From positions 1 to 64,000 of the forward strand of contig CAIXCY010000108.1 in NCBI GenBank assembly GCA_903918045.1: 64,000 nucleotides of DNA. Reading direction: 5' to 3'. The stretch comes from an uncultured Bacteroidia bacterium (GTDB lineage Bacteria > Bacteroidota > Bacteroidia > Bacteroidales > Prolixibacteraceae). A program made the position numbers and the translations under genes. The notes beneath the pieces are model-generated. The model was not told the DNA's origin and made no database searches. It saw only the letters and a list, made by a program, of their open reading frames with translations. Below, one piece after another: positions 1 through 64,000 of the stretch; position 1 is the stretch's first letter, and each line of letters starts with the position of its first letter.

Positions 1-198
1 ATACCTGGTCCGGGCTAGGCATGCATACGCGCCCCGGACATAGGCGAGATCCCTGAATTTGCCTTTCCCTTTTAACTCTTCGATGGAAAATTCAGTCAGG
101 TAGCAAACCTGTTTTAATAACTTCTCCAGCTCAAACCGTAGCTCAATTAGTCTTCGTAATTGCTGGGTGGATAATTGATTGATTCGTGTGTGCATCAT
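1..198 (-). CDS. Replication-initiator-like protein with DnaA C-terminal-type helix-turn-helix (partial)
   Basis: The reading frame starts at the ATG at 198-196 (a second ATG follows directly) and is open for 66 codons to the left edge, so the C-terminus is missing. After a charged helix of about 35 residues comes a segment like the DnaA domain IV helix-turn-helix: 'FSIEELKGKGKFRDLAYVRG' followed by 'AYACLARTRY', compared with the family pattern of 'is.eel..k.R.reiv.aR..amyLar'. That domain binds DnaA boxes in full DnaA; here it would be a short stand-alone protein, as seen in mobile elements. It lies downstream of the 9-bp repeat array and of the primase on the same strand, which fits replication control of the element. 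A near-DnaA-box, GGTGGATAA (one mismatch from TTATCCACA on the other strand), sits at 166-174 inside the gene. The family call rests on motif resemblance only. Confidence 0.45.
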   Translation of the reverse strand, partial: MMHTRINQLSTQQLRRLIELRFELEKLLKQVCYLTEFSIEELKGKGKFRDLAYVRGAYACLARTRY

Positions 199-294
199 TT
201 TAAATTTTTGTTTTTCAGTTTTTGACTTCAAATCCATTTTTTCGCTCCATTTGAATAAAAAAATATTTTTCCTGTCCGGGGGTGGTCTATCTGA

Positions 295-407
295 GGCTAC
301 CTGGGCTACTCTCACTACTTTCACTACTTTGACTACCGCTACACTACCTTATTTAATGTTTTATTGAATTGATTACTAATAGAGTAGTGATGGTAGTGAA
401 GGTAGTG
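295..407. repeat. Two opposed arrays of 9-bp iteron-like repeats around an AT-rich core
   Basis: On the + strand the core NRCTAC (GGCTAC, CACTAC or GACTAC) recurs at 295, 304, 313, 322 and 331, an exact 9-bp period, with a sixth copy at 342. On the other side GTAGTG, the reverse complement, recurs at 384, 393 and 402, again with 9-bp spacing. Between the arrays lies an AT-rich segment of about 36 bp (348-383). CACTACCTT (342-350) and AAGGTAGTG (399-407) are exact complements. The region lies between the stop of the primase gene and the start of the DnaA-domain-like gene. Directly repeated short units beside an AT-rich stretch and replication genes are what plasmid and phage origins look like. 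An operator for the downstream gene is the alternative. Confidence 0.6.
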
Positions 408-445
408 GCCTAAATCCTCGTACGAGCCTATATTTAGTTTTATTT

Positions 446-3400
446 CTAAAATGCTCCTTTAGAGTTCTCCTCTGGTGGATAAACCATCTTTGTTTGTACC
501 TCTATAAGAGCATCTGTCCGCATATCTTCATTCCCGGTTTCAATATCCGGTTCATTGGTCTCAATCAGACTAATGACCTCCTTCATCTCCAAATAATCAA
601 AACAATAAGCCTGGTTCACAAATACCTGTCCTGTTTGTTTATCTCTAAACTTTTTTGATTTTAACCGGCCCTGGAAATATTTGGTTTTCTCCAGGTAAAA
701 CTGAATGGTCTTTTCTCCTAGGGCAACCATGTTACTGCGTCTGGAGTATTCCGCATACATGGGATATAAACCATCCCAACGCAGAAATAGCATAGTTTTC
801 CCGTTTCCATAGGTAATAGGCTGATCACTACCCACATATTTTAACTGAACTACATCATGCAGTACATAATTACGCCCTTCCTTAATCCGGTCCTGCTCCA
901 GAAGAGTCGCAAAAATGCTCCAGAAATTCTTCAGATCATCCGAGCTTTCAATAAACTTCTGCTGATCCCGGATCACCTTCAACCCAAATTCAAGAACCTC
1001 ATCAAAGGTGAATGGAAATTTAAACTGGTCTTTTAGAATATGAAAGGTTGTTAAGATGGTAGACAGGTTCTTTTGAAGCCTCACAGACACATCCTTGCAC
1101 TTTTGAGAAATTAGGGTTTGGATCATTCCATTGTCCGTTGCAAACCGCTCAATCACAAGCTCCCGGTACTTCAGAAAATCATCCGTCAAATGGGCAAACC
1201 CCCGTTCCTCCAGGTCCTTTAACTCATTGTAACGGCTTTTTTGTTCATCCGTATAATCACTTTTATAAGCCGTAAGGCATAAACACCGCTCCAACAGCGC
1301 CACATCAAGCGTCGGAAGATCCTGACCACACAACAAAACCATCTGATTGATTGGAATATGCTCTGTCTTACTTCCCGCCATCGCAAAATTCCCCTGGATC
1401 TTTCCCTGGCGGTTAAAGATCGATTTCAACATCTCGATCCACCGCATCTCCAGCGAATTTTTGTATTCATCAATCAGGCACAAGGCATTGTGAAAGGACT
1501 TTAAGGTCTGTGACAGTCCATAAACAGTCACCTTGGAAAGGTTGTTGATGTCCTGTTTTTCACCAAAGAAGGCCAATAAACTTTCGGCCTGGAATGTTTT
1601 TCCGGTCCCTTTGGGTCCGAAAAAATTGATCATGGGTAACTCACCATGCACAATCTTAAAGATTGCATCTGAATAAAAGGAGGTCACCAGTGTGCACATG
1701 CAAATCATCGAATTGTCACCAAAGACATTGCGGTAACGCTTGCTCCAATCCTCAAAGGTTACATCCGATGTTTTATGCAGGAACTTCTTCTCATTGGTAT
1801 AGGCTGTTTTGTCCTTGGCATACAAATTTGAAAATGGGCGGATCAGGTAATTTTGATCTCCCACTGTAATTAATCCGTTGTCATCGGTTTTAGTGAATTT
1901 ACCATCAGGCAACGTAATGCCGTCACACCAGGCCCAAAAACCTTCGCTCTGCCAGCCAAGCTGCTCAATTTCATTACTGTACGTAGTATTCGCATATAAG
2001 CGTTCCTTGACATTATCGAGCTGAAATTGATCCCCTTTCCAGATAAAATTACCCTTAGCTTCAACTTTACACTTAAAACGCCTCACATCGTTCAGATCAA
2101 CTGTTTCAAGAGAAATGGTAGTTCTTATCCCATCTTCATTGTTCATCTCGAACAATTTAAAGTGACCGTTTGACGTATTACTGTGAATGATAGGGATAAT
2201 GATAAAATTCGCAATCCGGGCAATATGCCCTGTCTTGGACACATGATGAATTGAATTCTTTTCAAAATAGTGCTGGTACCTGTTCAGATCATTGAGCTGA
2301 TCATGCGAAAGGTTCATGGGATTTTCACTCATATCCACCGTCTGAAGGTCCGGCTCAAAGGTTTTGGCGTTTTTCTTTAAAAACTTATCCAAAATCTTTT
2401 TAAAATCCCCGATGATCATCTTAACTCCTGCTGCCTTGAAAAAACCCTGCACATTGCCTAACTTGATCATTCGCGTGGATTCCGGAAGAAATGAGAGGAG
2501 TTCGGCAATGTGCTCGATCGCCCAGCTCGCAAACAGATCATCCGCAGGAGAGAGTAAGGCAGTAATTTTAAGGATATACCAATCTGTGAAATTAATGTAC
2601 TCCGGGTCGCTGATCTCCCCTGTATCCTCATCGACCACTCCCCCATCGCCAAGACGCATCCTCACGTCCAACCCAAAGGAGATTAGCCGTTTGAGATTCT
2701 TAATTGCGGGCAACTCATCCTTTGTTTTCTTGTCATAAAACTGGCTGATATACTCATCAAAAATGACTGTTTTGGTAAGCTTCAGGAGCTTCAGGATCTC
2801 CCCTTTTTTAAGTGGAGCACAGTTCATTCCCAGGTAATTTTTATTATCAGCTAAATGATAATCAATAACTTCATCAAAATGAGATAAGATATTCGCTTCC
2901 TTACTCTCTTTGATACATTCTGAGGCTTCATCCCAGGCAAACCAGGTTCCTTCCTCATTTTCAACCTTCAATTTCTCGCGAAGTCTTGCGATATCCTTAC
3001 TCAGTTCAGTGGGCTTAATATCAAAAATGGCTGAACATTTTTGGGTGTAAGCCAGCCGTACATTTCTATCCGAAATCAGGGATATGTCATTGGTAATCTC
3101 ATTAATCAGCTCTCCTTTCTTTTCCGGGTCCTCAGTGATTTCTTTTGCAAAATGAACCGCCTTAAATTCAATAAAATTCAATTCGTTACCTTCAATGTAC
3201 TCCCGTACATCAAGATTGGCATCACTGCCCACAGAATGCTTTCTCAAAAAGCTGTCAGGATCTTCCTTTTCCGGTAACAGTACAATCCGTATATTGATCT
3301 GTTCAGTTAATAAGTTAGAAATGTGCTTGATAGCAGCCTCCTGACCTGCTCTGTCAGCATCCAGGACTAAAACAATATTACGGGTCCATGGCTTGAGCAG

Positions 3401-4174
3401 GGCGATTTGCTGCGTTGTAAAGGCCGTCCCGCTTGGAGCAACTGTATTCTCAAATCCATACTGGTGCATCATTAACACATCGTGCTGCCCCTCTACTACA
3501 TAACACTTCCGCGCATTAAAAATCTTCATTTTTGCCTGGTATAACCCATACAGCAATTCAGATTTATTAAACAGGTCATCCTTCGCCGAATTCTTGAACT
3601 TAGGCTCCAGATCCTCTTTAAGTCGCCTGCCGGTAAATCCAACCAGTTCACCCTTAAAATTGTGAATCGGATATGTAATCCGTCCGGCAAAGAAGCCGGA
3701 TCCGGCATAGCCCAATCCCCATTTCTGGATGGTCTCAGGAGTGATCTCGCGATCGATGGTCAGCCAATCCTGGGCGCCATTGTTTCGGGTGAGTGCTTCT
3801 TTAAAGGTTTGGTTTTGCTTTTCGAGTTCATTTAGTGCCAGTTCCCGTTTCTTGTATTCAGCCAGCTCCTTTGCTGATAATTCCCGGTCAGGCACATCGA
3901 TGCCGTACCGCCTACCCACCTTTTTTAAGGCTTCAGGAAAGGAGATTCGATCCATCTCCTGCACAAAACCAACTGCATCACCACCTTTTCCGCACCCAAA
4001 ACACTTATAAAAACCTTTTACCGATGACACGATAAAGCTTGGCGTTTGCTCATTATGAAAGGGGCAACACCCTTTAAAATTTGTTCCAATCCTTTTCAAT
4101 GCTAGATAATCACCAATAATCTCTTCAATCTTCGCCGCACTTTTGATCGTACTAATTAGTTCATTCGGTATCAT
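446..4174 (-). CDS. DnaG-type primase fused to a DUF927-like helicase/ATPase
   Basis: This 1242-residue protein should prime and unwind DNA for replication of the element. The first 100 residues are a DnaG CHC2 zinc finger (C37, H40, C58, C61 with 'CPFHNEQTPSF' and 'GFYKCFGCGKGGDA'). A TOPRIM core follows, with E228 in 'VVEG' and D272/D274 in 'VLDADRAG'. The middle (about 280-700) is not recognised. The C-terminal third resembles DUF927 helicases: a Walker A 'GPKGTGKT' near residue 850, a Walker B-like 'LCLIDEY' near 900, and sensor-like 'LLCGQDLPTLD'. Chromosomal DnaG is about 600-660 residues and lacks an ATPase, so this is the element's own enzyme. The gene follows the small HTH gene on the same strand with a 54-bp gap. 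The primase part is secure; the helicase family name is less so. Confidence 0.85.
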   Translation of the reverse strand: MIPNELISTIKSAAKIEEIIGDYLALKRIGTNFKGCCPFHNEQTPSFIVSSVKGFYKCFGCGKGGDAVGFVQEMDRISFPEALKKVGRRYGIDVPDRELSAKELAEYKKRELALNELEKQNQTFKEALTRNNGAQDWLTIDREITPETIQKWGLGYAGSGFFAGRITYPIHNFKGELVGFTGRRLKEDLEPKFKNSAKDDLFNKSELLYGLYQAKMKIFNARKCYVVEGQHDVLMMHQYGFENTVAPSGTAFTTQQIALLKPWTRNIVLVLDADRAGQEAAIKHISNLLTEQINIRIVLLPEKEDPDSFLRKHSVGSDANLDVREYIEGNELNFIEFKAVHFAKEITEDPEKKGELINEITNDISLISDRNVRLAYTQKCSAIFDIKPTELSKDIARLREKLKVENEEGTWFAWDEASECIKESKEANILSHFDEVIDYHLADNKNYLGMNCAPLKKGEILKLLKLTKTVIFDEYISQFYDKKTKDELPAIKNLKRLISFGLDVRMRLGDGGVVDEDTGEISDPEYINFTDWYILKITALLSPADDLFASWAIEHIAELLSFLPESTRMIKLGNVQGFFKAAGVKMIIGDFKKILDKFLKKNAKTFEPDLQTVDMSENPMNLSHDQLNDLNRYQHYFEKNSIHHVSKTGHIARIANFIIIPIIHSNTSNGHFKLFEMNNEDGIRTTISLETVDLNDVRRFKCKVEAKGNFIWKGDQFQLDNVKERLYANTTYSNEIEQLGWQSEGFWAWCDGITLPDGKFTKTDDNGLITVGDQNYLIRPFSNLYAKDKTAYTNEKKFLHKTSDVTFEDWSKRYRNVFGDNSMICMCTLVTSFYSDAIFKIVHGELPMINFFGPKGTGKTFQAESLLAFFGEKQDINNLSKVTVYGLSQTLKSFHNALCLIDEYKNSLEMRWIEMLKSIFNRQGKIQGNFAMAGSKTEHIPINQMVLLCGQDLPTLDVALLERCLCLTAYKSDYTDEQKSRYNELKDLEERGFAHLTDDFLKYRELVIERFATDNGMIQTLISQKCKDVSVRLQKNLSTILTTFHILKDQFKFPFTFDEVLEFGLKVIRDQQKFIESSDDLKNFWSIFATLLEQDRIKEGRNYVLHDVVQLKYVGSDQPITYGNGKTMLFLRWDGLYPMYAEYSRRSNMVALGEKTIQFYLEKTKYFQGRLKSKKFRDKQTGQVFVNQAYCFDYLEMKEVISLIETNEPDIETGNEDMRTDALIEVQTKMVYPPEENSKGAF

Positions 4175-4228
4175 TTATGGCCGTATTTCAATTCATTTCA
4201 ATGATTAATTGATAATTAACAAATCCAT

Positions 4229-4579
4229 TCATTTTCTCAATTTTGACCTTTTACCGGTACCATGTTCCATGGACCGTAAAATCTCATCGGTATCGTAAAT
4301 GACCTTACGTCCTGTTTGTTTGTAAGGTATCCTCCCTTCATTTTTCATTCGCTGGGCCGTTGGAGTACTGCAATGCAGAAAATCTGCAAGTTCCTTGAGA
4401 GAATACAGGAAAATCCCTTTTTTATCTCCTTCACCAGGTCCCACCTCATCACTCCGGTTTTCCATCTGCTCTTTAACCGCTTGTCTTACAACCTCTGCAA
4501 GCCTGATTTCATCAATTTGAATCGTAAACATCACTTCTAGTTTTAAATTATTTATTTGATTGTCGCTCCATTTATTCAT
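4229..4579 (-). CDS. DUF3853-type helix-turn-helix DNA-binding protein
   Basis: A 116-residue protein whose C-terminal half (about 54-107) is an excisionase/MerR-like winged helix: 'YSLKELADFLHCSTPTAQRM', 'NEGRIPYKQTGRKVIYDTDE'. This form is typical of DUF3853 proteins found in integrated elements of Bacteroidota. The N-terminal half is charged with a short linker. It probably binds DNA, either as a regulator or as an accessory factor for excision or replication; which one cannot be told here. Its ATG directly follows the TGA of the 58-residue gene upstream, so the two are likely cotranscribed and translationally coupled. The primase lies downstream on the same strand. Confidence 0.7.
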   Translation of the reverse strand: MNKWSDNQINNLKLEVMFTIQIDEIRLAEVVRQAVKEQMENRSDEVGPGEGDKKGIFLYSLKELADFLHCSTPTAQRMKNEGRIPYKQTGRKVIYDTDEILRSMEHGTGKRSKLRK

Positions 4580-4756
4580 TCAGGAAATAATTTGCCGGAC
4601 ATCTAGTATCCGTGATTTTTGATAAGCCATCTCCAGAGAAAAAAAAGGGTTTAATTTTTCCCATAACACTGAAATAGCCTGCTGATCGTCATCTGCCGCA
4701 ATCAGCATAGTTCCTGTGGTATCAGAATACCAATATTGAATCGTAAATTCATACAT
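4580..4756 (-). CDS. Uncharacterised 58-residue protein
   Basis: A short frame from ATG 4756-4754 to TGA 4582-4580 that encodes 58 residues beginning MYEFTIQYWYSDTTG and ending in DVRQIIS. Three things support it as real: it ends exactly where the DUF3853-type gene begins, it fills the gap between that gene and the next one on the same strand, and its composition is protein-like (beta strand, then 'ADDDQQAISVLWEKL', a probable helix). I do not recognise the family. It has no membrane segment and no cysteine. Coupling to the HTH gene hints at a role in replication or regulation of the element, but nothing in the sequence gives a function. Confidence 0.55.
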   Translation of the reverse strand: MYEFTIQYWYSDTTGTMLIAADDDQQAISVLWEKLNPFFSLEMAYQKSRILDVRQIIS

Positions 4757-4790
4757 TTGTTTGACTTTCCGTGTGCGTTACCGATATTTC

Positions 4791-5039
4791 TTATTTTTTA
4801 ATGAATTTGGCTATGTAAACACCACATAATCCACCTATCATGGCGCCGGTTGCGTACACGATTTGTTCAGATTTAGTGCCTATGGATACCTTGCGGACAT
4901 TGATTGTCCATAAGTAGGAAATACCGAAGCCACAGATCCCAATTCCGACCCAGGTGGTCCTACTTATAAAATAGGTATTGGCTGCAACCAAAAATACTTG
5001 GGCAAATCCGGTGGAAAAGATGATCAGGTGCCTTACCAT
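4791..5039 (-). CDS. Small integral membrane protein, uncharacterised
   Basis: An 82-residue protein with three hydrophobic segments, at about 3-25, 29-46 and 59-79, joined by a short basic loop ('NVRKVSIGTKSEQ') and ending in 'KFIKK'. There is no cleavable signal or lipobox. It overlaps the 3' end of the upstream gene by 7 bp, so it is probably translated together with it. It is the last gene of a three-gene set (5703 to 4791) that lies between the repressor switch and the replication genes, a usual cargo position. I do not recognise a function. Options include a small holin-like, exclusion or effector membrane protein, but none is supported beyond topology. Confidence 0.55.
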   Translation of the reverse strand: MVRHLIIFSTGFAQVFLVAANTYFISRTTWVGIGICGFGISYLWTINVRKVSIGTKSEQIVYATGAMIGGLCGVYIAKFIKK

Positions 5040-5344
5040 ACCCGGGCTGTTTGCTGGGTTAATGGCACAAACCGGCCTTCAAATTCAATGAAAATGTCTT
5101 TCTTCCCTCTTTGGGCTTCAGTAAGATCATGGATAACATCTACATGAGCCTGCCAATTTTGGCAAACAATAACCAGACTGGAATTTGAAATATCACTGAT
5201 TCTGTTCTGATCTGACTTTTTCCAATCATTTCCGGTATGCCTGGAAAGATCTAAAACAAGGTCTTCAGGGAAAAGGGATTTTACTTTTAGCAGTAAAATT
5301 TGATAATCCAGTGACTTATAATTGGCAAGTACTGCAATATTCAT
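5033..5344 (-). CDS. Uncharacterised protein with a possible nucleotide-binding Rossmann-like fold
   Basis: A 103-residue soluble protein. The pattern is an N-terminal strand 'MNIAVLANYKS', then 'SDQNRISDISNSSLVIVCQN' and 'HVDVIHDLTEAQRGKKDIFI': alternating strands and helices, with a strand after a D-x-S-x-S turn and an acidic helix near the end. It loosely resembles nucleoside 2-deoxyribosyltransferase/TIR-like folds, but no catalytic set is clear, so this is a guess from pattern. It overlaps the upstream gene by 4 bp (ATGA) and the downstream membrane-protein gene by 7 bp, so three products are probably made together. Sitting in the cargo region of an element, it could be part of an exclusion or defence cassette, but that is inference. 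Confidence 0.5.
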   Translation of the reverse strand: MNIAVLANYKSLDYQILLLKVKSLFPEDLVLDLSRHTGNDWKKSDQNRISDISNSSLVIVCQNWQAHVDVIHDLTEAQRGKKDIFIEFEGRFVPLTQQTARVW

Positions 5345-5703
5345 GATTGAATAATTAAATAGGTTAAGGTTAGCCCCAGGAATATCAGACTTATAAATAC
5401 ATTCCTTATGGCATCAATTTCTTTCTGAACCTTGGCTGGCCGCATTAAATCTGCGTCTTTCCTACGGTTGCCTTCAACCGAACACCTGCCATATTTATCC
5501 CATTCACAGGTTGTCTTCTTTCCCTGAAAATAAATGAACCCCTTTACTCTGTTTGGATAGTTTTGCAGGAAGTCATCATAGAACAGGACTTCAAAATGAC
5601 CTTCACCACCCCTGCGGAGTGTACTTTGTTCAATTTCCAGGGTCGAAAATCGGGGTTCCATAAAAGAGTTAAAGTATTTACAGAATCTGGTTATTATTTT
5701 CAT
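5341..5703 (-). CDS. Uncharacterised protein with C-terminal membrane anchor
   Basis: A 120-residue protein. Residues 1-95 are soluble and charged ('LEIEQSTLRRGGEGHFEVLF', 'GFIYFQGKKTTCEWDKYGRC'); residues about 98-118 ('IRNVFISLIFLGLTLTYLII') form one membrane helix, giving a tail-anchored layout with the bulk in the cytoplasm. Two cysteines lie in the middle. It is the first of three overlapping genes on the minus strand; its stop codon overlaps the next start by 4 bp. No known family is recognised. The layout (anchored protein, small soluble protein, small membrane protein) suggests a membrane complex. Confidence 0.5.
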   Translation of the reverse strand: MKIITRFCKYFNSFMEPRFSTLEIEQSTLRRGGEGHFEVLFYDDFLQNYPNRVKGFIYFQGKKTTCEWDKYGRCSVEGNRRKDADLMRPAKVQKEIDAIRNVFISLIFLGLTLTYLIIQS

Positions 5704-5776
5704 AATGAACTAATTAGTTTAATATATATCAGGTATGGTTAATACACCTTATTTATACGCCGAAAATAGACCAGGA

Positions 5777-6013
5777 CTACAGCGCCTGAATCTTTTTGCT
5801 GATTTGCTCCAAATCACTTTTATGATTCTGTGCACACTCAAGGGCCATATAAATGATCTTATCATTTTTGGAAGTTCCGGCCAAAACTCGGTTGATGTAC
5901 CCGATTGAAAATTCCATTTTTAAAGCAGTAGCTTCTGTAAATTCGATAGGCAAACTTTTTCTGAGTTTTTCCAGATCCATTTTACTCAATACAATATTAT
6001 TTCTCCTTGACAT
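5777..6013 (-). CDS. Small putative DNA-binding protein of the repressor switch
   Basis: I take the ATG at 6013, giving 78 residues; a longer frame starts at 6073 but would run through the palindrome at 6071-6086, which looks like an operator. The middle, 'EFTEATALKMEFSIGYINRV' followed by 'LAGTSKNDKIIYMALECAQN', resembles a helix-turn-helix of the Cro/XRE kind. It is divergent from the repressor-like gene at 6211, with about 200 bp of AT-rich DNA between, the arrangement of a lysogeny switch. It probably is the first gene read towards the cargo and replication genes. The HTH call is moderate; the Cro-like role is inferred from position. Confidence 0.5.
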   Translation of the reverse strand: MSRRNNIVLSKMDLEKLRKSLPIEFTEATALKMEFSIGYINRVLAGTSKNDKIIYMALECAQNHKSDLEQISKKIQAL

Positions 6014-6070
6014 TTTAAATAATTTATAATAAATGTTAAATTGTTGCATTAATGTAGTATATTTGTAACG

Positions 6071-6150
6071 CATATTTACAAATATGTTTGATTAATTGTT
6101 CTCCAAATGTAGCATTCTATTTATATATGTTTGCTGATATATGCTAACAT
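6071..6150. promoter_or_regulatory. Candidate operators between divergent regulator genes
   Basis: CATATTTACAAATATG at 6071-6086 is a perfect 7-bp inverted repeat with a 2-bp spacer. A second, imperfect palindrome of 24 bp, with outer arms ATGTT and AACAT, lies at 6127-6150. Both sit between two divergent genes for putative HTH proteins, where the operators of a repressor switch would be. TATATTTG at 6058-6065 matches the Bacteroidota -7 element but lacks a well-placed TTG upstream. Confidence 0.4.
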
Positions 6151-6210
6151 TTATTCTTTATATGTAGTTTATAATGGTTCAATTAAATATTTTTAAAAAC
6201 TGAAATTTAT

Positions 6211-6585
6211 ATGACTATAAACCAGCGTCTTAAAGATTTTATTGATTTGAATAATATTGCTCCACCCGAGTTCTACCGCAAATTGGGAGTCGGCAGAATG
6301 GAATATAGTGGATGGGTAACAGCAGGCAGAGCAATTTCAGTTACAAAATTGCAATCTATATTGCAACTTTATCCTGAACTGAGTGCAAGATGGCTGTTGT
6401 TAGGAGAAGGCGTCATGCAGGAAAATGCTCCAGCTTATCGGACAAAGGTTTTACCGGTTTGCGATGAATGTACTTCGAAACAAATACAAATTGATTTATT
6501 AAATGAAAACATAAAGATTCTTAATGGATATGTCCTGGACCTAAAAGAGAATCTGAATGATTTACGGCAGGTGCAAAGACAATAA
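6211..6585 (+). CDS. Phage-type repressor with N-terminal HTH and C-terminal coiled coil
   Basis: A 124-residue protein. Residues 1-70 look like an XRE-family HTH of the kind seen in Bacteroidota prophages: 'MTINQRLKDFIDLNNIAPPE', 'YSGWVTAGRAISVTKLQSIL', 'YPELSARWLLLGEGVM'. The motif 'pelsa.WLl.GeG.M' is a hallmark of these proteins. The C-terminal part (about 90-122) has leucines at helical spacing, probably a dimerising coiled coil. There is no S24 peptidase domain, so SOS-type self-cleavage is not expected. It is divergent from the small regulator at 5777-6013, with palindromic sites between. It most likely keeps the element silent. It is the last gene of the element before the tRNA boundary. 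Confidence 0.65.
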   Translation: MTINQRLKDFIDLNNIAPPEFYRKLGVGRMEYSGWVTAGRAISVTKLQSILQLYPELSARWLLLGEGVMQENAPAYRTKVLPVCDECTSKQIQIDLLNENIKILNGYVLDLKENLNDLRQVQRQ

Positions 6586-6697
6586 CAGAGATCTAAATTG
6601 TCTTAATTCCGCTTACTCCATTTTAATTTTCTGAACTTAAAAAGTGCTTAAATCTTACTTTTTACGCGCTCAAATTATTCCCGTATTTACCCCCTTA

Positions 6698-6721
6698 ATG
6701 AGTGTAAAAATGAGTGTAAAA
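6698..6721 (+). repeat. Two tandem 12-bp repeats near the element boundary
   Basis: ATGAGTGTAAAA occurs twice in direct succession (6698-6709 and 6710-6721), about 40 bp from the tRNA 3' end and inside the element. Direct repeats at this place could be arm-type sites for a tyrosine integrase. The rest of the 6586-6763 gap holds no open frame that I can support. Confidence 0.4.
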
Positions 6722-6729
6722 AAGAAAAA

Positions 6730-6757
6730 AGCCTCATAATCAAGTGATTATGAGGCT
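6730..6757 (-). terminator. Rho-independent terminator after tRNA-Arg
   Basis: AGCCTCATAATCA (6730-6742) and TGATTATGAGGCT (6745-6757) form a perfect 13-bp stem. Read on the minus strand it is followed by a long T-rich run (TTTTTTCTTTTTT). It lies just after the tRNA 3' end and so terminates that transcript. Confidence 0.75.
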
Positions 6758-6762
6758 AAAAG

Positions 6763-6834
6763 TGACCCCACCGCGATTCGAACGCGGATCAAAGGAACCG
6801 GAATCCTCCATTCTATCCATTTAACTATGGGGCC
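6763..6834 (-). tRNA. tRNA-Arg (anticodon CCG)
   Basis: On the minus strand the acceptor stem GGCCCCA pairs with TGGGGTC. The D-arm contains ATGGATAG, the anticodon stem is GAGGA/TCCTT with loop TTCCGGT (anticodon CCG), and the T-arm is CCGCG-TTCGAAT-CGCGG. The length is 72 nt with no encoded CCA, as is usual in Bacteroidota. The 3' end faces the mobile element, so the tRNA is its likely attachment site. The remaining gap up to 7022 is AT-rich and shows nothing else. Confidence 0.9.
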
Positions 6835-7022
6835 ATTTATGGAAACGGACACAAAAGTAATAATTTTCTCCAAACAGAATATCCTTTTTATCGATTAACC
6901 ACTTATTTGTGTTGATTAAATCTTTAATGTTAAGTTTTACATTTCTCCCTTAAAATTGTTAATACTTCACGATTTCCATTTTCTTAATTGCTATTTTTAC
7001 AGCAAAACCTAAGGCTGAGAGT

Positions 7023-7799
7023 ATGGTACCCCGGGAATTGATTGATTCACTACGAATAGCATATAAGGAATTTATAATCTCCTTTAAACATGCACCTTAC
7101 AATGTAGATCCAGCTGTTGAGAGGACAATAATTCACACTGAAAAAGTTGTTGAAAATAGTATCAGTCTAGCCGATTCTCTTGAGCTAAATGAAAATGATA
7201 GAGCAGTAGCTGAAATTTCCGCCTTATTTCATGATATTGGCAGATTGTGGATTCTGCTTCCTGAAAATTCCGAAATTATTATTTCAGACCATGCACAAGC
7301 TAGTATTGAATATTTGAAATCCTGTGTACCATTCAATCAACTTGAAGAGCCGACCCGAAGTATAATTGTTCAGGTCATTAAAAATCATAATAAACCTGAT
7401 CTCCCTTCAAAAGATAACGAAACTAATCTTTTCTATATTAAGCTATTAAGGGATGCGGATAAATTGGATGTTTGGCGTGCAACATCTGATTATATTTCCC
7501 GGAGATCTGGTAAACCCAATTTAGCCAAAGACCTCGCACTTTCAGAAAAACCGGTAGTTACCCCTTCATTTTGTAAAATAATTATCGAAGGGGGAATTCC
7601 AAATAAAAATGACCTTGTTACGTTCAATGATTTTATTATTTTTCAAATGTCCTGGATCTTTGACCTCCATTTTAAAAAAAGTTTTCAAATCGTAAACCAG
7701 AAACAGTACATTCGTCATCTCTATGACTCACTCCCTAAAAATGATAATGTAATTGAGATTTACAGGATGATCCGGATCTATATGGAAAACAAAATATAA
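7023..7799 (+). CDS. HD-domain metal-dependent phosphohydrolase
   Basis: A 258-residue HD-superfamily protein. The metal ligands are visible: H38, then H70-D71 in 'ALFHDIGR', further histidines H90 and H122, and D144 in 'RDADKLD'. Such enzymes hydrolyse phosphoester bonds in nucleotides or related compounds; the substrate cannot be read here. There is no signal peptide, membrane segment or extra domain, so it acts in the cytoplasm. It stands alone, about 190 bp from the tRNA gene and followed by a 103-bp gap, and is the first chromosomal gene right of the element. Confidence 0.75.
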   Translation: MVPRELIDSLRIAYKEFIISFKHAPYNVDPAVERTIIHTEKVVENSISLADSLELNENDRAVAEISALFHDIGRLWILLPENSEIIISDHAQASIEYLKSCVPFNQLEEPTRSIIVQVIKNHNKPDLPSKDNETNLFYIKLLRDADKLDVWRATSDYISRRSGKPNLAKDLALSEKPVVTPSFCKIIIEGGIPNKNDLVTFNDFIIFQMSWIFDLHFKKSFQIVNQKQYIRHLYDSLPKNDNVIEIYRMIRIYMENKI

Positions 7800-7902
7800 T
7801 GCTTTATATTTGCTTTTAAGTATTTATAATTTAATATTTTAGATACCTAAAATAAAGCATCCGACCTGGCACCAATTATAAAGGCAAAGTTTTAAATCAA
7901 TT

Positions 7903-9249
7903 ATGTATGCTATCATCGATGTTGAAACGACCGGAACAGCGGCTGTATACGGAAAGATTACTGAAATTGCTATAATTCTACACGATGGAATTGGTATCAC
8001 AGAAACCTACACTACACTTATAAACCCAGAGTGTAATATTCCCTATCATATAACCAGATTGACCGGCATTACCAATGAAATGGTTTTAAATGCTCCAAAG
8101 TTTTATGAGGTTGCAAAAAAAATAATTGAATTTACTGCCGGGAAACTTTTTGTGGCTCACAATGCTTCATTTGATTATTCTTTCGTAAAGGAGGAGTTTA
8201 AACGGTTGGGGTATGATTTTAAACGAAAAACAATTTGTACCGTAAAACTGGGTCGCAAGCTTCTCCCGGGACATCGTTCATACTCACTGGGTAATATTTG
8301 TGCCGATCTTGGAATTGAGATTACTGACAGGCATAGAGCAATCGGTGATGCCCTGGCAACTGTAAAACTTTTTGAAATATTGATTGACCAAAATAGCAGA
8401 CTCTCTTCTTCTCTATTTGTAAATCAAACATACCCCTTTCCGAAAGAAAAAATGGCCGAAATTCCGGCCAAAACAGGAGTATATTATTTCTATGATAAAA
8501 AGGGCGACCTTATCTATATTGGAAAGAGTAAAGATATTCACCAGCGTGTTTTAACCCACCTCAGCAATTCTCAGACTAAAAAGGCAATTGAAATGCGGGA
8601 TAAAATCGCCGATATTTCATGGGAAGAGACTGGAAGTGAATTGGTTGCACTTCTACTTGAGTCATCTGAAATTAAAAAGCACACACCTCTTTTTAACAGA
8701 AGCCAGCGAAGATCGGCTCTTAACTTTGGACTTTTTTCATTTGAAGATTCAGCAGGATACATTCATCTTAAAATTGGCAAAATTGAAGGGGAAGAAATAC
8801 CACTTACAACGTTTCATTTTCAACAGGAAGGGATCGATTATCTTCATAATTTAGCCCAGAAATATGCGCTCTGCAAAAAACTTTGCCATCTTGATAATAA
8901 TGCAGGTATGTGCTTTAATTCTCAACTGCATGACTGCCGGGGAGCGTGCAATGGACTTGAGAGTGCCGAAAGTTATAACCAGCGTGTAAATAAATCAATC
9001 TACCCTCTCAACTATCGATCACCAAATTTTTTCATTATCGATCAGGGACGAATTAAGGAAGAGCAGGCTGTAATCGAAATTTCAAATGGCAGATATACTG
9101 GTTTTGGCTATATTTCAATGGATTGCACACCCATTAATCTTGAAATCATGAAAGATTGTATTCGCAGGTACGCCGATAACAGAGATATCCGAACAATTAT
9201 CAAGGGATATATTAATCGCAACAAATTTCTAAAAATAATTGAATTCTAG
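7903..9249 (+). CDS. DnaQ-like 3'-5' exonuclease fused to GIY-YIG endonuclease domain
   Basis: A 448-residue fusion. Residues 1-165 are a DEDDh exonuclease like the epsilon subunit of DNA polymerase III (D6 and E8 in 'IIDVETTG', D91 in 'HNASFD', H144 and D149 in 'HRAIGDA'). Residues about 188-270 are a GIY-YIG nuclease like the UvrC N-terminus ('TGVYYFYDKKGDLIYIGKSK', then R215). The remaining 180 residues include a cysteine group ('CKKLCHLDNNAGMCFN', 'CRGACNG') like UvrC/Cho-type proteins. The likely role is DNA repair. Calling it simply polymerase epsilon would be wrong. It converges with the photolyase gene, with only 9 bp between, so two repair genes are neighbours. Confidence 0.85.
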   Translation: MYAIIDVETTGTAAVYGKITEIAIILHDGIGITETYTTLINPECNIPYHITRLTGITNEMVLNAPKFYEVAKKIIEFTAGKLFVAHNASFDYSFVKEEFKRLGYDFKRKTICTVKLGRKLLPGHRSYSLGNICADLGIEITDRHRAIGDALATVKLFEILIDQNSRLSSSLFVNQTYPFPKEKMAEIPAKTGVYYFYDKKGDLIYIGKSKDIHQRVLTHLSNSQTKKAIEMRDKIADISWEETGSELVALLLESSEIKKHTPLFNRSQRRSALNFGLFSFEDSAGYIHLKIGKIEGEEIPLTTFHFQQEGIDYLHNLAQKYALCKKLCHLDNNAGMCFNSQLHDCRGACNGLESAESYNQRVNKSIYPLNYRSPNFFIIDQGRIKEEQAVIEISNGRYTGFGYISMDCTPINLEIMKDCIRRYADNRDIRTIIKGYINRNKFLKIIEF

Positions 9250-9258
9250 GTTATTATC

Positions 9259-10584
9259 CTATTCAGCCTCGAATCCAATTCCTTGAGCATATCTCTTTAG
9301 TGCTCTTTCGCGTGCAAAGCGATGTTCTACAATAGGCTGACAATAATCAGGGGTTTCAAATTCAGGCACCCATTTTCTAATATATTCATTATCAGGATCA
9401 AATTTCTTTGCCTGTAGTTCGGGATTAAAAATTCGGAAGTAAGGGGCAGCGTCACACCCTGATCCTGCAGCCCACTGCCATCCTCCATTATTTGACGCAA
9501 GATCGTAATCGTCAAGTTTACTGGCAAAATATGTTTCTCCCCAACGCCAATCAATTAACAAATGTTTGCACAAAAAACTGGCTGTGACCATTCTTAACCG
9601 ATTATGCATAAATCCAGTCTGGTTTAACTCCCTCATACCGGCGTCGACCATCGGATAACCGGTTTTCCCCTTACACCAGGCATTAAAATGGTCAAGGTTA
9701 TTATCCCAACGAATATTATCGTATGCAGGTTTAAACGCTCGTGTAACAACCTGGGGAAAATACCAAAGAATCTGACTGTAGAAATTTCGCCAGATGAGTT
9801 CTGAAAGGAAAGTTTCTGAGTGTAAAATAGCAAGTGCTGTAACTTTGCGAATGCTTATTGTTCCAAACCGCAAATGAACACTGAGTTTTGAGGTGCCCTC
9901 CCGAGCAGGATAATCCCGGTTGGCAGCGTACCCTTCCAATAAGATTTGAGGCAGTGCCTTGGATGGAAAAACTATGTTTAGTGGTTCAAATCCAAGTTTT
10001 TCTATGCTCATCATCGGAAGTGGTTCAATCCTGATGAAATTATGAAAATATTGAATTGTGTTTAAGGGTTTAACCATTTCTTTGTTAAACTTTTCGAGAA
10101 ATTTTTTCTTGTAGGGAGTGAAAACTGTATACGGCTTTCCATCCTCCTTTACAAGTTCATCCTTTTCGAAAAGTACATGGTCCTTGTAGGAATGATATTC
10201 AATCTTATTAATATTCAAAAATTTCTCAACCTGAAAGTCCCGATAAACCGAATAGGGCTCATAATCCCGATTTGTATAAACGCTGCAAATATGAAACTCT
10301 TCGGCCATTTTTTTGAAAATATCCTGTGGTCTTCCATGGGCAATGTAAATACTTGATCCAATCTTCTCGAGGGTCTCCTTAATTCCGACAAGAGTCTTAT
10401 AGATAAAATTCACTCTGAAATCCGGCCTAACTTCCATACGTTCCAGAATATCAGGATTATATATAAAAAGCGGCAATACATTCTCGCGTGTTTTAAGTGC
10501 ATGAAAAAGCGCTGTGTTATCCTCTAATCTTAAATCGCGTCGCATCCAAAAAATATTTACGACAGTTTTATCTTTCTTGATCAT
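9259..10584 (-). CDS. phrB: Deoxyribodipyrimidine photolyase
   Basis: A 441-residue photolyase/cryptochrome family protein that would split cyclobutane pyrimidine dimers with light, using FAD. The N-terminal alpha/beta antenna domain begins 'NIFWMRRDLRLEDNTALFHA'. The FAD-binding helical half contains 'EGTSKLSVHLRFGTIS', 'ELIWRNFYSQI', 'TGYPMVDAGMREL', 'HNRLRMVTASFL', 'DLASNNGGWQWAAGSGCDAA' and 'YFRIFNPELQAKKFDPDNEY', all family signatures of class I photolyases. The length is close to the usual 430-480. It stands alone on the minus strand and converges with the exonuclease/GIY-YIG gene. Confidence 0.92.
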   Translation of the reverse strand: MIKKDKTVVNIFWMRRDLRLEDNTALFHALKTRENVLPLFIYNPDILERMEVRPDFRVNFIYKTLVGIKETLEKIGSSIYIAHGRPQDIFKKMAEEFHICSVYTNRDYEPYSVYRDFQVEKFLNINKIEYHSYKDHVLFEKDELVKEDGKPYTVFTPYKKKFLEKFNKEMVKPLNTIQYFHNFIRIEPLPMMSIEKLGFEPLNIVFPSKALPQILLEGYAANRDYPAREGTSKLSVHLRFGTISIRKVTALAILHSETFLSELIWRNFYSQILWYFPQVVTRAFKPAYDNIRWDNNLDHFNAWCKGKTGYPMVDAGMRELNQTGFMHNRLRMVTASFLCKHLLIDWRWGETYFASKLDDYDLASNNGGWQWAAGSGCDAAPYFRIFNPELQAKKFDPDNEYIRKWVPEFETPDYCQPIVEHRFARERALKRYAQGIGFEAE

Positions 10585-10720
10585 TCACTGTTATTTTAGT
10601 AATTATAAAACCTTAGGGAATCTTAATAACATGAGTGTAATATAGCAAAATGCCAAAAACAAAACATATTTTTACAAAAAAAATATTTTATTCTTAGCAA
10701 CTATTTTTCAATTAACAATT

Positions 10721-11752
10721 ATGGGACAAAGAGGTTTTGCCAGCGACAATAATTCCGGAATTCACACTGAGATTTTAAAAGCCATTGGAAATGCAAATAC
10801 TGGCCATTCTATAGGTTATGGTGATGATCCCTGGACAAAAGAAGCCATTGATTTGTTTAAAAAGGAGTTTGGTAATGAGATTGAGGTATTTTTTGTTCTG
10901 ACTGGTACCGGAGCCAATATTTTAGGCATTCAATCTGCAGTACATTCCTTTAATTCTATATTATGTGCAGAAACAGCTCATATTCAAACTGATGAATGTG
11001 GTTCACCGGAAAAATTTACTGGAAGCAAATTAATTCCTCTTGCAACACGGAACGGGAAAATTACCCCTGAGTTAATTGAGAAGCACCTTCATGGCTTTGA
11101 TTTTGAGCATCATTCGCAACCTGGGCTGATAAGTATTACTCAGGTTACTGAATTAGGTACAGTCTATTCCGTACAGGAAATCCGTGATATAGCAGATCTT
11201 GCTCATCGTCACGGCATGTATTTGCATATGGATGGAGCCAGAATCTCCAATGCTGCGGTTTACCTGGGAGTTCCGTTCAAAACATTTACAAAGGATGCAG
11301 GAGTAGATATTCTCTCATTTGGCGGAACTAAAAATGGGATGATGATCGGTGAAGCAGTTATATTTTTCAATCCTGCACTTTCAGAATACAGTAAATATTA
11401 CAGAAAACAGGCGGCACAGCTTTTTTCTAAAATGAGGTTTGTCGGTGCTCAATTTGTACCTTATCTGCGTGATGAAATCTGGAAAGTTAACGCTACCCAT
11501 TCCAATAAAATGGCTAAAATACTCGAAACTGAAGTCCGAAAACTTAAGGGTATTGAAATTACGCAGGAAGTACAGGGAAACGGCATTTTTGCCATTATTC
11601 CGGCTCAATTGATCCCAATATTGCAGCAGGAGTTTTTCTTTTATATGTGGGACCAATCCAGAAGTGAAGTCAGATGGATGACCTCCTTTGATACCACAGC
11701 GGATGAGATTCACAACTTTGTTAAATTATTAAGAAAATTGCTTAATGAATAA
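10721..11752 (+). CDS. ltaE: Low-specificity L-threonine aldolase
   Basis: A 343-residue PLP enzyme of fold type I that cleaves L-threonine or allo-threonine to glycine and acetaldehyde. The PLP lysine is K204 in 'SFGGTKNGMM', with D171 and R174 in 'HMDGARISNA' contacting the cofactor; the N-terminus 'FASDNNSGIHTEILKAI' is also typical. The length matches the family (330-350). It is followed after 9 bp by the rhomboid gene, so the two may share a transcript, but no functional link is obvious. Confidence 0.88.
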   Translation: MGQRGFASDNNSGIHTEILKAIGNANTGHSIGYGDDPWTKEAIDLFKKEFGNEIEVFFVLTGTGANILGIQSAVHSFNSILCAETAHIQTDECGSPEKFTGSKLIPLATRNGKITPELIEKHLHGFDFEHHSQPGLISITQVTELGTVYSVQEIRDIADLAHRHGMYLHMDGARISNAAVYLGVPFKTFTKDAGVDILSFGGTKNGMMIGEAVIFFNPALSEYSKYYRKQAAQLFSKMRFVGAQFVPYLRDEIWKVNATHSNKMAKILETEVRKLKGIEITQEVQGNGIFAIIPAQLIPILQQEFFFYMWDQSRSEVRWMTSFDTTADEIHNFVKLLRKLLNE

Positions 11753-11761
11753 TCGGACCTA

Positions 11762-12463
11762 ATGGCCTTACTTTCGCGATATTATCCGGCTAATTATACT
11801 GAAGAACAATATTTGATTGAAAAGCGGGTTGTCAAACATGCCCTGTTTACTTCACTCTCCGTACTTGTGATTTTGTGGCTTATCAAAGTTTTTGAGGTAG
11901 AATTTAAATTCGAGTTTACTCAATGGGGGATTTTTCCATTAACTGCCAAGGGGTTACGTGGAATCATTTTTGCACCTTTGATTCATTCGAATTTTGAGCA
12001 TTTAATTGCCAATTCATTTCCATTATTTATCCTCACCTTCTCGCTTTTTTTCTTTTACCGCAAATCAGCATATGCTATCTATTTATTAATCTATTTGTTA
12101 TCTGGATTTTTTGTCTGGTTGGCCGGACGTGCAGCCTGGCATATTGGAGCAAGTGGAATTATATATGGGCTGGCAGCCTTTTTATTTATGAGTGGAATAA
12201 TTAGCCATAATATCAGGCTGTTAACTATATCGATGATTGTTGCACTCTTTTATGGTGGATTATTTTGGGGAATATTTCCTGTTAAACCTGAAATATCGTG
12301 GGAATCACATTTATGGGGCGGGGTTTCAGGATTGGGTCTTGCCATACTTTATCGCAAATCAGCCCCTCCAAACCAGGTAATTGAATATGATGATGATCAG
12401 GAAGTTGAAGGCGAGGAAGGCGAATTTGAAGGCGAATCAGATCAATCAAAGGAGAGCCGTTGA
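11762..12463 (+). CDS. Rhomboid-family intramembrane serine protease
   Basis: A 233-residue inner-membrane protein with about six hydrophobic segments. The catalytic serine is S131 in 'GASG' (129-132) and the histidine is H183 in 'SWESHLWGG'; H80 and N84 in 'HLIAN' fit the oxyanion site. These are the defining rhomboid residues, so it should be active. The C-terminal 30 residues are a very acidic cytoplasmic tail ('EYDDDQEVEGEEGEFEGESD'). The substrate is unknown. The promoter of nusB overlaps the last codon of this gene. Confidence 0.88.
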   Translation: MALLSRYYPANYTEEQYLIEKRVVKHALFTSLSVLVILWLIKVFEVEFKFEFTQWGIFPLTAKGLRGIIFAPLIHSNFEHLIANSFPLFILTFSLFFFYRKSAYAIYLLIYLLSGFFVWLAGRAAWHIGASGIIYGLAAFLFMSGIISHNIRLLTISMIVALFYGGLFWGIFPVKPEISWESHLWGGVSGLGLAILYRKSAPPNQVIEYDDDQEVEGEEGEFEGESDQSKESR

Positions 12464-12490
12464 GCAACTCGGATTTTTATTGTACTTTTG
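12460..12490 (+). promoter_or_regulatory. Bacteroidota-type promoter for nusB operon
   Basis: TTG at 12460-12462, a 20-bp spacer, then TACTTTTG at 12483-12490, matching the -33/-7 consensus TTG-N19/20-TAnnTTTG. Transcription should start near 12496, about 33 nt before the nusB ATG. It begins inside the end of the rhomboid gene. Confidence 0.65.
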
Positions 12491-12528
12491 CATCCGGAAT
12501 TTTAATTGAAACCAGTTCTGTTTAAATC

Positions 12529-13476
12529 ATGATAAGTCGAAGGATAATCCGCACCAAAGTTCTACAAATATTATACGCACACGTTTCATCCCCAGAAAAA
12601 ACAATTACTCAATCAGAATCTGAGCTTCTTTTTAGCATCAGAAAAACATATGACCTTTATCATCTGTTATTTGCGATTCTTGGGGAATTATGCGATTTTG
12701 CCAACGAGCGGATTGAATCGAGAAAAATGAAAAATTTTCCTTCCGATGATGATCTTAATCCAAACCTTAGATTTGTAAACAACCGATTGATTGCCAGATT
12801 AAAATCCGATGCAAGTCTGAATAAATATCTGGATGGAAATAAGCTAAAATGGTCCAATTATCCCGATTTGATCCGTGGTATTTATACCTCATTAATTGAA
12901 TCTGATCTTTATAAAGAATATGTAAATTCTGAATCTGATGACTTTCAGAATGATCGCCGGTTCTGTGAGGATTTCTTCAGTACTATCCTGGTTAATAGTG
13001 ATTTAATGCTGAATGAACTCGAGGAGCAGAGTATTTATTGGAATGACGATCTTGACTTTACAATTTCAATGGTGATTAAGACAATAAAGAAATTTAAAAG
13101 TGCAGATGACAAGAATGAATATTTGATGTCACTTTATAAAGATATTGAAGACCAGGAATTTACAACTAAGTTATTTAGAAAGGCAATAAGCAATAATTCG
13201 GAAAACAGAAAGATCATTGAGAATTACACAAAAAATTGGGATGTTGACCGTGTAGCAATCATGGATATTTTAATTATGCAGCTGGCGTTGACCGAGTTGA
13301 TGGAATTTCCATCCATTCCGATCAAAGTAACCCTAAATGAATATATTGAACTTGCAAAATATTACAGTACAAATAAGAGCAGTACCTTTATAAATGGTGT
13401 ACTCGACCGCATTACCAAGGATTTCAAAGAAGAAGGGAAAATAGTCAAAGCGGGAAGAGGATTATTGGAAACATGA
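12529..13476 (+). CDS. nusB: Transcription antitermination factor NusB (long form)
   Basis: A 315-residue protein. The C-terminal 120 residues carry the NusB fold, with 'NWDVDRVAIMDILIMQLALT', 'FPSIPIKVTLNEYIELAKYY' and 'FINGVLDRI'. NusB binds boxA RNA with NusE (S10) in antitermination of rRNA operons. Typical NusB is about 140 residues; the extra N-terminal part is characteristic of Bacteroidota and starts with the normal 'SRRIIRTKVLQILYAH' motif, so the fold is split by an insertion. It is the first gene of a run with DUF1573 and yajC, each overlapping the next by 4 bp. Confidence 0.9.
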   Translation: MISRRIIRTKVLQILYAHVSSPEKTITQSESELLFSIRKTYDLYHLLFAILGELCDFANERIESRKMKNFPSDDDLNPNLRFVNNRLIARLKSDASLNKYLDGNKLKWSNYPDLIRGIYTSLIESDLYKEYVNSESDDFQNDRRFCEDFFSTILVNSDLMLNELEEQSIYWNDDLDFTISMVIKTIKKFKSADDKNEYLMSLYKDIEDQEFTTKLFRKAISNNSENRKIIENYTKNWDVDRVAIMDILIMQLALTELMEFPSIPIKVTLNEYIELAKYYSTNKSSTFINGVLDRITKDFKEEGKIVKAGRGLLET

Positions 13477-13937
13477 AAACAAGGAGTTTTATCATCACCA
13501 TAATTTCAAGCCTACTTCTGATACCAATTCATTACTGTTGCAATTTCAATTCCGGAAACAGTGGTTCCCAAAAGGTTAAGGAACTTGTAAAAAAGAGCTC
13601 GGGGAAAATTGTTTTTGACAAGGAAATTCATAATTTTGGTACGCTTAATGATGGAGAGATCGTTTCATTTTCGTTTATCTTTCGAAATGTGGGGGGATCA
13701 GGGCTAAAGTTAATTAAAGCAGAAAGATCATGCGGATGTATCGAATTGCACTATAGCCTGGATGAAATTTTGCCGGGAGAAACATCCACAGTAGAGCTGA
13801 TTTTAAATACTGCAGGAGAGTGGGGAAACCTTATTAAAGTGGCTACAATCGAAACGTCCGATGGTGAAAAGAAAGAGTTGCAGATTGGCGCATATATTGA
13901 AAATAAACAGTTTAATCTTTTAAATACACAAAAATGA
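13473..13937 (+). CDS. DUF1573 domain-containing exported protein
   Basis: A 154-residue protein. An N-terminal signal ('IITIISSLLLIPIHYCCNF') ends at a cysteine pair near residue 23, so it may be a lipoprotein with an unusual lipobox. Residues about 47-145 are a DUF1573 domain, an Ig-like fold marked by 'FDKEIHNFGTLNDGE', 'FIFRNVGGSGLKLIKAERSC' and 'LPGETSTVELILNT'. The family is common in Bacteroidota and has no assigned biochemical role. It overlaps nusB by 4 bp upstream and yajC by 4 bp downstream. The position between nusB and yajC is widely kept in the phylum. Confidence 0.82.
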   Translation: MKTRSFIITIISSLLLIPIHYCCNFNSGNSGSQKVKELVKKSSGKIVFDKEIHNFGTLNDGEIVSFSFIFRNVGGSGLKLIKAERSCGCIELHYSLDEILPGETSTVELILNTAGEWGNLIKVATIETSDGEKKELQIGAYIENKQFNLLNTQK

Positions 13938-14260
13938 ATTCGATTTTATTTATTATTGCACAGGCGGGAGGAGCTCCGGCAGGAGGTTCATCAATGAATA
14001 TGCTATTGATGATGGGTCTGATGATCGTTGTTTTCTATTTTTTCATGATTCGGCCTCAGATGAAACGTCAGAAAGAGATGACAAAATTTCGTGAAGCGCT
14101 ACAAAAAGGGGATAAAATTGTTACGACTGGTGGGATCTATGGGAAAATCGATGAAATTAAAGATAATATTATTATCCTTGAAGTAGCACCAAATACAAAA
14201 CTAAAAGTTGATAAGAGTGTTGTTCTGAGAGATATGTCTGATGCACCGGTTCAGAAATAA
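13934..14260 (+). CDS. yajC: Preprotein translocase subunit YajC
   Basis: A 108-residue single-pass protein, accessory to SecDF and the SecYEG channel. The N-terminal 'APAGGSSMNMLLMMGLMIVV' followed by 'FYFFMIRPQMKRQKEM' gives the membrane helix and the conserved 'RPQ.KR.KE' motif. The C-terminal part, 'LQKGDKIVTTGGIYGKIDEI', is the usual cytoplasmic domain. It is translated in overlap with the DUF1573 gene. A strong terminator follows at 14332-14355, ending the nusB-DUF1573-yajC unit. Confidence 0.95.
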   Translation: MNSILFIIAQAGGAPAGGSSMNMLLMMGLMIVVFYFFMIRPQMKRQKEMTKFREALQKGDKIVTTGGIYGKIDEIKDNIIILEVAPNTKLKVDKSVVLRDMSDAPVQK

Positions 14261-14331
14261 TTAAGGCATACTAATAAATTGCGAGTATTGGAATTATAAA
14301 TTCTATTGTAATTGTTCGCATCAATTTCTGA

Positions 14332-14355
14332 AAGGCCGGTTCACCGGCCTTTTTG
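14332..14355 (+). terminator. Rho-independent terminator after yajC
   Basis: AAGGCCGGT (14332-14340) and ACCGGCCTT (14343-14351) form a 9-bp GC-rich stem followed by a T run. It separates yajC from the YbbR gene and shows that the YbbR start must lie downstream of it. Confidence 0.85.
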
Positions 14356-14380
14356 TATAATTCAAAAAAAATATTTAAGC

Positions 14381-15370
14381 ATGTTTATACGAGTTATTGC
14401 CTACATAAAGACTGAAATTAAAGCGATTCGTAATGGGAGAGCCTTTGTTTTTATAGTCTGCCTGGCATTGGCTTCGTTCCTGTGGTTCCTTAATGCTCTC
14501 GAAAAGCGGTATACAGATCATATTGCTGTTCCCGTTAAATACACAAATCTACCTATAAATAAAGAACTTACAGGAAAATTACCCGAAAAATTGGACCTTA
14601 CTGTAGATGCGCTGGGGTACAGTTTATTGAGGTTAAAGTTCTCCCTTGCCCTATCACCAATCCTCATTGATGTAAATGAATTGTCAAATAATCTTCTGGA
14701 GAATAGTTACATATCCAAATACTCATTTTCGACCAATGGACATAAAGAAGAGTTTGCTAAACAACTAACCAATGAAATCGGAATTCTCAATATCAGACCC
14801 GATTCAATCACGTTTAAGGTAAGTCGGGTTATAGAAAAGTTGGTGAAAGTTCACCCTGTTATTGAGGTATCATTTGCCCGGGAATTTATTTTGCAAAAAC
14901 CGCCTTCGGCAAACCCTTCCTCTATTTTAGTCAGGGGTCCGGTCGAGATCCTCGATACACTTAATGAAATATATACTAGTCCGGTTGAAGTGAAAAATTT
15001 ATCACAGACCATTGTTCACAATGCCTCTCTCCTATTCCCATCCGAACTAAAATCCAATACAGACAAAATATCGGTGGTCATCGCTGTTGAGCAATGTACA
15101 GAAGCCAAATTTGAGATCCCGGTCATAATCCTTAATCGCCCTGATAACCTATCAATTAAGACCTTCCCCTCAAAGGTTAAAGTCGCTTGCAGGGTTGGCA
15201 TCAGTCAGTTTAATAAACTAAACAATAGCAGGTTCAAGGCAGTTATCGACTATTCCAAATATTCTAATATACTCTCAAAATTACCAGTTACCCTGATTGA
15301 TATTCCTGACAATGTACTATCTGTTGACTATTTCCCTAAGGAAGTAGATTTTATAGTAGAACGGAAATAA
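14381..15370 (+). CDS. YbbR-like domain protein
   Basis: A 329-residue protein starting at ATG 14381. The frame is open back to 14312, but that stretch spans the terminator at 14332-14355, so the longer start is rejected. Residues about 15-37 ('GRAFVFIVCLALASFLWFLN') form one membrane helix; the rest is extracytoplasmic with YbbR-type repeats, e.g. 'IAVPVKYTNLPINKEL' and 'LPEKLDLTVDALGYSLLRLK'. YbbR proteins are linked in other bacteria to cell-envelope and c-di-AMP cyclase loci, but their role in Bacteroidota is not settled. Its stop overlaps the coaE start by one base (TAATG). Confidence 0.75.
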   Translation: MFIRVIAYIKTEIKAIRNGRAFVFIVCLALASFLWFLNALEKRYTDHIAVPVKYTNLPINKELTGKLPEKLDLTVDALGYSLLRLKFSLALSPILIDVNELSNNLLENSYISKYSFSTNGHKEEFAKQLTNEIGILNIRPDSITFKVSRVIEKLVKVHPVIEVSFAREFILQKPPSANPSSILVRGPVEILDTLNEIYTSPVEVKNLSQTIVHNASLLFPSELKSNTDKISVVIAVEQCTEAKFEIPVIILNRPDNLSIKTFPSKVKVACRVGISQFNKLNNSRFKAVIDYSKYSNILSKLPVTLIDIPDNVLSVDYFPKEVDFIVERK

Positions 15371-15978
15371 TGGCAATGATGAGAAAAATAGGGATAACCG
15401 GGGGAATAGGAAGCGGAAAAACAACTGTATGCGAAATCTTTAAGCTACTAGGAATTCCGATCTTTCATGCAGACCAGGAGGCGAAATACCTTCAGAATAA
15501 TGATTTAATCATTAAAAACCAGATTATTAAACTCTTTGGGGAGGATATTTATACTTCTGAAGAAATTCTGGACCGGCAAAAGTTGGCAACAATAATTTTC
15601 AATAATAAACAGGCTCTGTTTGCTATCAATGAAATTATTCATCCTGCGGTAAGACAACGTTTTCAGAATTGGACTGAAAATTTTCAGGCAGTTCCATATA
15701 GCTTATACGAAGCTGCAATTTTGTTCGAGAGCGGTTATGCCTCAGATTTCGATCTTAATATACTGGTTTTAGCAAATGAAAAGCTCCGCATTGAACGTGT
15801 AATCAACAGGGATGGCACAACAGAAGAAATTGTAAAACAGCGAATTAGAAATCAAATTCCTGATAATGAAAAAATAAAACTGGCAGACTTTATTATTGAA
15901 AACAATGCAAATAACTTATTGATTCCGCAGATTTTAAAAATTGATAAATTAATCAGAGAAGATGGCAAAACTTGGTAA
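15370..15978 (+). CDS. coaE: Dephospho-CoA kinase
   Basis: A 202-residue kinase for the last step of coenzyme A synthesis, the phosphorylation of dephospho-CoA at the ribose 3'-OH. The P-loop 'GGIGSGKT' is at residues 11-18. 'GIPIFHADQEAKYL' has the family's aspartate, and 'EIIHPAVR', 'YEAAILFESG' and 'RIERVINRDGTTEEIVKQRI' are typical. The start is uncertain by a few codons (ATG at 15370, 15376 or 15379). It overlaps the YbbR gene by one base and the following TerB-DnaJ gene by 17 bp, so the three are likely one transcript. Confidence 0.92.
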   Translation: MAMMRKIGITGGIGSGKTTVCEIFKLLGIPIFHADQEAKYLQNNDLIIKNQIIKLFGEDIYTSEEILDRQKLATIIFNNKQALFAINEIIHPAVRQRFQNWTENFQAVPYSLYEAAILFESGYASDFDLNILVLANEKLRIERVINRDGTTEEIVKQRIRNQIPDNEKIKLADFIIENNANNLLIPQILKIDKLIREDGKTW

Positions 15979-16699
15979 GTGGATTGGTGGTGGATTGGGA
16001 TTTACGCTTGGTGGCCCCTTGGGTGCCCTGGCAGGATTCTTCCTTGGTTCTTTTTTTGATGAGGCAGAGATAATTAATCAGAAACCTCAGACGGAAACAA
16101 TTGGTAAAGCCCAGATTACCCAGGGAGACTATATGTTTAGTCTTCTGGTTCTTGTAACTGCAGTCTTAAAAGCGGACGGGAAAATACTTCGGTCAGAACT
16201 TGACTATGTCAAAGAGTTCCTGATCAGAAGTTTTGGAATTGAAGGTGCAAAACAGGCATTGGTTATTCTGAAGGATCTCACCCATCAGAATATTCCGGTT
16301 GCCGACATTTGTAACCAAATCAGAAAATATGTCGATTATTCGTCACGTCTGCAACTTGTTCATTTTCTTTTTGGTATTGCAAATGCAGATGGTTTGGTTC
16401 ATCCTGATGAACTTTCCCTGATCCGTCAGATTGCAACAGGTCTTGGAGTTTCAGAGGCTGACTATAAATCTCTTGAAGCGATGTTTGTTCCGAAAACTGA
16501 TTGGGCTTTTGATATACTTGAAATTCCTCAAAGTGCAACTAACGAGGAAATTAAAAAGGCCTACCGTAAGATGGCACTTAAATATCATCCCGATAAAGTT
16601 AGCTATTTAGGCGAAGATGTTCAAAAAGCAGCTAATGAGAAATTTCAAAAGCTAAATGAAGCTTACCAGCTTATTGTGAAAGAGCGCAGTATTTCCTAA
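15962..16699 (+). CDS. TerB- and DnaJ-domain protein (DjlA-like co-chaperone)
   Basis: A 245-residue protein in three parts. The N-terminal 32 residues are a glycine-rich hydrophobic segment ('GGGLGFTLGGPLGALAGFFL'), which could touch the membrane. Residues about 55-170 are a TerB-like helical domain ('AVLKADGKILRSELDYV', 'IANADGLVHPDELSLI'). Residues 180-243 are a J domain with the essential HPD at 209-211, so it should stimulate the ATPase of DnaK. The overall layout is that of DjlA. It overlaps coaE by 17 bp. Client proteins are unknown. Confidence 0.87.
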   Translation: MAKLGKWIGGGLGFTLGGPLGALAGFFLGSFFDEAEIINQKPQTETIGKAQITQGDYMFSLLVLVTAVLKADGKILRSELDYVKEFLIRSFGIEGAKQALVILKDLTHQNIPVADICNQIRKYVDYSSRLQLVHFLFGIANADGLVHPDELSLIRQIATGLGVSEADYKSLEAMFVPKTDWAFDILEIPQSATNEEIKKAYRKMALKYHPDKVSYLGEDVQKAANEKFQKLNEAYQLIVKERSIS

Positions 16700-16813
16700 A
16701 GCATTTAAATCATATTTTATCTTACCGATTAGTAGTAATCAGACTGTAAAATAATTATTATCTTCGTAATTGATTATTTAGAATTATTATTTATAGTTAT
16801 AAAACATATCATC

Positions 16814-17440
16814 ATGAAAAATTCGATTCTGACAATCGCTTTAATGATAATTGTGACGTCCACTTTTGGGCAGTTACCGTTCACCTTTGATCTTGGTTTA
16901 AAGGGGGGTATAAACTCAAGCCAAATTAATACTGAAAATGCAACGATAAATAATGTTTCGTATACCGATTTTAAATCGGCAACAAAATCAGGTTATAATC
17001 TTGGAATTTTTGCCCGCCTTGGCGGAAAAAGGATGTACGTTCAACCGGAACTGTTATATTGCCTTAAAAATGGGCAATCTAGCAGTGGATCGTTGATAAC
17101 CCAGACGATGGAATTAAAAACAATACAGATTCCACTTTTACTAGGCTATAAACTTATTGACTTAAAAGTGGTTTCAATTCGTGCCTTTACTGGGCCTGCG
17201 ATGTCATTTCCTATGACAGGGAGTACTATAAAGTCCAACCTGCCTAATATTTCGCCAAATAATTTGAAAAATAATATATGGGATTGGCAACTGGGTGCTG
17301 GGGTTGATATTTTGAAATTTACATTTGATGTTCGTTATGAATGGGGCCTTTCAAATATTTCCGGTACAATTCCTGACAATATTAGTTTTGTAAACAAGGG
17401 AAACACATTAACATTCTCCGTTGGATTTAAGTTTATCTGA
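16814..17440 (+). CDS. Small outer-membrane beta-barrel protein (PorT/OmpW-like)
   Basis: A 208-residue protein with a Sec signal peptide ('MKNSILTIALMIIVTSTFGQ', probable cleavage near 20). The body shows alternating amphipathic strands typical of the outer-membrane beta-barrel family of Bacteroidota, starting 'FDLGLKGGINSSQINT' and ending with 'TLTFSVGFKFI', a C-terminal aromatic strand. 'GGKRMYVQPELLYCLKNG' is a common motif of this group. It belongs in the outer membrane; its cargo or partner is not evident. It stands alone, 114 bp after the TerB-DnaJ gene, and converges with the phosphatase gene. Confidence 0.75.
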   Translation: MKNSILTIALMIIVTSTFGQLPFTFDLGLKGGINSSQINTENATINNVSYTDFKSATKSGYNLGIFARLGGKRMYVQPELLYCLKNGQSSSGSLITQTMELKTIQIPLLLGYKLIDLKVVSIRAFTGPAMSFPMTGSTIKSNLPNISPNNLKNNIWDWQLGAGVDILKFTFDVRYEWGLSNISGTIPDNISFVNKGNTLTFSVGFKFI

Positions 17441-17526
17441 TTTTAAAAAGCTCATTTTAACGCGTCAACATAATTTTCAATAATCTACCTAAGGTACCAA
17501 CCAAATAGATAAGCCTTGGATTCAAT

Positions 17527-19512
17527 TCAGGAATGTTCATGATCCGGTTTATATTTGATGACAACGAGGGTTATATCATCATGAACTTCTATGTTGCCCC
17601 GAAAATGACTAAATTCATCAATTGTCTTGTTTACAATAATCTGAGCTGGCATATGACGTAATCGTGCGGCAGCATTTTTAAGCCCTTCAACACCCCAAAA
17701 AGCGCCGGATTTATTCGATTGTTCGGTAATGCCATCTGTAAATGTAATCAATGATTCACCCTGAGCCAGAACAAGTTGGTTTTCGGAATATGCTATATTA
17801 CCCTTAATCCCAACAGGAATTCCCTGTGAGGTATTCAAAGCCTCTTCCCTATTATCCTTTCTCAATAAGAAGGGATGCGGATGACCAGCGTTGCAATAAG
17901 TAAGTTCTCCAGTAATAAGGTCCAATTTAGCCAGAAAAACAGTTGCAAACATATCCGAATCATGAACCAGGGTTAAGGCATTATTCAATGATTCCATCAT
18001 CTTTCCAAGTCGCGTAATTGGGTTTGCAATACTTCTTAAAAACGTTCTGGTCATCACGGAATACATTGCGGCAGGAATGCCTTTACCTACAGTATCAGTA
18101 ATAGACAGAAACAATTGGTTATCGTCCAATAAAAAAAGATCGAACAGATCACCTCCCACAATTTTTGCCGGAATTAGCCTTCCAAAGCAGTCAAAGTCTG
18201 TTCGCCCCTCCGCAGCCGGAAAATTAGTGGGAACCATTTTCATTGTAATATCTCTGGCTAAATTCAGCTCTTTATCCATCTCCTTCTTATCTAAAGAGTT
18301 TTGGATTGTACTTTTCCTATAGCTAGCCAACCGGTCCTTTATTTTTTCCATATTAAAAGTAAGGGCTTCAATATCTTTCAGGGGATATGCTCCATTATTA
18401 TCAGAAAGGCGCCAGATAAAATTGCTATCCGAAAGAATTTCTGCATTATACAGATTAGGTTCGTGATCGAATCCTACTTCCTCAACTATTTTTCGGGAAT
18501 CAATTGCTAAATTTGAGATCGGAGAAACTAACTTTAAGGATTTATAAATTGTGACAGATGCTAAAACGCTTCCAATAAAAAGTATTAAGGGGATTAAAAT
18601 CAATAACCACCGTTTGAGCTGAGATATAAAAAGATTTTCGGGAATTATTACTATTACGAACCAATTTGAGGTTTTTATTGGCCAAAAGATCACAACTGAC
18701 CTCTTAATTTTCATGCTTGACGAATTGATAAGCTGGGATCCAGGATTTCGGGAAGCTATAGTAGCTTTAAGATCAAATTTGCTTTTCCCAAAATAGCGGG
18801 CTACGGACTCGATACCATACCCTGTTTGGGAACTATCCGGATGATAGACAATTATATTTTTTTCATTTAGAAGGAAAGCCATCCCGGATTTTATCATTTT
18901 CTGGTTATTCAGGTTGCGGAGATTCTTGTCCAGATTTACCGCACAAAACAAAGTCGCATGTATCGGATTTCCATTGTAAATATAATTGAATGGGTAGGCA
19001 TAAATTATCGCCCTTGCCCCAATTCCCGGATCATAAAACGGTGCACTCCATTCAGGCTTATCCTGAAAAATCATCTTATTTATCCATTCGTTCGTCTTTT
19101 TATTTGCACTGTGAAAACCTATTGTTTCCGTCTTAATTTTGGCCTCTAAAATAGTTAAGGTATATTCTGGTATTTTGAACGACTCCTTTGAAGTTTTGGT
19201 TGTAACTATTCCAAAAGAATAGGTATTAGGTTGACCAACAAACACCATAGACATGTATTTGGGTAGATCCTTCTGTATAATGGTTTGTTTGAAGTCCAAT
19301 ACAAGATGTCTGGTAAAACGGGAAGCATCATCCATTGAATTCTCAACATCATCCAGAACCTCACGCACCTCAAATTGAAGCCGATAACGGTTACTTTCGA
19401 TTATCAGGTTACGGGCAGAATAATATCCGATAAGGATAATAATTCCAGAAAGGAAGATAGTAGAAATTAGAAAGTAAATACTTAACCGATAGAATAGGTT
19501 TTTTGTTTTCAC
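17527..19512 (-). CDS. Membrane sensor with SpoIIE-type PP2C serine phosphatase domain
   Basis: A 661-residue protein that starts with GTG. An N-terminal membrane helix (about 8-29), an extracytoplasmic sensor of about 250 residues (Cache-like: 'YAYPFNYIYNGNPIHATLFC', 'SGMAFLLNEKNIIVYHPD') and a second helix (about 296-318) are followed by a linker and a SpoIIE/RsbU PP2C domain from about 430. 'GGDLFDLFLLDDNQLFLSIT', 'DTVGKGIPAAMYSVMTR' and 'DDITLVVIKY' hold the metal-binding aspartates. Such phosphatases act on anti-sigma-factor antagonists or other phosphoserine proteins in partner-switching systems. No partner genes (STAS or HATPase) are adjacent, so the target is unknown. It is transcribed alone. 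Confidence 0.85.
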   Translation of the reverse strand: MKTKNLFYRLSIYFLISTIFLSGIIILIGYYSARNLIIESNRYRLQFEVREVLDDVENSMDDASRFTRHLVLDFKQTIIQKDLPKYMSMVFVGQPNTYSFGIVTTKTSKESFKIPEYTLTILEAKIKTETIGFHSANKKTNEWINKMIFQDKPEWSAPFYDPGIGARAIIYAYPFNYIYNGNPIHATLFCAVNLDKNLRNLNNQKMIKSGMAFLLNEKNIIVYHPDSSQTGYGIESVARYFGKSKFDLKATIASRNPGSQLINSSSMKIKRSVVIFWPIKTSNWFVIVIIPENLFISQLKRWLLILIPLILFIGSVLASVTIYKSLKLVSPISNLAIDSRKIVEEVGFDHEPNLYNAEILSDSNFIWRLSDNNGAYPLKDIEALTFNMEKIKDRLASYRKSTIQNSLDKKEMDKELNLARDITMKMVPTNFPAAEGRTDFDCFGRLIPAKIVGGDLFDLFLLDDNQLFLSITDTVGKGIPAAMYSVMTRTFLRSIANPITRLGKMMESLNNALTLVHDSDMFATVFLAKLDLITGELTYCNAGHPHPFLLRKDNREEALNTSQGIPVGIKGNIAYSENQLVLAQGESLITFTDGITEQSNKSGAFWGVEGLKNAAARLRHMPAQIIVNKTIDEFSHFRGNIEVHDDITLVVIKYKPDHEHS

Positions 19513-19619
19513 CCGAAAATAACTGGTTAATTATATTAGACAAATAAATTTATTACTGTTCCTGCAATATACAAAAAAAATAAAAGAGATTAGTTGAATT
19601 TACTGATTTGAGTTAAATA

Positions 19620-19647
19620 AAGAAAGAGCTGAAATCAGCTCTTTCTT
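19620..19647 (-). terminator. Rho-independent terminator after fabG
   Basis: AAGAAAGAGCTGA and TCAGCTCTTTCTT form a 13-bp inverted repeat with a very short loop, followed on the minus strand by TTTATTTAA. It lies 85 bp beyond the fabG stop. The remainder of the gap to the phosphatase start (19512) is AT-rich and empty. Confidence 0.6.
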
Positions 19648-19732
19648 ATTATTTTCACGAATCTATAGTTATTCTCAAAATTATATCTTTTTCAACTCTT
19701 TATAAAATTCAATTAGAATAAAAAGTCGGATA

Positions 19733-20479
19733 TTAGGTATTCATTGCGCCACACACGTTGATTACCTGCCCTGAGACATAGGATGCTAAATCAGAAGCGA
19801 GAAATAATGCCACTTTTGCGACCTCCTCAGGTAATCCGCCACGTTTCATCGGGATATTTGCTTCCCACTGCTTACGGGCATCCTCAGGTATCTTTGCAGT
19901 CATTTCTGTAATGATAAATCCTGGAGCTATTGCGTTTGAACGGATACCTCTGGAACCAAGTTCTTTTGCAATTGATTTTGTAAAACCAATAATACCTGCC
20001 TTGGAGGCAGAATAGTTGGATTGTCCGCCGTTTCCGCTTACACCAACAACTGAGCTCATATTAACAATTGAGCCACTTCGCTGTTTGAGCATACCAGCCT
20101 GAACAGCCTTTGTGAAATTAAAGACTGATTTAAGATTTACGGTGATTACCGCATCCCACTGATCCTCAGTCATGCGCATCAGCAAGGTATCCTTGGTTAT
20201 TCCTGCATTATTAACCAGGACATCCACTGACCCAAAATCAGCAGTAATCTGGTTTACAACATTTTGTGTATCTTCAAACTTAGATGCATCCGAAGAATAA
20301 CCTTTTGCTTTTACTCCCATTGCCAAAAGCTCAGTCTCAGTCGCTTTTGCGATATCATCGTAAAAAAGATCTGTAAAAGCTATATTGCACCCCTCTTCAG
20401 CAAATTTAATTGCAATCGCCTTGCCAATACCGCGAGATGCTCCGGTAATAATTGCCGTTTTTCCCTCTAAAAGTTTCAT
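19733..20479 (-). CDS. fabG: 3-oxoacyl-[acyl-carrier-protein] reductase
   Basis: A 248-residue short-chain dehydrogenase that reduces 3-oxoacyl-ACP with NADPH in fatty-acid elongation. The nucleotide motif 'TGASRGIG' is at 12-19, 'NNAG' near 90, and the catalytic set is N115, S143, Y156 and K160 ('YSASK'). 'INVCGAMNT' at the C-terminus resembles the usual 'l.vdGG..m' end. The length is standard for FabG. It lies downstream of the M48 protease gene on the same strand with a 130-bp gap. A close relative acting on another substrate cannot be excluded, but the match to FabG signature positions is good. Confidence 0.88.
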   Translation of the reverse strand: MKLLEGKTAIITGASRGIGKAIAIKFAEEGCNIAFTDLFYDDIAKATETELLAMGVKAKGYSSDASKFEDTQNVVNQITADFGSVDVLVNNAGITKDTLLMRMTEDQWDAVITVNLKSVFNFTKAVQAGMLKQRSGSIVNMSSVVGVSGNGGQSNYSASKAGIIGFTKSIAKELGSRGIRSNAIAPGFIITEMTAKIPEDARKQWEANIPMKRGGLPEEVAKVALFLASDLASYVSGQVINVCGAMNT

Positions 20480-20609
20480 TTTTCAAAATTTAATTAGGGT
20501 GTAAAAATACAAATCTTTCCCGAGAATGTTGCTCAAAATGCCCTTCGCTTCAATGCTACCATTTAAATACCTCATATTCAAATAAATCTATTTACAGAGT
20601 TAATGGAAT

Positions 20610-21866
20610 TCATTCCAGGTTATGTTCTGCCGACCTGATCTCTGCCAGTCTATTGAGCCTTTGAAGTAGCGTCGGATGTGAATAGTGAAAAAATACGTAA
20701 TAGGGATGTGGATTCAGATTACTTAAATTACTAACAGATAACTTTTTCAGGGCCAATCCCAGATAATCACTGCTATAAAACTCATTGGCAAATTGGTCTG
20801 CCTCGTACTCGTTCTTTCTGGATCTAAAATTCATGACTACACCAATGACAAGAGAGATTGGGGTATAAAGCATTCCAAATGAAATAACGGCTAAATGAAA
20901 TCCAGGTACTTTGGATCCAAGAACCTCTGAAAAGGCGGGGCTACTGCTTACCAATGCAAAAAGATAAAGCATTACAGCCGTTGAAAAAAGGGAGAAAAGC
21001 AGCCCTGTATATACATGCTTTCTCTTATAATGGCCAATTTCATGTGCTAAAACGGCAACAATCTGATTGATATCCAATTCACTGATCAAAGTATCATAAA
21101 TTACGATCCTTTTTTTGCTTCCCAATCCGGTAAAATATGCATTTGCCTTGGTTGATCGCTTGGATCCATCAATAACATAAATATTATCGAGCAAAAACCC
21201 GGCTTTCTGGCAGAAGGCTGTTATTGCATCTTTGAGTTCCCCTTCAGGAAGCGGAGTTTGCTTATTAAAGATTGGGACGATAACACTCGAATAAAAAAGC
21301 AACATAAATATAGAAAAAGTGGAAATCACACCAAGGGCGTACAACCAAAACAGATTTCCAGCAATAAGATATATCCAAATTATTGGGATTAGGATCAATC
21401 CGCCTACAGTCGCTGCGATAAGTAATCCTTTGACCTGATCAAGGAGAAAAAGACGAGGCGTAGTTTTATTAAATCCAAATTTAGCTTCAATAATAAATGT
21501 ACTATACCATTTAAACGGGAACGATAAAATCTCTGATAGTAATCCGAATATTCCGAAATAGAGAAGTGCCACATGAATCGGGTTATTCACTAATTCCCTT
21601 ACTATGCCATCAATAAATCCGAATCCACCTGTTACGAACAAGATCAACATAACAATAAAACCAAAAGATTCGCTTATGGTAGCAAAGTTATGTTTACTTC
21701 TTTCGTATTCGACAGATTTTTGATATTTATCAGGGTCATAGATTCCTTTAAGTTCAGAGGGAAGCTCTGATGACCTTTGTTTTGCATTCAGAAAATCGAG
21801 CCAGCGCTCAAATAAAAAATCAACAATCAGGATTAAAATTATTGAATAATAGAGTTTTACGACCAT
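20610..21866 (-). CDS. M48-family zinc metalloprotease (Ste24/CAAX protease-like)
   Basis: A 418-residue integral membrane protease. The zinc motif 'HEIGH' lies near residue 275 within 'IVAVLAHEIGHYKRKHVYTG', and the third ligand is the glutamate of 'NEYEADQFA' near 355. The N-terminal half has several membrane helices and the Ste24-like segment 'SEILSFPFKWYSTFIIEAKF'. 'NAYFTGLGSKKRIVIYDTLI' is a strong family signature. In bacteria these enzymes take part in membrane-protein quality control. Two DUF6340 lipoprotein genes lie directly upstream on the same strand (34-bp gap), so an envelope role is likely. Confidence 0.9.
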   Translation of the reverse strand: MVVKLYYSIILILIVDFLFERWLDFLNAKQRSSELPSELKGIYDPDKYQKSVEYERSKHNFATISESFGFIVMLILFVTGGFGFIDGIVRELVNNPIHVALLYFGIFGLLSEILSFPFKWYSTFIIEAKFGFNKTTPRLFLLDQVKGLLIAATVGGLILIPIIWIYLIAGNLFWLYALGVISTFSIFMLLFYSSVIVPIFNKQTPLPEGELKDAITAFCQKAGFLLDNIYVIDGSKRSTKANAYFTGLGSKKRIVIYDTLISELDINQIVAVLAHEIGHYKRKHVYTGLLFSLFSTAVMLYLFALVSSSPAFSEVLGSKVPGFHLAVISFGMLYTPISLVIGVVMNFRSRKNEYEADQFANEFYSSDYLGLALKKLSVSNLSNLNPHPYYVFFHYSHPTLLQRLNRLAEIRSAEHNLE

Positions 21867-21900
21867 TATGGAGATTCAAAATTATGAAACAAATACGATA

Positions 21901-22938
21901 TTAGGGTTGACCTGTTTTTAAAAGGGTATTTAATTTTTCTTCCTTTAATTTTCGGTCGTATAAAATGGCAGCATAGCTTTTAGCTCTTCTCCCCGACTCT
22001 CCACTCCTGAGCAGTTTTACGGATCTATCCGACCAGAAAGAAGCTTTACTTAAATCGCCAAGCATCTCCTGGGCGATGGCATAATTTAATGCTGAGATCC
22101 CGGCTACCCTTGGATTTGAACTTCGGGTATAATTTTCCCAAATCATAGAAGCCTCTTTCCATTTATTTTGAAGGGCAAATGTAACCGCCTTTTCGAAATC
22201 AGGATTATTTAAACTTAATAAAAGTCGGGACGATTCAGACCAAAAAGGGACGATTCTTTTGCTATAATTTCTGGCTGCGATTCCGCTTGCCAGTACGATA
22301 CCATCTTTGCGGCCGGGAAGTTTAAAGTTTTGTTTAGGATCTTTATTGTTCCATCGCACCACCTCTGAATGTGTAAACCGGTCAATAAATCGATCGCTTT
22401 GGGGGGTATACACCGACCAGATGGCGGTAATCCGGGCATTGGCCCCTGCCCTTATTTCACCCCCGGCTGAACCGTTATGACGACTGTAAAAAAAGCTTAA
22501 CATATCGAGTGATATGACTGCATCGGTTTCATTTTCAGTACAAAGCGACTGAATAAATCCTGAAGAAAGCGGTAATTCCTTCACTCCCGAATGAGGCTTA
22601 ATCAAATTGTAAGGATATACAAATACCTCCTCAAACCTTCCCGATTTGAGTAACGCTTTTCGAAGTTCTTCGAGACTTTTTGTGACCGCGATACTATCCA
22701 GAACCTGATTCTCTTCTTTAGCACCCTTGATAAGCCTGAAATTATGGTTCCAATAACTGCTTAAAGTGTCCATTGAAAATTTAAAATTCCGGGAGATCAA
22801 GGTTACTTTTCGGATTTGGGGGGATAAGGGTACTTTTCCGGGTTCCATCTGATCAATTGGAACACTTTGTATGGTAAGGCAAGAGGTCAAAATAAAGCCA
22901 ATGAAACAGAGCCCTATAAATCGGTCAATTGTGTTCAT
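21901..22938 (-). CDS. DUF6340-type lipoprotein with TPR-like C-terminus
   Basis: A 345-residue protein with a lipoprotein signal ('IGLCFIGFILTSC', lipid-modified C20). The body has the 'ALLKSGRFEEVFVYPYNLIK' and 'DAVISLDMLSFFYS' segments of the DUF6340 family, found mainly in Bacteroidota; the last 100 residues ('KAVTFALQNKWKEASMIWEN', 'GISALNYAIAQEMLGDLSKA') are TPR-like helices. It shares this plan with the next gene upstream (23023-24102), so the two look like paralogues from a tandem duplication. The function is unknown. Location is probably the inner leaflet of the outer membrane, facing the periplasm. Confidence 0.75.
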   Translation of the reverse strand: MNTIDRFIGLCFIGFILTSCLTIQSVPIDQMEPGKVPLSPQIRKVTLISRNFKFSMDTLSSYWNHNFRLIKGAKEENQVLDSIAVTKSLEELRKALLKSGRFEEVFVYPYNLIKPHSGVKELPLSSGFIQSLCTENETDAVISLDMLSFFYSRHNGSAGGEIRAGANARITAIWSVYTPQSDRFIDRFTHSEVVRWNNKDPKQNFKLPGRKDGIVLASGIAARNYSKRIVPFWSESSRLLLSLNNPDFEKAVTFALQNKWKEASMIWENYTRSSNPRVAGISALNYAIAQEMLGDLSKASFWSDRSVKLLRSGESGRRAKSYAAILYDRKLKEEKLNTLLKTGQP

Positions 22939-23022
22939 GATAAGATTAACGTATTAATTTTCTGATTGATAAACATTGTTGATTCATCCATTTTGCAATC
23001 AAAAACAATGCCAAATATAGCT

Positions 23023-24102
23023 TTAATACCTAATTTTTGACTCCTTATTTCTGGCTTTCCTGCTAGTATCCAGAACCTTCAGGTATTCATCTGCAGCACT
23101 GGAATAGTTCGATTTATAAGATTTTAAAACCCATTCAATTGCAAGATCCAGGTCACCTGTCATCTCAAAAGCCAAAGCAAGATTAAATTCGACCTTGCTT
23201 CGGATCCTTGATGAATTTAAAGAAGAATGTTTAGACCAAATTTGTATAGCCTCTTCCCATTTATTTTCTTTTATCAGTGGTATCGCAGCATCTATATCTT
23301 TGTTTCCGGTCTGAAAGTAGTAACGTAATCGTTTGACCCAGGCTGGGCTAATATAGGCAGCCATTTTAAGTCCTGATGCTATTCCTCCACCGATCAATGC
23401 CTCCTTGGTTCTCGGCATTTGTAAATAAAGACTGTTTAATTCCAGGTTATTGCTTTTCCAAAAGATCGAATCACCGACCTGAAATCGAATAGCCACCTTA
23501 TTATTGTCGGGACGGTAGAGTCTCCAATCAGATTTATAATTGATATCTGTAGAACCCTCAAAACCTCCCCCCTCATCAAGCACTCTATAATCGTAATTAG
23601 TGCTTAATTGCTCGTTAAATCCTTCAAGGACAAGCACCCCATCAACATTGTATAGTTTGCATATCCGTTGTACTGAATTAATATCTAATGGGGTAAGAAT
23701 ATCACCTGAATCATTCCGGTTTACAATATACTCCCTTGGGATCACAACATCGAACCTGCCTGAATTAAATAGTGCCTGTGCGGCAATATGAATCATTGTA
23801 TCGCAAGCCATACTGTCCCGAAAGACAGTATCCATCTTCATCTTTTGGTTGATCATTATTTTTTCAAGTGAGTCAGATGAAAGATTGGTAAATCGTAAAT
23901 TCATGCCCCTGTTGAGCAACGCCAAACTCTGAACATCATCTGCAATCTGATATTGGGGAGAAAGGGAAGTTTCGATTTCAATCTCTCTCAATGATGTGCA
24001 AGCAAAAGAAATAAGGCTTATACCTATGATAATTAATTCTTTAATAAATAAAAACTTTATTCTGGAGAACGAATATAAAAAATTGGATTGATAATATTTC
24101 AT
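23023..24102 (-). CDS. DUF6340-type lipoprotein, paralogue of its neighbour
   Basis: A 359-residue protein with a lipobox at 'ISLISFACTSLRE' (C35), after a longer than usual N-terminal region. 'AAQALFNSGRFDVVIPREYI', 'YNVDGVLVLEGFNEQLSTN' and the C-terminal 'LIKENKWEEAIQIWSKHS' with 'VEFNLALAFEMTGDLDLAIE' match the neighbouring gene in order and position. The pair has clearly diverged. The C-terminal part is TPR-like. No catalytic residue is evident. The spacing to the downstream paralogue is 84 bp on the same strand, so they may be cotranscribed with the M48 protease. Confidence 0.72.
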   Translation of the reverse strand: MKYYQSNFLYSFSRIKFLFIKELIIIGISLISFACTSLREIEIETSLSPQYQIADDVQSLALLNRGMNLRFTNLSSDSLEKIMINQKMKMDTVFRDSMACDTMIHIAAQALFNSGRFDVVIPREYIVNRNDSGDILTPLDINSVQRICKLYNVDGVLVLEGFNEQLSTNYDYRVLDEGGGFEGSTDINYKSDWRLYRPDNNKVAIRFQVGDSIFWKSNNLELNSLYLQMPRTKEALIGGGIASGLKMAAYISPAWVKRLRYYFQTGNKDIDAAIPLIKENKWEEAIQIWSKHSSLNSSRIRSKVEFNLALAFEMTGDLDLAIEWVLKSYKSNYSSAADEYLKVLDTSRKARNKESKIRY

Positions 24103-24151
24103 AAAAAAATCCCGCGTAATATTGAATTACAAATAAACTAAATTTTAACCA

Positions 24152-25270
24152 TTAGGCATGAAAAATTAACATCGGTATTTCCAGTCGGAATAATAGTTCT
24201 TTAGTCAGACTAGGTCTGAATAAAGCAGTAAGAAGGTTCCGTTTATGTGAGGTTACCGAAATAATATCTACTTCAGAGTCTGAAATATAATTTTCAATTC
24301 CTCGTGCCAGGTTTTTATTTACTATCAAATTAAAATCCATCATCACTTTTTCCGTATCTCCAATATATTTTTCCTTAAAATGGGCTAAATCATAGTTAAT
24401 AAAAGGATTATCTTTTGTGTCATCAATATGAACTACACTGATGTGGGTTTCCAAAGGCCATGCAATTTTAATCAACTCCCGGATTGCTTTTCCATCTGAT
24501 TTATCGAAATTGGTGGCATACATGATTCTCTTAAACATCGATTCTTTATAGATTGCTTTGCCCGGAACGGCCAAAACTGGCATTGAGGACTTATTGATAA
24601 TCTCTAAAGCAAAACTTCCAAGCCAGTCAGCCTTCCCCCCTTTTCCTTTCACACCGATAACGAGCAGGTCATATTTTCCGGTTTCCGCATATTCAAGAAC
24701 ACAATCCTCGGCAGTACCTCCAATTATTTCAACATTCAAAGGAATATTCATAATATTGTTTTGGCTCAGGTACAGGTTTAACTTTTGAATAAATTCGCGC
24801 ATAAGTTCATGCGCATTCTCAATTATTTCATTGACAGTTTCTGCAATGGAGGTTGGAAATGTGTAAAAATGGTCACAGGCAATTGGATCGGTTACAGGAT
24901 TAAAATAGACATGAACCAAGGTGATTGAAGCCCCTTTTTGTTGTGCCACTTTCGTTGCATAACAAGCGGCATTGAAAGAATCATTGGAGTAATCAACAGG
25001 GACAAGGATCTTTTTGATGGATTGATCCACAGGATTCAAATAGTCCACCAGTGGTTTATTGGTCATACCACCAATAATCTCAAGGGCTTTCGAGGCATCT
25101 TGCTCATTGACTTGCAGTTCCACCTGTCCTTCCAACTGTGTTGCCGCTTCCAGACTTATCCCGTGATCCAGAACATAATTTTCAATGCCTGCTGAATCCA
25201 GCCAAACTTTCATCATACTGGCCTGATTGATATGCTCTAATGTCGCGATAGTAATTAATTTATTTGCCAT
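24152..25270 (-). CDS. DUF2007 domain fused to two universal stress protein domains
   Basis: A 372-residue cytoplasmic protein. Residues 1-70 match the DUF2007 'putative signal-transducing' pattern ('MANKLITIATLEHINQASMM', then 'EGQVELQVNEQDASKALEII'). Residues about 87-235 are one UspA domain ('KKILVPVDYSNDSFNAACYA', ATP-site-like 'VIGVKGKGGKADWLGSFALE') and 247-372 a second, weaker one ('KRIMYATNFDKSDGKAIREL'). The first Usp domain keeps a G-x-x-G nucleotide motif; the second seems not to. This suggests one ATP-binding and one structural half. It follows pepD on the minus strand with a 126-bp gap. Confidence 0.8.
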   Translation of the reverse strand: MANKLITIATLEHINQASMMKVWLDSAGIENYVLDHGISLEAATQLEGQVELQVNEQDASKALEIIGGMTNKPLVDYLNPVDQSIKKILVPVDYSNDSFNAACYATKVAQQKGASITLVHVYFNPVTDPIACDHFYTFPTSIAETVNEIIENAHELMREFIQKLNLYLSQNNIMNIPLNVEIIGGTAEDCVLEYAETGKYDLLVIGVKGKGGKADWLGSFALEIINKSSMPVLAVPGKAIYKESMFKRIMYATNFDKSDGKAIRELIKIAWPLETHISVVHIDDTKDNPFINYDLAHFKEKYIGDTEKVMMDFNLIVNKNLARGIENYISDSEVDIISVTSHKRNLLTALFRPSLTKELLFRLEIPMLIFHA

Positions 25271-25396
25271 CTTGTTAGATTTTTTAAGGATTAAATAGTC
25301 TAAGTCACTTTAAATATAACACAATGCATGCAAAAGCTGATTAAGCCAAAACTTCACTATAAATATACAACATAAAATGTTGAAAAAGAAAGTTTT

Positions 25397-26848
25397 TCAA
25401 TATTTACTCAGGACATCTACCAAAAGCTTCCAGAATTTATTGACCGTTTCAATATTTATCCTTTCGTCGGGAGAATGAACTCCGCGCATCGTTGGACCAA
25501 ATGAAATCATATCAAGACCGGGGAATTTTTCAAGAAACAAGCCACATTCAAGTCCTGCATGGATGGAACGGACAATCGGTTCAACCTGAAATAGATCGAT
25601 GTAGGACTGCCTTGTAATATTAAGTAACTCAGATTCAGGATTTGGCGTCCAACCCGGATATCCGTCGCCATGCCGAATGTCTGCACCAATCAACTGAAAA
25701 ACAGACTCTACCATATTTGCAGCATCTATTTTACAGCTTTCCAGATCACTACGCTGACTTGTTGTAATTTCGATAAGATTGCCTGGTTTTATTTTGATTG
25801 AAGCCAGATTTGTGGAGGTCTCTACCAATCCGGGCATCCGGGTACTCATATTTAACACCCCGTGAGGACAGGCATATATCGAATTTACAAGTTTTGTTTG
25901 GGTTAAGTGATCCATTACATACGGAGGTAGATCTGAAGATTCGAGAGAAAGCATCAGATTAGGCTCATTAAGGATCATTTCCATCTCGATATCTGATCTG
26001 AAAATATTAAAATCAATTATGAGCTCTTCTTTCCTGGCAGCTGGTACCAAAATAAGAGAATAAGCTTCTCTGGCAATCGCATTTCTCAGATTTCCACCTT
26101 GATAATCAGCAATATATAATTCGTATTTTTGCTTTGCCTGCCATAAAAACCGGTTCAAAACTTTAATCGCATTTCCCCTGTTTTTATTTATATCATCTCC
26201 TGAATGGCCTCCCTGAAATCCGCTGACTGAAATTTTCACTGGAAATAATCCATTCGGAGGAGTAACTGCTTCATAATGAATAGAAGCAACTGTATCTATC
26301 CCTCCGGCACAACCAATAAAAAGTTCACCTTCATCTTCAGAATCAAGGTTTATGAGCGCTTTCCCACTGAAAAATCCCTTTTCAAGCGCTTTTGCACCAG
26401 TAAGGCCAGTCTCTTCATCAACGGTAAATAAACATTCAATTGGACCGTGTATCAGATTATTGGAAGATAACAATGCCATCTGAGCAGCTATCCCAATACC
26501 ACAATCAGCGCCTAGTGTGGTTCCTTGGGCTGTAACCCATTCACCATCAATGAATGGCCTGATTGGATCGGTTAAAAAATTATGAATTGTGTCATTATTT
26601 TTTTCGCATACCATATCAAGGTGAGATTGTAAAACCAGTACGGGCCGACTTTCCTGCCCCAGGGTTGCTGGTTTACTAATCAGCAAATTACCCACCTTAT
26701 CTTCCTTAAATGAAAGCTGGTACAACTGTGCAAATCCTTTTAAATAGGTGATTATCCGTTCCTCATGTTTAGAAGGGCGCGGAATCTGGCAAATTGATTC
26801 AAAATAGCTCCAGATGGAGGGCGGAGTAAGTCCACTTAATTTATTCAT
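25397..26848 (-). CDS. pepD: Aminoacyl-histidine dipeptidase (peptidase D)
   Basis: A 483-residue M20-family di-zinc peptidase that hydrolyses Xaa-His dipeptides such as carnosine. Metal and catalytic residues visible are H76 and D78 ('LQSHLDMV'), D115 ('TLGADCGIGIA') and E145/E146 ('DEETGLTGA'). The lid domain and the C-terminal 'SIHAGLECGLFLEKFPGLDM' with 'ISFGPTMRGVHSPDERI' are as expected for the family. The length is typical. It is divergent from the cobalamin uptake locus. Expression signals are not clear on its side. Confidence 0.92.
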   Translation of the reverse strand: MNKLSGLTPPSIWSYFESICQIPRPSKHEERIITYLKGFAQLYQLSFKEDKVGNLLISKPATLGQESRPVLVLQSHLDMVCEKNNDTIHNFLTDPIRPFIDGEWVTAQGTTLGADCGIGIAAQMALLSSNNLIHGPIECLFTVDEETGLTGAKALEKGFFSGKALINLDSEDEGELFIGCAGGIDTVASIHYEAVTPPNGLFPVKISVSGFQGGHSGDDINKNRGNAIKVLNRFLWQAKQKYELYIADYQGGNLRNAIAREAYSLILVPAARKEELIIDFNIFRSDIEMEMILNEPNLMLSLESSDLPPYVMDHLTQTKLVNSIYACPHGVLNMSTRMPGLVETSTNLASIKIKPGNLIEITTSQRSDLESCKIDAANMVESVFQLIGADIRHGDGYPGWTPNPESELLNITRQSYIDLFQVEPIVRSIHAGLECGLFLEKFPGLDMISFGPTMRGVHSPDERINIETVNKFWKLLVDVLSKY

Positions 26849-26948
26849 AGTTTTATTTAATTGAATTATACTAAGTTATAATCAAAGATCCCTGAATGAA
26901 ATGATATTTAAAAGTATTATTTTTTTGACCAGAATATTCCTTTTTTAT

Positions 26949-26978
26949 TTGATTCACCAGTGGAATTGCTTATTTTTG
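26949..26978 (+). promoter_or_regulatory. Promoter of the cobalamin uptake locus
   Basis: TTG at 26949-26951, a 19-bp spacer, then TATTTTTG at 26971-26978 gives a full match to the Bacteroidota TTG-N19-TAnnTTTG promoter. The start point is predicted near 26984, immediately before the riboswitch. Confidence 0.7.
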
Positions 26979-26984
26979 TGATGA

Positions 26985-27170
26985 ATTGGTGCCCTAAGGG
27001 CTTAATTTGGGAATCCGGTGTAAATCCGGGACAGTACCCGCTGCTGTAAAACCCGATTCCGCTGAGGCGGAATAGTATGTTTTCGGTTAATAACCACTAT
27101 TCTTTCCAAAAAAGGATGGGAAGGTAACCGGAAATCGGGATAAGTCAGAAGACCAGCCATTCACGGTTTA
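26985..27170 (+). ncRNA. Cobalamin (B12) riboswitch
   Basis: The leader contains the ordered conserved blocks of the cobalamin aptamer: GGTGCC near the 5' end (26989), 'GGGAATCCGGTGTAAATCCG' followed by 'GGACAGTACCCGCTGCTGTA', a variable arm (GATTCCGCTGAGGCGGAAT), 'GAAGGTAACCGG' and the B12 box 'AAGTCAGAAGACCAGCC' (27142-27158). It starts at a strong promoter and precedes a BtuB/BtuG-type uptake locus, so bound cobalamin should lower its expression. The 422-bp gap between pepD and the first gene of the locus is taken up by this RNA, its promoter and the hairpin at 27230. Confidence 0.93.
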
Positions 27171-27229
27171 AGCTTTCGGGATAAAAGCGTACAGATGGCC
27201 GACTCCCATTCTGCAATACTTCCCTTTAG

Positions 27230-27270
27230 CTTAAAATCAATTAATGATTGACTATTGAATTGATTTTAAG
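27230..27270 (+). promoter_or_regulatory. Hairpin touching the start codon, possible riboswitch expression platform
   Basis: CTTAAAATCAATT (27230-27242) and AATTGATTTTAAG (27258-27270) are a perfect 13-bp inverted repeat with a 15-nt loop. It ends one base before the ATG at 27272 and has no following T run, so it is not an intrinsic terminator. In a leader controlled by a riboswitch it could hide or free the start region, which would mean translational control. Confidence 0.5.
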
Positions 27271-27271
27271 T

Positions 27272-28420
27272 ATGTTAAAAATTAGATTTCAGTTTATTAT
27301 CCCTGTTTTCATGGTTTTTGGATTTTTAATATCCTGTAACCAAAAAAATAAGCTCACAGGGCCGCTTATTACTTTTGCAATACCCCCGGCGGGGTTTAAA
27401 GTTGAGTTAGGGGAATCGCTGCCACTAACACCAACGGTAATGAATGGGAATAACTTAACCTACTCGTGGTCGTTGAATGGTTCAATTGTTTCATCGAACA
27501 AAACCTTTTCCTTTAAGCCTTTAAAAATTGGCAATTATACCCTTCAGCTTAAAGTATCAAACGATATTGGAAGCGACGATAAAATAGTTCAGGTTGCCGT
27601 ATTTTCGAATTATTCACCTTATATTTCTCAAATTATTGAATACCAATATGGTCCAGGACAAAATGCGACTCTGATACCCACAAATTGGAAAGGAAATGAT
27701 TTTATTGGACAACCATGGACCGGCGCTAAAACATTCACCTCTCTTGGCGGTTGGGGTGGATATATCATTGCCGGGTTTGATCATACGATATTAAATATTG
27801 ACGGACCCGATTTTGCAGTTTTTGCACAGCCAGGCGCCGGCTCCGAACCCGGAGTTGTATCTGTTATGTATGATCTCAATAACGATGGACTTCCAAATGA
27901 CGGTGAATGGATGGAAATTAAAGGTAGTGAATACAACAATCCGGAAACGGTACATGATTATCAGGTAACTTATTATAAACCAGTTAATAATGGAAATGTA
28001 ACATGGAAGGATAATTTTGGAAATAGCGGAGAGCTAATTCCTGGTTATGGTACGGCTTCATGGTGGTGGAGTGGCTATGGGGATAAAACTGAAGTTGTCT
28101 TTAAGGGAGAAAAACTTCCCAATGCATATATTAATACATCAACCGTACCAGGAGTAGAAAACTGGGCGGTAAGACCCGGACTATTTTCGATGGGCTATGC
28201 AGAATGTTACTTGAATCTGGATTATAATATCTCATTGAAAGCCAATCTATTCGATATTTCAAATGCAGTTGATAATACTGGTACAAAGGTCAATCTTTCA
28301 GGGATATCGTTTATAAAAGTTCAGAGTGGAGTCTTCCAGGTTGCCGGATGGCTAAACGAAATATCACCGGAGATCAGCGGTGCGGTTGATCTCTCGTTGA
28401 TCGAATACACCGCCAATTGA
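27272..28420 (+). CDS. Cobalamin-locus surface lipoprotein with PKD-like domain
   Basis: A 382-residue protein. I take the ATG at 27272, not the TTG at 27248, which lies inside the hairpin. The signal ends at the lipobox cysteine C22 ('FGFLISC'). Residues about 27-115 are a PKD/Ig-like domain ('VELGESLPLTPTVMNGNNLT', 'NYTLQLKVSNDIGSDDKIVQ'). The rest ('GADHTILN'-like 'GFDHTILNIDGPDFAVFAQP', 'YDLNNDGLPNDGEWMEIKGS') resembles cell-surface proteins often placed beside cobalamin receptors in Bacteroidota. It is the first gene after the cobalamin riboswitch, so a role in capture of B12 or its precursors at the cell surface is likely, but no ligand residues are known to me. Confidence 0.7.
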   Translation: MLKIRFQFIIPVFMVFGFLISCNQKNKLTGPLITFAIPPAGFKVELGESLPLTPTVMNGNNLTYSWSLNGSIVSSNKTFSFKPLKIGNYTLQLKVSNDIGSDDKIVQVAVFSNYSPYISQIIEYQYGPGQNATLIPTNWKGNDFIGQPWTGAKTFTSLGGWGGYIIAGFDHTILNIDGPDFAVFAQPGAGSEPGVVSVMYDLNNDGLPNDGEWMEIKGSEYNNPETVHDYQVTYYKPVNNGNVTWKDNFGNSGELIPGYGTASWWWSGYGDKTEVVFKGEKLPNAYINTSTVPGVENWAVRPGLFSMGYAECYLNLDYNISLKANLFDISNAVDNTGTKVNLSGISFIKVQSGVFQVAGWLNEISPEISGAVDLSLIEYTAN

Positions 28421-28432
28421 TTTGATAAATTG

Positions 28433-30484
28433 ATGGTAAAAAACACTTCAATACATCGGTATTCCAGTCTTAAAAACGATATTTACTTTAAAGTATTTTG
28501 GATCATTATTCTATTTTTGAATGCTGCAATCTGTGATGGACAGCATTTTTCCGACACGTTACAGATTCGGACCATAATTGTTACCTCAAAATCAGTTGTA
28601 AAAGAGGAAGCAGGTAGAACCGCTGTAAAGATAGACTCCATATCGATGCTTAAAGCCTTGACATCCAGCTTGTCAGACTTAGTATCTCAAAATACACCAA
28701 TCTTTATAAAGGAGTATGGTCGCGGTGCGATGGCGACAGCCTCTTTTCGAGGAACAGCTCCTTCGCATACTCAGGTTTCGTGGAATGGTATCAACCTGAA
28801 TTCACCAATGCTTGGAATGGTTGACTTCTCAATGATACCAGTCTATTTTACAGATAATGTTACTCTGCTATATGGTTCCGGATCGTTATCCGAACGGAGT
28901 GGCGCATTGGGTGGAACAGTAAAACTTGAAAATTCTGTCGATTGGCAGGATAGAATTTCGGGACGCCTTCTCACCGGAGTAGGAAGTTATGGTTCTAAGG
29001 ATGAGTTTTTTAAAATTAGGGGCGGGAACAAAAAAATACAGTCTCAGACAAGGGCATTTTATAATTACTCAGATAATAATTATCCATTTGTTAACAAACT
29101 TATTGCCAATATTGATCCGCAAACTGGGAACTACCACTATCCTACCCAGCGAAATGAAAATTCAAAATATCAAAACTATGGAATACTTCAGGAGTTCTAC
29201 CTTCATCCAACAGAAAAAAGTATTTTAACATTCCGTTACTGGTATCAAAATAACGATCGGAGTCTTCCCCGTCTTCTAACCAATGAAACCGATGTGAATG
29301 CAAACATCAACAGACAAGCAGAACAGGCACATCGCTCCTTGGCAGAATGGAAATATTATACCCGTAAAGGTACACTTAACATCAGCGCCGGAGCAAATAT
29401 TCAGCTTTCGAATTATCAGTTAAGGACAAAAGTTTCGGGTGCTTCGGATCAAATCTCCACCGATTCTCATTCAAAGTCAGCATCTTATTTGATGAGAGTC
29501 AGTTACAATTACCAAATTACAGATAAACTGTCATTAATTTCAAGTGCGAACTCTGATTTAAACAGTGTAAATTCGATTAATTCGCCACCAAACAATGAAG
29601 CGCAAGGATATAAAATCGAGCGAAACGATTATTCGGTATCTGTTCAACTTAGTAAATCATTCAGCAGCCGGTTATCTGCCAATATTTCTTCACGCGAGGA
29701 TATTACCGGAGGACAGTCAACACCTATTATCCCTGCTGCAGGTTTTGAATATCACCCCCTAAATAATCAGAGTTATTTAGTAAAAGGAAGCCTCTCCCGG
29801 AATTATCATCAACCGACACTCAACGATCTGTATTATATTCCCGGTGGAAATCCACTTCTGAAGGCAGAGGAGGGCTATATGGCAGATTTTGGAACCGGGT
29901 ATTCAGGCACAATTGGGGATATGAATCTTAATGTTACTCTCAATGGCTATTGCTCTGGCATTAACAATTGGATCATATGGCTTCCCACACCTCAAGGTTA
30001 CTGGGAACCCTATAACATGAAGAGAGTTAACACAAGTGGACTGGAATTTAATGGTGGGATCAATGGGAAAGCTGGTTTATATCGTTATCATTTCAATGCA
30101 AATTATGCAATTACGCGATCGATAAACCGGGATGATCCACGAAGCTGGGCCGATGAATCGATCGGAAAGCAGTTACCTTTTATTCCTGAACATTCTGCAA
30201 ATGTGGTAGCGAATATTTCGAGGTCTAAATACCATCTTACATGGCTGTGGACTTACTACGGTGAGCGGTTTACGACCACAAGCAACGATAAAACCTCAAA
30301 GTTTGACCTCCTTTACCCCTACTATATGAACAACCTCTGTTTCGGTAAGGAAATCAGCCTAAATCACGGGGTCTTTGATCTTGAAATTAAGATACTGAAT
30401 CTTTTCAATGAGAATTATAGAACAGTGCTGCAAAATCCGATGCCCGGAAGGAATTATTCTTTACTCATCCGATACGATTTCTGA
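28433..30484 (+). CDS. btuB: TonB-dependent outer-membrane receptor, BtuB type
   Basis: A 683-residue receptor. The start is ATG 28433, 12 bp after the lipoprotein gene. After a signal (ending near 'NAAICDGQ') the plug domain runs from about 48 to 165 ('AVKIDSISMLKALTSSLSDL', 'RGAMATASFRGTAPSHTQVS'), then a 22-strand-type barrel follows, ending in 'NYSLLIRYDF' with the C-terminal aromatic residue. There is no N-terminal carboxypeptidase-like extension, so it is a simple BtuB-like transporter and not a SusC-like one. The riboswitch upstream and BtuG-like protein downstream point to cobalamin. The energy source is TonB-ExbBD, encoded elsewhere. Confidence 0.85.
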   Translation: MVKNTSIHRYSSLKNDIYFKVFWIIILFLNAAICDGQHFSDTLQIRTIIVTSKSVVKEEAGRTAVKIDSISMLKALTSSLSDLVSQNTPIFIKEYGRGAMATASFRGTAPSHTQVSWNGINLNSPMLGMVDFSMIPVYFTDNVTLLYGSGSLSERSGALGGTVKLENSVDWQDRISGRLLTGVGSYGSKDEFFKIRGGNKKIQSQTRAFYNYSDNNYPFVNKLIANIDPQTGNYHYPTQRNENSKYQNYGILQEFYLHPTEKSILTFRYWYQNNDRSLPRLLTNETDVNANINRQAEQAHRSLAEWKYYTRKGTLNISAGANIQLSNYQLRTKVSGASDQISTDSHSKSASYLMRVSYNYQITDKLSLISSANSDLNSVNSINSPPNNEAQGYKIERNDYSVSVQLSKSFSSRLSANISSREDITGGQSTPIIPAAGFEYHPLNNQSYLVKGSLSRNYHQPTLNDLYYIPGGNPLLKAEEGYMADFGTGYSGTIGDMNLNVTLNGYCSGINNWIIWLPTPQGYWEPYNMKRVNTSGLEFNGGINGKAGLYRYHFNANYAITRSINRDDPRSWADESIGKQLPFIPEHSANVVANISRSKYHLTWLWTYYGERFTTTSNDKTSKFDLLYPYYMNNLCFGKEISLNHGVFDLEIKILNLFNENYRTVLQNPMPGRNYSLLIRYDF

Positions 30485-30486
30485 AA

Positions 30487-31548
30487 ATGAATATAAACCG
30501 ATACCATATTATCCTTGTAACCCTGACTATTTTTACGTTTTCGGGATGTATGAAGGATGACCAATGGGTAAAAAGTCATCAAAGCTCAAATCTGATGACT
30601 AAAGGCGTTTTTATAGTTAACGAGGGAAATTTTATGTATGGAAATGCATCTCTTTCGTTTTATGATCCATTAACCCGGAAATTGCAAAATGATATTTTCT
30701 ATAATAACAATGGTTTGCCTCTTGGCGATGTTGCACAGTCAATGGCTATCCATAATAACCTGGGGTATATTGTGATCAATAATTCAGGCAAGGTATATGT
30801 CATCGATACCTCCGACGGGAAATATGTCGGTAAAATCACAGGGTTAACCTCTCCCAGGTATATTCATTTCATTAGTAATGAGAAGGCCTATATTTCAGAT
30901 CTTTATGCTGGTAAAATTTCCATTGTAAATCCAATAACCTACCAGATTACAGGATCGATACCTACTCCCGGACATGCTTCAACCGAGCAGATGGTACAAT
31001 GGAATGACTTTTTGTTTGTCAGTTGCTGGTCATTCGACAATAAGATTTTAGTGATCGATACCAAAACTGATCAGATAGTAAATGAAATTACAACAGGAAA
31101 ACAACCGGGCGGATTAGTGATTGATAAATTGGGTAAGATCTGGACACTTTGTGATGGTGGATGGTCACGAATCGGAACAACGCCAAGGATTCCGATGCTT
31201 CAAAGAATTGATCCTTCAAGCGGGACCGTTGAAAAGAGTTTTACACTGACATCAGACGGTGCCCCTTCCCGCCTGGCAATAAATGGTACCGGTGATTCAA
31301 TTCTATTTATTAATGATGGCATTTGGAAGCTTGGTATAACTCAGACCTCTCTTGGAAACCATCCTTACCTGGTCACAGGAAGCCATCTTTACTACAGCCT
31401 TGGTATCGATCCACAAACCTCCGAACTTTACCTGAGCGATGCCATTGATTATCAACAACAGGGGATTATTTATCGCTATTCATCACTTGGTATGAAGGTT
31501 GATAGTTTTAAAACAGGTATAATCCCAGGTTCATTCTGTTTTAAATAG
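30487..31548 (+). CDS. Beta-propeller surface lipoprotein, BtuG-like
   Basis: A 353-residue lipoprotein (lipobox C21 in 'IFTFSGC'). The body is a YncE-like/DUF5074-type seven-blade propeller built from repeats such as 'GKVYVIDTSDGKYVGKITGL', 'GKISIVNPITYQITGSIPTP' and 'NKILVIDTKTDQIVNEITTG'. In Bacteroides thetaiotaomicron a propeller lipoprotein of this class, BtuG, binds B12 very tightly on the cell surface and covers the BtuB barrel. The same order here (BtuB, then propeller, 2 bp apart) makes that role likely. It closes the riboswitch-controlled unit. No terminator is clear in the 128-bp gap that follows. Confidence 0.8.
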   Translation: MNINRYHIILVTLTIFTFSGCMKDDQWVKSHQSSNLMTKGVFIVNEGNFMYGNASLSFYDPLTRKLQNDIFYNNNGLPLGDVAQSMAIHNNLGYIVINNSGKVYVIDTSDGKYVGKITGLTSPRYIHFISNEKAYISDLYAGKISIVNPITYQITGSIPTPGHASTEQMVQWNDFLFVSCWSFDNKILVIDTKTDQIVNEITTGKQPGGLVIDKLGKIWTLCDGGWSRIGTTPRIPMLQRIDPSSGTVEKSFTLTSDGAPSRLAINGTGDSILFINDGIWKLGITQTSLGNHPYLVTGSHLYYSLGIDPQTSELYLSDAIDYQQQGIIYRYSSLGMKVDSFKTGIIPGSFCFK

Positions 31549-31676
31549 GATCTTAATTTGCGTAATTTATATTTTCATCTCACTCTACTATATCGCGAGT
31601 ATAATGTTTAAAATTCTCATGCAATGTTCGCTAAGGCCGTGAAGTGAAGAATATGACCTTATATCTTTGCGATGCC

Positions 31677-32459
31677 TTAGAGCACCATTGCCAGCGAAAG
31701 GCCACCCCCATTTTTAAGAATTGTGGGCAGAATTACAATATTTCGTTTCTTACCCCAGCAATAGTGATGCGTATAATAAACAGCTTTTGTCGAAAAAATG
31801 CCTATTCCGGCCCCAATCAGCACGTCTGAAACCCAATGTTTGTTATTGATCATTCGATACATTCCGGTCGCTGTGGCGGCAGCGTAACCTGCAACGCTGA
31901 TCCAGGGGGAGGTATTCCTGTATTCCATATCCAGAATAGTGGCAGAGACAAATGCCTGGGCTGTGTGACCAGATGGCATGGATTTGGAACTTCCGTCGGG
32001 TCGATTGCTTGAAATCCCATATTTCATCCCTTCCACAACGATACCCATCAATAATTCAGCTTTGGCGGTAATTGCAATCTGGTTAATCAGATCGCTGCGA
32101 CTCTTCACTCCCGCTACTTTTAGAGCGAAAACAGCACCTAAAGGGGCAAATTGCATATAATTATCTAGGTGAGAACCACCACCCGAGAATGTTTCAAGAA
32201 CCTTATCATGAATAGTATACTTACTTAATAAACAATGCGATTCAGGCAGCAAGGTTATTGTACCTGCAATTACTAACGCTGCCGGTACAATAGCCCCTTT
32301 AATCCAATGAATTTCAGTATTTTCAGGAATGATCTTAATTGATGCATCCGACTTCACAGTTAGTGATTTTGTAAAACCTTTCAAATTAAGTCCCTGTGAA
32401 TGGAGTATATGCGGAATTAAGATACAGACCAGAATAAAAATCAACAATTTTTTCTTCAT
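31677..32459 (-). CDS. PAP2-family phosphatase, exported
   Basis: A 260-residue protein starting at ATG 32459, which gives a normal signal peptide ('KKKLLIFILVCILIPHILHS'). A longer frame to 32567 would overlap the divergent ywbE gene and lose the signal. The phosphatase motifs are complete: 'KYGISSNRPDGSS' (K-x6-RP), 'SMPSGH' and 'RMINNKHWVSD' (R-x5-H-x3-D). The enzyme should dephosphorylate lipid phosphates or undecaprenyl pyrophosphate on the periplasmic side, with its membrane helices in the inner membrane. It converges with the BtuG-like gene and stands alone. Confidence 0.85.
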   Translation of the reverse strand: MKKKLLIFILVCILIPHILHSQGLNLKGFTKSLTVKSDASIKIIPENTEIHWIKGAIVPAALVIAGTITLLPESHCLLSKYTIHDKVLETFSGGGSHLDNYMQFAPLGAVFALKVAGVKSRSDLINQIAITAKAELLMGIVVEGMKYGISSNRPDGSSKSMPSGHTAQAFVSATILDMEYRNTSPWISVAGYAAATATGMYRMINNKHWVSDVLIGAGIGIFSTKAVYYTHHYCWGKKRNIVILPTILKNGGGLSLAMVL

Positions 32460-32554
32460 ATTACTAAAATATAGGGAACAAAGAAATCCTTTTTTTTGGT
32501 ATATTTTTGTGCTTGTTTTAAAAACGGTTTTTAACTGAATGACTTTTAGATAAA

Positions 32555-32758
32555 ATGGACGGAACAAACAGAAATAACATTAAACCTGGAACTGAGGTGG
32601 CAATTGTTTTAAAGGAAGATCAAAGCTCAGGTAAACTCACTGAAGGAATTGTACAGAACATTCTCACCAGCAGCCCATTTCATCCACATGGGATAAAAGT
32701 GAGGCTAACCAATGGAAAAATAGGTAGGGTTAAAGAGATAAGAGCTGAAAAAGATTAA
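32555..32758 (+). CDS. YwbE-family small protein
   Basis: A 67-residue protein that matches the YwbE (DUF2196) family over its full length: 'IKPGTEVAIVLKEDQSSGKL', 'TEGIVQNILTSSPFHPHGIK' and 'VRLTNGKIGRVKEI'. It looks like a small KOW/SH3-like beta-barrel, often seen in RNA-binding proteins, but its role is not known. It is divergent from the PAP2 gene (95 bp between) and precedes ribH by 127 bp. Confidence 0.8.
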   Translation: MDGTNRNNIKPGTEVAIVLKEDQSSGKLTEGIVQNILTSSPFHPHGIKVRLTNGKIGRVKEIRAEKD

Positions 32759-32885
32759 AATTTAAAGAACAGTGTAAGAAAAAGGTTCTATTTACCTTCA
32801 GTGTTTATATTTCTTTGTATCGCAATTGGATCCGTCGTCGGAATGTCACATTTTTCTTACTAGTTTTGTCAAAAAAATTCAAAGA

Positions 32886-33389
32886 ATGGCAACAAAGAAC
32901 CTTTCAGCATACGATCTGAATTCTGTACCTGACGGAAAAGAGATGAAATTCGGCATTGTGGTTTCAGAATGGAATTATGAAATAACGGGCGCATTAATGC
33001 GGGGTGCAATTGAAACACTCAAAAAACACGGAGTACAGGATGATGCAATCGTGGTTAATCATGTTCCCGGTAGTTTTGAATTGACACTTGGCGGTCAATT
33101 TTTTGCCGAATATACCGATGTCGATGCAATTATTCTGTTAGGATGTGTAATTCAGGGTGAAACCCGTCATTTTGATTTTATCTGCCAGGGTGTGGCAAAA
33201 GGAGCTACCGATTTGAATATAAAATATAACCTCCCTGTTATATTTGGATTATTAACCACTGATAATCAACAGCAAGCACTGGACCGTGCAGGTGGAAAAC
33301 TTGGAAATAAAGGGGATGAGGCTGCAGTAACAGCTATTAAAATGGTTTCGTTGCAGAAAAATTTTGAATACGAGAGTAATATTGAATAA
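32886..33389 (+). CDS. ribH: 6,7-dimethyl-8-ribityllumazine synthase
   Basis: A 167-residue riboflavin-pathway enzyme that joins 5-amino-6-ribitylaminouracil with 3,4-dihydroxybutanone 4-phosphate. I take the ATG at 32886; the frame is open back to 32826 but those residues do not fit the family. '[20 protein letters not shown]', 'VPGSFEL', '[20 protein letters not shown]' and '[20 protein letters not shown]' are the core lumazine synthase motifs, including the active-site histidine in 'TRHFD'. No FMN riboswitch is seen upstream. It stands apart from other rib genes. Confidence 0.93.
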
Positions 33390-33491
33390 AAATAGTTGAT
33401 ATTAAATTATTTCGTTTTTAAACTTATAGTGCGAATAATCGTTATCTAAAGATATTAAGATACGGTTGATTTTTAATTTGTAAAATTTAAT

Positions 33492-35912
33492 ATGCATCTG
33501 GAAGAAGACAAGCTATCAACATCTTTACCCATTACCAAAGAGATCGTTATTGACGATTATTACACGGCATTTTTAAGCCGCCAGCTTAGTATGTTAGGGA
33601 GAAAAGAGGTGCATGCGGGACGTGCCCATTTTGGAATTTTCGGCGATGGTAAAGAGCTTGCACAGGTTGCTTATGCCAAGTATTTTCAAAAAGGAGACTG
33701 GCGTGCAGGGTATTACAGAGATCAGACGTTTATGATGGCTGCTGATTTACTGAGTCCGGAAGAGTTTTTTGCTCAGATTTATGGCGATACCGACCTGGAA
33801 AATAACCCTTCAACCGGTGGGCGGAATTTTAATAATCATCATGCTACCAAAACCTTCAGTAAGGGAATAGGTCTTGATGATTTTATGGCCCAAAAAAATT
33901 CTTCGTCTGATGTTTCTTCCACCGGAGGTCAGATGCCACGACTTCTGGGTTTGGCTCAGGCATCTAAGCTCGTGCGGGACAATCCGGAACTGGTGCCCTA
34001 TCTTGAAAACAGGATTTGCGGAAACGAAGTCGCTTTTGGTACCATTGGGGAGTCAAGTACTTCTGAAGGGATGTTTTTTGAAACAATTAATGCAGCTTGT
34101 GTTCTTCAGGTCCCCATGGCTGTAGCAATCTATGATGATGGTTTTGGAATAAGCGTTCCGGTTGAACTTCAGACTGCCAAAGGAAGTATTTCTAAGGCCC
34201 TCAAAGGTTTCGAGGCGAATGGAAAAGAGCTCGGATGTAAAATATTTGTTTGTCCAGGACATGATTACCTTGCTCTGATTCAGACCTTTGAAAAAGGAAT
34301 TAAAATCTGCCGTGAGCAACAAATCCCTGTAATTTTTCATATTACTCAGCTTACACAGCCCTTGGGTCACTCAACTTCCGGTTCTCACGAACGGTATAAA
34401 AGTGATAAACGAATCGCCTGGGAAAAAGCACACGATCCGATTTTAAAGTTTCGTGAATGGATCATTCAGGAAAACATCACCGATGAGGAAACTATTCTTT
34501 CCCTCGAAAACAAGGCAATTGAACGTGCACGGTTAGCCCGTGAGCTTGCATGGCAATCCTTTATTCAGGATTTTGACGAAGAAAAATACCAATTACAGAA
34601 TTTAATAGGGACAATCGGTTTTGATGATAATCCGTTAATGTCCAAGATAACCCAGGAAATGGAGTTGGTTCTTGTTGCACCTTTTCCGACCCGGAAAAAA
34701 TTGCTCGCCCTTGCAAAGACTCAACTACGCTCAATGCACGGAATTCCTGAGCTTCAAAAAAACAAACGCAACCTTGCGACCTGGATTTCAAAAATCGAGA
34801 AGAAGGGTTATGAAAAATATAATACCCATATATTTAATGACTTAGATAGTTTTAAATCAAGTGTTGAAATAAAACCTGAATATGGAGAGGAGCCTATTTC
34901 AGTTCCGGCACATGAAGTTTTAAACCAAAATTTCGACTGCCTCTTTGCCAAATATCCGCTCCTGTTAACCTTTGGAGAGGATACCGGACGACTTGGTGAC
35001 GTAAACCAGGGGATGAAAGGAATGCAGGAAAAATATGGTGATCACCGGATTTTTGATACAGGAATCAGGGAGACTACCATTATTGGTCAGGGAATTGGTT
35101 TGGCAGTCAGGGGTTTTAGGCCGATTGCAGAAATTCAATATCTGGACTACCTGCTTTATGCCCTGCCAACCATTTCAGACGATCTTTCAACTCTTTATTA
35201 TAGGACAAGCGGACAGCAGATAGCTCCCCTGATAATTCGTACCAGGGGGCATCAGTTACAAGGAATGTGGCATTCCGGATCACCAATGGGCATGCTTCTT
35301 GGCTCAATAACCGGGGTTAATATCTGCGTACCCAGAAATATGACTCAGGCTGCCGGATTTTATAATACACTAATGAAGGCACATAATCCTGCTTTGGTTA
35401 TAGAACCTCTAAAAGGATATTACATCCGTGAGATGCTTCCCGAAAATCTTGGAGAATTTACGGTTCCACTTGGCATTGCAGAGGTCCTGGAAGTAGGAAC
35501 CGACATTACTATCGTTACTTACGGTTGGAATGTTACAATTGCGCATAGTGCCGTAACCAGATTAAAAAGTTTAAATATATCGGTTGAATTAATTGATATA
35601 CAAACTCTTATACCTTTCGATACTCAACAGATTATTTGCAAATCGGTTCAAAAAACAAAAAAAATTATTTTTGTAGATGAAGATGTTCCAGGCGGAGCAA
35701 CAGCCTATATGATGCAAAAAGTTATCGAAGAGCAAAAAGCATTTCGCTACCTTGAAGTGCCTCCGGCAACCCTGACAGCGAAAGTACATCGTGGTGCGTA
35801 TGGTACAGATGGCGAGTACTTCTCGAAACCAAACACTGAAACTGTTATAGAAGCAGTTTACGAAATCATGCATAACCACAATCCTGGACTGTATCCGGGG
35901 CTTTATGATTGA
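33492..35912 (+). CDS. Branched-chain 2-oxoacid dehydrogenase E1, alpha-beta fusion
   Basis: An 806-residue thiamine-diphosphate enzyme with both E1 subunits in one chain. The alpha half (about 1-420) has '[20 protein letters not shown]' and the TPP region '[20 protein letters not shown]'. The beta half (about 470-806) has '[20 protein letters not shown]', '[20 protein letters not shown]' and '[18 protein letters not shown]'. It would decarboxylate a branched-chain 2-oxo acid such as 4-methyl-2-oxopentanoate (from leucine) and pass the acyl group to a lipoylated E2. No E2 or E3 gene is next to it. The overlap of 8 bp with the acyl-CoA carboxylase gene ties it to leucine breakdown. A pyruvate-specific enzyme cannot be fully excluded. 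Confidence 0.82.
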
Positions 35913-37494
35913 TAAAACCTTAAACTTGAAGCAGATCCATTCTAAAATAAACAGTTCTGATGATCAGTTTAACGAAAAGGTAAAAACTTACACCGAACTG
36001 ATGAATATTTTTCACTCCCGGATGAATAGTGTGATCCGGCGTGAGAAAGATTTATCGGTAATCAGGCACCTTTCCAGGGGAAAAATGGATGCCCGAAGCC
36101 GGATTGAGCTGTTAATCGATGAGCAAACTCCCTTTCTGGAACTTTCGGTTCTGGCTGCTTACGGACAATATGACGATCAGTTCCCTTCAGCCGGAATAAT
36201 TACGGGAATAGGTAAAATCCATGGCAAAACGTGCATGATCATTGCCAATGATGCAACTGTAAAGGGCGGCACTTATATCAGTGAGACAGTTAAGAAACAT
36301 TTGAGAGGGCAAGAGATAGCAATGCAAAATCACCTGCCCTGTGTTTATCTGGTCGACTCCGGGGGAATCTTCCTTCCGGAACAGGCACGTATCTTTCCTG
36401 ATCAGGATGGTTTTGGACGCATTTTTTATAACCAGTCGCAAATGTCGGCGGCAGGAATCCCGCAAATATCCATCGTAATGGGATCGTGTACAGCCGGAGG
36501 AGCATACGTTCCGGCAATGAGTGATGAAACCATTATTGTTAAAAATCAGGGGACAATTTTTATTGGTGGCCCACCCTTAGTAAAAGCAGCTACTGGCGAA
36601 GAGGTTACAGCCGAAGAGCTAGGTGGGGCATTCGTCCATACGGGAATTTCAGGAGTGGCTGATCATCTTGCAGAAAATGAGATTGATGCAATACGAATTT
36701 GCAGAAATATTTTTGAATTAATTCCTAAGAACGACGAACAACAATTTGAGAAATATCCAATCTGTGAGCCAGCTAACAATTCGGAAGAATTGTACGGACT
36801 GGCACCGATCGATCTCCGAAAACCGGTTGATGTATACGAAATTATAGCCCGGATTGTTGATGGTAGCAATTTTGAGGAGTTTAAACGGGATTATGGTACA
36901 ACTTTAATTACCGGGTATTCCAGGATATTGGGATTTCCTGTTGGAATCATTGCAAATAACGGATTTCTTACCTCTGAGGCATCCCTAAAAGGGGCACATT
37001 TTATAGAAATCTGCAATTTTCGCAAAATTCCGTTACTCTTTCTTCAAAATATCTCCGGATTTATTGTCGGGAAAAAATATGAACACGAAGGAATTGCCCG
37101 TAATGGAGCCAAGCTGATCCATGCTGTTGCCACATCAGTGGTCCCAAAAATAACGGTAATTATCGGAGGTTCCTTTGGTGCAGGTAATTACGCCATGTCG
37201 GGTAGGGCATATAACCCCAACTTCCTGTTTATGTGGCCCAATGCCAAAATTGGAGTGATGGGAGGACAACAGGCGCAAGATGTTTTAAATTCAATCAAAG
37301 GGAATAGTTCAGCTCAGAATACCGATCTGATTACACAATTTCAGGACGAGAGTTCTGCATACTACAGCTCTTCAAGGCTTTGGGATGATGGAATTATCGA
37401 TCCTGCCGATACCCGATCAATTGTCGGATTGGCAATCTCGATCGCTTCAAACAAAAAGACCGATCCACCTAAAACAGGTATATACAGAATGTGA
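35905..37494 (+). CDS. Methylcrotonyl-CoA carboxylase, carboxyltransferase (beta) subunit
   Basis: A 529-residue carboxyltransferase of the acyl-CoA carboxylase family. Both halves of the crotonase-like fold are present: '[20 protein letters not shown]', '[15 protein letters not shown]', '[20 protein letters not shown]' in the N half; '[20 protein letters not shown]' and '[20 protein letters not shown]' in the C half. The segment '[20 protein letters not shown]' is characteristic of methylcrotonyl-CoA rather than propionyl-CoA carboxylase. Its partner is the biotin subunit at 38336-40339. It carries carboxyl groups from biotin to 3-methylcrotonyl-CoA, the third committed step of leucine degradation. 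Confidence 0.85.
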
Positions 37495-37496
37495 AA

Positions 37497-38279
37497 ATGG
37501 AAAACTACCTAACCCTTAAAACTGAAGTAAATGGTGAAATTATAACGCTTTGGCTAAACAGGCCTGAGGTTCATAATGCCCTTAATGATAACATGATCCA
37601 TGAAATTACCTCCTTTTTTACTCAAATTGAGTATAATGACAGTATAAGGGTCGTAATTATCAGGGGACATGGAAAATCATTCTGTTCGGGTGCCGACCTT
37701 GCCTGGATGAAACGCTCCTTTACACTTAATGAAGTGGAAAATTTAAAAGAGAGCCACGAGTTGTCAAGTATGTTCAACCTGATTTTTAAGAGCAGCAAGG
37801 TTATTATTGGAGCGGTACATGGTAATGTTTTTGGAGGAGGCGTTGGATTAGTCGCGGCTTGTGATATAGCCTATTGTGTGACTAATTCCAGGTTCTCCTT
37901 AAGTGAAACTCGTATTGGTATGGCAGCGGCCTCCATAACCCCCTATTTATTGCAAAAAATGCACCCGTCGGAGCTTAAAGAGCTTATCTTCTCTGCAAAA
38001 ATATTCGATGGAGCTGCAGCTGCGAAATATAAACTCGTAAATCAAGCATTTATTGACCAGGAAATTATGGAAAATCAACTGAATATACTTGTAAAAGAGA
38101 TACTTTCCAATGGCAGGCAGGCAATTATTGAATCTAAGAAGTTAATTAATCAGCTTACCGAAAAAGCAGTGACAGAAAAGATCGCTCTGATCCCGGAATT
38201 ACTGGCCAAAATCAGGGTTTCTCCGGAGGCCCAGGAGGGCTTTTCAGCTTTTCTTGAAAAACGAAAACCACAATGGTAA
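37497..38279 (+). CDS. Enoyl-CoA hydratase family protein, probable methylglutaconyl-CoA hydratase
   Basis: A 260-residue crotonase. I take the ATG at 37497, two bases after the carboxylase stop, not the GTG at 37491. 'LNRPEVHNALNDNMIHEITS', 'HGKSFCSGADLAWMKR' and 'GAVHGNVFGGGVGLVAACDI' form the CoA-binding and oxyanion regions; 'FSLSETRIGMAAASITPYLL' holds the usual catalytic-site glutamate. 'SGADLAWMKR' is the form typical of methylglutaconyl-CoA hydratases. It lies between the two carboxylase subunits in the order of liu clusters, so the expected product is (S)-HMG-CoA. Specificity is inferred from the cluster and this motif. Confidence 0.8.
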   Translation: MENYLTLKTEVNGEIITLWLNRPEVHNALNDNMIHEITSFFTQIEYNDSIRVVIIRGHGKSFCSGADLAWMKRSFTLNEVENLKESHELSSMFNLIFKSSKVIIGAVHGNVFGGGVGLVAACDIAYCVTNSRFSLSETRIGMAAASITPYLLQKMHPSELKELIFSAKIFDGAAAAKYKLVNQAFIDQEIMENQLNILVKEILSNGRQAIIESKKLINQLTEKAVTEKIALIPELLAKIRVSPEAQEGFSAFLEKRKPQW

Positions 38280-38335
38280 GCTATAAATCCGGAATTCAGT
38301 ATAATTCTTATAATATTATATAAATCAGTAATATA

Positions 38336-40339
38336 ATGGAATTATTAAATAAAATATTAATTGCGAACAGAGGTGAAATAGCCTTACGAATCATCCGATC
38401 GGCAAAAAAACTTGCCATTCAAACTGTGGCTATTTATACCGTATCCGAAAAAAACGCTGATTATGTCCGGCTAGCTGATGAAGCTGTCTGCCTTGGCGAT
38501 GGCGAACTTGCTTTAACCTTTTTGAATATCGATAAAATTATTCAAATCGCAATCTCAACCAATTCTCAGGCAATCCATCCAGGTTATGGATTTCTATCAG
38601 AGAATGCTGAATTTGCAAAGGCATGCGAAGAGAACAAGTTAATATTTATTGGGCCCCGTTCGGAGGTATTGGATTTAATGGGGAGCAAACCAAGGGCCAA
38701 AGAACTTGCCGGCAGTCTTGGAATTCCGGTCGCTTTCAGTCATAAAATTGATTCCGGGGATACCCTTCCAGATGAAGAATTAATCAATTTCCCTGTACTC
38801 ATCAAGGCTTCATTCGGTGGTGGCGGTAAAGGGATGGAACTTGTTCAAAACTACCGGGAGTTGCAGAATAAGGTTGAAAAATCGTCACGTATTGCGCTGA
38901 ATTATTTTGGAAACGGGGAGTTGTTTATTGAACAATTCATTCAAAAGGCTCGTCATATTGAAGTTCAGATATTGGGAGATAATCACCATAATATCATACA
39001 TTTATATGAGCGGGAATGTTCGATTCAACGGAATCATCAAAAAATTATAGAAGAAGCTCCCGCAATTTTTTTAACCCCCGAACTGCGTGAAAAGATTTTG
39101 AATGCAGCCATGAAATTAGCAAAGGCTGTAGCTTATTCGGGGGCTGGAACTGTTGAATTTTTAATCGATGAAGCGGGTAATTATTACTTTATGGAGATGA
39201 ATCCCCGGATTCAGGTTGAACATGCCGTTACGGAAGAGGTAACCGGGATCGATATTGTATGTGAACAATTGAAGATCTCTTCCGGATTCCACCTTTCTGT
39301 ATCTCAGAATGAGGTGAAATTAGCAGGTCATTCAATTGAACTGAGAGTATATGCCGAAAACCCTGCCACAGATTTCACCCCATCTTCTACCCCACTCCTA
39401 TCGGTCAATATTCCGGAAAACCCTTATTTAAGAATCGAGTCTGATATTAATTTAAATCAATCAACGAAGAATCAATTTGATCCATTACTGATAAAAATTA
39501 TTGCCACCACAACTGATCGGAAGAGTGCAGTAAATCTTTTAAAAGATCAGATTAAAGACCTGAATATTATAGGTCCGGAAACAAATACCAAGTACCTGGA
39601 AACTATTCTTGCTCATCCTTCCTACATTGAAAATAATATATCTGTCGAATTTTGCAAAGAATATCACAAAGAATTAGTAGCTAACTATTTAAATAAATTA
39701 GATTTACCCGATTTAAGCTATTGTATCGCTTGTGCAATTTACAGGACCTATCTAAAGCAAAATATAGGTCCGGATAAGGATGTCTGGAAATACCTTGGAT
39801 ATTGGCGGTCAGCTCCATCGGGAATCCGGTTAGTTGTTGATGGCATAATTTATTTAGTTGTCCTGGATTTAAGTGACAAGTTAAATCCCTCTTTTGTATT
39901 AAACGGGTTAAAAACGGAATTTAGTGTAAGCAATCAATTGGAAAATTGTTTGGATATTGAAATAAACAACCAAACAAGCCGAATTTCTGCTATATTTGAG
40001 AATGAATATATCCTTGGCATAAGTGTTGAGAATATTCAACATAAAATATTGTTTCCCGGTTTATTAAAAAATTATCCGGAAACTACCGAAAGTTCAGATG
40101 ATGGAACGCTATTTAATAATGATGAGATTAAGTCGCCACTTCATGGTAAAATATTGGAAATTAATATAAAAGAGAACCAGATCATAAAAAAAGGTGACCT
40201 TTTAATGGTGATTGAGGCGATGAAATCAGAGAATCGGATTCTATCACCTAAAGATGCCATAGTAAGAAAAATTGCTGTTAATGTGGGATCCCAGGTTACA
40301 GACCGGATGACCCTTATATATCTGGAGGAATTAAGATGA
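38336..40339 (+). CDS. Methylcrotonyl-CoA carboxylase, biotin (alpha) subunit
   Basis: A 667-residue subunit joining biotin carboxylase to biotin carrier. Residues 1-445 are the ATP-grasp biotin carboxylase: 'KILIANRGEIALRIIRSAKK', the glycine loop 'FGGGGKGMELV', 'ERECSIQRNHQKIIEEAPA' and 'YFMEMNPRIQVEHAVTEEV'. The C-terminal biotinyl domain has K630 in 'EAMKSE', one residue change from the usual AMKME. It needs the biotin ligase from elsewhere and pairs with the carboxyltransferase at 35905-37494. It overlaps the acyl-CoA dehydrogenase gene by 4 bp. Confidence 0.88.
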   Translation: MELLNKILIANRGEIALRIIRSAKKLAIQTVAIYTVSEKNADYVRLADEAVCLGDGELALTFLNIDKIIQIAISTNSQAIHPGYGFLSENAEFAKACEENKLIFIGPRSEVLDLMGSKPRAKELAGSLGIPVAFSHKIDSGDTLPDEELINFPVLIKASFGGGGKGMELVQNYRELQNKVEKSSRIALNYFGNGELFIEQFIQKARHIEVQILGDNHHNIIHLYERECSIQRNHQKIIEEAPAIFLTPELREKILNAAMKLAKAVAYSGAGTVEFLIDEAGNYYFMEMNPRIQVEHAVTEEVTGIDIVCEQLKISSGFHLSVSQNEVKLAGHSIELRVYAENPATDFTPSSTPLLSVNIPENPYLRIESDINLNQSTKNQFDPLLIKIIATTTDRKSAVNLLKDQIKDLNIIGPETNTKYLETILAHPSYIENNISVEFCKEYHKELVANYLNKLDLPDLSYCIACAIYRTYLKQNIGPDKDVWKYLGYWRSAPSGIRLVVDGIIYLVVLDLSDKLNPSFVLNGLKTEFSVSNQLENCLDIEINNQTSRISAIFENEYILGISVENIQHKILFPGLLKNYPETTESSDDGTLFNNDEIKSPLHGKILEINIKENQIIKKGDLLMVIEAMKSENRILSPKDAIVRKIAVNVGSQVTDRMTLIYLEELR

Positions 40340-41478
40340 ATGAATTATTAGACAGCCGCTATATCAAATACCGGCAAGAAGTTAGAGAATTTGCAGAGAT
40401 CCATGTTAAGCCTGTAGCAATTGTTCAGGATGAAAAAGAGGAATTCCCTGTTGATTTGGCATTGAAAATGGGAGAGGCAGGATTGTTCGGAATTACCGTG
40501 CCTGCCAAATACGGAGGTCAGGGTTTAGACTATATCTCCTATATAATTGCTGTTGAAGAGCTTGCGCGTGTTGACAGTTCACCTGCAGCAACCATTGCGG
40601 CACACAACTCTTTGGGGATAAATCCAATTTATACCTTTGGAACTGAAGAGCAGCGGTTGAAATATCTCCCGGGATTATGCACAGGTGAGAAATTGTGGGC
40701 TTTCGGCCTCACTGAAGACAATGCCGGTTCTGATGCAAAAGGGGTTGAGACCGAGGCAAAACTTGAAAACGGAGAATGGGTGATAAACGGAACAAAAATG
40801 TTTATCACCAATAGTTGTTCTTCGATTGCGACTGGAATTACGGCCCAGGCAATTACAGGTTATAATGATGGAAAAAAGGAGTTGTCAGCGATTTTGCTAG
40901 ACAGGTCCGTTCCCGGATACACAACGACTCCGATAAAAGGGAAATTGATGTGGCGTGCCGTCGATAATGGAAAGCTAAATTTCGAAAATTGTCGTGTTCC
41001 GGAATCCAATATTCTTGGGAAACGGGGTGAAGGGATGAAAATAATGCTCTCCACACTTGATGGCGGAAGGTTATCTATTGCTGCGATCGGGCTTGGGCTT
41101 GCTCAGGGAGCATTTGAAATGGCATCCGCCTATGCGCAGAAGCGCAGACAGTTCGGAAAACCACTGATCGAATTTCAGACCACCTCATTTAAGCTTGCTG
41201 AAATGGCGATGAAGATTGAATTGGCAAGAAATACACTCTATCATACCTGCAGGCTGAAGGAAGCTGGTCTACCTTACGGAAAACAGGCTGCCATGTCTAA
41301 ATTATATTGCTCGGATATTGCACGCGAAATCGCAGGTGAATCACTTCAGATACATGGCGGCTTCGGCTTTCTGCGTGAAAACCATATTGAGCGGTTTTAC
41401 AGGGATCAAAGGCTCCTTTCGATTGGTGAGGGGACCTCTGAAATATTAAAGATGGTTATTGCCCGATACGTTTTATAA
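40336..41478 (+). CDS. Acyl-CoA dehydrogenase of the leucine cluster
   Basis: A 380-residue FAD enzyme that oxidises an acyl-CoA to its 2-enoyl form; position suggests isovaleryl-CoA to 3-methylcrotonyl-CoA. 'WAFGLTEDNAGSDAKGVETE', 'VINGTKMFITNS', 'RRQFGKPLIEFQ' and 'QIHGGFGFLRENHIERFYRD' are family motifs. The C-terminal 'GEGTSEI' has a glutamate at residue 365, the catalytic base of short- and medium-chain enzymes. Known isovaleryl-CoA dehydrogenases instead carry the base on an earlier helix ('LDLER'), and here that place reads 'LDGGR' (G244). The enzyme is therefore not of the classic isovaleryl-CoA type, and its substrate should be treated as open. Confidence 0.85.
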   Translation: MNELLDSRYIKYRQEVREFAEIHVKPVAIVQDEKEEFPVDLALKMGEAGLFGITVPAKYGGQGLDYISYIIAVEELARVDSSPAATIAAHNSLGINPIYTFGTEEQRLKYLPGLCTGEKLWAFGLTEDNAGSDAKGVETEAKLENGEWVINGTKMFITNSCSSIATGITAQAITGYNDGKKELSAILLDRSVPGYTTTPIKGKLMWRAVDNGKLNFENCRVPESNILGKRGEGMKIMLSTLDGGRLSIAAIGLGLAQGAFEMASAYAQKRRQFGKPLIEFQTTSFKLAEMAMKIELARNTLYHTCRLKEAGLPYGKQAAMSKLYCSDIAREIAGESLQIHGGFGFLRENHIERFYRDQRLLSIGEGTSEILKMVIARYVL

Positions 41479-41495
41479 GTCTATTTTGATAAACC

Positions 41496-42557
41496 ATGGC
41501 TATAGCTGACATTCCGGATACTCCTGTCAATGAAATGATTCCTGACGATTCCCAGCGAAAATCAGATCATATCAACCTGTCTCTAAAATCGCAAACATTG
41601 GTTAACGAAGCAGATAATCGCTTTTACTATGAGCCGATGATCTCCGGATTTCCTCTAAAACCGTTGGAAACAACACCCTTTGCCGGAAAAGTAATGAAGG
41701 TTCCTATCTGGGTCTCCAGTATGACCGGCGGCCATCTCTCCTCAGGAAAGATCAACCGAAACCTTGCAATGGCTTGCAAGGAGTTTGGAATGGGTATGGG
41801 ATTAGGCTCCTGCCGGATGTTACTCAGCGAAGAGACCTATTTCAACGATTTTAATGTCCGTTCGATCATTGGTGATGAAAATCCACTATTTGCAAATCTT
41901 GGGATTGCCCAAATTGAAGAGATGGTTGAACGAAATGAAACAGATCAACTTCGTCGGCTGATTGACAGGTTACAGGCAGATGGCCTAATTATCCATGTCA
42001 ATCCGCTTCAGGAGTGGGTGCAGCCTGAAGGGAACATAATTCACCATTCTCCCGTTGATACAATTGAAAGACTTTTGGATAAGATTGATTTTCAGCTTAT
42101 CGTAAAAGAAGTTGGGCAGGGTTTCGGACCAAAGAGCATCCACCGACTGTTACAACTTCCACTGACTGCAATCGAATTCGGAGCTTTCGGAGGAACCAAT
42201 TTTTCAAAAGTAGAAATACAGCGGAACCCGATCTTAAAACAAGAATTGCATCAACCTTTTGTAAATGTTGGGGTAACTGCTGATGAAATGGTTGATTTGA
42301 TTAATGATATGGTATTAAGTGGAAATAAATTTATTTGCAATCAACTGATCATTTCGGGAGGTATTCATAACTATCTGGATGGATATTACCTGACTCAGAA
42401 ATCGGTACTTCCGGCAATATATGCACAGGCCTCTGCATTTCTGAAATACAGTCAGGAAGATTATTCCGTATTGCAGCAATTCGTCACAGCACAAATAGAG
42501 GGTTTTAAGATGGCAAGGAATTTCCTCACCTTAAAAGAGCCGAAGAGATCATTATAA
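41496..42557 (+). CDS. fni: Type 2 isopentenyl-diphosphate delta-isomerase
   Basis: A 353-residue FMN- and NADPH-dependent enzyme interconverting IPP and DMAPP. 'RKSDHINLSLKSQ', 'FRYEP'-like 'FYYEPMI', 'KVPIWVSSMTGGHLSSGKIN', 'GMGLGSCRMLL', 'ANLGIAQIEE', 'IHVNPLQEWVQPEGN' (with the conserved glutamine) and 'FQLIVKEVGQGFGPKSI' are characteristic. The length fits. It lies 17 bp after the acyl-CoA dehydrogenase, so leucine and isoprenoid genes are physically joined here. It is the last enzyme of the mevalonate route but the first gene of that part of the cluster. Confidence 0.88.
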   Translation: MAIADIPDTPVNEMIPDDSQRKSDHINLSLKSQTLVNEADNRFYYEPMISGFPLKPLETTPFAGKVMKVPIWVSSMTGGHLSSGKINRNLAMACKEFGMGMGLGSCRMLLSEETYFNDFNVRSIIGDENPLFANLGIAQIEEMVERNETDQLRRLIDRLQADGLIIHVNPLQEWVQPEGNIIHHSPVDTIERLLDKIDFQLIVKEVGQGFGPKSIHRLLQLPLTAIEFGAFGGTNFSKVEIQRNPILKQELHQPFVNVGVTADEMVDLINDMVLSGNKFICNQLIISGGIHNYLDGYYLTQKSVLPAIYAQASAFLKYSQEDYSVLQQFVTAQIEGFKMARNFLTLKEPKRSL

Positions 42558-42651
42558 TATTTCAGACTATCTCTTCGCAAATTCTATCACGACATATTTG
42601 AAATCATTCATCTAATAATTAAACGATTACAACTATATTACGCGAAAAGGC

Positions 42652-43959
42652 ATGACGATTATTTCCGGATTCTCAAAATTCAGCCATAAGCAGCGATTGG
42701 CATTTCTTGTTGCTCATTCAGATTTAAATGATCAACAGGCATTGCGTTTAAATGATTTTTCAGCTCCGAAAGAGGATCAGCAACGTCTGTTAGGCGAAAT
42801 GGTTGAAAACTATATTGGAAATTTCCCACTGCCAATGGGAGTTGTTACCAATATGGTGATTAACGACGAATCGTATAGTGTACCCTTTGTAACTGAAGAA
42901 AGTTCAGTTATTGCTGCAGCCTCCAAAGCGGCTAAATTTTGGGCTGAAAGGGGCGGTTTCCATGCCCAAATTGAGTCGATAACAAAAAAGGGGCAGGTTC
43001 ACTTTTCCTGGAACGGAAATCCTGAGATAATTCACGAGTTATTTCCCGAAATAAAACGCATACTGACAGATTCGACCCTCGAAATTACGGATAAAATGAG
43101 AAAACGCGGAGGTGGAATAACTGATATCCAACTTCTTGATAAAACAAACGAATTACCCTGTTATTACCAGATTGATCTCTCTTTCGAAACAGCAAATGCG
43201 ATGGGGGCTAATTTCATCAATACATGTCTCGAAAAGATTGCTTCAGTTTTGCAAAACCTCTCAGAACTAAATAACGAAGAAACTAAGGTTGAAATTATCA
43301 TGTCAATCCTTTCGAACTATAACCCTGACTGTCGGGTAATCTGTTGGGTCGAATGTCCGGTTGAAAAATTATCCGGGTGGAATAAGAATCTGTCATACAA
43401 TTCCTTCGCAGCTAAATTTAAACAATCAGTTGACATTGCAAATCTGGATATTTCAAGGGCAGTAACGCATAATAAAGGCATTTTCAACGGTATAGATGCT
43501 GTCCTTTTGGCAACAGGTAATGATTATCGGGCAACCGCTGCCGGTGCCCATGCCTACGCTTCGAGGAGAGGCAAATATAAAGGGTTAACAACGGTAATAG
43601 TCACCGAGCAAACTTTCAGGTATGAGCTTGAAATACCACTTGCTATCGGAACGGTCGGAGGAATTACCCAAATTCACCCGACTGTAAAAAATGTAATGGC
43701 TATCCTAAAATATCCGGATGCTAAAAAGCTCATGATGATTGCAGCCGCTTCGGGTCTTGCCAATAATTTCGCAGCAATAGCCTCATTAATATCGACCGGA
43801 ATTCAGACCGGGCATATGAAAATGCATCTTTCAAACATTTTGAATCAGCTTGTTACCACTGACACGGAACGAGAACTTGCGAATACTTACTTTTCGGACA
43901 AAACAGTCAGCAATTCGGCAGTCAATGATTTCATCCTTTCTCTAAGGTCAGGAATTTGA
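42652..43959 (+). CDS. mvaA: HMG-CoA reductase, class II
   Basis: A 435-residue hydroxymethylglutaryl-CoA reductase that reduces HMG-CoA to mevalonate in two steps. E83 in 'VTEESSVIAAAS' corresponds to the catalytic glutamate of the Pseudomonas mevalonii enzyme. 'GIDAVLLATGNDYRATAAGA' holds the conserved aspartate region and 'TGHMKMHLSNI' the catalytic histidine. Class II enzymes lack the membrane domain of eukaryotic forms and often use NADH. With mevalonate kinase and decarboxylase genes nearby, it probably works in the biosynthetic direction. The gene begins after a 94-bp gap, the largest inside the mevalonate part, which could hold a separate promoter. Confidence 0.92.
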   Translation: MTIISGFSKFSHKQRLAFLVAHSDLNDQQALRLNDFSAPKEDQQRLLGEMVENYIGNFPLPMGVVTNMVINDESYSVPFVTEESSVIAAASKAAKFWAERGGFHAQIESITKKGQVHFSWNGNPEIIHELFPEIKRILTDSTLEITDKMRKRGGGITDIQLLDKTNELPCYYQIDLSFETANAMGANFINTCLEKIASVLQNLSELNNEETKVEIIMSILSNYNPDCRVICWVECPVEKLSGWNKNLSYNSFAAKFKQSVDIANLDISRAVTHNKGIFNGIDAVLLATGNDYRATAAGAHAYASRRGKYKGLTTVIVTEQTFRYELEIPLAIGTVGGITQIHPTVKNVMAILKYPDAKKLMMIAAASGLANNFAAIASLISTGIQTGHMKMHLSNILNQLVTTDTERELANTYFSDKTVSNSAVNDFILSLRSGI

Positions 43960-43970
43960 ATTCTACGGAG

Positions 43971-44888
43971 ATGAAAACTTTTATATCGCAAACAAAATTA
44001 ATGTTAACCGGTGAATACCTTGTACTTAAAGGAGCGCTTTCACTGGCGTTACCTTTACGGTTTACCCAAAAGCTCACTGTAACTGAGCATGAGGGAATCC
44101 CTTCGGTGAGGTGGAAATCAATGATTGATACTAAATTATGGTTTAATTCTACCCTGCTCCTCCCCGACTTTCGAATTGCAGAAACGAATATTCCTCAATT
44201 ATCTGAAACCCTGGTCCAAATTCTGAAAACTGCTAAATTACTTAATCCCAATTTCCTTAAGAACTCAACCGATTATCAGGTAACTTCATTCATGGATTTT
44301 GATCCGGCCTGGGGCATCGGTTCAAGCAGTTCCCTGATTTCAAATATAGCTTACTGGGCCGAATGCGATCCCTTCGAGCTAAATAATCGTATCTTTAACG
44401 GTTCAGGATATGATATCGCATGCGCCAGGTCTGAATCTCCAATTATATTTAATCTGTCTGAAAAGAGACCAGTTTACAGGAATTCCGGATTTGATCCCTC
44501 ATTTCGTAATCAAATCTATTTCATTTACCTGAATCGCAAACAAAATTCGAAGGAAGCCATTCAGAAACTGGACTTTTCAAGCGCAAATGCAAGCGCCCTC
44601 TCTGCAATATCTGAAATTACTCTCGCAATGGAACAGGCAAATGACCTGGAAACATTTGAGCAATTAATGACCCTGCACGAGGAAATAATTTCAAATATAG
44701 TTCAGATAAAGCCTATTAAGTTACTTTATTTCAATGACTTTAATGGGTCCATAAAATCGTTGGGCGCCTGGGGTGGAGATTATATCATGGCTGTTTCATC
44801 CGAATCGGAAGAATATGTCCGAGACTATTTTAATTCGAAAAATTTAAATACGATTTTCAGATTTGACGAAATTGCAATGTTTCATTAG
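43971..44888 (+). CDS. GYDIA-family GHMP kinase, possible phosphomevalonate kinase
   Basis: A 305-residue GHMP kinase. I take the ATG at 43971, giving 'MKTFISQTKLMLTGEYLVLK'; a TTG at 43956 is possible. 'FDPAWGIGSSSSLISNIAYW' is the ATP-binding loop of GHMP kinases, and 'NGSGYDIACARSESPI' is the motif that names the GYDIA family of Bacteroidota. The substrate of this family is not proven as far as I know. In this cluster mevalonate kinase and diphosphomevalonate decarboxylase are present and a phosphomevalonate kinase is the only missing kinase, so that is the natural candidate. It sits between mvaA and mvaD. Confidence 0.8.
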   Translation: MKTFISQTKLMLTGEYLVLKGALSLALPLRFTQKLTVTEHEGIPSVRWKSMIDTKLWFNSTLLLPDFRIAETNIPQLSETLVQILKTAKLLNPNFLKNSTDYQVTSFMDFDPAWGIGSSSSLISNIAYWAECDPFELNNRIFNGSGYDIACARSESPIIFNLSEKRPVYRNSGFDPSFRNQIYFIYLNRKQNSKEAIQKLDFSSANASALSAISEITLAMEQANDLETFEQLMTLHEEIISNIVQIKPIKLLYFNDFNGSIKSLGAWGGDYIMAVSSESEEYVRDYFNSKNLNTIFRFDEIAMFH

Positions 44889-44919
44889 GATCTCAAAAAT
44901 CATAAACAGTAAATTATTG

Positions 44920-45987
44920 ATGAGCGAAGAGATAATAATTATTGGATGGAAAGCCCCTTCGAATATTGCCCTGGTAAAATATTGGGGGAAAAGGGGAAAT
45001 CAGCTCCCGGAAAATGGATCGTTAAGCATTACTTTAGAAAATTCTACAACAACCACCTTTCTCTCTTTTCAGAAAAAAAGCGAAAAGGGGGACACCATTT
45101 CACTGAAATACTATTTTCACAAGGAGCAGGTTTTGCCCTTTGAAAAAAAGACTGAATTGCTGCTGAACAAGTTATGCTCTGAAATGCCTTTTCTTGTGGA
45201 TTATGAACTTGTTTTTCATAGCGAGAATAATTTCCCCCATTCAACAGGAATTGCCTCTTCTGCTTCTTCTATGAGTGCGCTTGCCCTCTGCCTGGTAAGT
45301 ATGGAGGAGATAGTCAATGCCAATCAACTCGAAAATGATGAATTTTTCAGGCGAGCTTCACTAATTGCAAGGCTGGGTTCCGGAAGCGCTTCGCGATCCG
45401 TTTACGGTGGGCTGGTATCCTGGGGATCGAGCGACTCAATCGCAAATTCCTCCGATGAGTATGCCACCCCTTTCCTGCTGCATGAGGGAAGCCGTCTGAA
45501 TAAGGTCATGGATATCATATTGATTGTGAGCTCAAAGGAGAAGTCTGTTTCAAGTACGAAAGGACATGCACTTATGTCTGAACATCCTTATCGTGAAGCC
45601 CGAAAAATGCAGGCGAACAATAATCTAATCAAAATTACGGAAGCCATTCGCATTGATGATTACCAATCAATTGCAGAAATTGCAGAAAATGAGGCACTTT
45701 CACTTCATGCACTCTTAATGACTTCGGGTTCAGATGGGCTATTGTTAAAGCCCAATACGTTGTATATCCTGGAAGAGATTAAACGATTCAGGGAAACGTC
45801 CGGTCTTGATCTTTTTTTTACAATTGATGCAGGACCCAATGTCCACCTTATCTATTACGAAGACCAGCGTGAACAGGTGCTTGAATTTGTCCGTCAAAAC
45901 CTGAGTCAGTATTGCGAAGATGGCCGGTGGATTGATGATCAGTTCGGCAGCGGACCGCAAAAGATAACATCCGTGATGAAGAACTGA
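44920..45987 (+). CDS. mvaD: Diphosphomevalonate decarboxylase
   Basis: A 355-residue GHMP-family enzyme that converts diphosphomevalonate to isopentenyl diphosphate with ATP. The start at ATG 44920 gives 'WKAPSNIALVKYWGKRGNQL', the family's N-terminus; the frame is open back to 44863 but that overlaps the kinase gene. 'NNFPHSTGIASSASSMSALA' is the ATP loop, 'RLGSGSASRSVYGGLVSWGS' holds the arginine and serine of the active site, and 'FTIDAGPNVHLIY' the conserved aspartate. It ends one base before the mevalonate kinase ATG, so the two are likely coupled. Confidence 0.92.
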   Translation: MSEEIIIIGWKAPSNIALVKYWGKRGNQLPENGSLSITLENSTTTTFLSFQKKSEKGDTISLKYYFHKEQVLPFEKKTELLLNKLCSEMPFLVDYELVFHSENNFPHSTGIASSASSMSALALCLVSMEEIVNANQLENDEFFRRASLIARLGSGSASRSVYGGLVSWGSSDSIANSSDEYATPFLLHEGSRLNKVMDIILIVSSKEKSVSSTKGHALMSEHPYREARKMQANNNLIKITEAIRIDDYQSIAEIAENEALSLHALLMTSGSDGLLLKPNTLYILEEIKRFRETSGLDLFFTIDAGPNVHLIYYEDQREQVLEFVRQNLSQYCEDGRWIDDQFGSGPQKITSVMKN

Positions 45988-46893
45988 ATGGATTACCCTG
46001 CCAAAATAATCCTCTTTGGAGAGTATGGGATAATCTTGAATTCCAAGGCTCTGGCTATCCCCTATCCAAAATTTTCGGGTAAATTCTGTATGCCCGAAAA
46101 TTCCGGTAATAAACTTTCAAAAAAAACTGATGAATCGAATGGTGCCTTAGCTGATCTAAATAATTACTTTAAATCGAACAGAGGGAAGTTTAAATTTCTG
46201 GACCTCATTAAATTTGCAGAGGATATCCGGAAAGGGTTGTATTTTGATTCGACAATACCATTAGGCTCTGGATTGGGAAGCTCGGGAGCCCTTACTGCCG
46301 CAGTTTATGACCGTTACCGAATAGAAAGCCAGTCAGATGATCTATACCTAATTAAAACTAAACTAGCCGCTATTGAATCCTCTTTCCATGGGGTAAGTTC
46401 CGGAACTGACCCGTTTATATGCTGGATAAAGAAACCGGTACTACTTGAAAATAAATCAGAATTTAAAACAGCTATCGACCTCTCCCCTTTTTTCAATATG
46501 TATACTGTGTTCTTAATCAATTCACACGCTGTTGGAAATACCGGTGCGTTGGTGACGCTATTCATGGATCAATATCAGCAACCCGAATTCAAAGAAAAGA
46601 TTGATCATGAGTACCTCCCCGTAATAAATCAAACTATTGATGCCGTAATCGCTGCTGATTTCAGTACTTTTGAGCGGTCATTGATTGAGTATTCGCAGTT
46701 TCAGCTTAGTCATTTCACGCAAATGATCGCACCCGATATGATAAATCATTTTAAACTGGGAAATGAGAGCGGGGATTTCTGTTTAAAGATTTGTGGTTCA
46801 GGAGGTGGCGGATTTATATTAGGATTTTCACGTTACCCTGAAAAAGCAAAAGCCTATTTTAATTTAAACCATCTTGATTATACGATTGTTTAA
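45988..46893 (+). CDS. mvk: Mevalonate kinase
   Basis: A 301-residue GHMP kinase that phosphorylates mevalonate at the 5-hydroxyl. 'MDYPAKIILFGEYGIILNSK' is the N-terminal motif, 'IPLGSGLGSSGALTAAVYDR' the ATP loop, 'SSFHGVSSGTDPFICWIKKP' the substrate-site segment typical of mevalonate kinases, and 'LKICGSGGGGFILGFSRYPE' the third motif. It is the last gene of the leucine-mevalonate run; lipA follows after 70 bp. No HMG-CoA synthase gene is found anywhere in the window. Confidence 0.85.
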   Translation: MDYPAKIILFGEYGIILNSKALAIPYPKFSGKFCMPENSGNKLSKKTDESNGALADLNNYFKSNRGKFKFLDLIKFAEDIRKGLYFDSTIPLGSGLGSSGALTAAVYDRYRIESQSDDLYLIKTKLAAIESSFHGVSSGTDPFICWIKKPVLLENKSEFKTAIDLSPFFNMYTVFLINSHAVGNTGALVTLFMDQYQQPEFKEKIDHEYLPVINQTIDAVIAADFSTFERSLIEYSQFQLSHFTQMIAPDMINHFKLGNESGDFCLKICGSGGGGFILGFSRYPEKAKAYFNLNHLDYTIV

Positions 46894-46901
46894 AAGATGG
46901 C

Positions 46902-46922
46902 GACTGGTAACTGGCGGCTGGC
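46902..46922 (+). repeat. Three 7-bp imperfect tandem repeats
   Basis: GACTGGT, AACTGGC and GGCTGGC follow one another between mevalonate kinase and lipA. The units share the core CTGG. Such short CTGG-rich repeats occur in intergenic DNA of some Bacteroidota; a role is not known. Confidence 0.35.
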
Positions 46923-46963
46923 AAGGAATCGTTAATATAAAATTTCAAGACTATAAATAATAT

Positions 46964-47818
46964 ATGAGTACAATTACCCGAAGACTTCCCGACTGGATGA
47001 AAACACCGCTTCCTTCGGGAAAGGAATATGTAGCCTTAAAAAATCTGGCAGCTACTCAGCAGTTAAATACAATCTGCGTGAGCGGGAACTGTCCGAATAA
47101 AGCTGAATGTTGGGGCGCATCAACAGCAAGTTTTATGATTTTGGGTGAAAAATGTACCCGTAACTGCAGGTTCTGTGATGTGAAAAATATGATACCCGAT
47201 GCAGTAGATCTTGAAGAGCCGATAAGGTTGGCAGAAACAATTAAAACATTGAAAATTAAACATTGCGTGATCACCTCTGTTACACGTGACGATCTTGATG
47301 ACGGTGGTGCAGCACTTTGGGCGTTAACAATCAGAACAGTTAAAGCGGTTAATCCCGGAATCACCATGGAGACTCTGATTCCCGATTTTTATGCCAATAA
47401 AGAGCTGATTCAGCAAGTGATTGATGCGCGACCAGAAGTAATTTCTCACAATATGGAGACTGTTCGCAGACTTACACCAAAAGTTAGGGATATCGCCCGG
47501 TATGACAGGAGTCTTAAGGTAATTGAAATTATTGCAGCTTCAGGAATTGTCCCAAAATCCGGCATTATGGTCGGATTAGGCGAGACCGAAGAGGAGGTTC
47601 TCCAGACAATGGATGATCTGCTCAAAGCAGGTTGCAGAGTATTAACTATTGGCCAGTATCTTCAGCCAACCTCCCATCACCTTAAGATTGAAGAATTTAT
47701 AAAGCCCGAAATCTTTATCAAATACCGTGAAGCTGCTCTGGAAAAAGGTTTCAAAATGGTTGAAAGCAGTCCGCTGGTTCGTTCATCCTACCGTGCTGAA
47801 AGACATGTGCACGCTTAA
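46964..47818 (+). CDS. lipA: Lipoyl synthase
   Basis: A 284-residue radical-SAM enzyme that inserts two sulfurs into protein-bound octanoate. The auxiliary cluster cysteines C38, C43 and C49 ('CVSGNCPNKAECW') and the radical-SAM set C64, C68 and C71 ('CTRNCRFC') are all present, and the C-terminal 'ESSPLVRSSYRAE' supplies the serine ligand of the auxiliary cluster. Lipoate is needed by the E2 partners of the oxoacid dehydrogenases, including the E1 at 33492 and the SucAB pair at 59612-63616, so its place on the same strand just after the leucine-mevalonate run is sensible. Confidence 0.95.
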   Translation: MSTITRRLPDWMKTPLPSGKEYVALKNLAATQQLNTICVSGNCPNKAECWGASTASFMILGEKCTRNCRFCDVKNMIPDAVDLEEPIRLAETIKTLKIKHCVITSVTRDDLDDGGAALWALTIRTVKAVNPGITMETLIPDFYANKELIQQVIDARPEVISHNMETVRRLTPKVRDIARYDRSLKVIEIIAASGIVPKSGIMVGLGETEEEVLQTMDDLLKAGCRVLTIGQYLQPTSHHLKIEEFIKPEIFIKYREAALEKGFKMVESSPLVRSSYRAERHVHA

Positions 47819-47829
47819 GTTCAAATCAA

Positions 47830-48486
47830 GTGAAAAAAATAACCTATAGCAAAGTTCTTGGAATCAGAAATCTGACCGAATCGACCTATGTACTCAGGCT
47901 TGAAAAGGGGGATTTTGAATTCAAAGCGGGACAATACCTTGTGCTGAATGTTCCGGGGGAATATAAGGCACGCGAATATTCTATCTACAGCCCCGAGGAA
48001 TCTTCATTTATAGACCTGCTGATTAAGGAAGTAGACAAGGGTGAAGTGTCTAAGGAGCTAAAATATATGAAAATCGGCACGAAGGTTGAGATTAAAGGTC
48101 CTTTTGGTTTTTTTGTACTTCGGGATAATAAGTCAGCTGAAACCAAGCACTACACCTTTATTGCAACCGGTACCGGAATATCGCCTTTTCACAGTATTAT
48201 CCTATCGAATTCAGATCTCGACTATGAAGTTATCCATGGGGTAAGACATGGCTACGAAGCTTATGATTCTTCTGATTATCAAGAGGATCATTACCATTTA
48301 TGCACTTCGCGTGAACATGGTGAAAATTTTTATGGACATGTGACCCACTACCTTAAGACGAAGGGGATCAGGAAAGATTCAGTTTATTATATCTGTGGAA
48401 ATTCGGTAATGGTTAATGAAGTAACTGAGTTACTTGAGCAAAACGGTATCCGACCGGAAAATATTCGAACGGAGGTATTCTTTTAA
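47830..48486 (+). CDS. Ferredoxin-NADP reductase-like flavoprotein
   Basis: A 218-residue FAD/NAD(P)-binding oxidoreductase that starts with GTG, 11 bp after lipA. The FAD domain has 'FKAGQYLVLNVPGEYKAREY' and 'SIYSPEES', the RxYS-type flavin motif. The NAD(P) half has 'YTFIATGTGISPFHSIILS' and 'YYICGNSVMVNEVTELLEQN'. It is shorter than many ferredoxin-NADP reductases and carries no iron-sulfur domain, so it needs a separate electron partner. Donating electrons for LipA or another iron-sulfur enzyme is possible from position, but not proven. Confidence 0.8.
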   Translation: MKKITYSKVLGIRNLTESTYVLRLEKGDFEFKAGQYLVLNVPGEYKAREYSIYSPEESSFIDLLIKEVDKGEVSKELKYMKIGTKVEIKGPFGFFVLRDNKSAETKHYTFIATGTGISPFHSIILSNSDLDYEVIHGVRHGYEAYDSSDYQEDHYHLCTSREHGENFYGHVTHYLKTKGIRKDSVYYICGNSVMVNEVTELLEQNGIRPENIRTEVFF

Positions 48487-48505
48487 CTTTTAAGTCCGAG
48501 CAAAC

Positions 48506-48727
48506 GTGAATTCAAAGTACGATTCTTCCTCATGTGCTCGCTGCGATAAACAGCATATCTGTACTGGCACACCGACCTGTCCATGTTTTGATCTGCCTGT
48601 GCCAGCGGAGACTCTCGAATATATCGCTGATCATTTTGAGGAATGTCTTTGTAATGAGTGTATGGAGGAGCTGAAAAGTAAATTGTCAGCATCAGAATAT
48701 TCAGAATTAAAGAATTTTCAGAATTAA
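48506..48727 (+). CDS. Cysteine-rich CWC-family small protein
   Basis: A 73-residue protein starting with GTG at 48506. Eight cysteines are grouped as 'CARCDKQHICTGTPTCPCFD' and 'CLCNEC', which is the Cys_rich_CWC pattern; it probably binds zinc or an iron-sulfur centre. The function of the family is unknown. It follows the flavoprotein gene after 19 bp and is the last gene before the bidirectional terminator at 48851, so it belongs to the lipA unit. Confidence 0.75.
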   Translation: MNSKYDSSSCARCDKQHICTGTPTCPCFDLPVPAETLEYIADHFEECLCNECMEELKSKLSASEYSELKNFQN

Positions 48728-48850
48728 ATGACATCCCAAGTATTGGTTTCAATTTCCCTATTCTGCTCATTCTTAATATTTGAATATCAAATCCCCCCCT
48801 TGCTCCCATTTTGAAAAAGGGCGATAACTTCACCTCAGGCTAATTGTCAC

Positions 48851-48886
48851 AAAAAAAGCTGCTCCAAAAATGGAACAGCTTTTTTT
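48851..48886. terminator. Bidirectional terminator between CWC gene and yidC
   Basis: AAAAAAAGCTGCTCCA (48851-48866) and TGGAACAGCTTTTTTT (48871-48886) pair over 16 bases with one mismatch; the A and T runs let it work on both strands. It separates the plus-strand lipA unit from the converging yidC gene. Confidence 0.8.
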
Positions 48887-48902
48887 GTGGGTAATTTCTT
48901 TG

Positions 48903-50846
48903 CTATTTCTTCTTCTGAGGAACATTCCGCTGTTTAGACATCTCTTCAAGACGGGTCTGAAATTTAGATTTCGTAACCGGCATTTTCTGCTTCGCCTTCA
49001 ATTGCGCATGAATTGCATCTTCGTTAATCAGCTTCTTAAAGATAAACATCTGAACAAAGGTAAATACAAGTGACAGGAAGTAGTACAAACTTAATCCTGA
49101 TGCATAGCTGTTAAAGATAAACAGGAACATTACTGGCATCATATACATCATCGTTTTCATTCCTGGCATCTGCTGGGTTCCGGCAGAGCTCATCTCGTTG
49201 TTGTACTTCACATAGAGGATATTTGTAGCTGTCATCAACAAACAGAACAAACTAACATGATTTCCGTACCATGGTATCTCAAAGGGTAGCGTGGCTATCG
49301 AGTCGAACGAAGAGAGGTCGTGCGCCCAAAGGAAACTCTGTTGCCTTAATTCAATCGAGATTGGGAAGAAATAGAACATCGCAACTAGGATAGGCATCTG
49401 GAAGAGCATTGGCAGACACCCTCCCATTGGATTGACACCTGCCTTTTTGTAGAGCGCCATAACAGCCTGCTGCGACTCCATCTTTTTATCTTCCCCGAAT
49501 TTTTTCTGAATCTCTTCAATTTCAGGCTTTAACAATCTCATCTTAGCCTGAGATATATAAGATTTGTAGGTAAAAGGGGCAACAATGAGCTTAACGTAAA
49601 TGGTTAATAATAAAATGATTAATCCAAAATTACCGATGTATCTGCGAAGAAAGTCAAATGCAGGGATAATGATGTACTTATTCACCCAACCAATTACAGT
49701 CCAACCCAACGATAACTCCTCTTCCAGTTTAATGTCATACTGCTTAAGCGTATTGTATTGATTAGGACCAAAATAGAATCGGGCTGGAAATGTTTCACTT
49801 CCCGAATTATCCAAAGGAATTGTTAAATCAGCGCTCATATCTGAGACAAATGAAGGATCTTTATCCCGTTTCTTTGTACTCACCTGCCCGTTTAAAAAGG
49901 CTTTATCGGTTGCGATTAATGCCGAAGAGAAGAACAATGTCTTAAAACTCACCCATTCGACTTTCGTTGTCAAAGGTTTTGTTTCAGATTTTGTAGGGGC
50001 TATCTTATCAACTTCATCCTTGAAATATTTGAAATAGCTGGTAGCATAGTTATCCTCTCCGAATTTTGAAACTTTTTCCTGGCGGGGCAATTCCATTGTC
50101 CAGGCAAAATTGATATAGTTTGAATTGGCGCCCATCACATTTTTAAGTCCTGCAGTGTGGATGTCAAATCCAACCATAAAGGAGTTATGTTTCAATGAGT
50201 AGGTATATTCTACAAGAACACCATTACTGGCATCAAGGCGCATTGTAAGCGATTTGGCACCTGTATTCCCCTCTTTGTTAAACTTTTCGCGACCCTCTTT
50301 TCCTTTCGAAACAGCAGCGCCTGAAACCATTATAACAGTATCAGTTACAGATGGTACAAAATAGAACTGGTCAGTTTGGATACTTTTATTTTGTGAAAAG
50401 AAATTTAGGCCGAAACGGTTCTTATCCCCTTCAAAAAGGACAAGAGGCTCTCCGTTAAACCGTTTATACCCCTTTAATTCAACGGAATAGATCTTACCAC
50501 CCTTGTTTGAAACCTTGATTTTCATCAGGTTATTCTCAAGTGTTATGAAATGTTCCGTACCTTTAACTGCTTCCGAAAATACCCCATAGAGGCTTTTCAA
50601 TTCGCTGTTTGCCTGGGATTTACCAGTGCTGTCTGTGGTTGCCCCGGATAATTTAGCCTTAAGAATCGCCTCTGATTCCTTTGCCTTTAAATCAGTCTGC
50701 CGGGCATTTTCGGCTTCAACCTGTACAATTGAATCACTTTGACGTTTTGCAGCATCAATTTCGCTTTGCGAAGGTTTATTGAAGTAACTGAACGTTATCA
50801 GAATCACAAAAATCAGGGCGAACCCTGTAATCATATTTTTATCCAT
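48903..50846 (-). CDS. yidC: Membrane protein insertase YidC
   Basis: A 647-residue inner-membrane insertase that works with or without SecYEG. An N-terminal helix ('MITGFALIFVILITFSYFN') and a large periplasmic domain (about 60-350) are followed by the conserved five-helix core from about 375: 'FGLIILLLTIYVKLIVAPFT', 'KSYISQAKMRLLKPEIEEIQ', 'AGVNPMGGCLPMLFQMPILV' and 'MMYMMPVMFLFIFNSYASGL'. The C-terminal tail is basic ('MSKQRNVPQKKK'). It lies 21 bp downstream of pyrG, a pairing common in the phylum. Confidence 0.95.
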   Translation of the reverse strand: MDKNMITGFALIFVILITFSYFNKPSQSEIDAAKRQSDSIVQVEAENARQTDLKAKESEAILKAKLSGATTDSTGKSQANSELKSLYGVFSEAVKGTEHFITLENNLMKIKVSNKGGKIYSVELKGYKRFNGEPLVLFEGDKNRFGLNFFSQNKSIQTDQFYFVPSVTDTVIMVSGAAVSKGKEGREKFNKEGNTGAKSLTMRLDASNGVLVEYTYSLKHNSFMVGFDIHTAGLKNVMGANSNYINFAWTMELPRQEKVSKFGEDNYATSYFKYFKDEVDKIAPTKSETKPLTTKVEWVSFKTLFFSSALIATDKAFLNGQVSTKKRDKDPSFVSDMSADLTIPLDNSGSETFPARFYFGPNQYNTLKQYDIKLEEELSLGWTVIGWVNKYIIIPAFDFLRRYIGNFGLIILLLTIYVKLIVAPFTYKSYISQAKMRLLKPEIEEIQKKFGEDKKMESQQAVMALYKKAGVNPMGGCLPMLFQMPILVAMFYFFPISIELRQQSFLWAHDLSSFDSIATLPFEIPWYGNHVSLFCLLMTATNILYVKYNNEMSSAGTQQMPGMKTMMYMMPVMFLFIFNSYASGLSLYYFLSLVFTFVQMFIFKKLINEDAIHAQLKAKQKMPVTKSKFQTRLEEMSKQRNVPQKKK

Positions 50847-50867
50847 AAAATGTAATGATCGTATTTT

Positions 50868-52496
<1,629 letters not shown>

Positions 52497-52517
52497 CTAA
52501 AAGTTCGCAAAGTAACG

Positions 52518-52555
52518 AATTTTAATCGGAAACCCCGTATGGTAGGATTAAAATT
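52518..52555. promoter_or_regulatory. Inverted repeat upstream of pyrG
   Basis: AATTTTAATC (52518-52527) and GATTAAAATT (52546-52555) are exact reverse complements with an 18-bp spacer. A -7-like TTACTTTGC (read on the minus strand, about 52507-52515) lies just downstream. It could be an operator or an RNA hairpin. The rest of the 52476-52647 gap shows nothing else. Confidence 0.35.
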
Positions 52556-52647
52556 ACGTTACATTACTGAATTGAAAAGTCCGGGCCAGACTTGTTCATG
52601 GTTTGAAGTAGTCGGGCTCGGACTGAATTAATGCTATTAGCCAATCG

Positions 52648-54930
52648 TCAGTTAATCTCCTCCTGAGAATCGATTATTTTCAGCTTCTCTTTGAGGTAGT
52701 CGATCTGAACCTTAATCTTCTCAATCTGAATATTTACCCCTTGAATAAGAGATTGCGCCCCTTTGCTTGACCCAAAGAATCCGACATTATTTCCAAGGGT
52801 ATTAATATCATTTTCAAGCTGTTTAAGATGTTGTGAACAACGGTCACGCTCCATATTGATCTTCGACCACCCACGTGGTTGAGAGGCTAAATTTTCAATT
52901 TTACTCTTGAATTTATAAAGCCCCATATCCTGATCATCCAATTTAAGTTGATCAAAATGGTTATCAATCAAGGCATGATAACGTGCCTGCAACTCCTCCT
53001 TTTTACGGAAAGGGACGAATCCAATATCGGTCCAACGTTCCTGAAATTTTTTAAGGACTTCAATATCTTCTTTGGAATTTCCGGTTGCTTTATAATTTTC
53101 GATCTCTTCTATAAGTGCTTTTTTAGCTTTATAATTCTCGTCCTGATCTCCTGTAACACCTGAAAAATGGGTGGTTTTACGATTAAAAAACTCATCACAG
53201 GCACTCCTGAACCGTTTCCAGATTAATTCCGATTGTTTCCGTGGAACAGGACCCACCTCTTTCCATTTCTTCTGAAGCGCAATCAACTTATCAGTGGTAG
53301 CCTTCCAGTCATCCGATTCTTTTAGTTTTTCAGCCTGCTCACAAACTTCAAGTTTAAGCGCCAGGTTTTTATTGAGCTGATCTTTACTCTTATTCCAGAA
53401 ATTGCGTTTATTTTGAAAAAATGCATCATTGGCTGCCCTGAAACGCTCCCAAACTTTGGCATTTTCCTTACGGGGACCAAATCCGGAATTCTTCCATGCT
53501 TCCTGCAGCGCAATCACTTTCTCCGTAATTTCGTTCCACTCACGCGGATTCTCAGATTTAAATTCACAGTATTGCTCGGCCAGTTCACAAAGCTCAACCT
53601 TCTTTTGTAATTGCTCCTTCTGCGAAGTCCGCTCCTGCTCAAAGAATTGCTGATAACGCTTATTAATAAGTGTTGTCGCAGACTTAAAACGCTCCCACAG
53701 CTCTTGTTTGCTTTCACGTGGTACTGGACCAATTTCCCTCCAGGATTCATGAAGTTTTTGAAGTTCTCTGAATGTCGATAACGCCTCTGCATCTGCTGTT
53801 GCAGCAAGTTCTTCAGCTTTCACACAAAGTTTCCCCTTTTCGTCCATATTACGGCGAAGGTCAAGATCACGAAGCTCACGGTTAATCTTTACAAAATCAT
53901 AAAATAACTCTACGTTATAATGGTAATTTTCCCATAAATCTTTAACCTTTGTTTGGGGTACCTGACCGATACTCTTCCATTTGTCCTGAAGATTATTAAA
54001 CTCCTGAAAAGTCATATTAATCGACTCTTCGCTATTGATTAAGGATTTTATTTCCTCAATGATTGCCAGCTTTTTATGGTAATTATCCTCCTTTACTGCC
54101 TCTTGTTTCTTGTTCAACTCAGCACGCAGATTTTTGTATTCACGCAGCAGGTCTTTTAGCTCAGATTCATGTACATCCTCTTGAGCTTCAAATAATTCCT
54201 CATCATTCCCCTGAGCGGTGAAAGCAGCTTTCTGCTCCTGAATCTCACTATTGCGGATTTTATAAAAACAACCTTTTATGGCCTCGGCATGTGGCCTGAT
54301 TTCATCGGCTGTTCCTTCGGATAATATCTTTCTTAATGTGTTTACTAATTGTATTTTACTATAAGAGGAGTAATCATGGATCGGAATTGCATGCGCATCC
54401 GGTTCCCGATCACTAAAAAGATCATCATCATCATCCGATTCCTCTGCAACCTGAACAATCTGATCAATCAGTGTTGTTTCTCCAGCCTCAGCAACCTCAA
54501 GAACCGGTTTAGGAATGGTATCAAGATTAAAAAGTGGCTCAGAATTCTCCGGCTCATCTTCAACCAAAGCAGACTTATTAAAAACTACCTCAATGGGTTC
54601 TGATGCCAAAGCCTCTTCTATTAAAGATTGTTCTTCAACTTGTTTCGGAATTTCTACTTTTGCTTTAAGTTTTTCAACTATTTCAGGAACGTTCACTTCT
54701 TCTGAATCAGTGCCTAAGCTAACAATTTCTATAGCGCTCTCTTCAATGGTTACAGGGTCTTTCAAAGAGTCGGATTCTATATCCGGAGAAGAGTCCAAAC
54801 TCTTTTCAGCAGGTACTGCATTATCACTGTCAGTACCCTTTGGAGTTACCACTTCAGCGGTTACTTCACCATTTTTTAGCAACTCTGTCTCATCGGAGGC
54901 TGCATTTTTTTTCAATTCGTTAGATTCCAT
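52648..54930 (-). CDS. DUF349 repeat protein with acidic N-terminal region
   Basis: A 760-residue protein starting at ATG 54930 (a TTG two codons earlier is possible). The first 190 residues are acidic and of low complexity. The rest is helical with at least five DUF349 units, marked by 'LQDKWKSIGQVP', 'LHESWREIGPVPRESKQELW', 'LQEAWKNSGFGPRKENAKVW', 'LQKKWKEVGPVPRKQSELIW' and 'FQERWTDIGFVPFRKKEELQ'. A coiled coil closes the protein ('QIEKIKVQIDYLKEKLKII'). It has no signal and is expected to be cytoplasmic. The function of DUF349 proteins in this phylum is not known; the layout suggests a long scaffold. Confidence 0.82.
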   Translation of the reverse strand: MESNELKKNAASDETELLKNGEVTAEVVTPKGTDSDNAVPAEKSLDSSPDIESDSLKDPVTIEESAIEIVSLGTDSEEVNVPEIVEKLKAKVEIPKQVEEQSLIEEALASEPIEVVFNKSALVEDEPENSEPLFNLDTIPKPVLEVAEAGETTLIDQIVQVAEESDDDDDLFSDREPDAHAIPIHDYSSYSKIQLVNTLRKILSEGTADEIRPHAEAIKGCFYKIRNSEIQEQKAAFTAQGNDEELFEAQEDVHESELKDLLREYKNLRAELNKKQEAVKEDNYHKKLAIIEEIKSLINSEESINMTFQEFNNLQDKWKSIGQVPQTKVKDLWENYHYNVELFYDFVKINRELRDLDLRRNMDEKGKLCVKAEELAATADAEALSTFRELQKLHESWREIGPVPRESKQELWERFKSATTLINKRYQQFFEQERTSQKEQLQKKVELCELAEQYCEFKSENPREWNEITEKVIALQEAWKNSGFGPRKENAKVWERFRAANDAFFQNKRNFWNKSKDQLNKNLALKLEVCEQAEKLKESDDWKATTDKLIALQKKWKEVGPVPRKQSELIWKRFRSACDEFFNRKTTHFSGVTGDQDENYKAKKALIEEIENYKATGNSKEDIEVLKKFQERWTDIGFVPFRKKEELQARYHALIDNHFDQLKLDDQDMGLYKFKSKIENLASQPRGWSKINMERDRCSQHLKQLENDINTLGNNVGFFGSSKGAQSLIQGVNIQIEKIKVQIDYLKEKLKIIDSQEEIN

Positions 54931-55049
54931 CTGCAATTTCGTTACGGCGATTAAGCCAGGATGTATACAAGATTATTTTTCACGAAAATAGATATTTACA
55001 AGCTAATCCTCAACTAATTCGAAAACATATTTTTGTTCCAAATAAGGAA

Positions 55050-55076
55050 GGGGATGCAGAAGTGTTCTGCATCCCC
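55050..55076 (-). terminator. Rho-independent terminator after hsp20
   Basis: GGGGATGCAGAA (55050-55061) and TTCTGCATCCCC (55065-55076) form a perfect 12-bp stem with a 3-nt loop. On the minus strand it is followed by a pyrimidine-rich run (TTCCTTATTT). It ends the hsp20 transcript. Confidence 0.75.
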
Positions 55077-55108
55077 CTTAATGATCTAATATATAATATA
55101 ATAGATAC

Positions 55109-55534
55109 TTAATTGACAATAATATCTTTTGGCTCCTTTTCAATCGCTTCTCCTTTTTTGGGAATTATAATCGTCAAAATCCCGTTTGAAAAGGCAGCAC
55201 TGATCAATTCCGTATCTACTGTATCGGGAATTGAAAAGCGCCTTATAAAGCTTCTTAATCCAAATTCACGGATCAGATATCTTTCATTTTCAGCCTGTTT
55301 TTCCGCCGGGCTCCCTTTTATTATTAGTTGACCTTCCTGAAATTGAACACTTATCTGTTCCTTAATAAAACCGGGAACTGAGAGTTCAATTTTAAAATCG
55401 TCTTTCCCTTCAAGTACATTGGCCCGCGGAACTGAAACACAATTCTCATTTCCAAGTTCACGAAGCATCTGATTGAGCATACCTTCGGAAAAAGTGTGAG
55501 AAGCTAATGGCTTTGAGAATCTAAGTAAATTCAT
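55109..55534 (-). CDS. Small heat shock protein, Hsp20/alpha-crystallin family
   Basis: A 141-residue chaperone that holds unfolding proteins. The alpha-crystallin domain spans about 38-130, with 'FKIELSVPGFIKEQISVQFQ', 'RYLIREFGLRSFIRRFSIPD' and 'LISAAFSNGILTIIIPKKGE', which includes the conserved A-x-x-x-N-G-x-L motif; the C-terminal tail carries a short I-x-V-like end ('DIIVN'). It is transcribed away from trmD and has its own terminator. No CIRCE element is visible in the 242-bp gap upstream. Confidence 0.9.
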   Translation of the reverse strand: MNLLRFSKPLASHTFSEGMLNQMLRELGNENCVSVPRANVLEGKDDFKIELSVPGFIKEQISVQFQEGQLIIKGSPAEKQAENERYLIREFGLRSFIRRFSIPDTVDTELISAAFSNGILTIIIPKKGEAIEKEPKDIIVN

Positions 55535-55734
55535 AATTTTTTGTTTTAAGTTGTTTAAAATCGAAATTTATTAAAATATATACCGTACATCTTCAATTGA
55601 TATGCCAGTGAACTAAAACTTGAAAATTCAATCCGAAATAAGCCATATTGACAGCTTTCGCAAATAACACAAGTCATTATGTCATATTTAATGAATAATA
55701 TTCCCATGATATGGGCTTATTTCTGAATTTATGA

Positions 55735-55765
55735 TTGGGAAGATCAATCCTGAATGGTACTTTTG
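55735..55765 (+). promoter_or_regulatory. Promoter of trmD
   Basis: TTG at 55735-55737, a 20-bp spacer and TACTTTTG at 55758-55765 match the Bacteroidota consensus in full. The trmD ATG lies only 11 bases beyond the -7 box, so the transcript must have a very short leader. Confidence 0.65.
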
Positions 55766-55776
55766 TAAAAAAAAAT

Positions 55777-56457
55777 ATGCGCATTGATATTCTCACAGTG
55801 GTGCCGGAACTCCTGGAAAGCCCTTTTAACCATTCAATTCTCCAAAGAGCAAAAGATAAAGGGTTAGCGGAGATTTATATTCATAATATCAGAGACTGGT
55901 CAACCGACAAACACAAACGGGTAGATGACTATGCATTTAGTAAAGGTGCCGGAATGGTAATGTCAATTGAGCCTATCGATAAAGCAATCAATGAATTAAA
56001 AAGTCAGCGGGACTATGACGAGGTTATTTTTTTGACACCGGATGCCCGTCAGTTTGTTCAACGGGATGCCAATCATTTATCACTTAAGAAGAACCTGATA
56101 CTGCTATGCGGACATTATAAAGGTGTAGATCAAAGGGTTCGGGACAACCTGGTTACCCTGGAATTATCAATTGGAGATTATGTCTTAACAGGCGGTGAAC
56201 TTGCTGCAGCTGTTGTGGCCGATGCAATAGTCAGACTGATCCCGGGAGTCTTATCCGATGAGACCTCTGCACTGACCGACTCTTTTCAGGATGGATTGCT
56301 AACTCCGCCGGTTTATACCCGTCCTGCAGAATATAAAGGTTGGCGGGTTCCTGAAATCCTCCTTTCAGGAAATGACAAGCTTATAGACGACTGGAAACAA
56401 GACCAGGCTTATGAAAGGACACGAAGAATAAGACCCGATTTGCTCGGCAAGGCCTAA
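55777..56457 (+). CDS. trmD: tRNA (guanine-37-N1)-methyltransferase
   Basis: A 226-residue SPOUT methyltransferase that makes m1G37 in tRNAs and so prevents frameshifting. I take ATG 55777 ('[20 protein letters not shown]'); the frame is open to 55735 but that stretch contains the promoter. '[20 protein letters not shown]', '[20 protein letters not shown]' and '[20 protein letters not shown]' form the knot and SAM site. It is monocistronic here and not in the rpsP-rimM-rplS operon of many other bacteria. It converges with the AddB-like gene, with 13 bp between the stops. Confidence 0.95.
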
Positions 56458-56470
56458 ACGGGTAACAAAT

Positions 56471-59392
56471 CTACTTTCTGCAAATTTGACGGTAAGAACA
56501 ATATTTACAATGTTCTTCATTTTCTGTCTGGACAAAGGGTAAGTCGGTATTGAAAATCTCTTCGATTAAACTCCTTAGAAGTACCTCAAAATCATTTGCT
56601 ATTGAAATAAATTCAACGGGTAGATTTCCTATCTCTTTGGAGCACAATGAAGGAGAAAAATCTGCTTCAAATAGCGCACGCAAAGAATATATCCCGGGGT
56701 AGATCGTTCCTAAATCCGGCTGGTTTTTATGCAGAATATAGGAGTAAACAAGGGTCTGAAATGCTGCTTTGTTTCGATTTTTATTTCCACTCTCAAATAA
56801 AGAGTTAAGGAGGGGAAAACTCAACTCTGCATTTCCACTCTTATAATCAAGAATATAGGCAGCCTCACCAATTCTATCAATTCGGTCGATGGTGCCACCA
56901 ATCATCACACTTTGTTGAGAATTATTAATTCCCAATATTGTTGTTACTTTTTCTTCGAGCCCAACGATTTCAAATGGCGCGCGTCTGCAGTCAACATTTA
57001 GTAATTGGATGACATATTTTTTTACAACCTCAAAGATCAGCCAGTTTCGTCCTGTTAATTGTATCTCATCCAATGAATTATTTCCTTTAAAATAAACCCT
57101 CTGAAATGACGATTTTATAATATTTCCGATCTGTTCCGGATTTTTTAAAATTAAATCAATATCGTCAGGCGTAACGCTCTTACTGATAAAGGGGCGATAA
57201 ATATTTTCCATTGCATCATGAAAAAGAAGTCCAAAAATCAGTGCATCAACCTCCTCCGATATTTCGTCCGGTTCATCCAAACCTGCCGAATATCTGAAAT
57301 AGAATTGTAAAGGGCAATTGAGGTACTTGTCAATTGCACTTGGTGAAAGGGGCCTTCTGCCAGTAAGGTAATCATTGAGCCGAACCATTACATTTGCATC
57401 TTTAGGAATACGTATAGGCTGAACTGCGATATGCTCAACATTGAATACCATATTGATCTCTTCGATTTTAATCGGAGATTCAAGCAATAACTGATACAGG
57501 TAACGGCTTTTCTCACCTGTGAACATACCGTTTGCACCAGAATCATAAACAAATGTCACATTTTCAGACCGTTGTATTAAACGATAGAAATAATAGGCAT
57601 ACATTGCATTTTGCTCCTCAATTGTTGGCAAACTAAAAACCCGTCTTAAATTATAAGGTATAAACGATCCGGAAGCGGAAATCTTTGGCATAATACCATC
57701 GTTCATTGAAAGGACAATAAGATTTTTGAAATCAAGGGTACGTGTCTCCAGAATTCCCATAATTTGCAATCCTTCAAGTGGTTCTCCCTCAAAAGGAATA
57801 CTCAGTCCACTAAGATATTGTGTTAAAAACCGAAAAAAAGCCTCCTTTGAAATGAAATTTTCTGTTTCGAAAACCTTTGCTCCCTCGATGACTAAAATAT
57901 CTTTTAGCTTGTTTACTGCCAGGTAAGACTGATAGAGATATTCGCAATAGATCTCAGAATTTTCACCCCGGGTTTGCTTATTTTCATCTTCGTAATCCAC
58001 GTTGGATAGATCACCACCCTTATTTTGCCAATGAATAAAGATTGCTTTAAGGATTCCAAGAAAATAATCAGAAAGCCCGATAATGCTTTGAGGTGCAAAG
58101 AACAGTTTTTGAAAGAACCCATTCTTCGGCAAATCATTATCCACCAGATAGATGATATTACCTTCAAGGATAGTCTTGACAAGGTTTTTGCCTTCCAATG
58201 GTTCAAAATCGATAACAAGCTGATGATTCAAAACACGGATCACATCTTTATTATAAAAAGCTAATTTTCCGTTTTCACCCATTCTTGCATTCTTCTGCAA
58301 CGCAATTAGTTGTGTCACCAGACTGAAAACAGGGGTCATTTTCAATGGATACCCCATCGTGACGTTCACCTTATTACTGGAAACTGGTATGGCATTAATT
58401 ACTGGCAAAAGCAACTCTTCATCACACAACACAACAGCGGTATCGTCAAAATTTAATTTTCTATTAATTAGCCCAATAAGCTCATTAACAGCAACCTGTG
58501 CCTGCCCAACCTGTGAAGAGATATTTACAATTTTAATTGATTTGGAGAGGAGTGTAAGTGAATCACTTTCCGGAAAATACCCGAAATGCGGAAACCTGAC
58601 CATATTTTTGCGTAAAAAATATCCTGCTTCCTGGGTTGTATCTTTATAATAATAGTTGTCAAAATCCCAGAAAAAGGTGGCTTTACCATGATCCTGAAGA
58701 TAATCAAAAAGGGCCTCCTCACAGCTGTTCAACGCATTAAATCCAATAAATACAAAGAATTTATTCTCAAACAATGACAGGTTTTCCTTAAGAATCTTTT
58801 CGACTACCTCCCGATAGAGCATTCCCTCATAAGCAAGACCTTCGCTATGCAGAGCGGATTTTAGCTTATTATAAACTCCTTCAATATCTTCCCAAAGCCT
58901 TAAAAATTCATGCTGATTTGGAGTTTTGTCATGATTCGATAAGGTTTTCCAGAAACTCCCAAGTCGCTCTCTATCATCCGCATTCAGATCGCTAAAACGA
59001 ACATCAATCTCCTTTAATTCAGTAACATTTGTAAATAAGTCATGGGCATTTACAAGGTATTTATCCACCTGGTCGAAATCACTTATAAGCATCTCGCCCC
59101 AAAAATAAAAATCATCAAATAGTTCACTGGAATGAGTCGATTCACAATAAACTTTATAAAGCCTGAAGATAAGGCTTAACCTATCCGGTATATGGAATGG
59201 TGAAAGTTCTGAAAAGAGTTCATTAATTGTAATGATTTTTGGGGAAATCAAAGGTGTTTTCACCAAACTATTCAGATAATTTATAAAAAATATTCCTCCT
59301 CGCCGGTTCGGAAAAACAAGTGTAAGCTTACTAATGTCCGCTTTATGCATTTTAAACAAATGGGTGGCCACTTGTTTCAAAAATCCATTCAT
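56471..59392 (-). CDS. AddB-like PD-(D/E)XK nuclease/inactivated helicase
   Basis: A 973-residue protein of the AddB type. The N-terminal part is helicase-like ('LTLVFPNRRGGIFFINYLNS') and a superfamily I-like fold continues to about 680. The nuclease domain from about 700 has 'YLNCPLQFYFRYSAGLDEPD' with the first cysteine of a cluster, 'IDRIDRIGEAAYILDYKSGN' with the D...DxK motif, and 'EEHCKYCSYRQICRK' with the last three cysteines (C-x2-C-x5-C). It probably acts in double-strand break repair together with an AddA helicase-nuclease, which is not in the window. Confidence 0.8.
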   Translation of the reverse strand: MNGFLKQVATHLFKMHKADISKLTLVFPNRRGGIFFINYLNSLVKTPLISPKIITINELFSELSPFHIPDRLSLIFRLYKVYCESTHSSELFDDFYFWGEMLISDFDQVDKYLVNAHDLFTNVTELKEIDVRFSDLNADDRERLGSFWKTLSNHDKTPNQHEFLRLWEDIEGVYNKLKSALHSEGLAYEGMLYREVVEKILKENLSLFENKFFVFIGFNALNSCEEALFDYLQDHGKATFFWDFDNYYYKDTTQEAGYFLRKNMVRFPHFGYFPESDSLTLLSKSIKIVNISSQVGQAQVAVNELIGLINRKLNFDDTAVVLCDEELLLPVINAIPVSSNKVNVTMGYPLKMTPVFSLVTQLIALQKNARMGENGKLAFYNKDVIRVLNHQLVIDFEPLEGKNLVKTILEGNIIYLVDNDLPKNGFFQKLFFAPQSIIGLSDYFLGILKAIFIHWQNKGGDLSNVDYEDENKQTRGENSEIYCEYLYQSYLAVNKLKDILVIEGAKVFETENFISKEAFFRFLTQYLSGLSIPFEGEPLEGLQIMGILETRTLDFKNLIVLSMNDGIMPKISASGSFIPYNLRRVFSLPTIEEQNAMYAYYFYRLIQRSENVTFVYDSGANGMFTGEKSRYLYQLLLESPIKIEEINMVFNVEHIAVQPIRIPKDANVMVRLNDYLTGRRPLSPSAIDKYLNCPLQFYFRYSAGLDEPDEISEEVDALIFGLLFHDAMENIYRPFISKSVTPDDIDLILKNPEQIGNIIKSSFQRVYFKGNNSLDEIQLTGRNWLIFEVVKKYVIQLLNVDCRRAPFEIVGLEEKVTTILGINNSQQSVMIGGTIDRIDRIGEAAYILDYKSGNAELSFPLLNSLFESGNKNRNKAAFQTLVYSYILHKNQPDLGTIYPGIYSLRALFEADFSPSLCSKEIGNLPVEFISIANDFEVLLRSLIEEIFNTDLPFVQTENEEHCKYCSYRQICRK

Positions 59393-59611
59393 AAACGTTT
59401 TTAATTTAACAATAAAGACTAAAAATAGGTAAATAATAGGTTACTTTGCCATGTTTTTGGATGTTACCAAAGAATATATTAATTAGCGGTTATTAAAAGT
59501 TCAAAATTGGTTCTTTTTTATTAATTACAGGCAAAAATGTGCTTAGTTGAGCTGTATTTTTGAACTTAATCCTGTTTATATTTGTAATTATTACGGAATT
59601 AAATAAAAAAA

Positions 59612-62326
59612 ATGGATAAATTTTCGCTGGTAGGAAACCAAGAAATTGGTGCGATTGAAGAATTATATAAAAGTTATCTTCAAAACCCTCAGGATATTGA
59701 TGAAAGCTGGTGCAATTTTTTCGAAGGATTTGAACTTGCACGCAAATCGTATGACGAAAAATCAACCAATTTAGTTGACAAAAGTCAACTCGAAAAAGAG
59801 TTTTGTATTCTCAATCTGATAAATGGTTATCGCCAGCGAGGCCATCTTTTCACCCGTACAAATCCGGTAAGAAGACGCAGGCAATATACTCCGACTTTAG
59901 ATTACCGCAATTTTGGTTTAGTTGAAAGCGATTTAAATGTGATTTTTGAGGCAGGTAAAGAAATTGGAATTGGTGCGGCTTCACTTGGTTCGATTATTTC
60001 ACATCTTGAGCAGACCTATTGTGAATCGATTGGTGTTGAATTTTTGTATATGCGTCAGCCAGAACTGATAGAGTGGTTAAAACGGAAAATGGAGATTACC
60101 CGAAATACTGAAAAACTCTCTGTTGAAGAACAAAAAGAAATTTTTAATCACCTTAAAGAAGCGGCTGGTTTTGAAAATTTTATTCACAAGAAATTTGTAG
60201 GTGCAAAGCGCTTCTCACTGGAGGGAACCGAAGGACTAATCCCCGCCTTAAATGCCATAATTGAACATGGCGTATTGCTTGGCCTTGAAGAATACGTCAT
60301 TGGTATTTCTCACCGGGGAAGATTAAATGTTTTGGCAAATATTCTGAAAAAACCCTATGAAAATATATTCAAGGAATTTTATGCCACAGAATATGAAGAT
60401 GGAATTGTATTGGGAGATGTGAAATACCATCTGGGATTTGACAAAGAGGTTATTACCCGAAAAGGTTCGAAAGTTAAACTTAGCCTTCTTCCAAATCCTT
60501 CTCATCTTGAAACAGTTGCACCACTTGCTGAAGGAATGGTCAGAGCAAAAATCGATTTTATACATGAAGGAGATTATAATAAAATTGCACCAATTATCAT
60601 TCATGGTGATGCCGCAATTGCAGGTCAGGGTGTTGTATATGAGGTTGTACAAATGTCACTTTTGCCGGGCTACAAAACCGGGGGAACAATCCATATTGTA
60701 GTCAATAACCAGATAGGTTTTACTACCGATTACCTCGATGCACGATCAAGTACCTACTGTACAGATGTTGCAAAGATTACCCGATCACCTGTTTTTCATG
60801 TTAATGGCGATGATGCTGAGGCAATTATTTTTACAGTTAAAATGGCTCTTGAATTCAGGCAACATTTTCATAGTGACGTATTTATTGATATTTTGTCCTA
60901 TCGTAAATATGGTCACAACGAAGGGGATGAACCGCGATTTACACAACCCTTTCTTTACAAAGCCATCGCGCAACATCCTAATCCCCGGGATGTATATGCC
61001 TCTAAACTTATCGAATCAGGAGTTATGACACAACAAGAGGTTTTGGTTGAAATTGAAAATTTCAACCAACATCTTGAAGAAAAATATGAAATAAGTAAGA
61101 GTATCGAAAAAGTTAAGATCAAAAGTTTCCTGGTTGAAGAGTATAAATCTTACAGGTTTCCTGAACCTGCCGAAATTAACTCAACCCCAACTGCCGTCTC
61201 TGAAATAAAATTAAAGGCGTTGGCTGAGAAAATAAATACACTACCTGATGAGCAGAAATTCTTTGGAAAGATAATTAAACTTTTAGCCGATCGTAGGCAG
61301 CTGATTTCTGATAATAAGGTAGATTGGGCTCTTGCAGAACAACTGGCCTTTGCCACCCTCCTCGCTGAAGGGATTCCGGTTCGGCTGAGTGGGCAGGACA
61401 GTGAACGGGGAACATTCTCACATCGTCATGCTGCAATTGTAATGGAAGAGGGAAATGAAAAATATTTTCCACTAAAGAATATCTCACCAGACCAGGCAAA
61501 ATTTAGCGTATATAATTCGCCACTGAACGAATACGGTGTTATGGGATTCGAGTATGGGTATTCGCTATTTTATCCAAAGGGGTTAACAATCTGGGAAGCT
61601 CAGTTTGGGGACTTCAGCAATGTAGCACAAGTAATAATTGACCAATACATTAGTTCTGCCGGCGAAAAATGGGGATTGATGAACGGTCTGGTTCTATTTC
61701 TCCCGCACGGTTATGAAGGGCAAGGTTCCGAACATTCAAGTGGAAGAATTGAGAGAATGTTGTCATTGTGTACAAATTATAATATGCAGGTAATGATGCC
61801 CACCACTCCTGCTAATATGTTTCATCTTTTACGAAGACAGGTCCTGGGAGATATCCGGATTCCAATGATCGTATTTACACCTAAAAGTCTGCTTCGACAT
61901 CCTCTTGTAATCTCACCTATTGAACATCTCACTTCTCATGAATTCCTGGAAATTATTAGTGATGATAAAGTATTACCCGGGAAAGCGGAGGTTTTAATCT
62001 TTACCTCGGGGAAGATCTATTATGAATTATTGGAAAGACGTGAAAAGCTGGAACGAAAAAATTATGCGATCATACGGATTGAACAGCTTTTCCCATTTCC
62101 ATCTGAAGAGATCCGAACGATAAAATTTCAAAATCCAAATGCTAGGAGAGTATTGTGGGTCCAGGATGAACCGGCAAATATGGGGGTATGGCCATACATC
62201 TCCCGCAAATATCCTGAACTTGAGCTTGAATTAATCAGTAGAGCCGAAAGTGCCAGTCCGGCAACCGGATTATTGGAGAAACATAAGCGAAGTCTCGAGC
62301 GAATTCTCAATGCTGTTTTTAATTAA
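59612..62326 (+). CDS. sucA: 2-oxoglutarate dehydrogenase E1 component
   Basis: A 904-residue thiamine-diphosphate enzyme of the citric acid cycle. 'YKSYLQNPQDIDESWCNFFE' at the N-terminus, 'RFSLEGTEGLIPALNAIIEH', 'VIGISHRGRLNVLANILKKP', 'HGDAAIAGQGVVYEVVQMSL' and 'SGQDSERGTFSHRHAAIVME' are all characteristic. It decarboxylates 2-oxoglutarate and hands the succinyl group to the E2 encoded 24 bp downstream. A TATATTTG box (59577-59584) lies 27 bp before the start, but the matching TTG is not well placed. An oxidative TCA cycle is implied. Confidence 0.95.
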   Translation: MDKFSLVGNQEIGAIEELYKSYLQNPQDIDESWCNFFEGFELARKSYDEKSTNLVDKSQLEKEFCILNLINGYRQRGHLFTRTNPVRRRRQYTPTLDYRNFGLVESDLNVIFEAGKEIGIGAASLGSIISHLEQTYCESIGVEFLYMRQPELIEWLKRKMEITRNTEKLSVEEQKEIFNHLKEAAGFENFIHKKFVGAKRFSLEGTEGLIPALNAIIEHGVLLGLEEYVIGISHRGRLNVLANILKKPYENIFKEFYATEYEDGIVLGDVKYHLGFDKEVITRKGSKVKLSLLPNPSHLETVAPLAEGMVRAKIDFIHEGDYNKIAPIIIHGDAAIAGQGVVYEVVQMSLLPGYKTGGTIHIVVNNQIGFTTDYLDARSSTYCTDVAKITRSPVFHVNGDDAEAIIFTVKMALEFRQHFHSDVFIDILSYRKYGHNEGDEPRFTQPFLYKAIAQHPNPRDVYASKLIESGVMTQQEVLVEIENFNQHLEEKYEISKSIEKVKIKSFLVEEYKSYRFPEPAEINSTPTAVSEIKLKALAEKINTLPDEQKFFGKIIKLLADRRQLISDNKVDWALAEQLAFATLLAEGIPVRLSGQDSERGTFSHRHAAIVMEEGNEKYFPLKNISPDQAKFSVYNSPLNEYGVMGFEYGYSLFYPKGLTIWEAQFGDFSNVAQVIIDQYISSAGEKWGLMNGLVLFLPHGYEGQGSEHSSGRIERMLSLCTNYNMQVMMPTTPANMFHLLRRQVLGDIRIPMIVFTPKSLLRHPLVISPIEHLTSHEFLEIISDDKVLPGKAEVLIFTSGKIYYELLERREKLERKNYAIIRIEQLFPFPSEEIRTIKFQNPNARRVLWVQDEPANMGVWPYISRKYPELELELISRAESASPATGLLEKHKRSLERILNAVFN

Positions 62327-62350
62327 ATTTAGTCATTAATTTTTTCTGAT

Positions 62351-63616
62351 ATGATTCTTGAAATCAAAATACCTACTCCTGGTGAATCAATTACCGAAGT
62401 TGAAATCGGTAAGTGGCTCGTTGAAAATGGTACATTCGTAAATAAAGATCAGGAAATTGCTGAAATTGAGTCAGATAAAGCAACCTTATCATTGACCGCT
62501 TCAGCCTCTGGTATAATAAAAATCTTTTTAAAAGAGGGCGAACGAGTAGCTGTAGGAACAGTTGCATGTACTGTGGACAGCAACGAAGGGATACAGCCAA
62601 TGGAGAACGACTCTATACTGTTAAATAGAAAACAGGCTGGTGAACCGGAAACTGAAAAGCCGATTATTCCAGCGATCGTCAATATCCGGGAATATAAACC
62701 TGAATCTACTTCCCGATCAACATCCGATCTCGTAAAAATAACTCCAGCTGCCAAAGCAGTTATGGAAGAAGCAGGTTTAAATATTGAGGATATTTTAAAC
62801 GGGTTACAGCGGATCACCCGAAAAGACGTTGAATCTGTCCTGGCGTTACCAATTCACACAATGCCTGATCTATCTGTTGAAAAGAGTAGGGAATCAGACC
62901 GTATCGCGATGACTGCACTTCGGCGTAAGTTGAGTCAACGCCTGGTTGCGGTTAAGAATGAAACTGCGATGCTCACAACATTCAACGAGATAGATTTAAG
63001 TCAGTTGATGGAAATCAGAAAGAAATATCAACAACAATTTGTGGAGAAATTTGGAATAAAATTGGGCTTTATGTCTTTTTTCACAAAAGCGGTAAGCGTA
63101 GCACTTTCTAAACATCCAACTGTAAATTCATTGATTGAGAATGAAGATATTGTTACTCCGCGATACCATGATATTGGAATTGCAGTTCAAACTCCCAAAG
63201 GGTTGATGGTCCCTATCGTTCGAAATGCAGAAACAAAAACTATTGAAGCAATTGAGCGGGAGATCAAGGAGCTCGCAGAAAAGGCAAGAGATAAAAAACT
63301 TACAATCCAGGAGATGACTGGAGGTACTTTTACAATAACTAATGGCGGTGTTTTTGGTTCTTTGATGTCAACCCCCATTCTTAATCCTCCCCAAAGTGCA
63401 ATTCTTGGAATGCATTCTATTAAAGACCGACCAATTGCAATAAACGGAAAAGTTGAAATTCGTCCGATGATGTATGTTGCACTCTCTTATGATCACCGTA
63501 TAATTGATGGTAAGGACTCTGTGGGATTTCTTGTAAAAGTAAAGGAATTGATTGAAGATCCATCTAAGCTTCTATTTGGCGGAAAAAGTCCGGAAGAAAA
63601 ATTACTGGGCTTATAG
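62351..63616 (+). CDS. sucB: Dihydrolipoyllysine-residue succinyltransferase (2-oxoglutarate dehydrogenase E2)
   Basis: A 421-residue E2 core. The lipoyl domain holds K43 in '[11 protein letters not shown]', the lipoylation site. A small E1/E3-binding domain lies near 128-162 ('[20 protein letters not shown]'). The catalytic domain from about 190 has '[20 protein letters not shown]', '[16 protein letters not shown]' and '[20 protein letters not shown]' with the active-site histidine and aspartate. It needs lipoate from LipA. It pairs with SucA; E3 is not in the window. A terminator follows. Confidence 0.94.
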
Positions 63617-63661
63617 TATCGAAAGTAGTTCTATAAATACCTCCCATTCCATTTTTTTCGA

Positions 63662-63702
63662 AGAGGTTTATTGAAAGCAATTTCAGTAAACCTCTTTTTT
63701 TG
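63662..63702 (+). terminator. Rho-independent terminator after sucAB
   Basis: AGAGGTTTA (63662-63670) and TAAACCTCT (63687-63695), extended by TTGAAA/TTTCAG, form a stem followed by TTTTTTTG. It ends the sucAB transcript. Confidence 0.8.
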
Positions 63703-63726
63703 AGTAAAAATATGCAAATAACAAAA

Positions 63727-63747
63727 GGCACCCCTTTTGAGGGTGCC
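63727..63747 (-). terminator. Terminator for the minus-strand gene at the right edge
   Basis: GGCACCC (63727-63733) and GGGTGCC (63741-63747) form a 7-bp GC-rich stem. On the minus strand a T-rich run (TTTTGTTATTT) follows, so it would stop transcription coming from the gene at 63880. A 14-codon frame (63771-63815, beginning MKKSALLL) lies on the + strand next to it; I do not call it a gene. Confidence 0.5.
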
Positions 63748-63879
63748 CTATGTTAACCTAACCAAAATCTATGAAAAAAAGTGCTTTACTCTTACATCAC
63801 AAATATGACTTATAATTTAGTTAAGACGATTCAACAGATCTTAAAGATTGTTAAATAATTTATCTAGTTTCGGGATTGA

Positions 63880-64000
63880 CTATTTAACAATCCTCATTTT
63901 ATAGAAGGAACGGTAAACAAAGTAAAGTGCCACCACGAAGAACACTCCTCCTACATAGGGTGCCACAGAATAGAAACTATCTGAAATGGCTATCTCCATG
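63880..64000 (-). CDS. C-terminal end of a small membrane protein (partial or complete)
   Basis: A minus-strand frame ends at TAG 63882-63880. An ATG at 63999-63997 would give 39 residues, 'MEIAISDSFYSVAPYVGGVF' followed by 'FVVALYFVYRSFYKMRIVK', but the frame may continue beyond the window, so I treat it as possibly partial. Residues 15-32 form one membrane helix, followed by a basic tail, which should face the cytoplasm. It has its own terminator downstream. I do not recognise the family. Confidence 0.45.
   Translation of the reverse strand, partial: MEIAISDSFYSVAPYVGGVFFVVALYFVYRSFYKMRIVK

Follow-up and report, generated by a model that had tools for sequence, protein, structure and literature searches.

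A Bacteroidales gene cluster that joins leucine-degradation and mevalonate genes and may lead leucine carbon to isoprenoids

Textbook mevalonate pathways start from acetyl-CoA and reach HMG-CoA through HMG-CoA synthase (HMGS). In the leucine shunt of Leishmania, Trypanosoma brucei, and Halobacterium salinarum, as the cited sections describe it, five steps lead from leucine to HMG-CoA, which then enters the mevalonate pathway (PMC8791446, PMC5993337). T. brucei is stated there to have HMGS and a putative HMG-CoA lyase as well (PMC5993337). The sesquiterpenes of myxobacteria are reported to acquire label from dimethylacrylic acid but not from acetate, by way of leucine-degradation intermediates, and genes of the alternative isovaleryl-CoA route are present in these bacteria (PMC7321100). 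As far as the cited sections go, neither an operon of both pathways in trypanosomatids or Halobacterium nor a joint operon or a lack of HMGS in myxobacteria (PMC7321100) is described. The earlier note on this DNA had pointed to the direct use of leucine for isoprenoids in Leishmania; this precedent is reported, and the cited parts of the literature extend it to Halobacterium (PMC8791446) and myxobacteria (PMC7321100).

The window, which is the whole stretch of 64,000 nucleotides that was analysed, resembles the leucine shunt in bringing together genes for 3-methylcrotonyl-CoA carboxylase (MCC), a methylglutaconyl-CoA hydratase candidate, and HMG-CoA reductase (HMGR). It differs in uniting both pathways in one bacterial cluster and in that HMGS and the lyase were not found. 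Like liu operons, the cluster contains the genes for MCC beta, hydratase, MCC alpha, and an acyl-CoA dehydrogenase in tight order; unlike them, it has mevalonate genes in place of that for HMG-CoA lyase, of which none was found in the genome, and its dehydrogenase is of another active-site type. The gene order HMGR-GYDIA-MDD-MK is shared with many other Bacteroidota, in which, however, leucine genes do not adjoin it (none of 30 loci in members of the class without HMGS). Compared with the classical mevalonate pathway, the genes for HMGR, the kinases, and the decarboxylase are present, but HMGS was not found in the organism.

Organization of the cluster and identities of its enzymes

All ten open reading frames were confirmed at positions 33492-46893 of the + strand. 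They were identified by family profile searches (NCBIfam, Pfam), in which several matches were judged by curated cut-offs, and the results agree with the names that the earlier note had given to ten genes in tight order on one strand. The cluster and its two flanking genes are arranged as follows:

32826..33389, + strand: ribH, lumazine synthase, flavin supply (TIGR00114, over cut-off)
33492..35912, + strand: fused alpha/beta E1 of a 2-oxoacid dehydrogenase (PF00676, PF02779, PF02780)
35905..37494, + strand: MCC beta, 3-methylcrotonyl-CoA carboxylase (carboxyltransferase family match; PDB sequence scores)
37491..38279, + strand: LiuC-like enoyl-CoA hydratase, ECH (NCBIfam models, both below cut-off)
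38336..40339, + strand: MCC alpha, biotin carboxylase and biotin carrier (Pfam domains)
40336..41478, + strand: acyl-CoA dehydrogenase, ACAD (family match; SCAD active-site type)
41496..42557, + strand: type 2 isopentenyl-diphosphate isomerase, IDI2 (TIGR02151, 186 bits, below the cut-off of 281)
42652..43959, + strand: class II HMG-CoA reductase, HMGR (PF00368, 283 bits, over cut-off)
43956..44888, + strand: GYDIA-family GHMP kinase (NF040656, 349 bits, over the cut-off of 225)
44863..45987, + strand: diphosphomevalonate (or phosphomevalonate) decarboxylase, MDD (TIGR01240, 161 bits, cut-off 171)
45988..46893, + strand: mevalonate kinase, MK (TIGR00549, 84 bits, below the cut-off of 163)
46964..47818, + strand: lipA, lipoyl synthase, conserved neighbour (TIGR00510, over cut-off)

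In the leucine half, overlaps join E1 to MCC beta (8 bp), MCC beta to ECH (4 bp), and MCC alpha to ACAD (4 bp), and 56 bp separate ECH from MCC alpha. The two halves meet at the ACAD/IDI2 junction of 17 bp. In the mevalonate half, a gap of 94 bp precedes HMGR, HMGR and GYDIA overlap by 4 bp, GYDIA overlaps the longest reading frame of MDD by 26 bp, and MDD and MK abut (0 bp). The measured values of -8, -4, -4, 17, -4, and 0 bp match the overlaps of 4-8 bp and the gaps of 0-17 bp described previously. The true start of MDD is probably an in-frame ATG about 20 codons downstream of the start of the reading frame. The 94-bp gap could provide room for a promoter. Generic scans gave 50 promoter matches, compared with 45.0 in shuffles, and 12 terminator matches, compared with 13.8. 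A Bacteroidota-type promoter pattern occurs at three sites, all of them intragenic, against 1.0 in simple shuffles.

The fused E1 is a candidate branched-chain (2-oxoisocaproate) dehydrogenase E1, the substrate of which we can only infer because its PDB matches are a mixture of pyruvate and branched-chain E1. It is present in the window as previously noted, but belongs to the cluster in this genus only. MCC beta scores 617 bits against MCC beta of P. aeruginosa (3u9r), 614 bits against mitochondrial MCC beta, and a lower 422 bits against geranyl-CoA carboxylase. The chains that outscore MCC are a carboxyl transferase domain protein (664 bits), AccD1 (646 bits), and the propionyl CoA carboxylase 9tps (629 bits); the next chain named propionyl-CoA carboxylase, 3n6r, reaches 272 bits. 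MCC is preferred over geranyl- and propionyl-CoA carboxylases, despite the score of 9tps with its propionyl name. According to the cited part of one study, the active site of MCC has a Phe in place of the Gly of geranyl-CoA carboxylase (PMC4673880). Among NCBIfam models, ECH scores best with PRK07468 of the crotonase family, at 228 bits, followed by PRK05674, gamma-carboxygeranoyl-CoA hydratase, at 200 bits; neither score reaches the cut-off. Its best PDB chains are 3i47 and 4kpk. ECH, which we take to be similar to LiuC, is a candidate 3-methylglutaconyl-CoA hydratase that would yield HMG-CoA. The translation of MCC alpha contains EAMKS, and all 32 linked MCC alpha reading frames carry a biotin-type xMKx motif, five of the 32 being the same contigs counted twice.

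The acyl-CoA dehydrogenase family of ACAD was confirmed, but its active site is not of the isovaleryl-CoA dehydrogenase type. It scores higher against butyryl and short-chain enzymes than against isovaleryl-CoA dehydrogenases, its translation contains EGTSE, and all 37 aligned relatives carry EGT at the SCAD place. At the helix position that presumably holds the catalytic Glu of isovaleryl-CoA dehydrogenases, the window translation and all 37 relatives have a Gly before Arg instead. ACAD may therefore be described as a candidate isovaleryl-CoA dehydrogenase of the SCAD active-site type. A reading frame 63% identical to it was found inside a lyase-type leucine cluster (locus L261).

The Pfam search gave no match for IDI2. 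HMGR scores 401 bits against PDB 7n7s, and its residues E83, K275, D291, and H388, which we take to be catalytic, are invariant among 11 aligned HMGRs. GYDIA, MDD, and MK are all GHMP enzymes, and the GYDIA protein is a candidate phosphomevalonate kinase. The top fold matches of its AlphaFold model (pLDDT 93.4) are mevalonate kinases and the phosphomevalonate kinase 1k47 ranks tenth, so that the fold search does not separate the two activities. The best PDB chain for MDD is 6n0x, titled mevalonate 5-phosphate decarboxylase, and the PDB sequence matches of MK are mevalonate kinases in six of six cases. Judged by family matches, HMGR, mevalonate kinase, a second kinase, and a decarboxylase are all present; the substrates of the second kinase and the decarboxylase are uncertain.

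Conservation of the cluster and distribution of HMG-CoA synthase and lyase

The order MCCb-ECH-MCCa-ACAD-(IDI2)-HMGR-GYDIA-MDD-MK recurs across genera in three families of the order, which answers the gene-order comparison proposed earlier. Because other genera and two additional families share it, with 33-94% protein identity, the cluster is more than a chance arrangement. Tangfeifania diversioriginum DSM 27063 carries the complete series from MCCb to MK (locus L158). In 22 of 25 neighbourhoods in the order, HMGR has linked leucine genes next to it, compared with none of 30 in other HMGS-lacking members of the class. The ACAD/IDI2 gap has a median of 18 bp (range 2-257) across 25 loci, and on the HMGR tree the leucine-linked HMGRs account for 3 label changes, compared with 27 in shuffles. 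Among 61 genomes of the order, MCC beta is present in 28 of 28 with HMGR and in 2 of 33 lacking HMGR, and in one of these two (G017) the cluster is interrupted by a contig end. This nearly perfect co-occurrence favours the earlier claim that the two gene sets belong together. MCC beta was scored in 80 chosen genomes; an earlier phylum-wide cut-off had hidden the Flavobacteria-type MCC. Five genomes of the order have HMGR without the linkage (G032, G041, G046, G049, and G052): HMGR of G049 lies at a contig start, and G046 and G052 carry only another HMGR type. G041 has a liu-type operon with the same four genes and an HMG-CoA lyase gene after ACAD, where the mevalonate genes stand in the window; it carries HMGR and two lyase genes.

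The earlier note had reported HMGS and lyase genes as absent from the window and the cluster, respectively, and both absences extend further. HMGS was not found in the cluster, the whole genome (98.8% complete), any of 18 members of the genus searched, or 60 of the 61 order-level genomes, and an assembly gap was rejected as the cause on the basis of these counts. The sole order-level genome with HMGS, G048, has an archaeal type over the cut-off and no HMGR. A blind profile was also rejected: the profile yielded 28 strong matches and 12 weak ones in a sample of 392 genomes of the phylum, the archaeal type was detected, and an alignment of three Bacteroidota HMGS recovered all four genomes that bear HMGS, although two of these had supplied rows to the alignment, and none of the other 59. 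HMG-CoA lyase was found neither in the cluster nor in the genome, where the four PF00682 places score best as CimA, pyruvate carboxylase subunit B, and 2-isopropylmalate synthase, the last split into halves on two contig ends; the curated lyase cut-off was passed by 0 of 61 order-level genomes. In the rest of the class, HMGR commonly occurs with neither detectable HMGS nor linked leucine genes (30 loci), and the missing synthase alone is therefore no signature. The MEP genes looked for in the genome, those for DXR and IspH, are both present. An organism devoid of the MEP pathway was thus rejected; the cluster would represent a second isoprenoid route, probably not the sole one, and the need for it is not forced.

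Proposed route and alternative explanations

The ten genes probably constitute one metabolic unit that turns leucine or isovalerate carbon into IPP via HMG-CoA, beside the MEP pathway, and we assign this reading a probability of roughly 0.8. It draws on the observed gene content, order, conservation, co-occurrence, and absences. The leucine-degradation enzymes, with the substrates predicted for each, would convert leucine (or isovalerate) through isovaleryl-CoA, 3-methylcrotonyl-CoA, and 3-methylglutaconyl-CoA to HMG-CoA. HMGR would reduce HMG-CoA to mevalonate, from which the kinases, the decarboxylase, and the isomerase would form IPP and DMAPP. The genes would be co-transcribed, with flux in this direction and alongside the MEP pathway. 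The mevalonate genes would substitute for HMG-CoA lyase, and HMGS would be unnecessary. According to established chemistry, the carboxyl group added by MCC is the one lost at the decarboxylase, and the five-carbon skeleton of isovaleryl-CoA would therefore enter IPP intact, with CO2 acting as a temporary tag. The genomic checks thus favour the leucine-to-isoprenoid route of the earlier note, in that synthase and lyase were not found and the gene order is kept; it is probably not the only route to isoprenoids.

The entry substrate could instead be free isovalerate, 3-methylcrotonate, or products of isoprenoid breakdown, making the cluster a salvage route from branched C5 acids to new isoprenoids. 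This is doubtful but deserves consideration; it has the step from HMG-CoA to mevalonate in common with the preferred reading and is compatible with it. Linkage of E1 is confined to this genus, whereas the core from MCC to MK is general, and the genome encodes leucine synthesis (leuA, leuC, and leuD). Genes for an AMP-forming acyl-CoA synthetase and for AtuA (acyclic terpene utilisation) lie between MCCb and ECH in G049 and between MCCa and ACAD in G052, respectively, neither of them beside HMGR. Entry from leucine is favoured by the 8-bp overlap of E1 and MCCb in the window and by the higher score of MCC beta against methylcrotonyl-CoA carboxylase (617 bits) than against geranyl-CoA carboxylase (422 bits).

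Two separate modules might happen to be neighbours, one for leucine catabolism that ends in an unrecognised lyase and one for a mevalonate pathway that an unrecognised HMGS feeds. Many class members have HMGR while neither HMGS nor linked leucine genes are detectable in them, which leaves room for an unknown synthase. Nevertheless, we consider such a pairing unlikely, as the adjacency is conserved with tight junctions in three families, MCC beta accompanies HMGR in all 28 genomes, and lyase and synthase are both missing from the same genomes. Reverse flow, from mevalonate or HMG-CoA to isovaleryl-CoA that primes iso-branched fatty acids, would resemble the alternative isovaleryl-CoA (aib) route of myxobacteria, which employs the AibA/AibB decarboxylase and the AibC reductase. 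Bacteroidota commonly contain iso-fatty acids, and the NCBIfam model of the class II family, to which this HMGR is assigned, is named degradative. However, the two kinases, decarboxylase, and isomerase in the cluster point from mevalonate towards IPP, and HMGS to supply HMG-CoA was not found, making reverse flow highly improbable.

Implications and neighbouring genes

To judge from the genomes, this bacterial lineage draws HMG-CoA from branched-chain carbon, the lyase step having been exchanged for the reductase. Whereas the chemistry of the leucine shunt is already known, this exchange in a bacterial operon appears to be new: no such operon is described among the matches listed (titles and starts of abstracts, with few subscription papers). 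The cluster offers a concrete, cultivable test case for a mevalonate pathway without the synthase, a question left open for Legionella in the cited part of a 2026 review (PMC13001223). Tentatively, and at somewhat less than even odds, a mevalonate pathway without HMGS may be fed by the C5 skeleton of leucine or isovalerate across much of Bacteroidota, with the window operon fixing the link in gene order. If true, this would be a possible answer for other bacteria in which HMGR and mevalonate genes occur without a synthase. The cluster may also represent a naturally occurring operon by which leucine or isovalerate is turned into isoprenoids; a 2021 review states, in the section cited, that to its authors' knowledge the leucine shunt had not yet been built in E. 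coli (PMC8791446).

The gene ribH adjoins E1 in 10 of 25 order-level neighbourhoods and flanks the cluster in this genus; we do not claim it as part of the system. Linkage of lipA was found in 14 of 25 neighbourhoods, and its product possibly serves E2 of the oxoacid dehydrogenase. In six clusters, a UbiA prenyltransferase gene is located downstream of MK, and all six exceed the Pfam cut-off.

The ten-gene cluster and its enzymes

The ten genes are present as the earlier note had described, all on the forward strand, and family searches back their names, with several scores falling under curated cut-offs.

33492-46893, + strand: E1, methylcrotonyl-CoA carboxylase (MCC) beta, hydratase (ECH), MCC alpha, acyl-CoA dehydrogenase (ACAD), IDI2, HMG-CoA reductase (HMGR), GYDIA, decarboxylase (MDD) and mevalonate kinase (MK)
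59612-62326: 2-oxoglutarate dehydrogenase E1, some 13 kb past the cluster
26969-27175: cobalamin riboswitch
27248-31548: genes downstream of the riboswitch, namely an ORF that matches no NCBIfam model and the genes for a TonB-dependent B12-receptor-like and a beta-propeller protein

In comparisons with PDB chains, MCC beta scores 617 and 614 bits against solved methylcrotonyl-CoA carboxylases, versus 422 bits against geranyl-CoA carboxylase and 272 bits against propionyl-CoA carboxylase 3n6r; three otherwise-named chains score higher (664, 646, and 629 bits), the last of them named propionyl CoA carboxylase. The hydratase is LiuC-like. HMGR belongs to class II, and its nearest structure is 7n7s (401 bits). 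GYDIA is predicted (pLDDT 93.4) to be a GHMP kinase resembling mevalonate and phosphomevalonate kinases. The decarboxylase, which may act on diphosphomevalonate or on phosphomevalonate, is nearest to chain 6n0x, with the entry title mevalonate 5-phosphate decarboxylase.

The ACADs of the window and its relatives share a SCAD-type catalytic position, with EGT in 37 of 37 aligned sequences (five contigs counted twice), and not the isovaleryl type. In genome G041, the cluster MCCb-ECH-MCCa-ACAD is followed by a gene with HMG-CoA lyase as its sole strong NCBIfam match (178 bits; cut-off 246). The contig carries a second lyase-like gene (199 bits); HMGR is on a different contig. The genes IDI2-HMGR-GYDIA-MDD-MK occupy the place of this lyase gene in the window and its relatives. 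Because the ACAD in the lyase-type cluster of G041 is 63% identical to that of the window, the comparison supports a leucine-pathway role for the window ACAD, despite its SCAD-type catalytic position. Two other leucine clusters contain additional genes. In G052, the gene for an AtuA (acyclic terpene utilisation) protein separates MCC alpha from the acyl-CoA dehydrogenase (L265:6870-8687). In G049, MCC beta and the hydratase are separated by an AMP-forming acyl-CoA synthetase, a possible activator of free branched acids (L264:643-2580).

Conservation of the gene neighbourhood

The cluster is real and strongly conserved. The order-level set contains 28 HMGR-positive genomes, 25 of which, besides that of the window, carry the cluster-type HMGR; G046 and G052 have an HMGR of another type only. 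Gene order in these genomes bears out the pairing described in the earlier note, as leucine genes stand beside HMGR in most of the 25 order-level neighbourhoods (ACAD in 22, MCC alpha in 22, MCC beta in 19, and ECH in 17). IDI2 is linked in 20, and GYDIA, MDD, and MK in 23 each; E1 is linked in ten, every one in the window's own genus. HMGR is unlinked to leucine genes in G041, in G032, where the contig extends 2.2 kb upstream, and in G049, where HMGR opens the contig. Among 80 named loci, five of which repeat order-level loci, the family ACAD was found in 13, MCC alpha in ten, MCC beta in six, and ECH in seven; carriers of the MCCb-to-MK cluster include Bacteroidales MAGs, Prolixibacteraceae MAGs, and Tangfeifania diversioriginum DSM 27063 (Prolixibacteraceae). 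None of 30 loci (stretches of 11.5-19 kb) from other, HMGS-lacking class members has MCC, ECH, or ACAD beside HMGR.

On a quickly built 130-row HMGR tree with long branches, the leucine-linked label changes three times, versus a mean of 27 after shuffling; the linked rows do not form a single clean clade, and the odd rows include L040, which is unlinked within 2.2 kb, and L188, which has an ACAD of 39% identity 1.6 kb away. Two genomes of the window's genus, G014 and G002, carry a second HMGR of a different type (L060, L061), with no window-type mevalonate or leucine genes within the 19 kb examined. HMGR frames of 747-787 amino acids occur in other genomes.

HMG-CoA synthase, HMG-CoA lyase, and carboxylase distribution

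The genome containing the window (contig C108) comprises 5,359,328 bases in 281 contigs, and is 98.8% complete and 3.99% contaminated. The absence of HMG-CoA synthase (HMGS), noted earlier for the window, extends to this whole genome. HMGS occurs in one of the 61 order-level genomes, G048, which has an archaeal type (511 bits to TIGR00748) and no HMGR. A blind HMGS profile was rejected as an explanation: in a 392-genome phylum sample, 28 genomes match strongly (at 49 bits and above) and 12 others weakly. All 28 strong-match genomes also carry HMGR, which is present in 95 of the 392; 67 of these have no strong HMGS match, including 34 of 62 from the same class. A three-row Bacteroidota HMGS alignment detected four of four HMGS genomes (two of which supplied rows) and none of the other 59. 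The 30 HMGR loci without linked leucine genes (L106-L135) come from complete or near-complete class members, mostly with GYDIA and with no detectable HMGS; their HMGRs cluster on the tree with those of named Flavobacteriaceae, Saprospiraceae, and others.

HMG-CoA lyase, which the earlier note found absent from the cluster, is likewise not found in the genome: the four PF00682 places are two halves of 2-isopropylmalate synthase at two contig ends, a CimA-like gene with leuC and leuD beside it, and the gene for pyruvate carboxylase subunit B. No order-level genome (0/61) has a lyase above the curated cut-off, which three of 14 control genomes pass; strong matches below it are limited to G041 (two) and G053. 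The MEP route very probably exists too in the genome of the window, since DXR and IspH, found in 57 and 55 of the 61 genomes, respectively, are both present there.

MCC beta accompanies HMGR in the order-level set (28/28 HMGR-positive versus 2/33 HMGR-negative genomes; Fisher p 2e-15 when genomes are counted and 7e-11 for the 44 genera, each scored by any member, with relatedness ignored), and outside the window's family (6/6 versus 1/18). The exceptions are G017, a 78% complete genome in which an E1-MCCb-ECH-MCCa cluster meets the contig end right after MCC alpha, and G048. One 4.6-kb contig of G048 (L063, C342) encodes a LiuC-like hydratase, the archaeal-type HMGS over its cut-off, and a 735-residue PycB-like protein with a biotin carrier. 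At the class level, an MCC-like beta subunit (45-50% identity) is present in 18 of 19 HMGR genomes, 12/12 without HMGS and 6/7 with it, so MCC presence does not separate HMGS-lacking from HMGS-bearing genomes there.

A proposed route from leucine to prenyl donors

In leucine degradation, isovaleryl-CoA is converted to 3-methylcrotonyl-CoA, which is carboxylated at the gamma carbon and hydrated to HMG-CoA. Reduction of HMG-CoA gives mevalonate, and two phosphorylations and a decarboxylation lead to IPP. The carboxyl group added by MCC would be the one removed at the decarboxylase, and the C5 skeleton should thus be retained whole through to IPP. The leucine-to-isoprenoid reading of the earlier note is the best-supported one, with flux along this route as its prediction.

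The leucine-to-mevalonate chemistry is already known in other organisms. A leucine shunt has been reported in Halobacterium salinarum and Leishmania mexicana (PMC8791446), in T. brucei (PMC5993337), and, via dimethylacrylic acid feeding, in myxobacteria (PMC7321100); a 2026 review treats HMGS-less Legionella as an unsolved case (PMC13001223). The window would have this chemistry in common with the known shunts, and differs in its predicted joint bacterial operon; no bacterial operon joining both pathways was found among the matches listed in a literature search of mainly open-access papers.

No UbiA gene lies in the 70 bp between MK and lipA of the window. Six neighbourhoods, which represent three families, have a UbiA-family prenyltransferase directly after MK (L035, L038, L045, and L052 of the window's family; L051; L054), and all six prenyltransferases exceed the Pfam cut-off. 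The UbiA of L052, the only one scored against NCBIfam, is nearest to MenA models, below every MenA cut-off. The position of UbiA after MK in these six clusters fits an output of prenyl donors.
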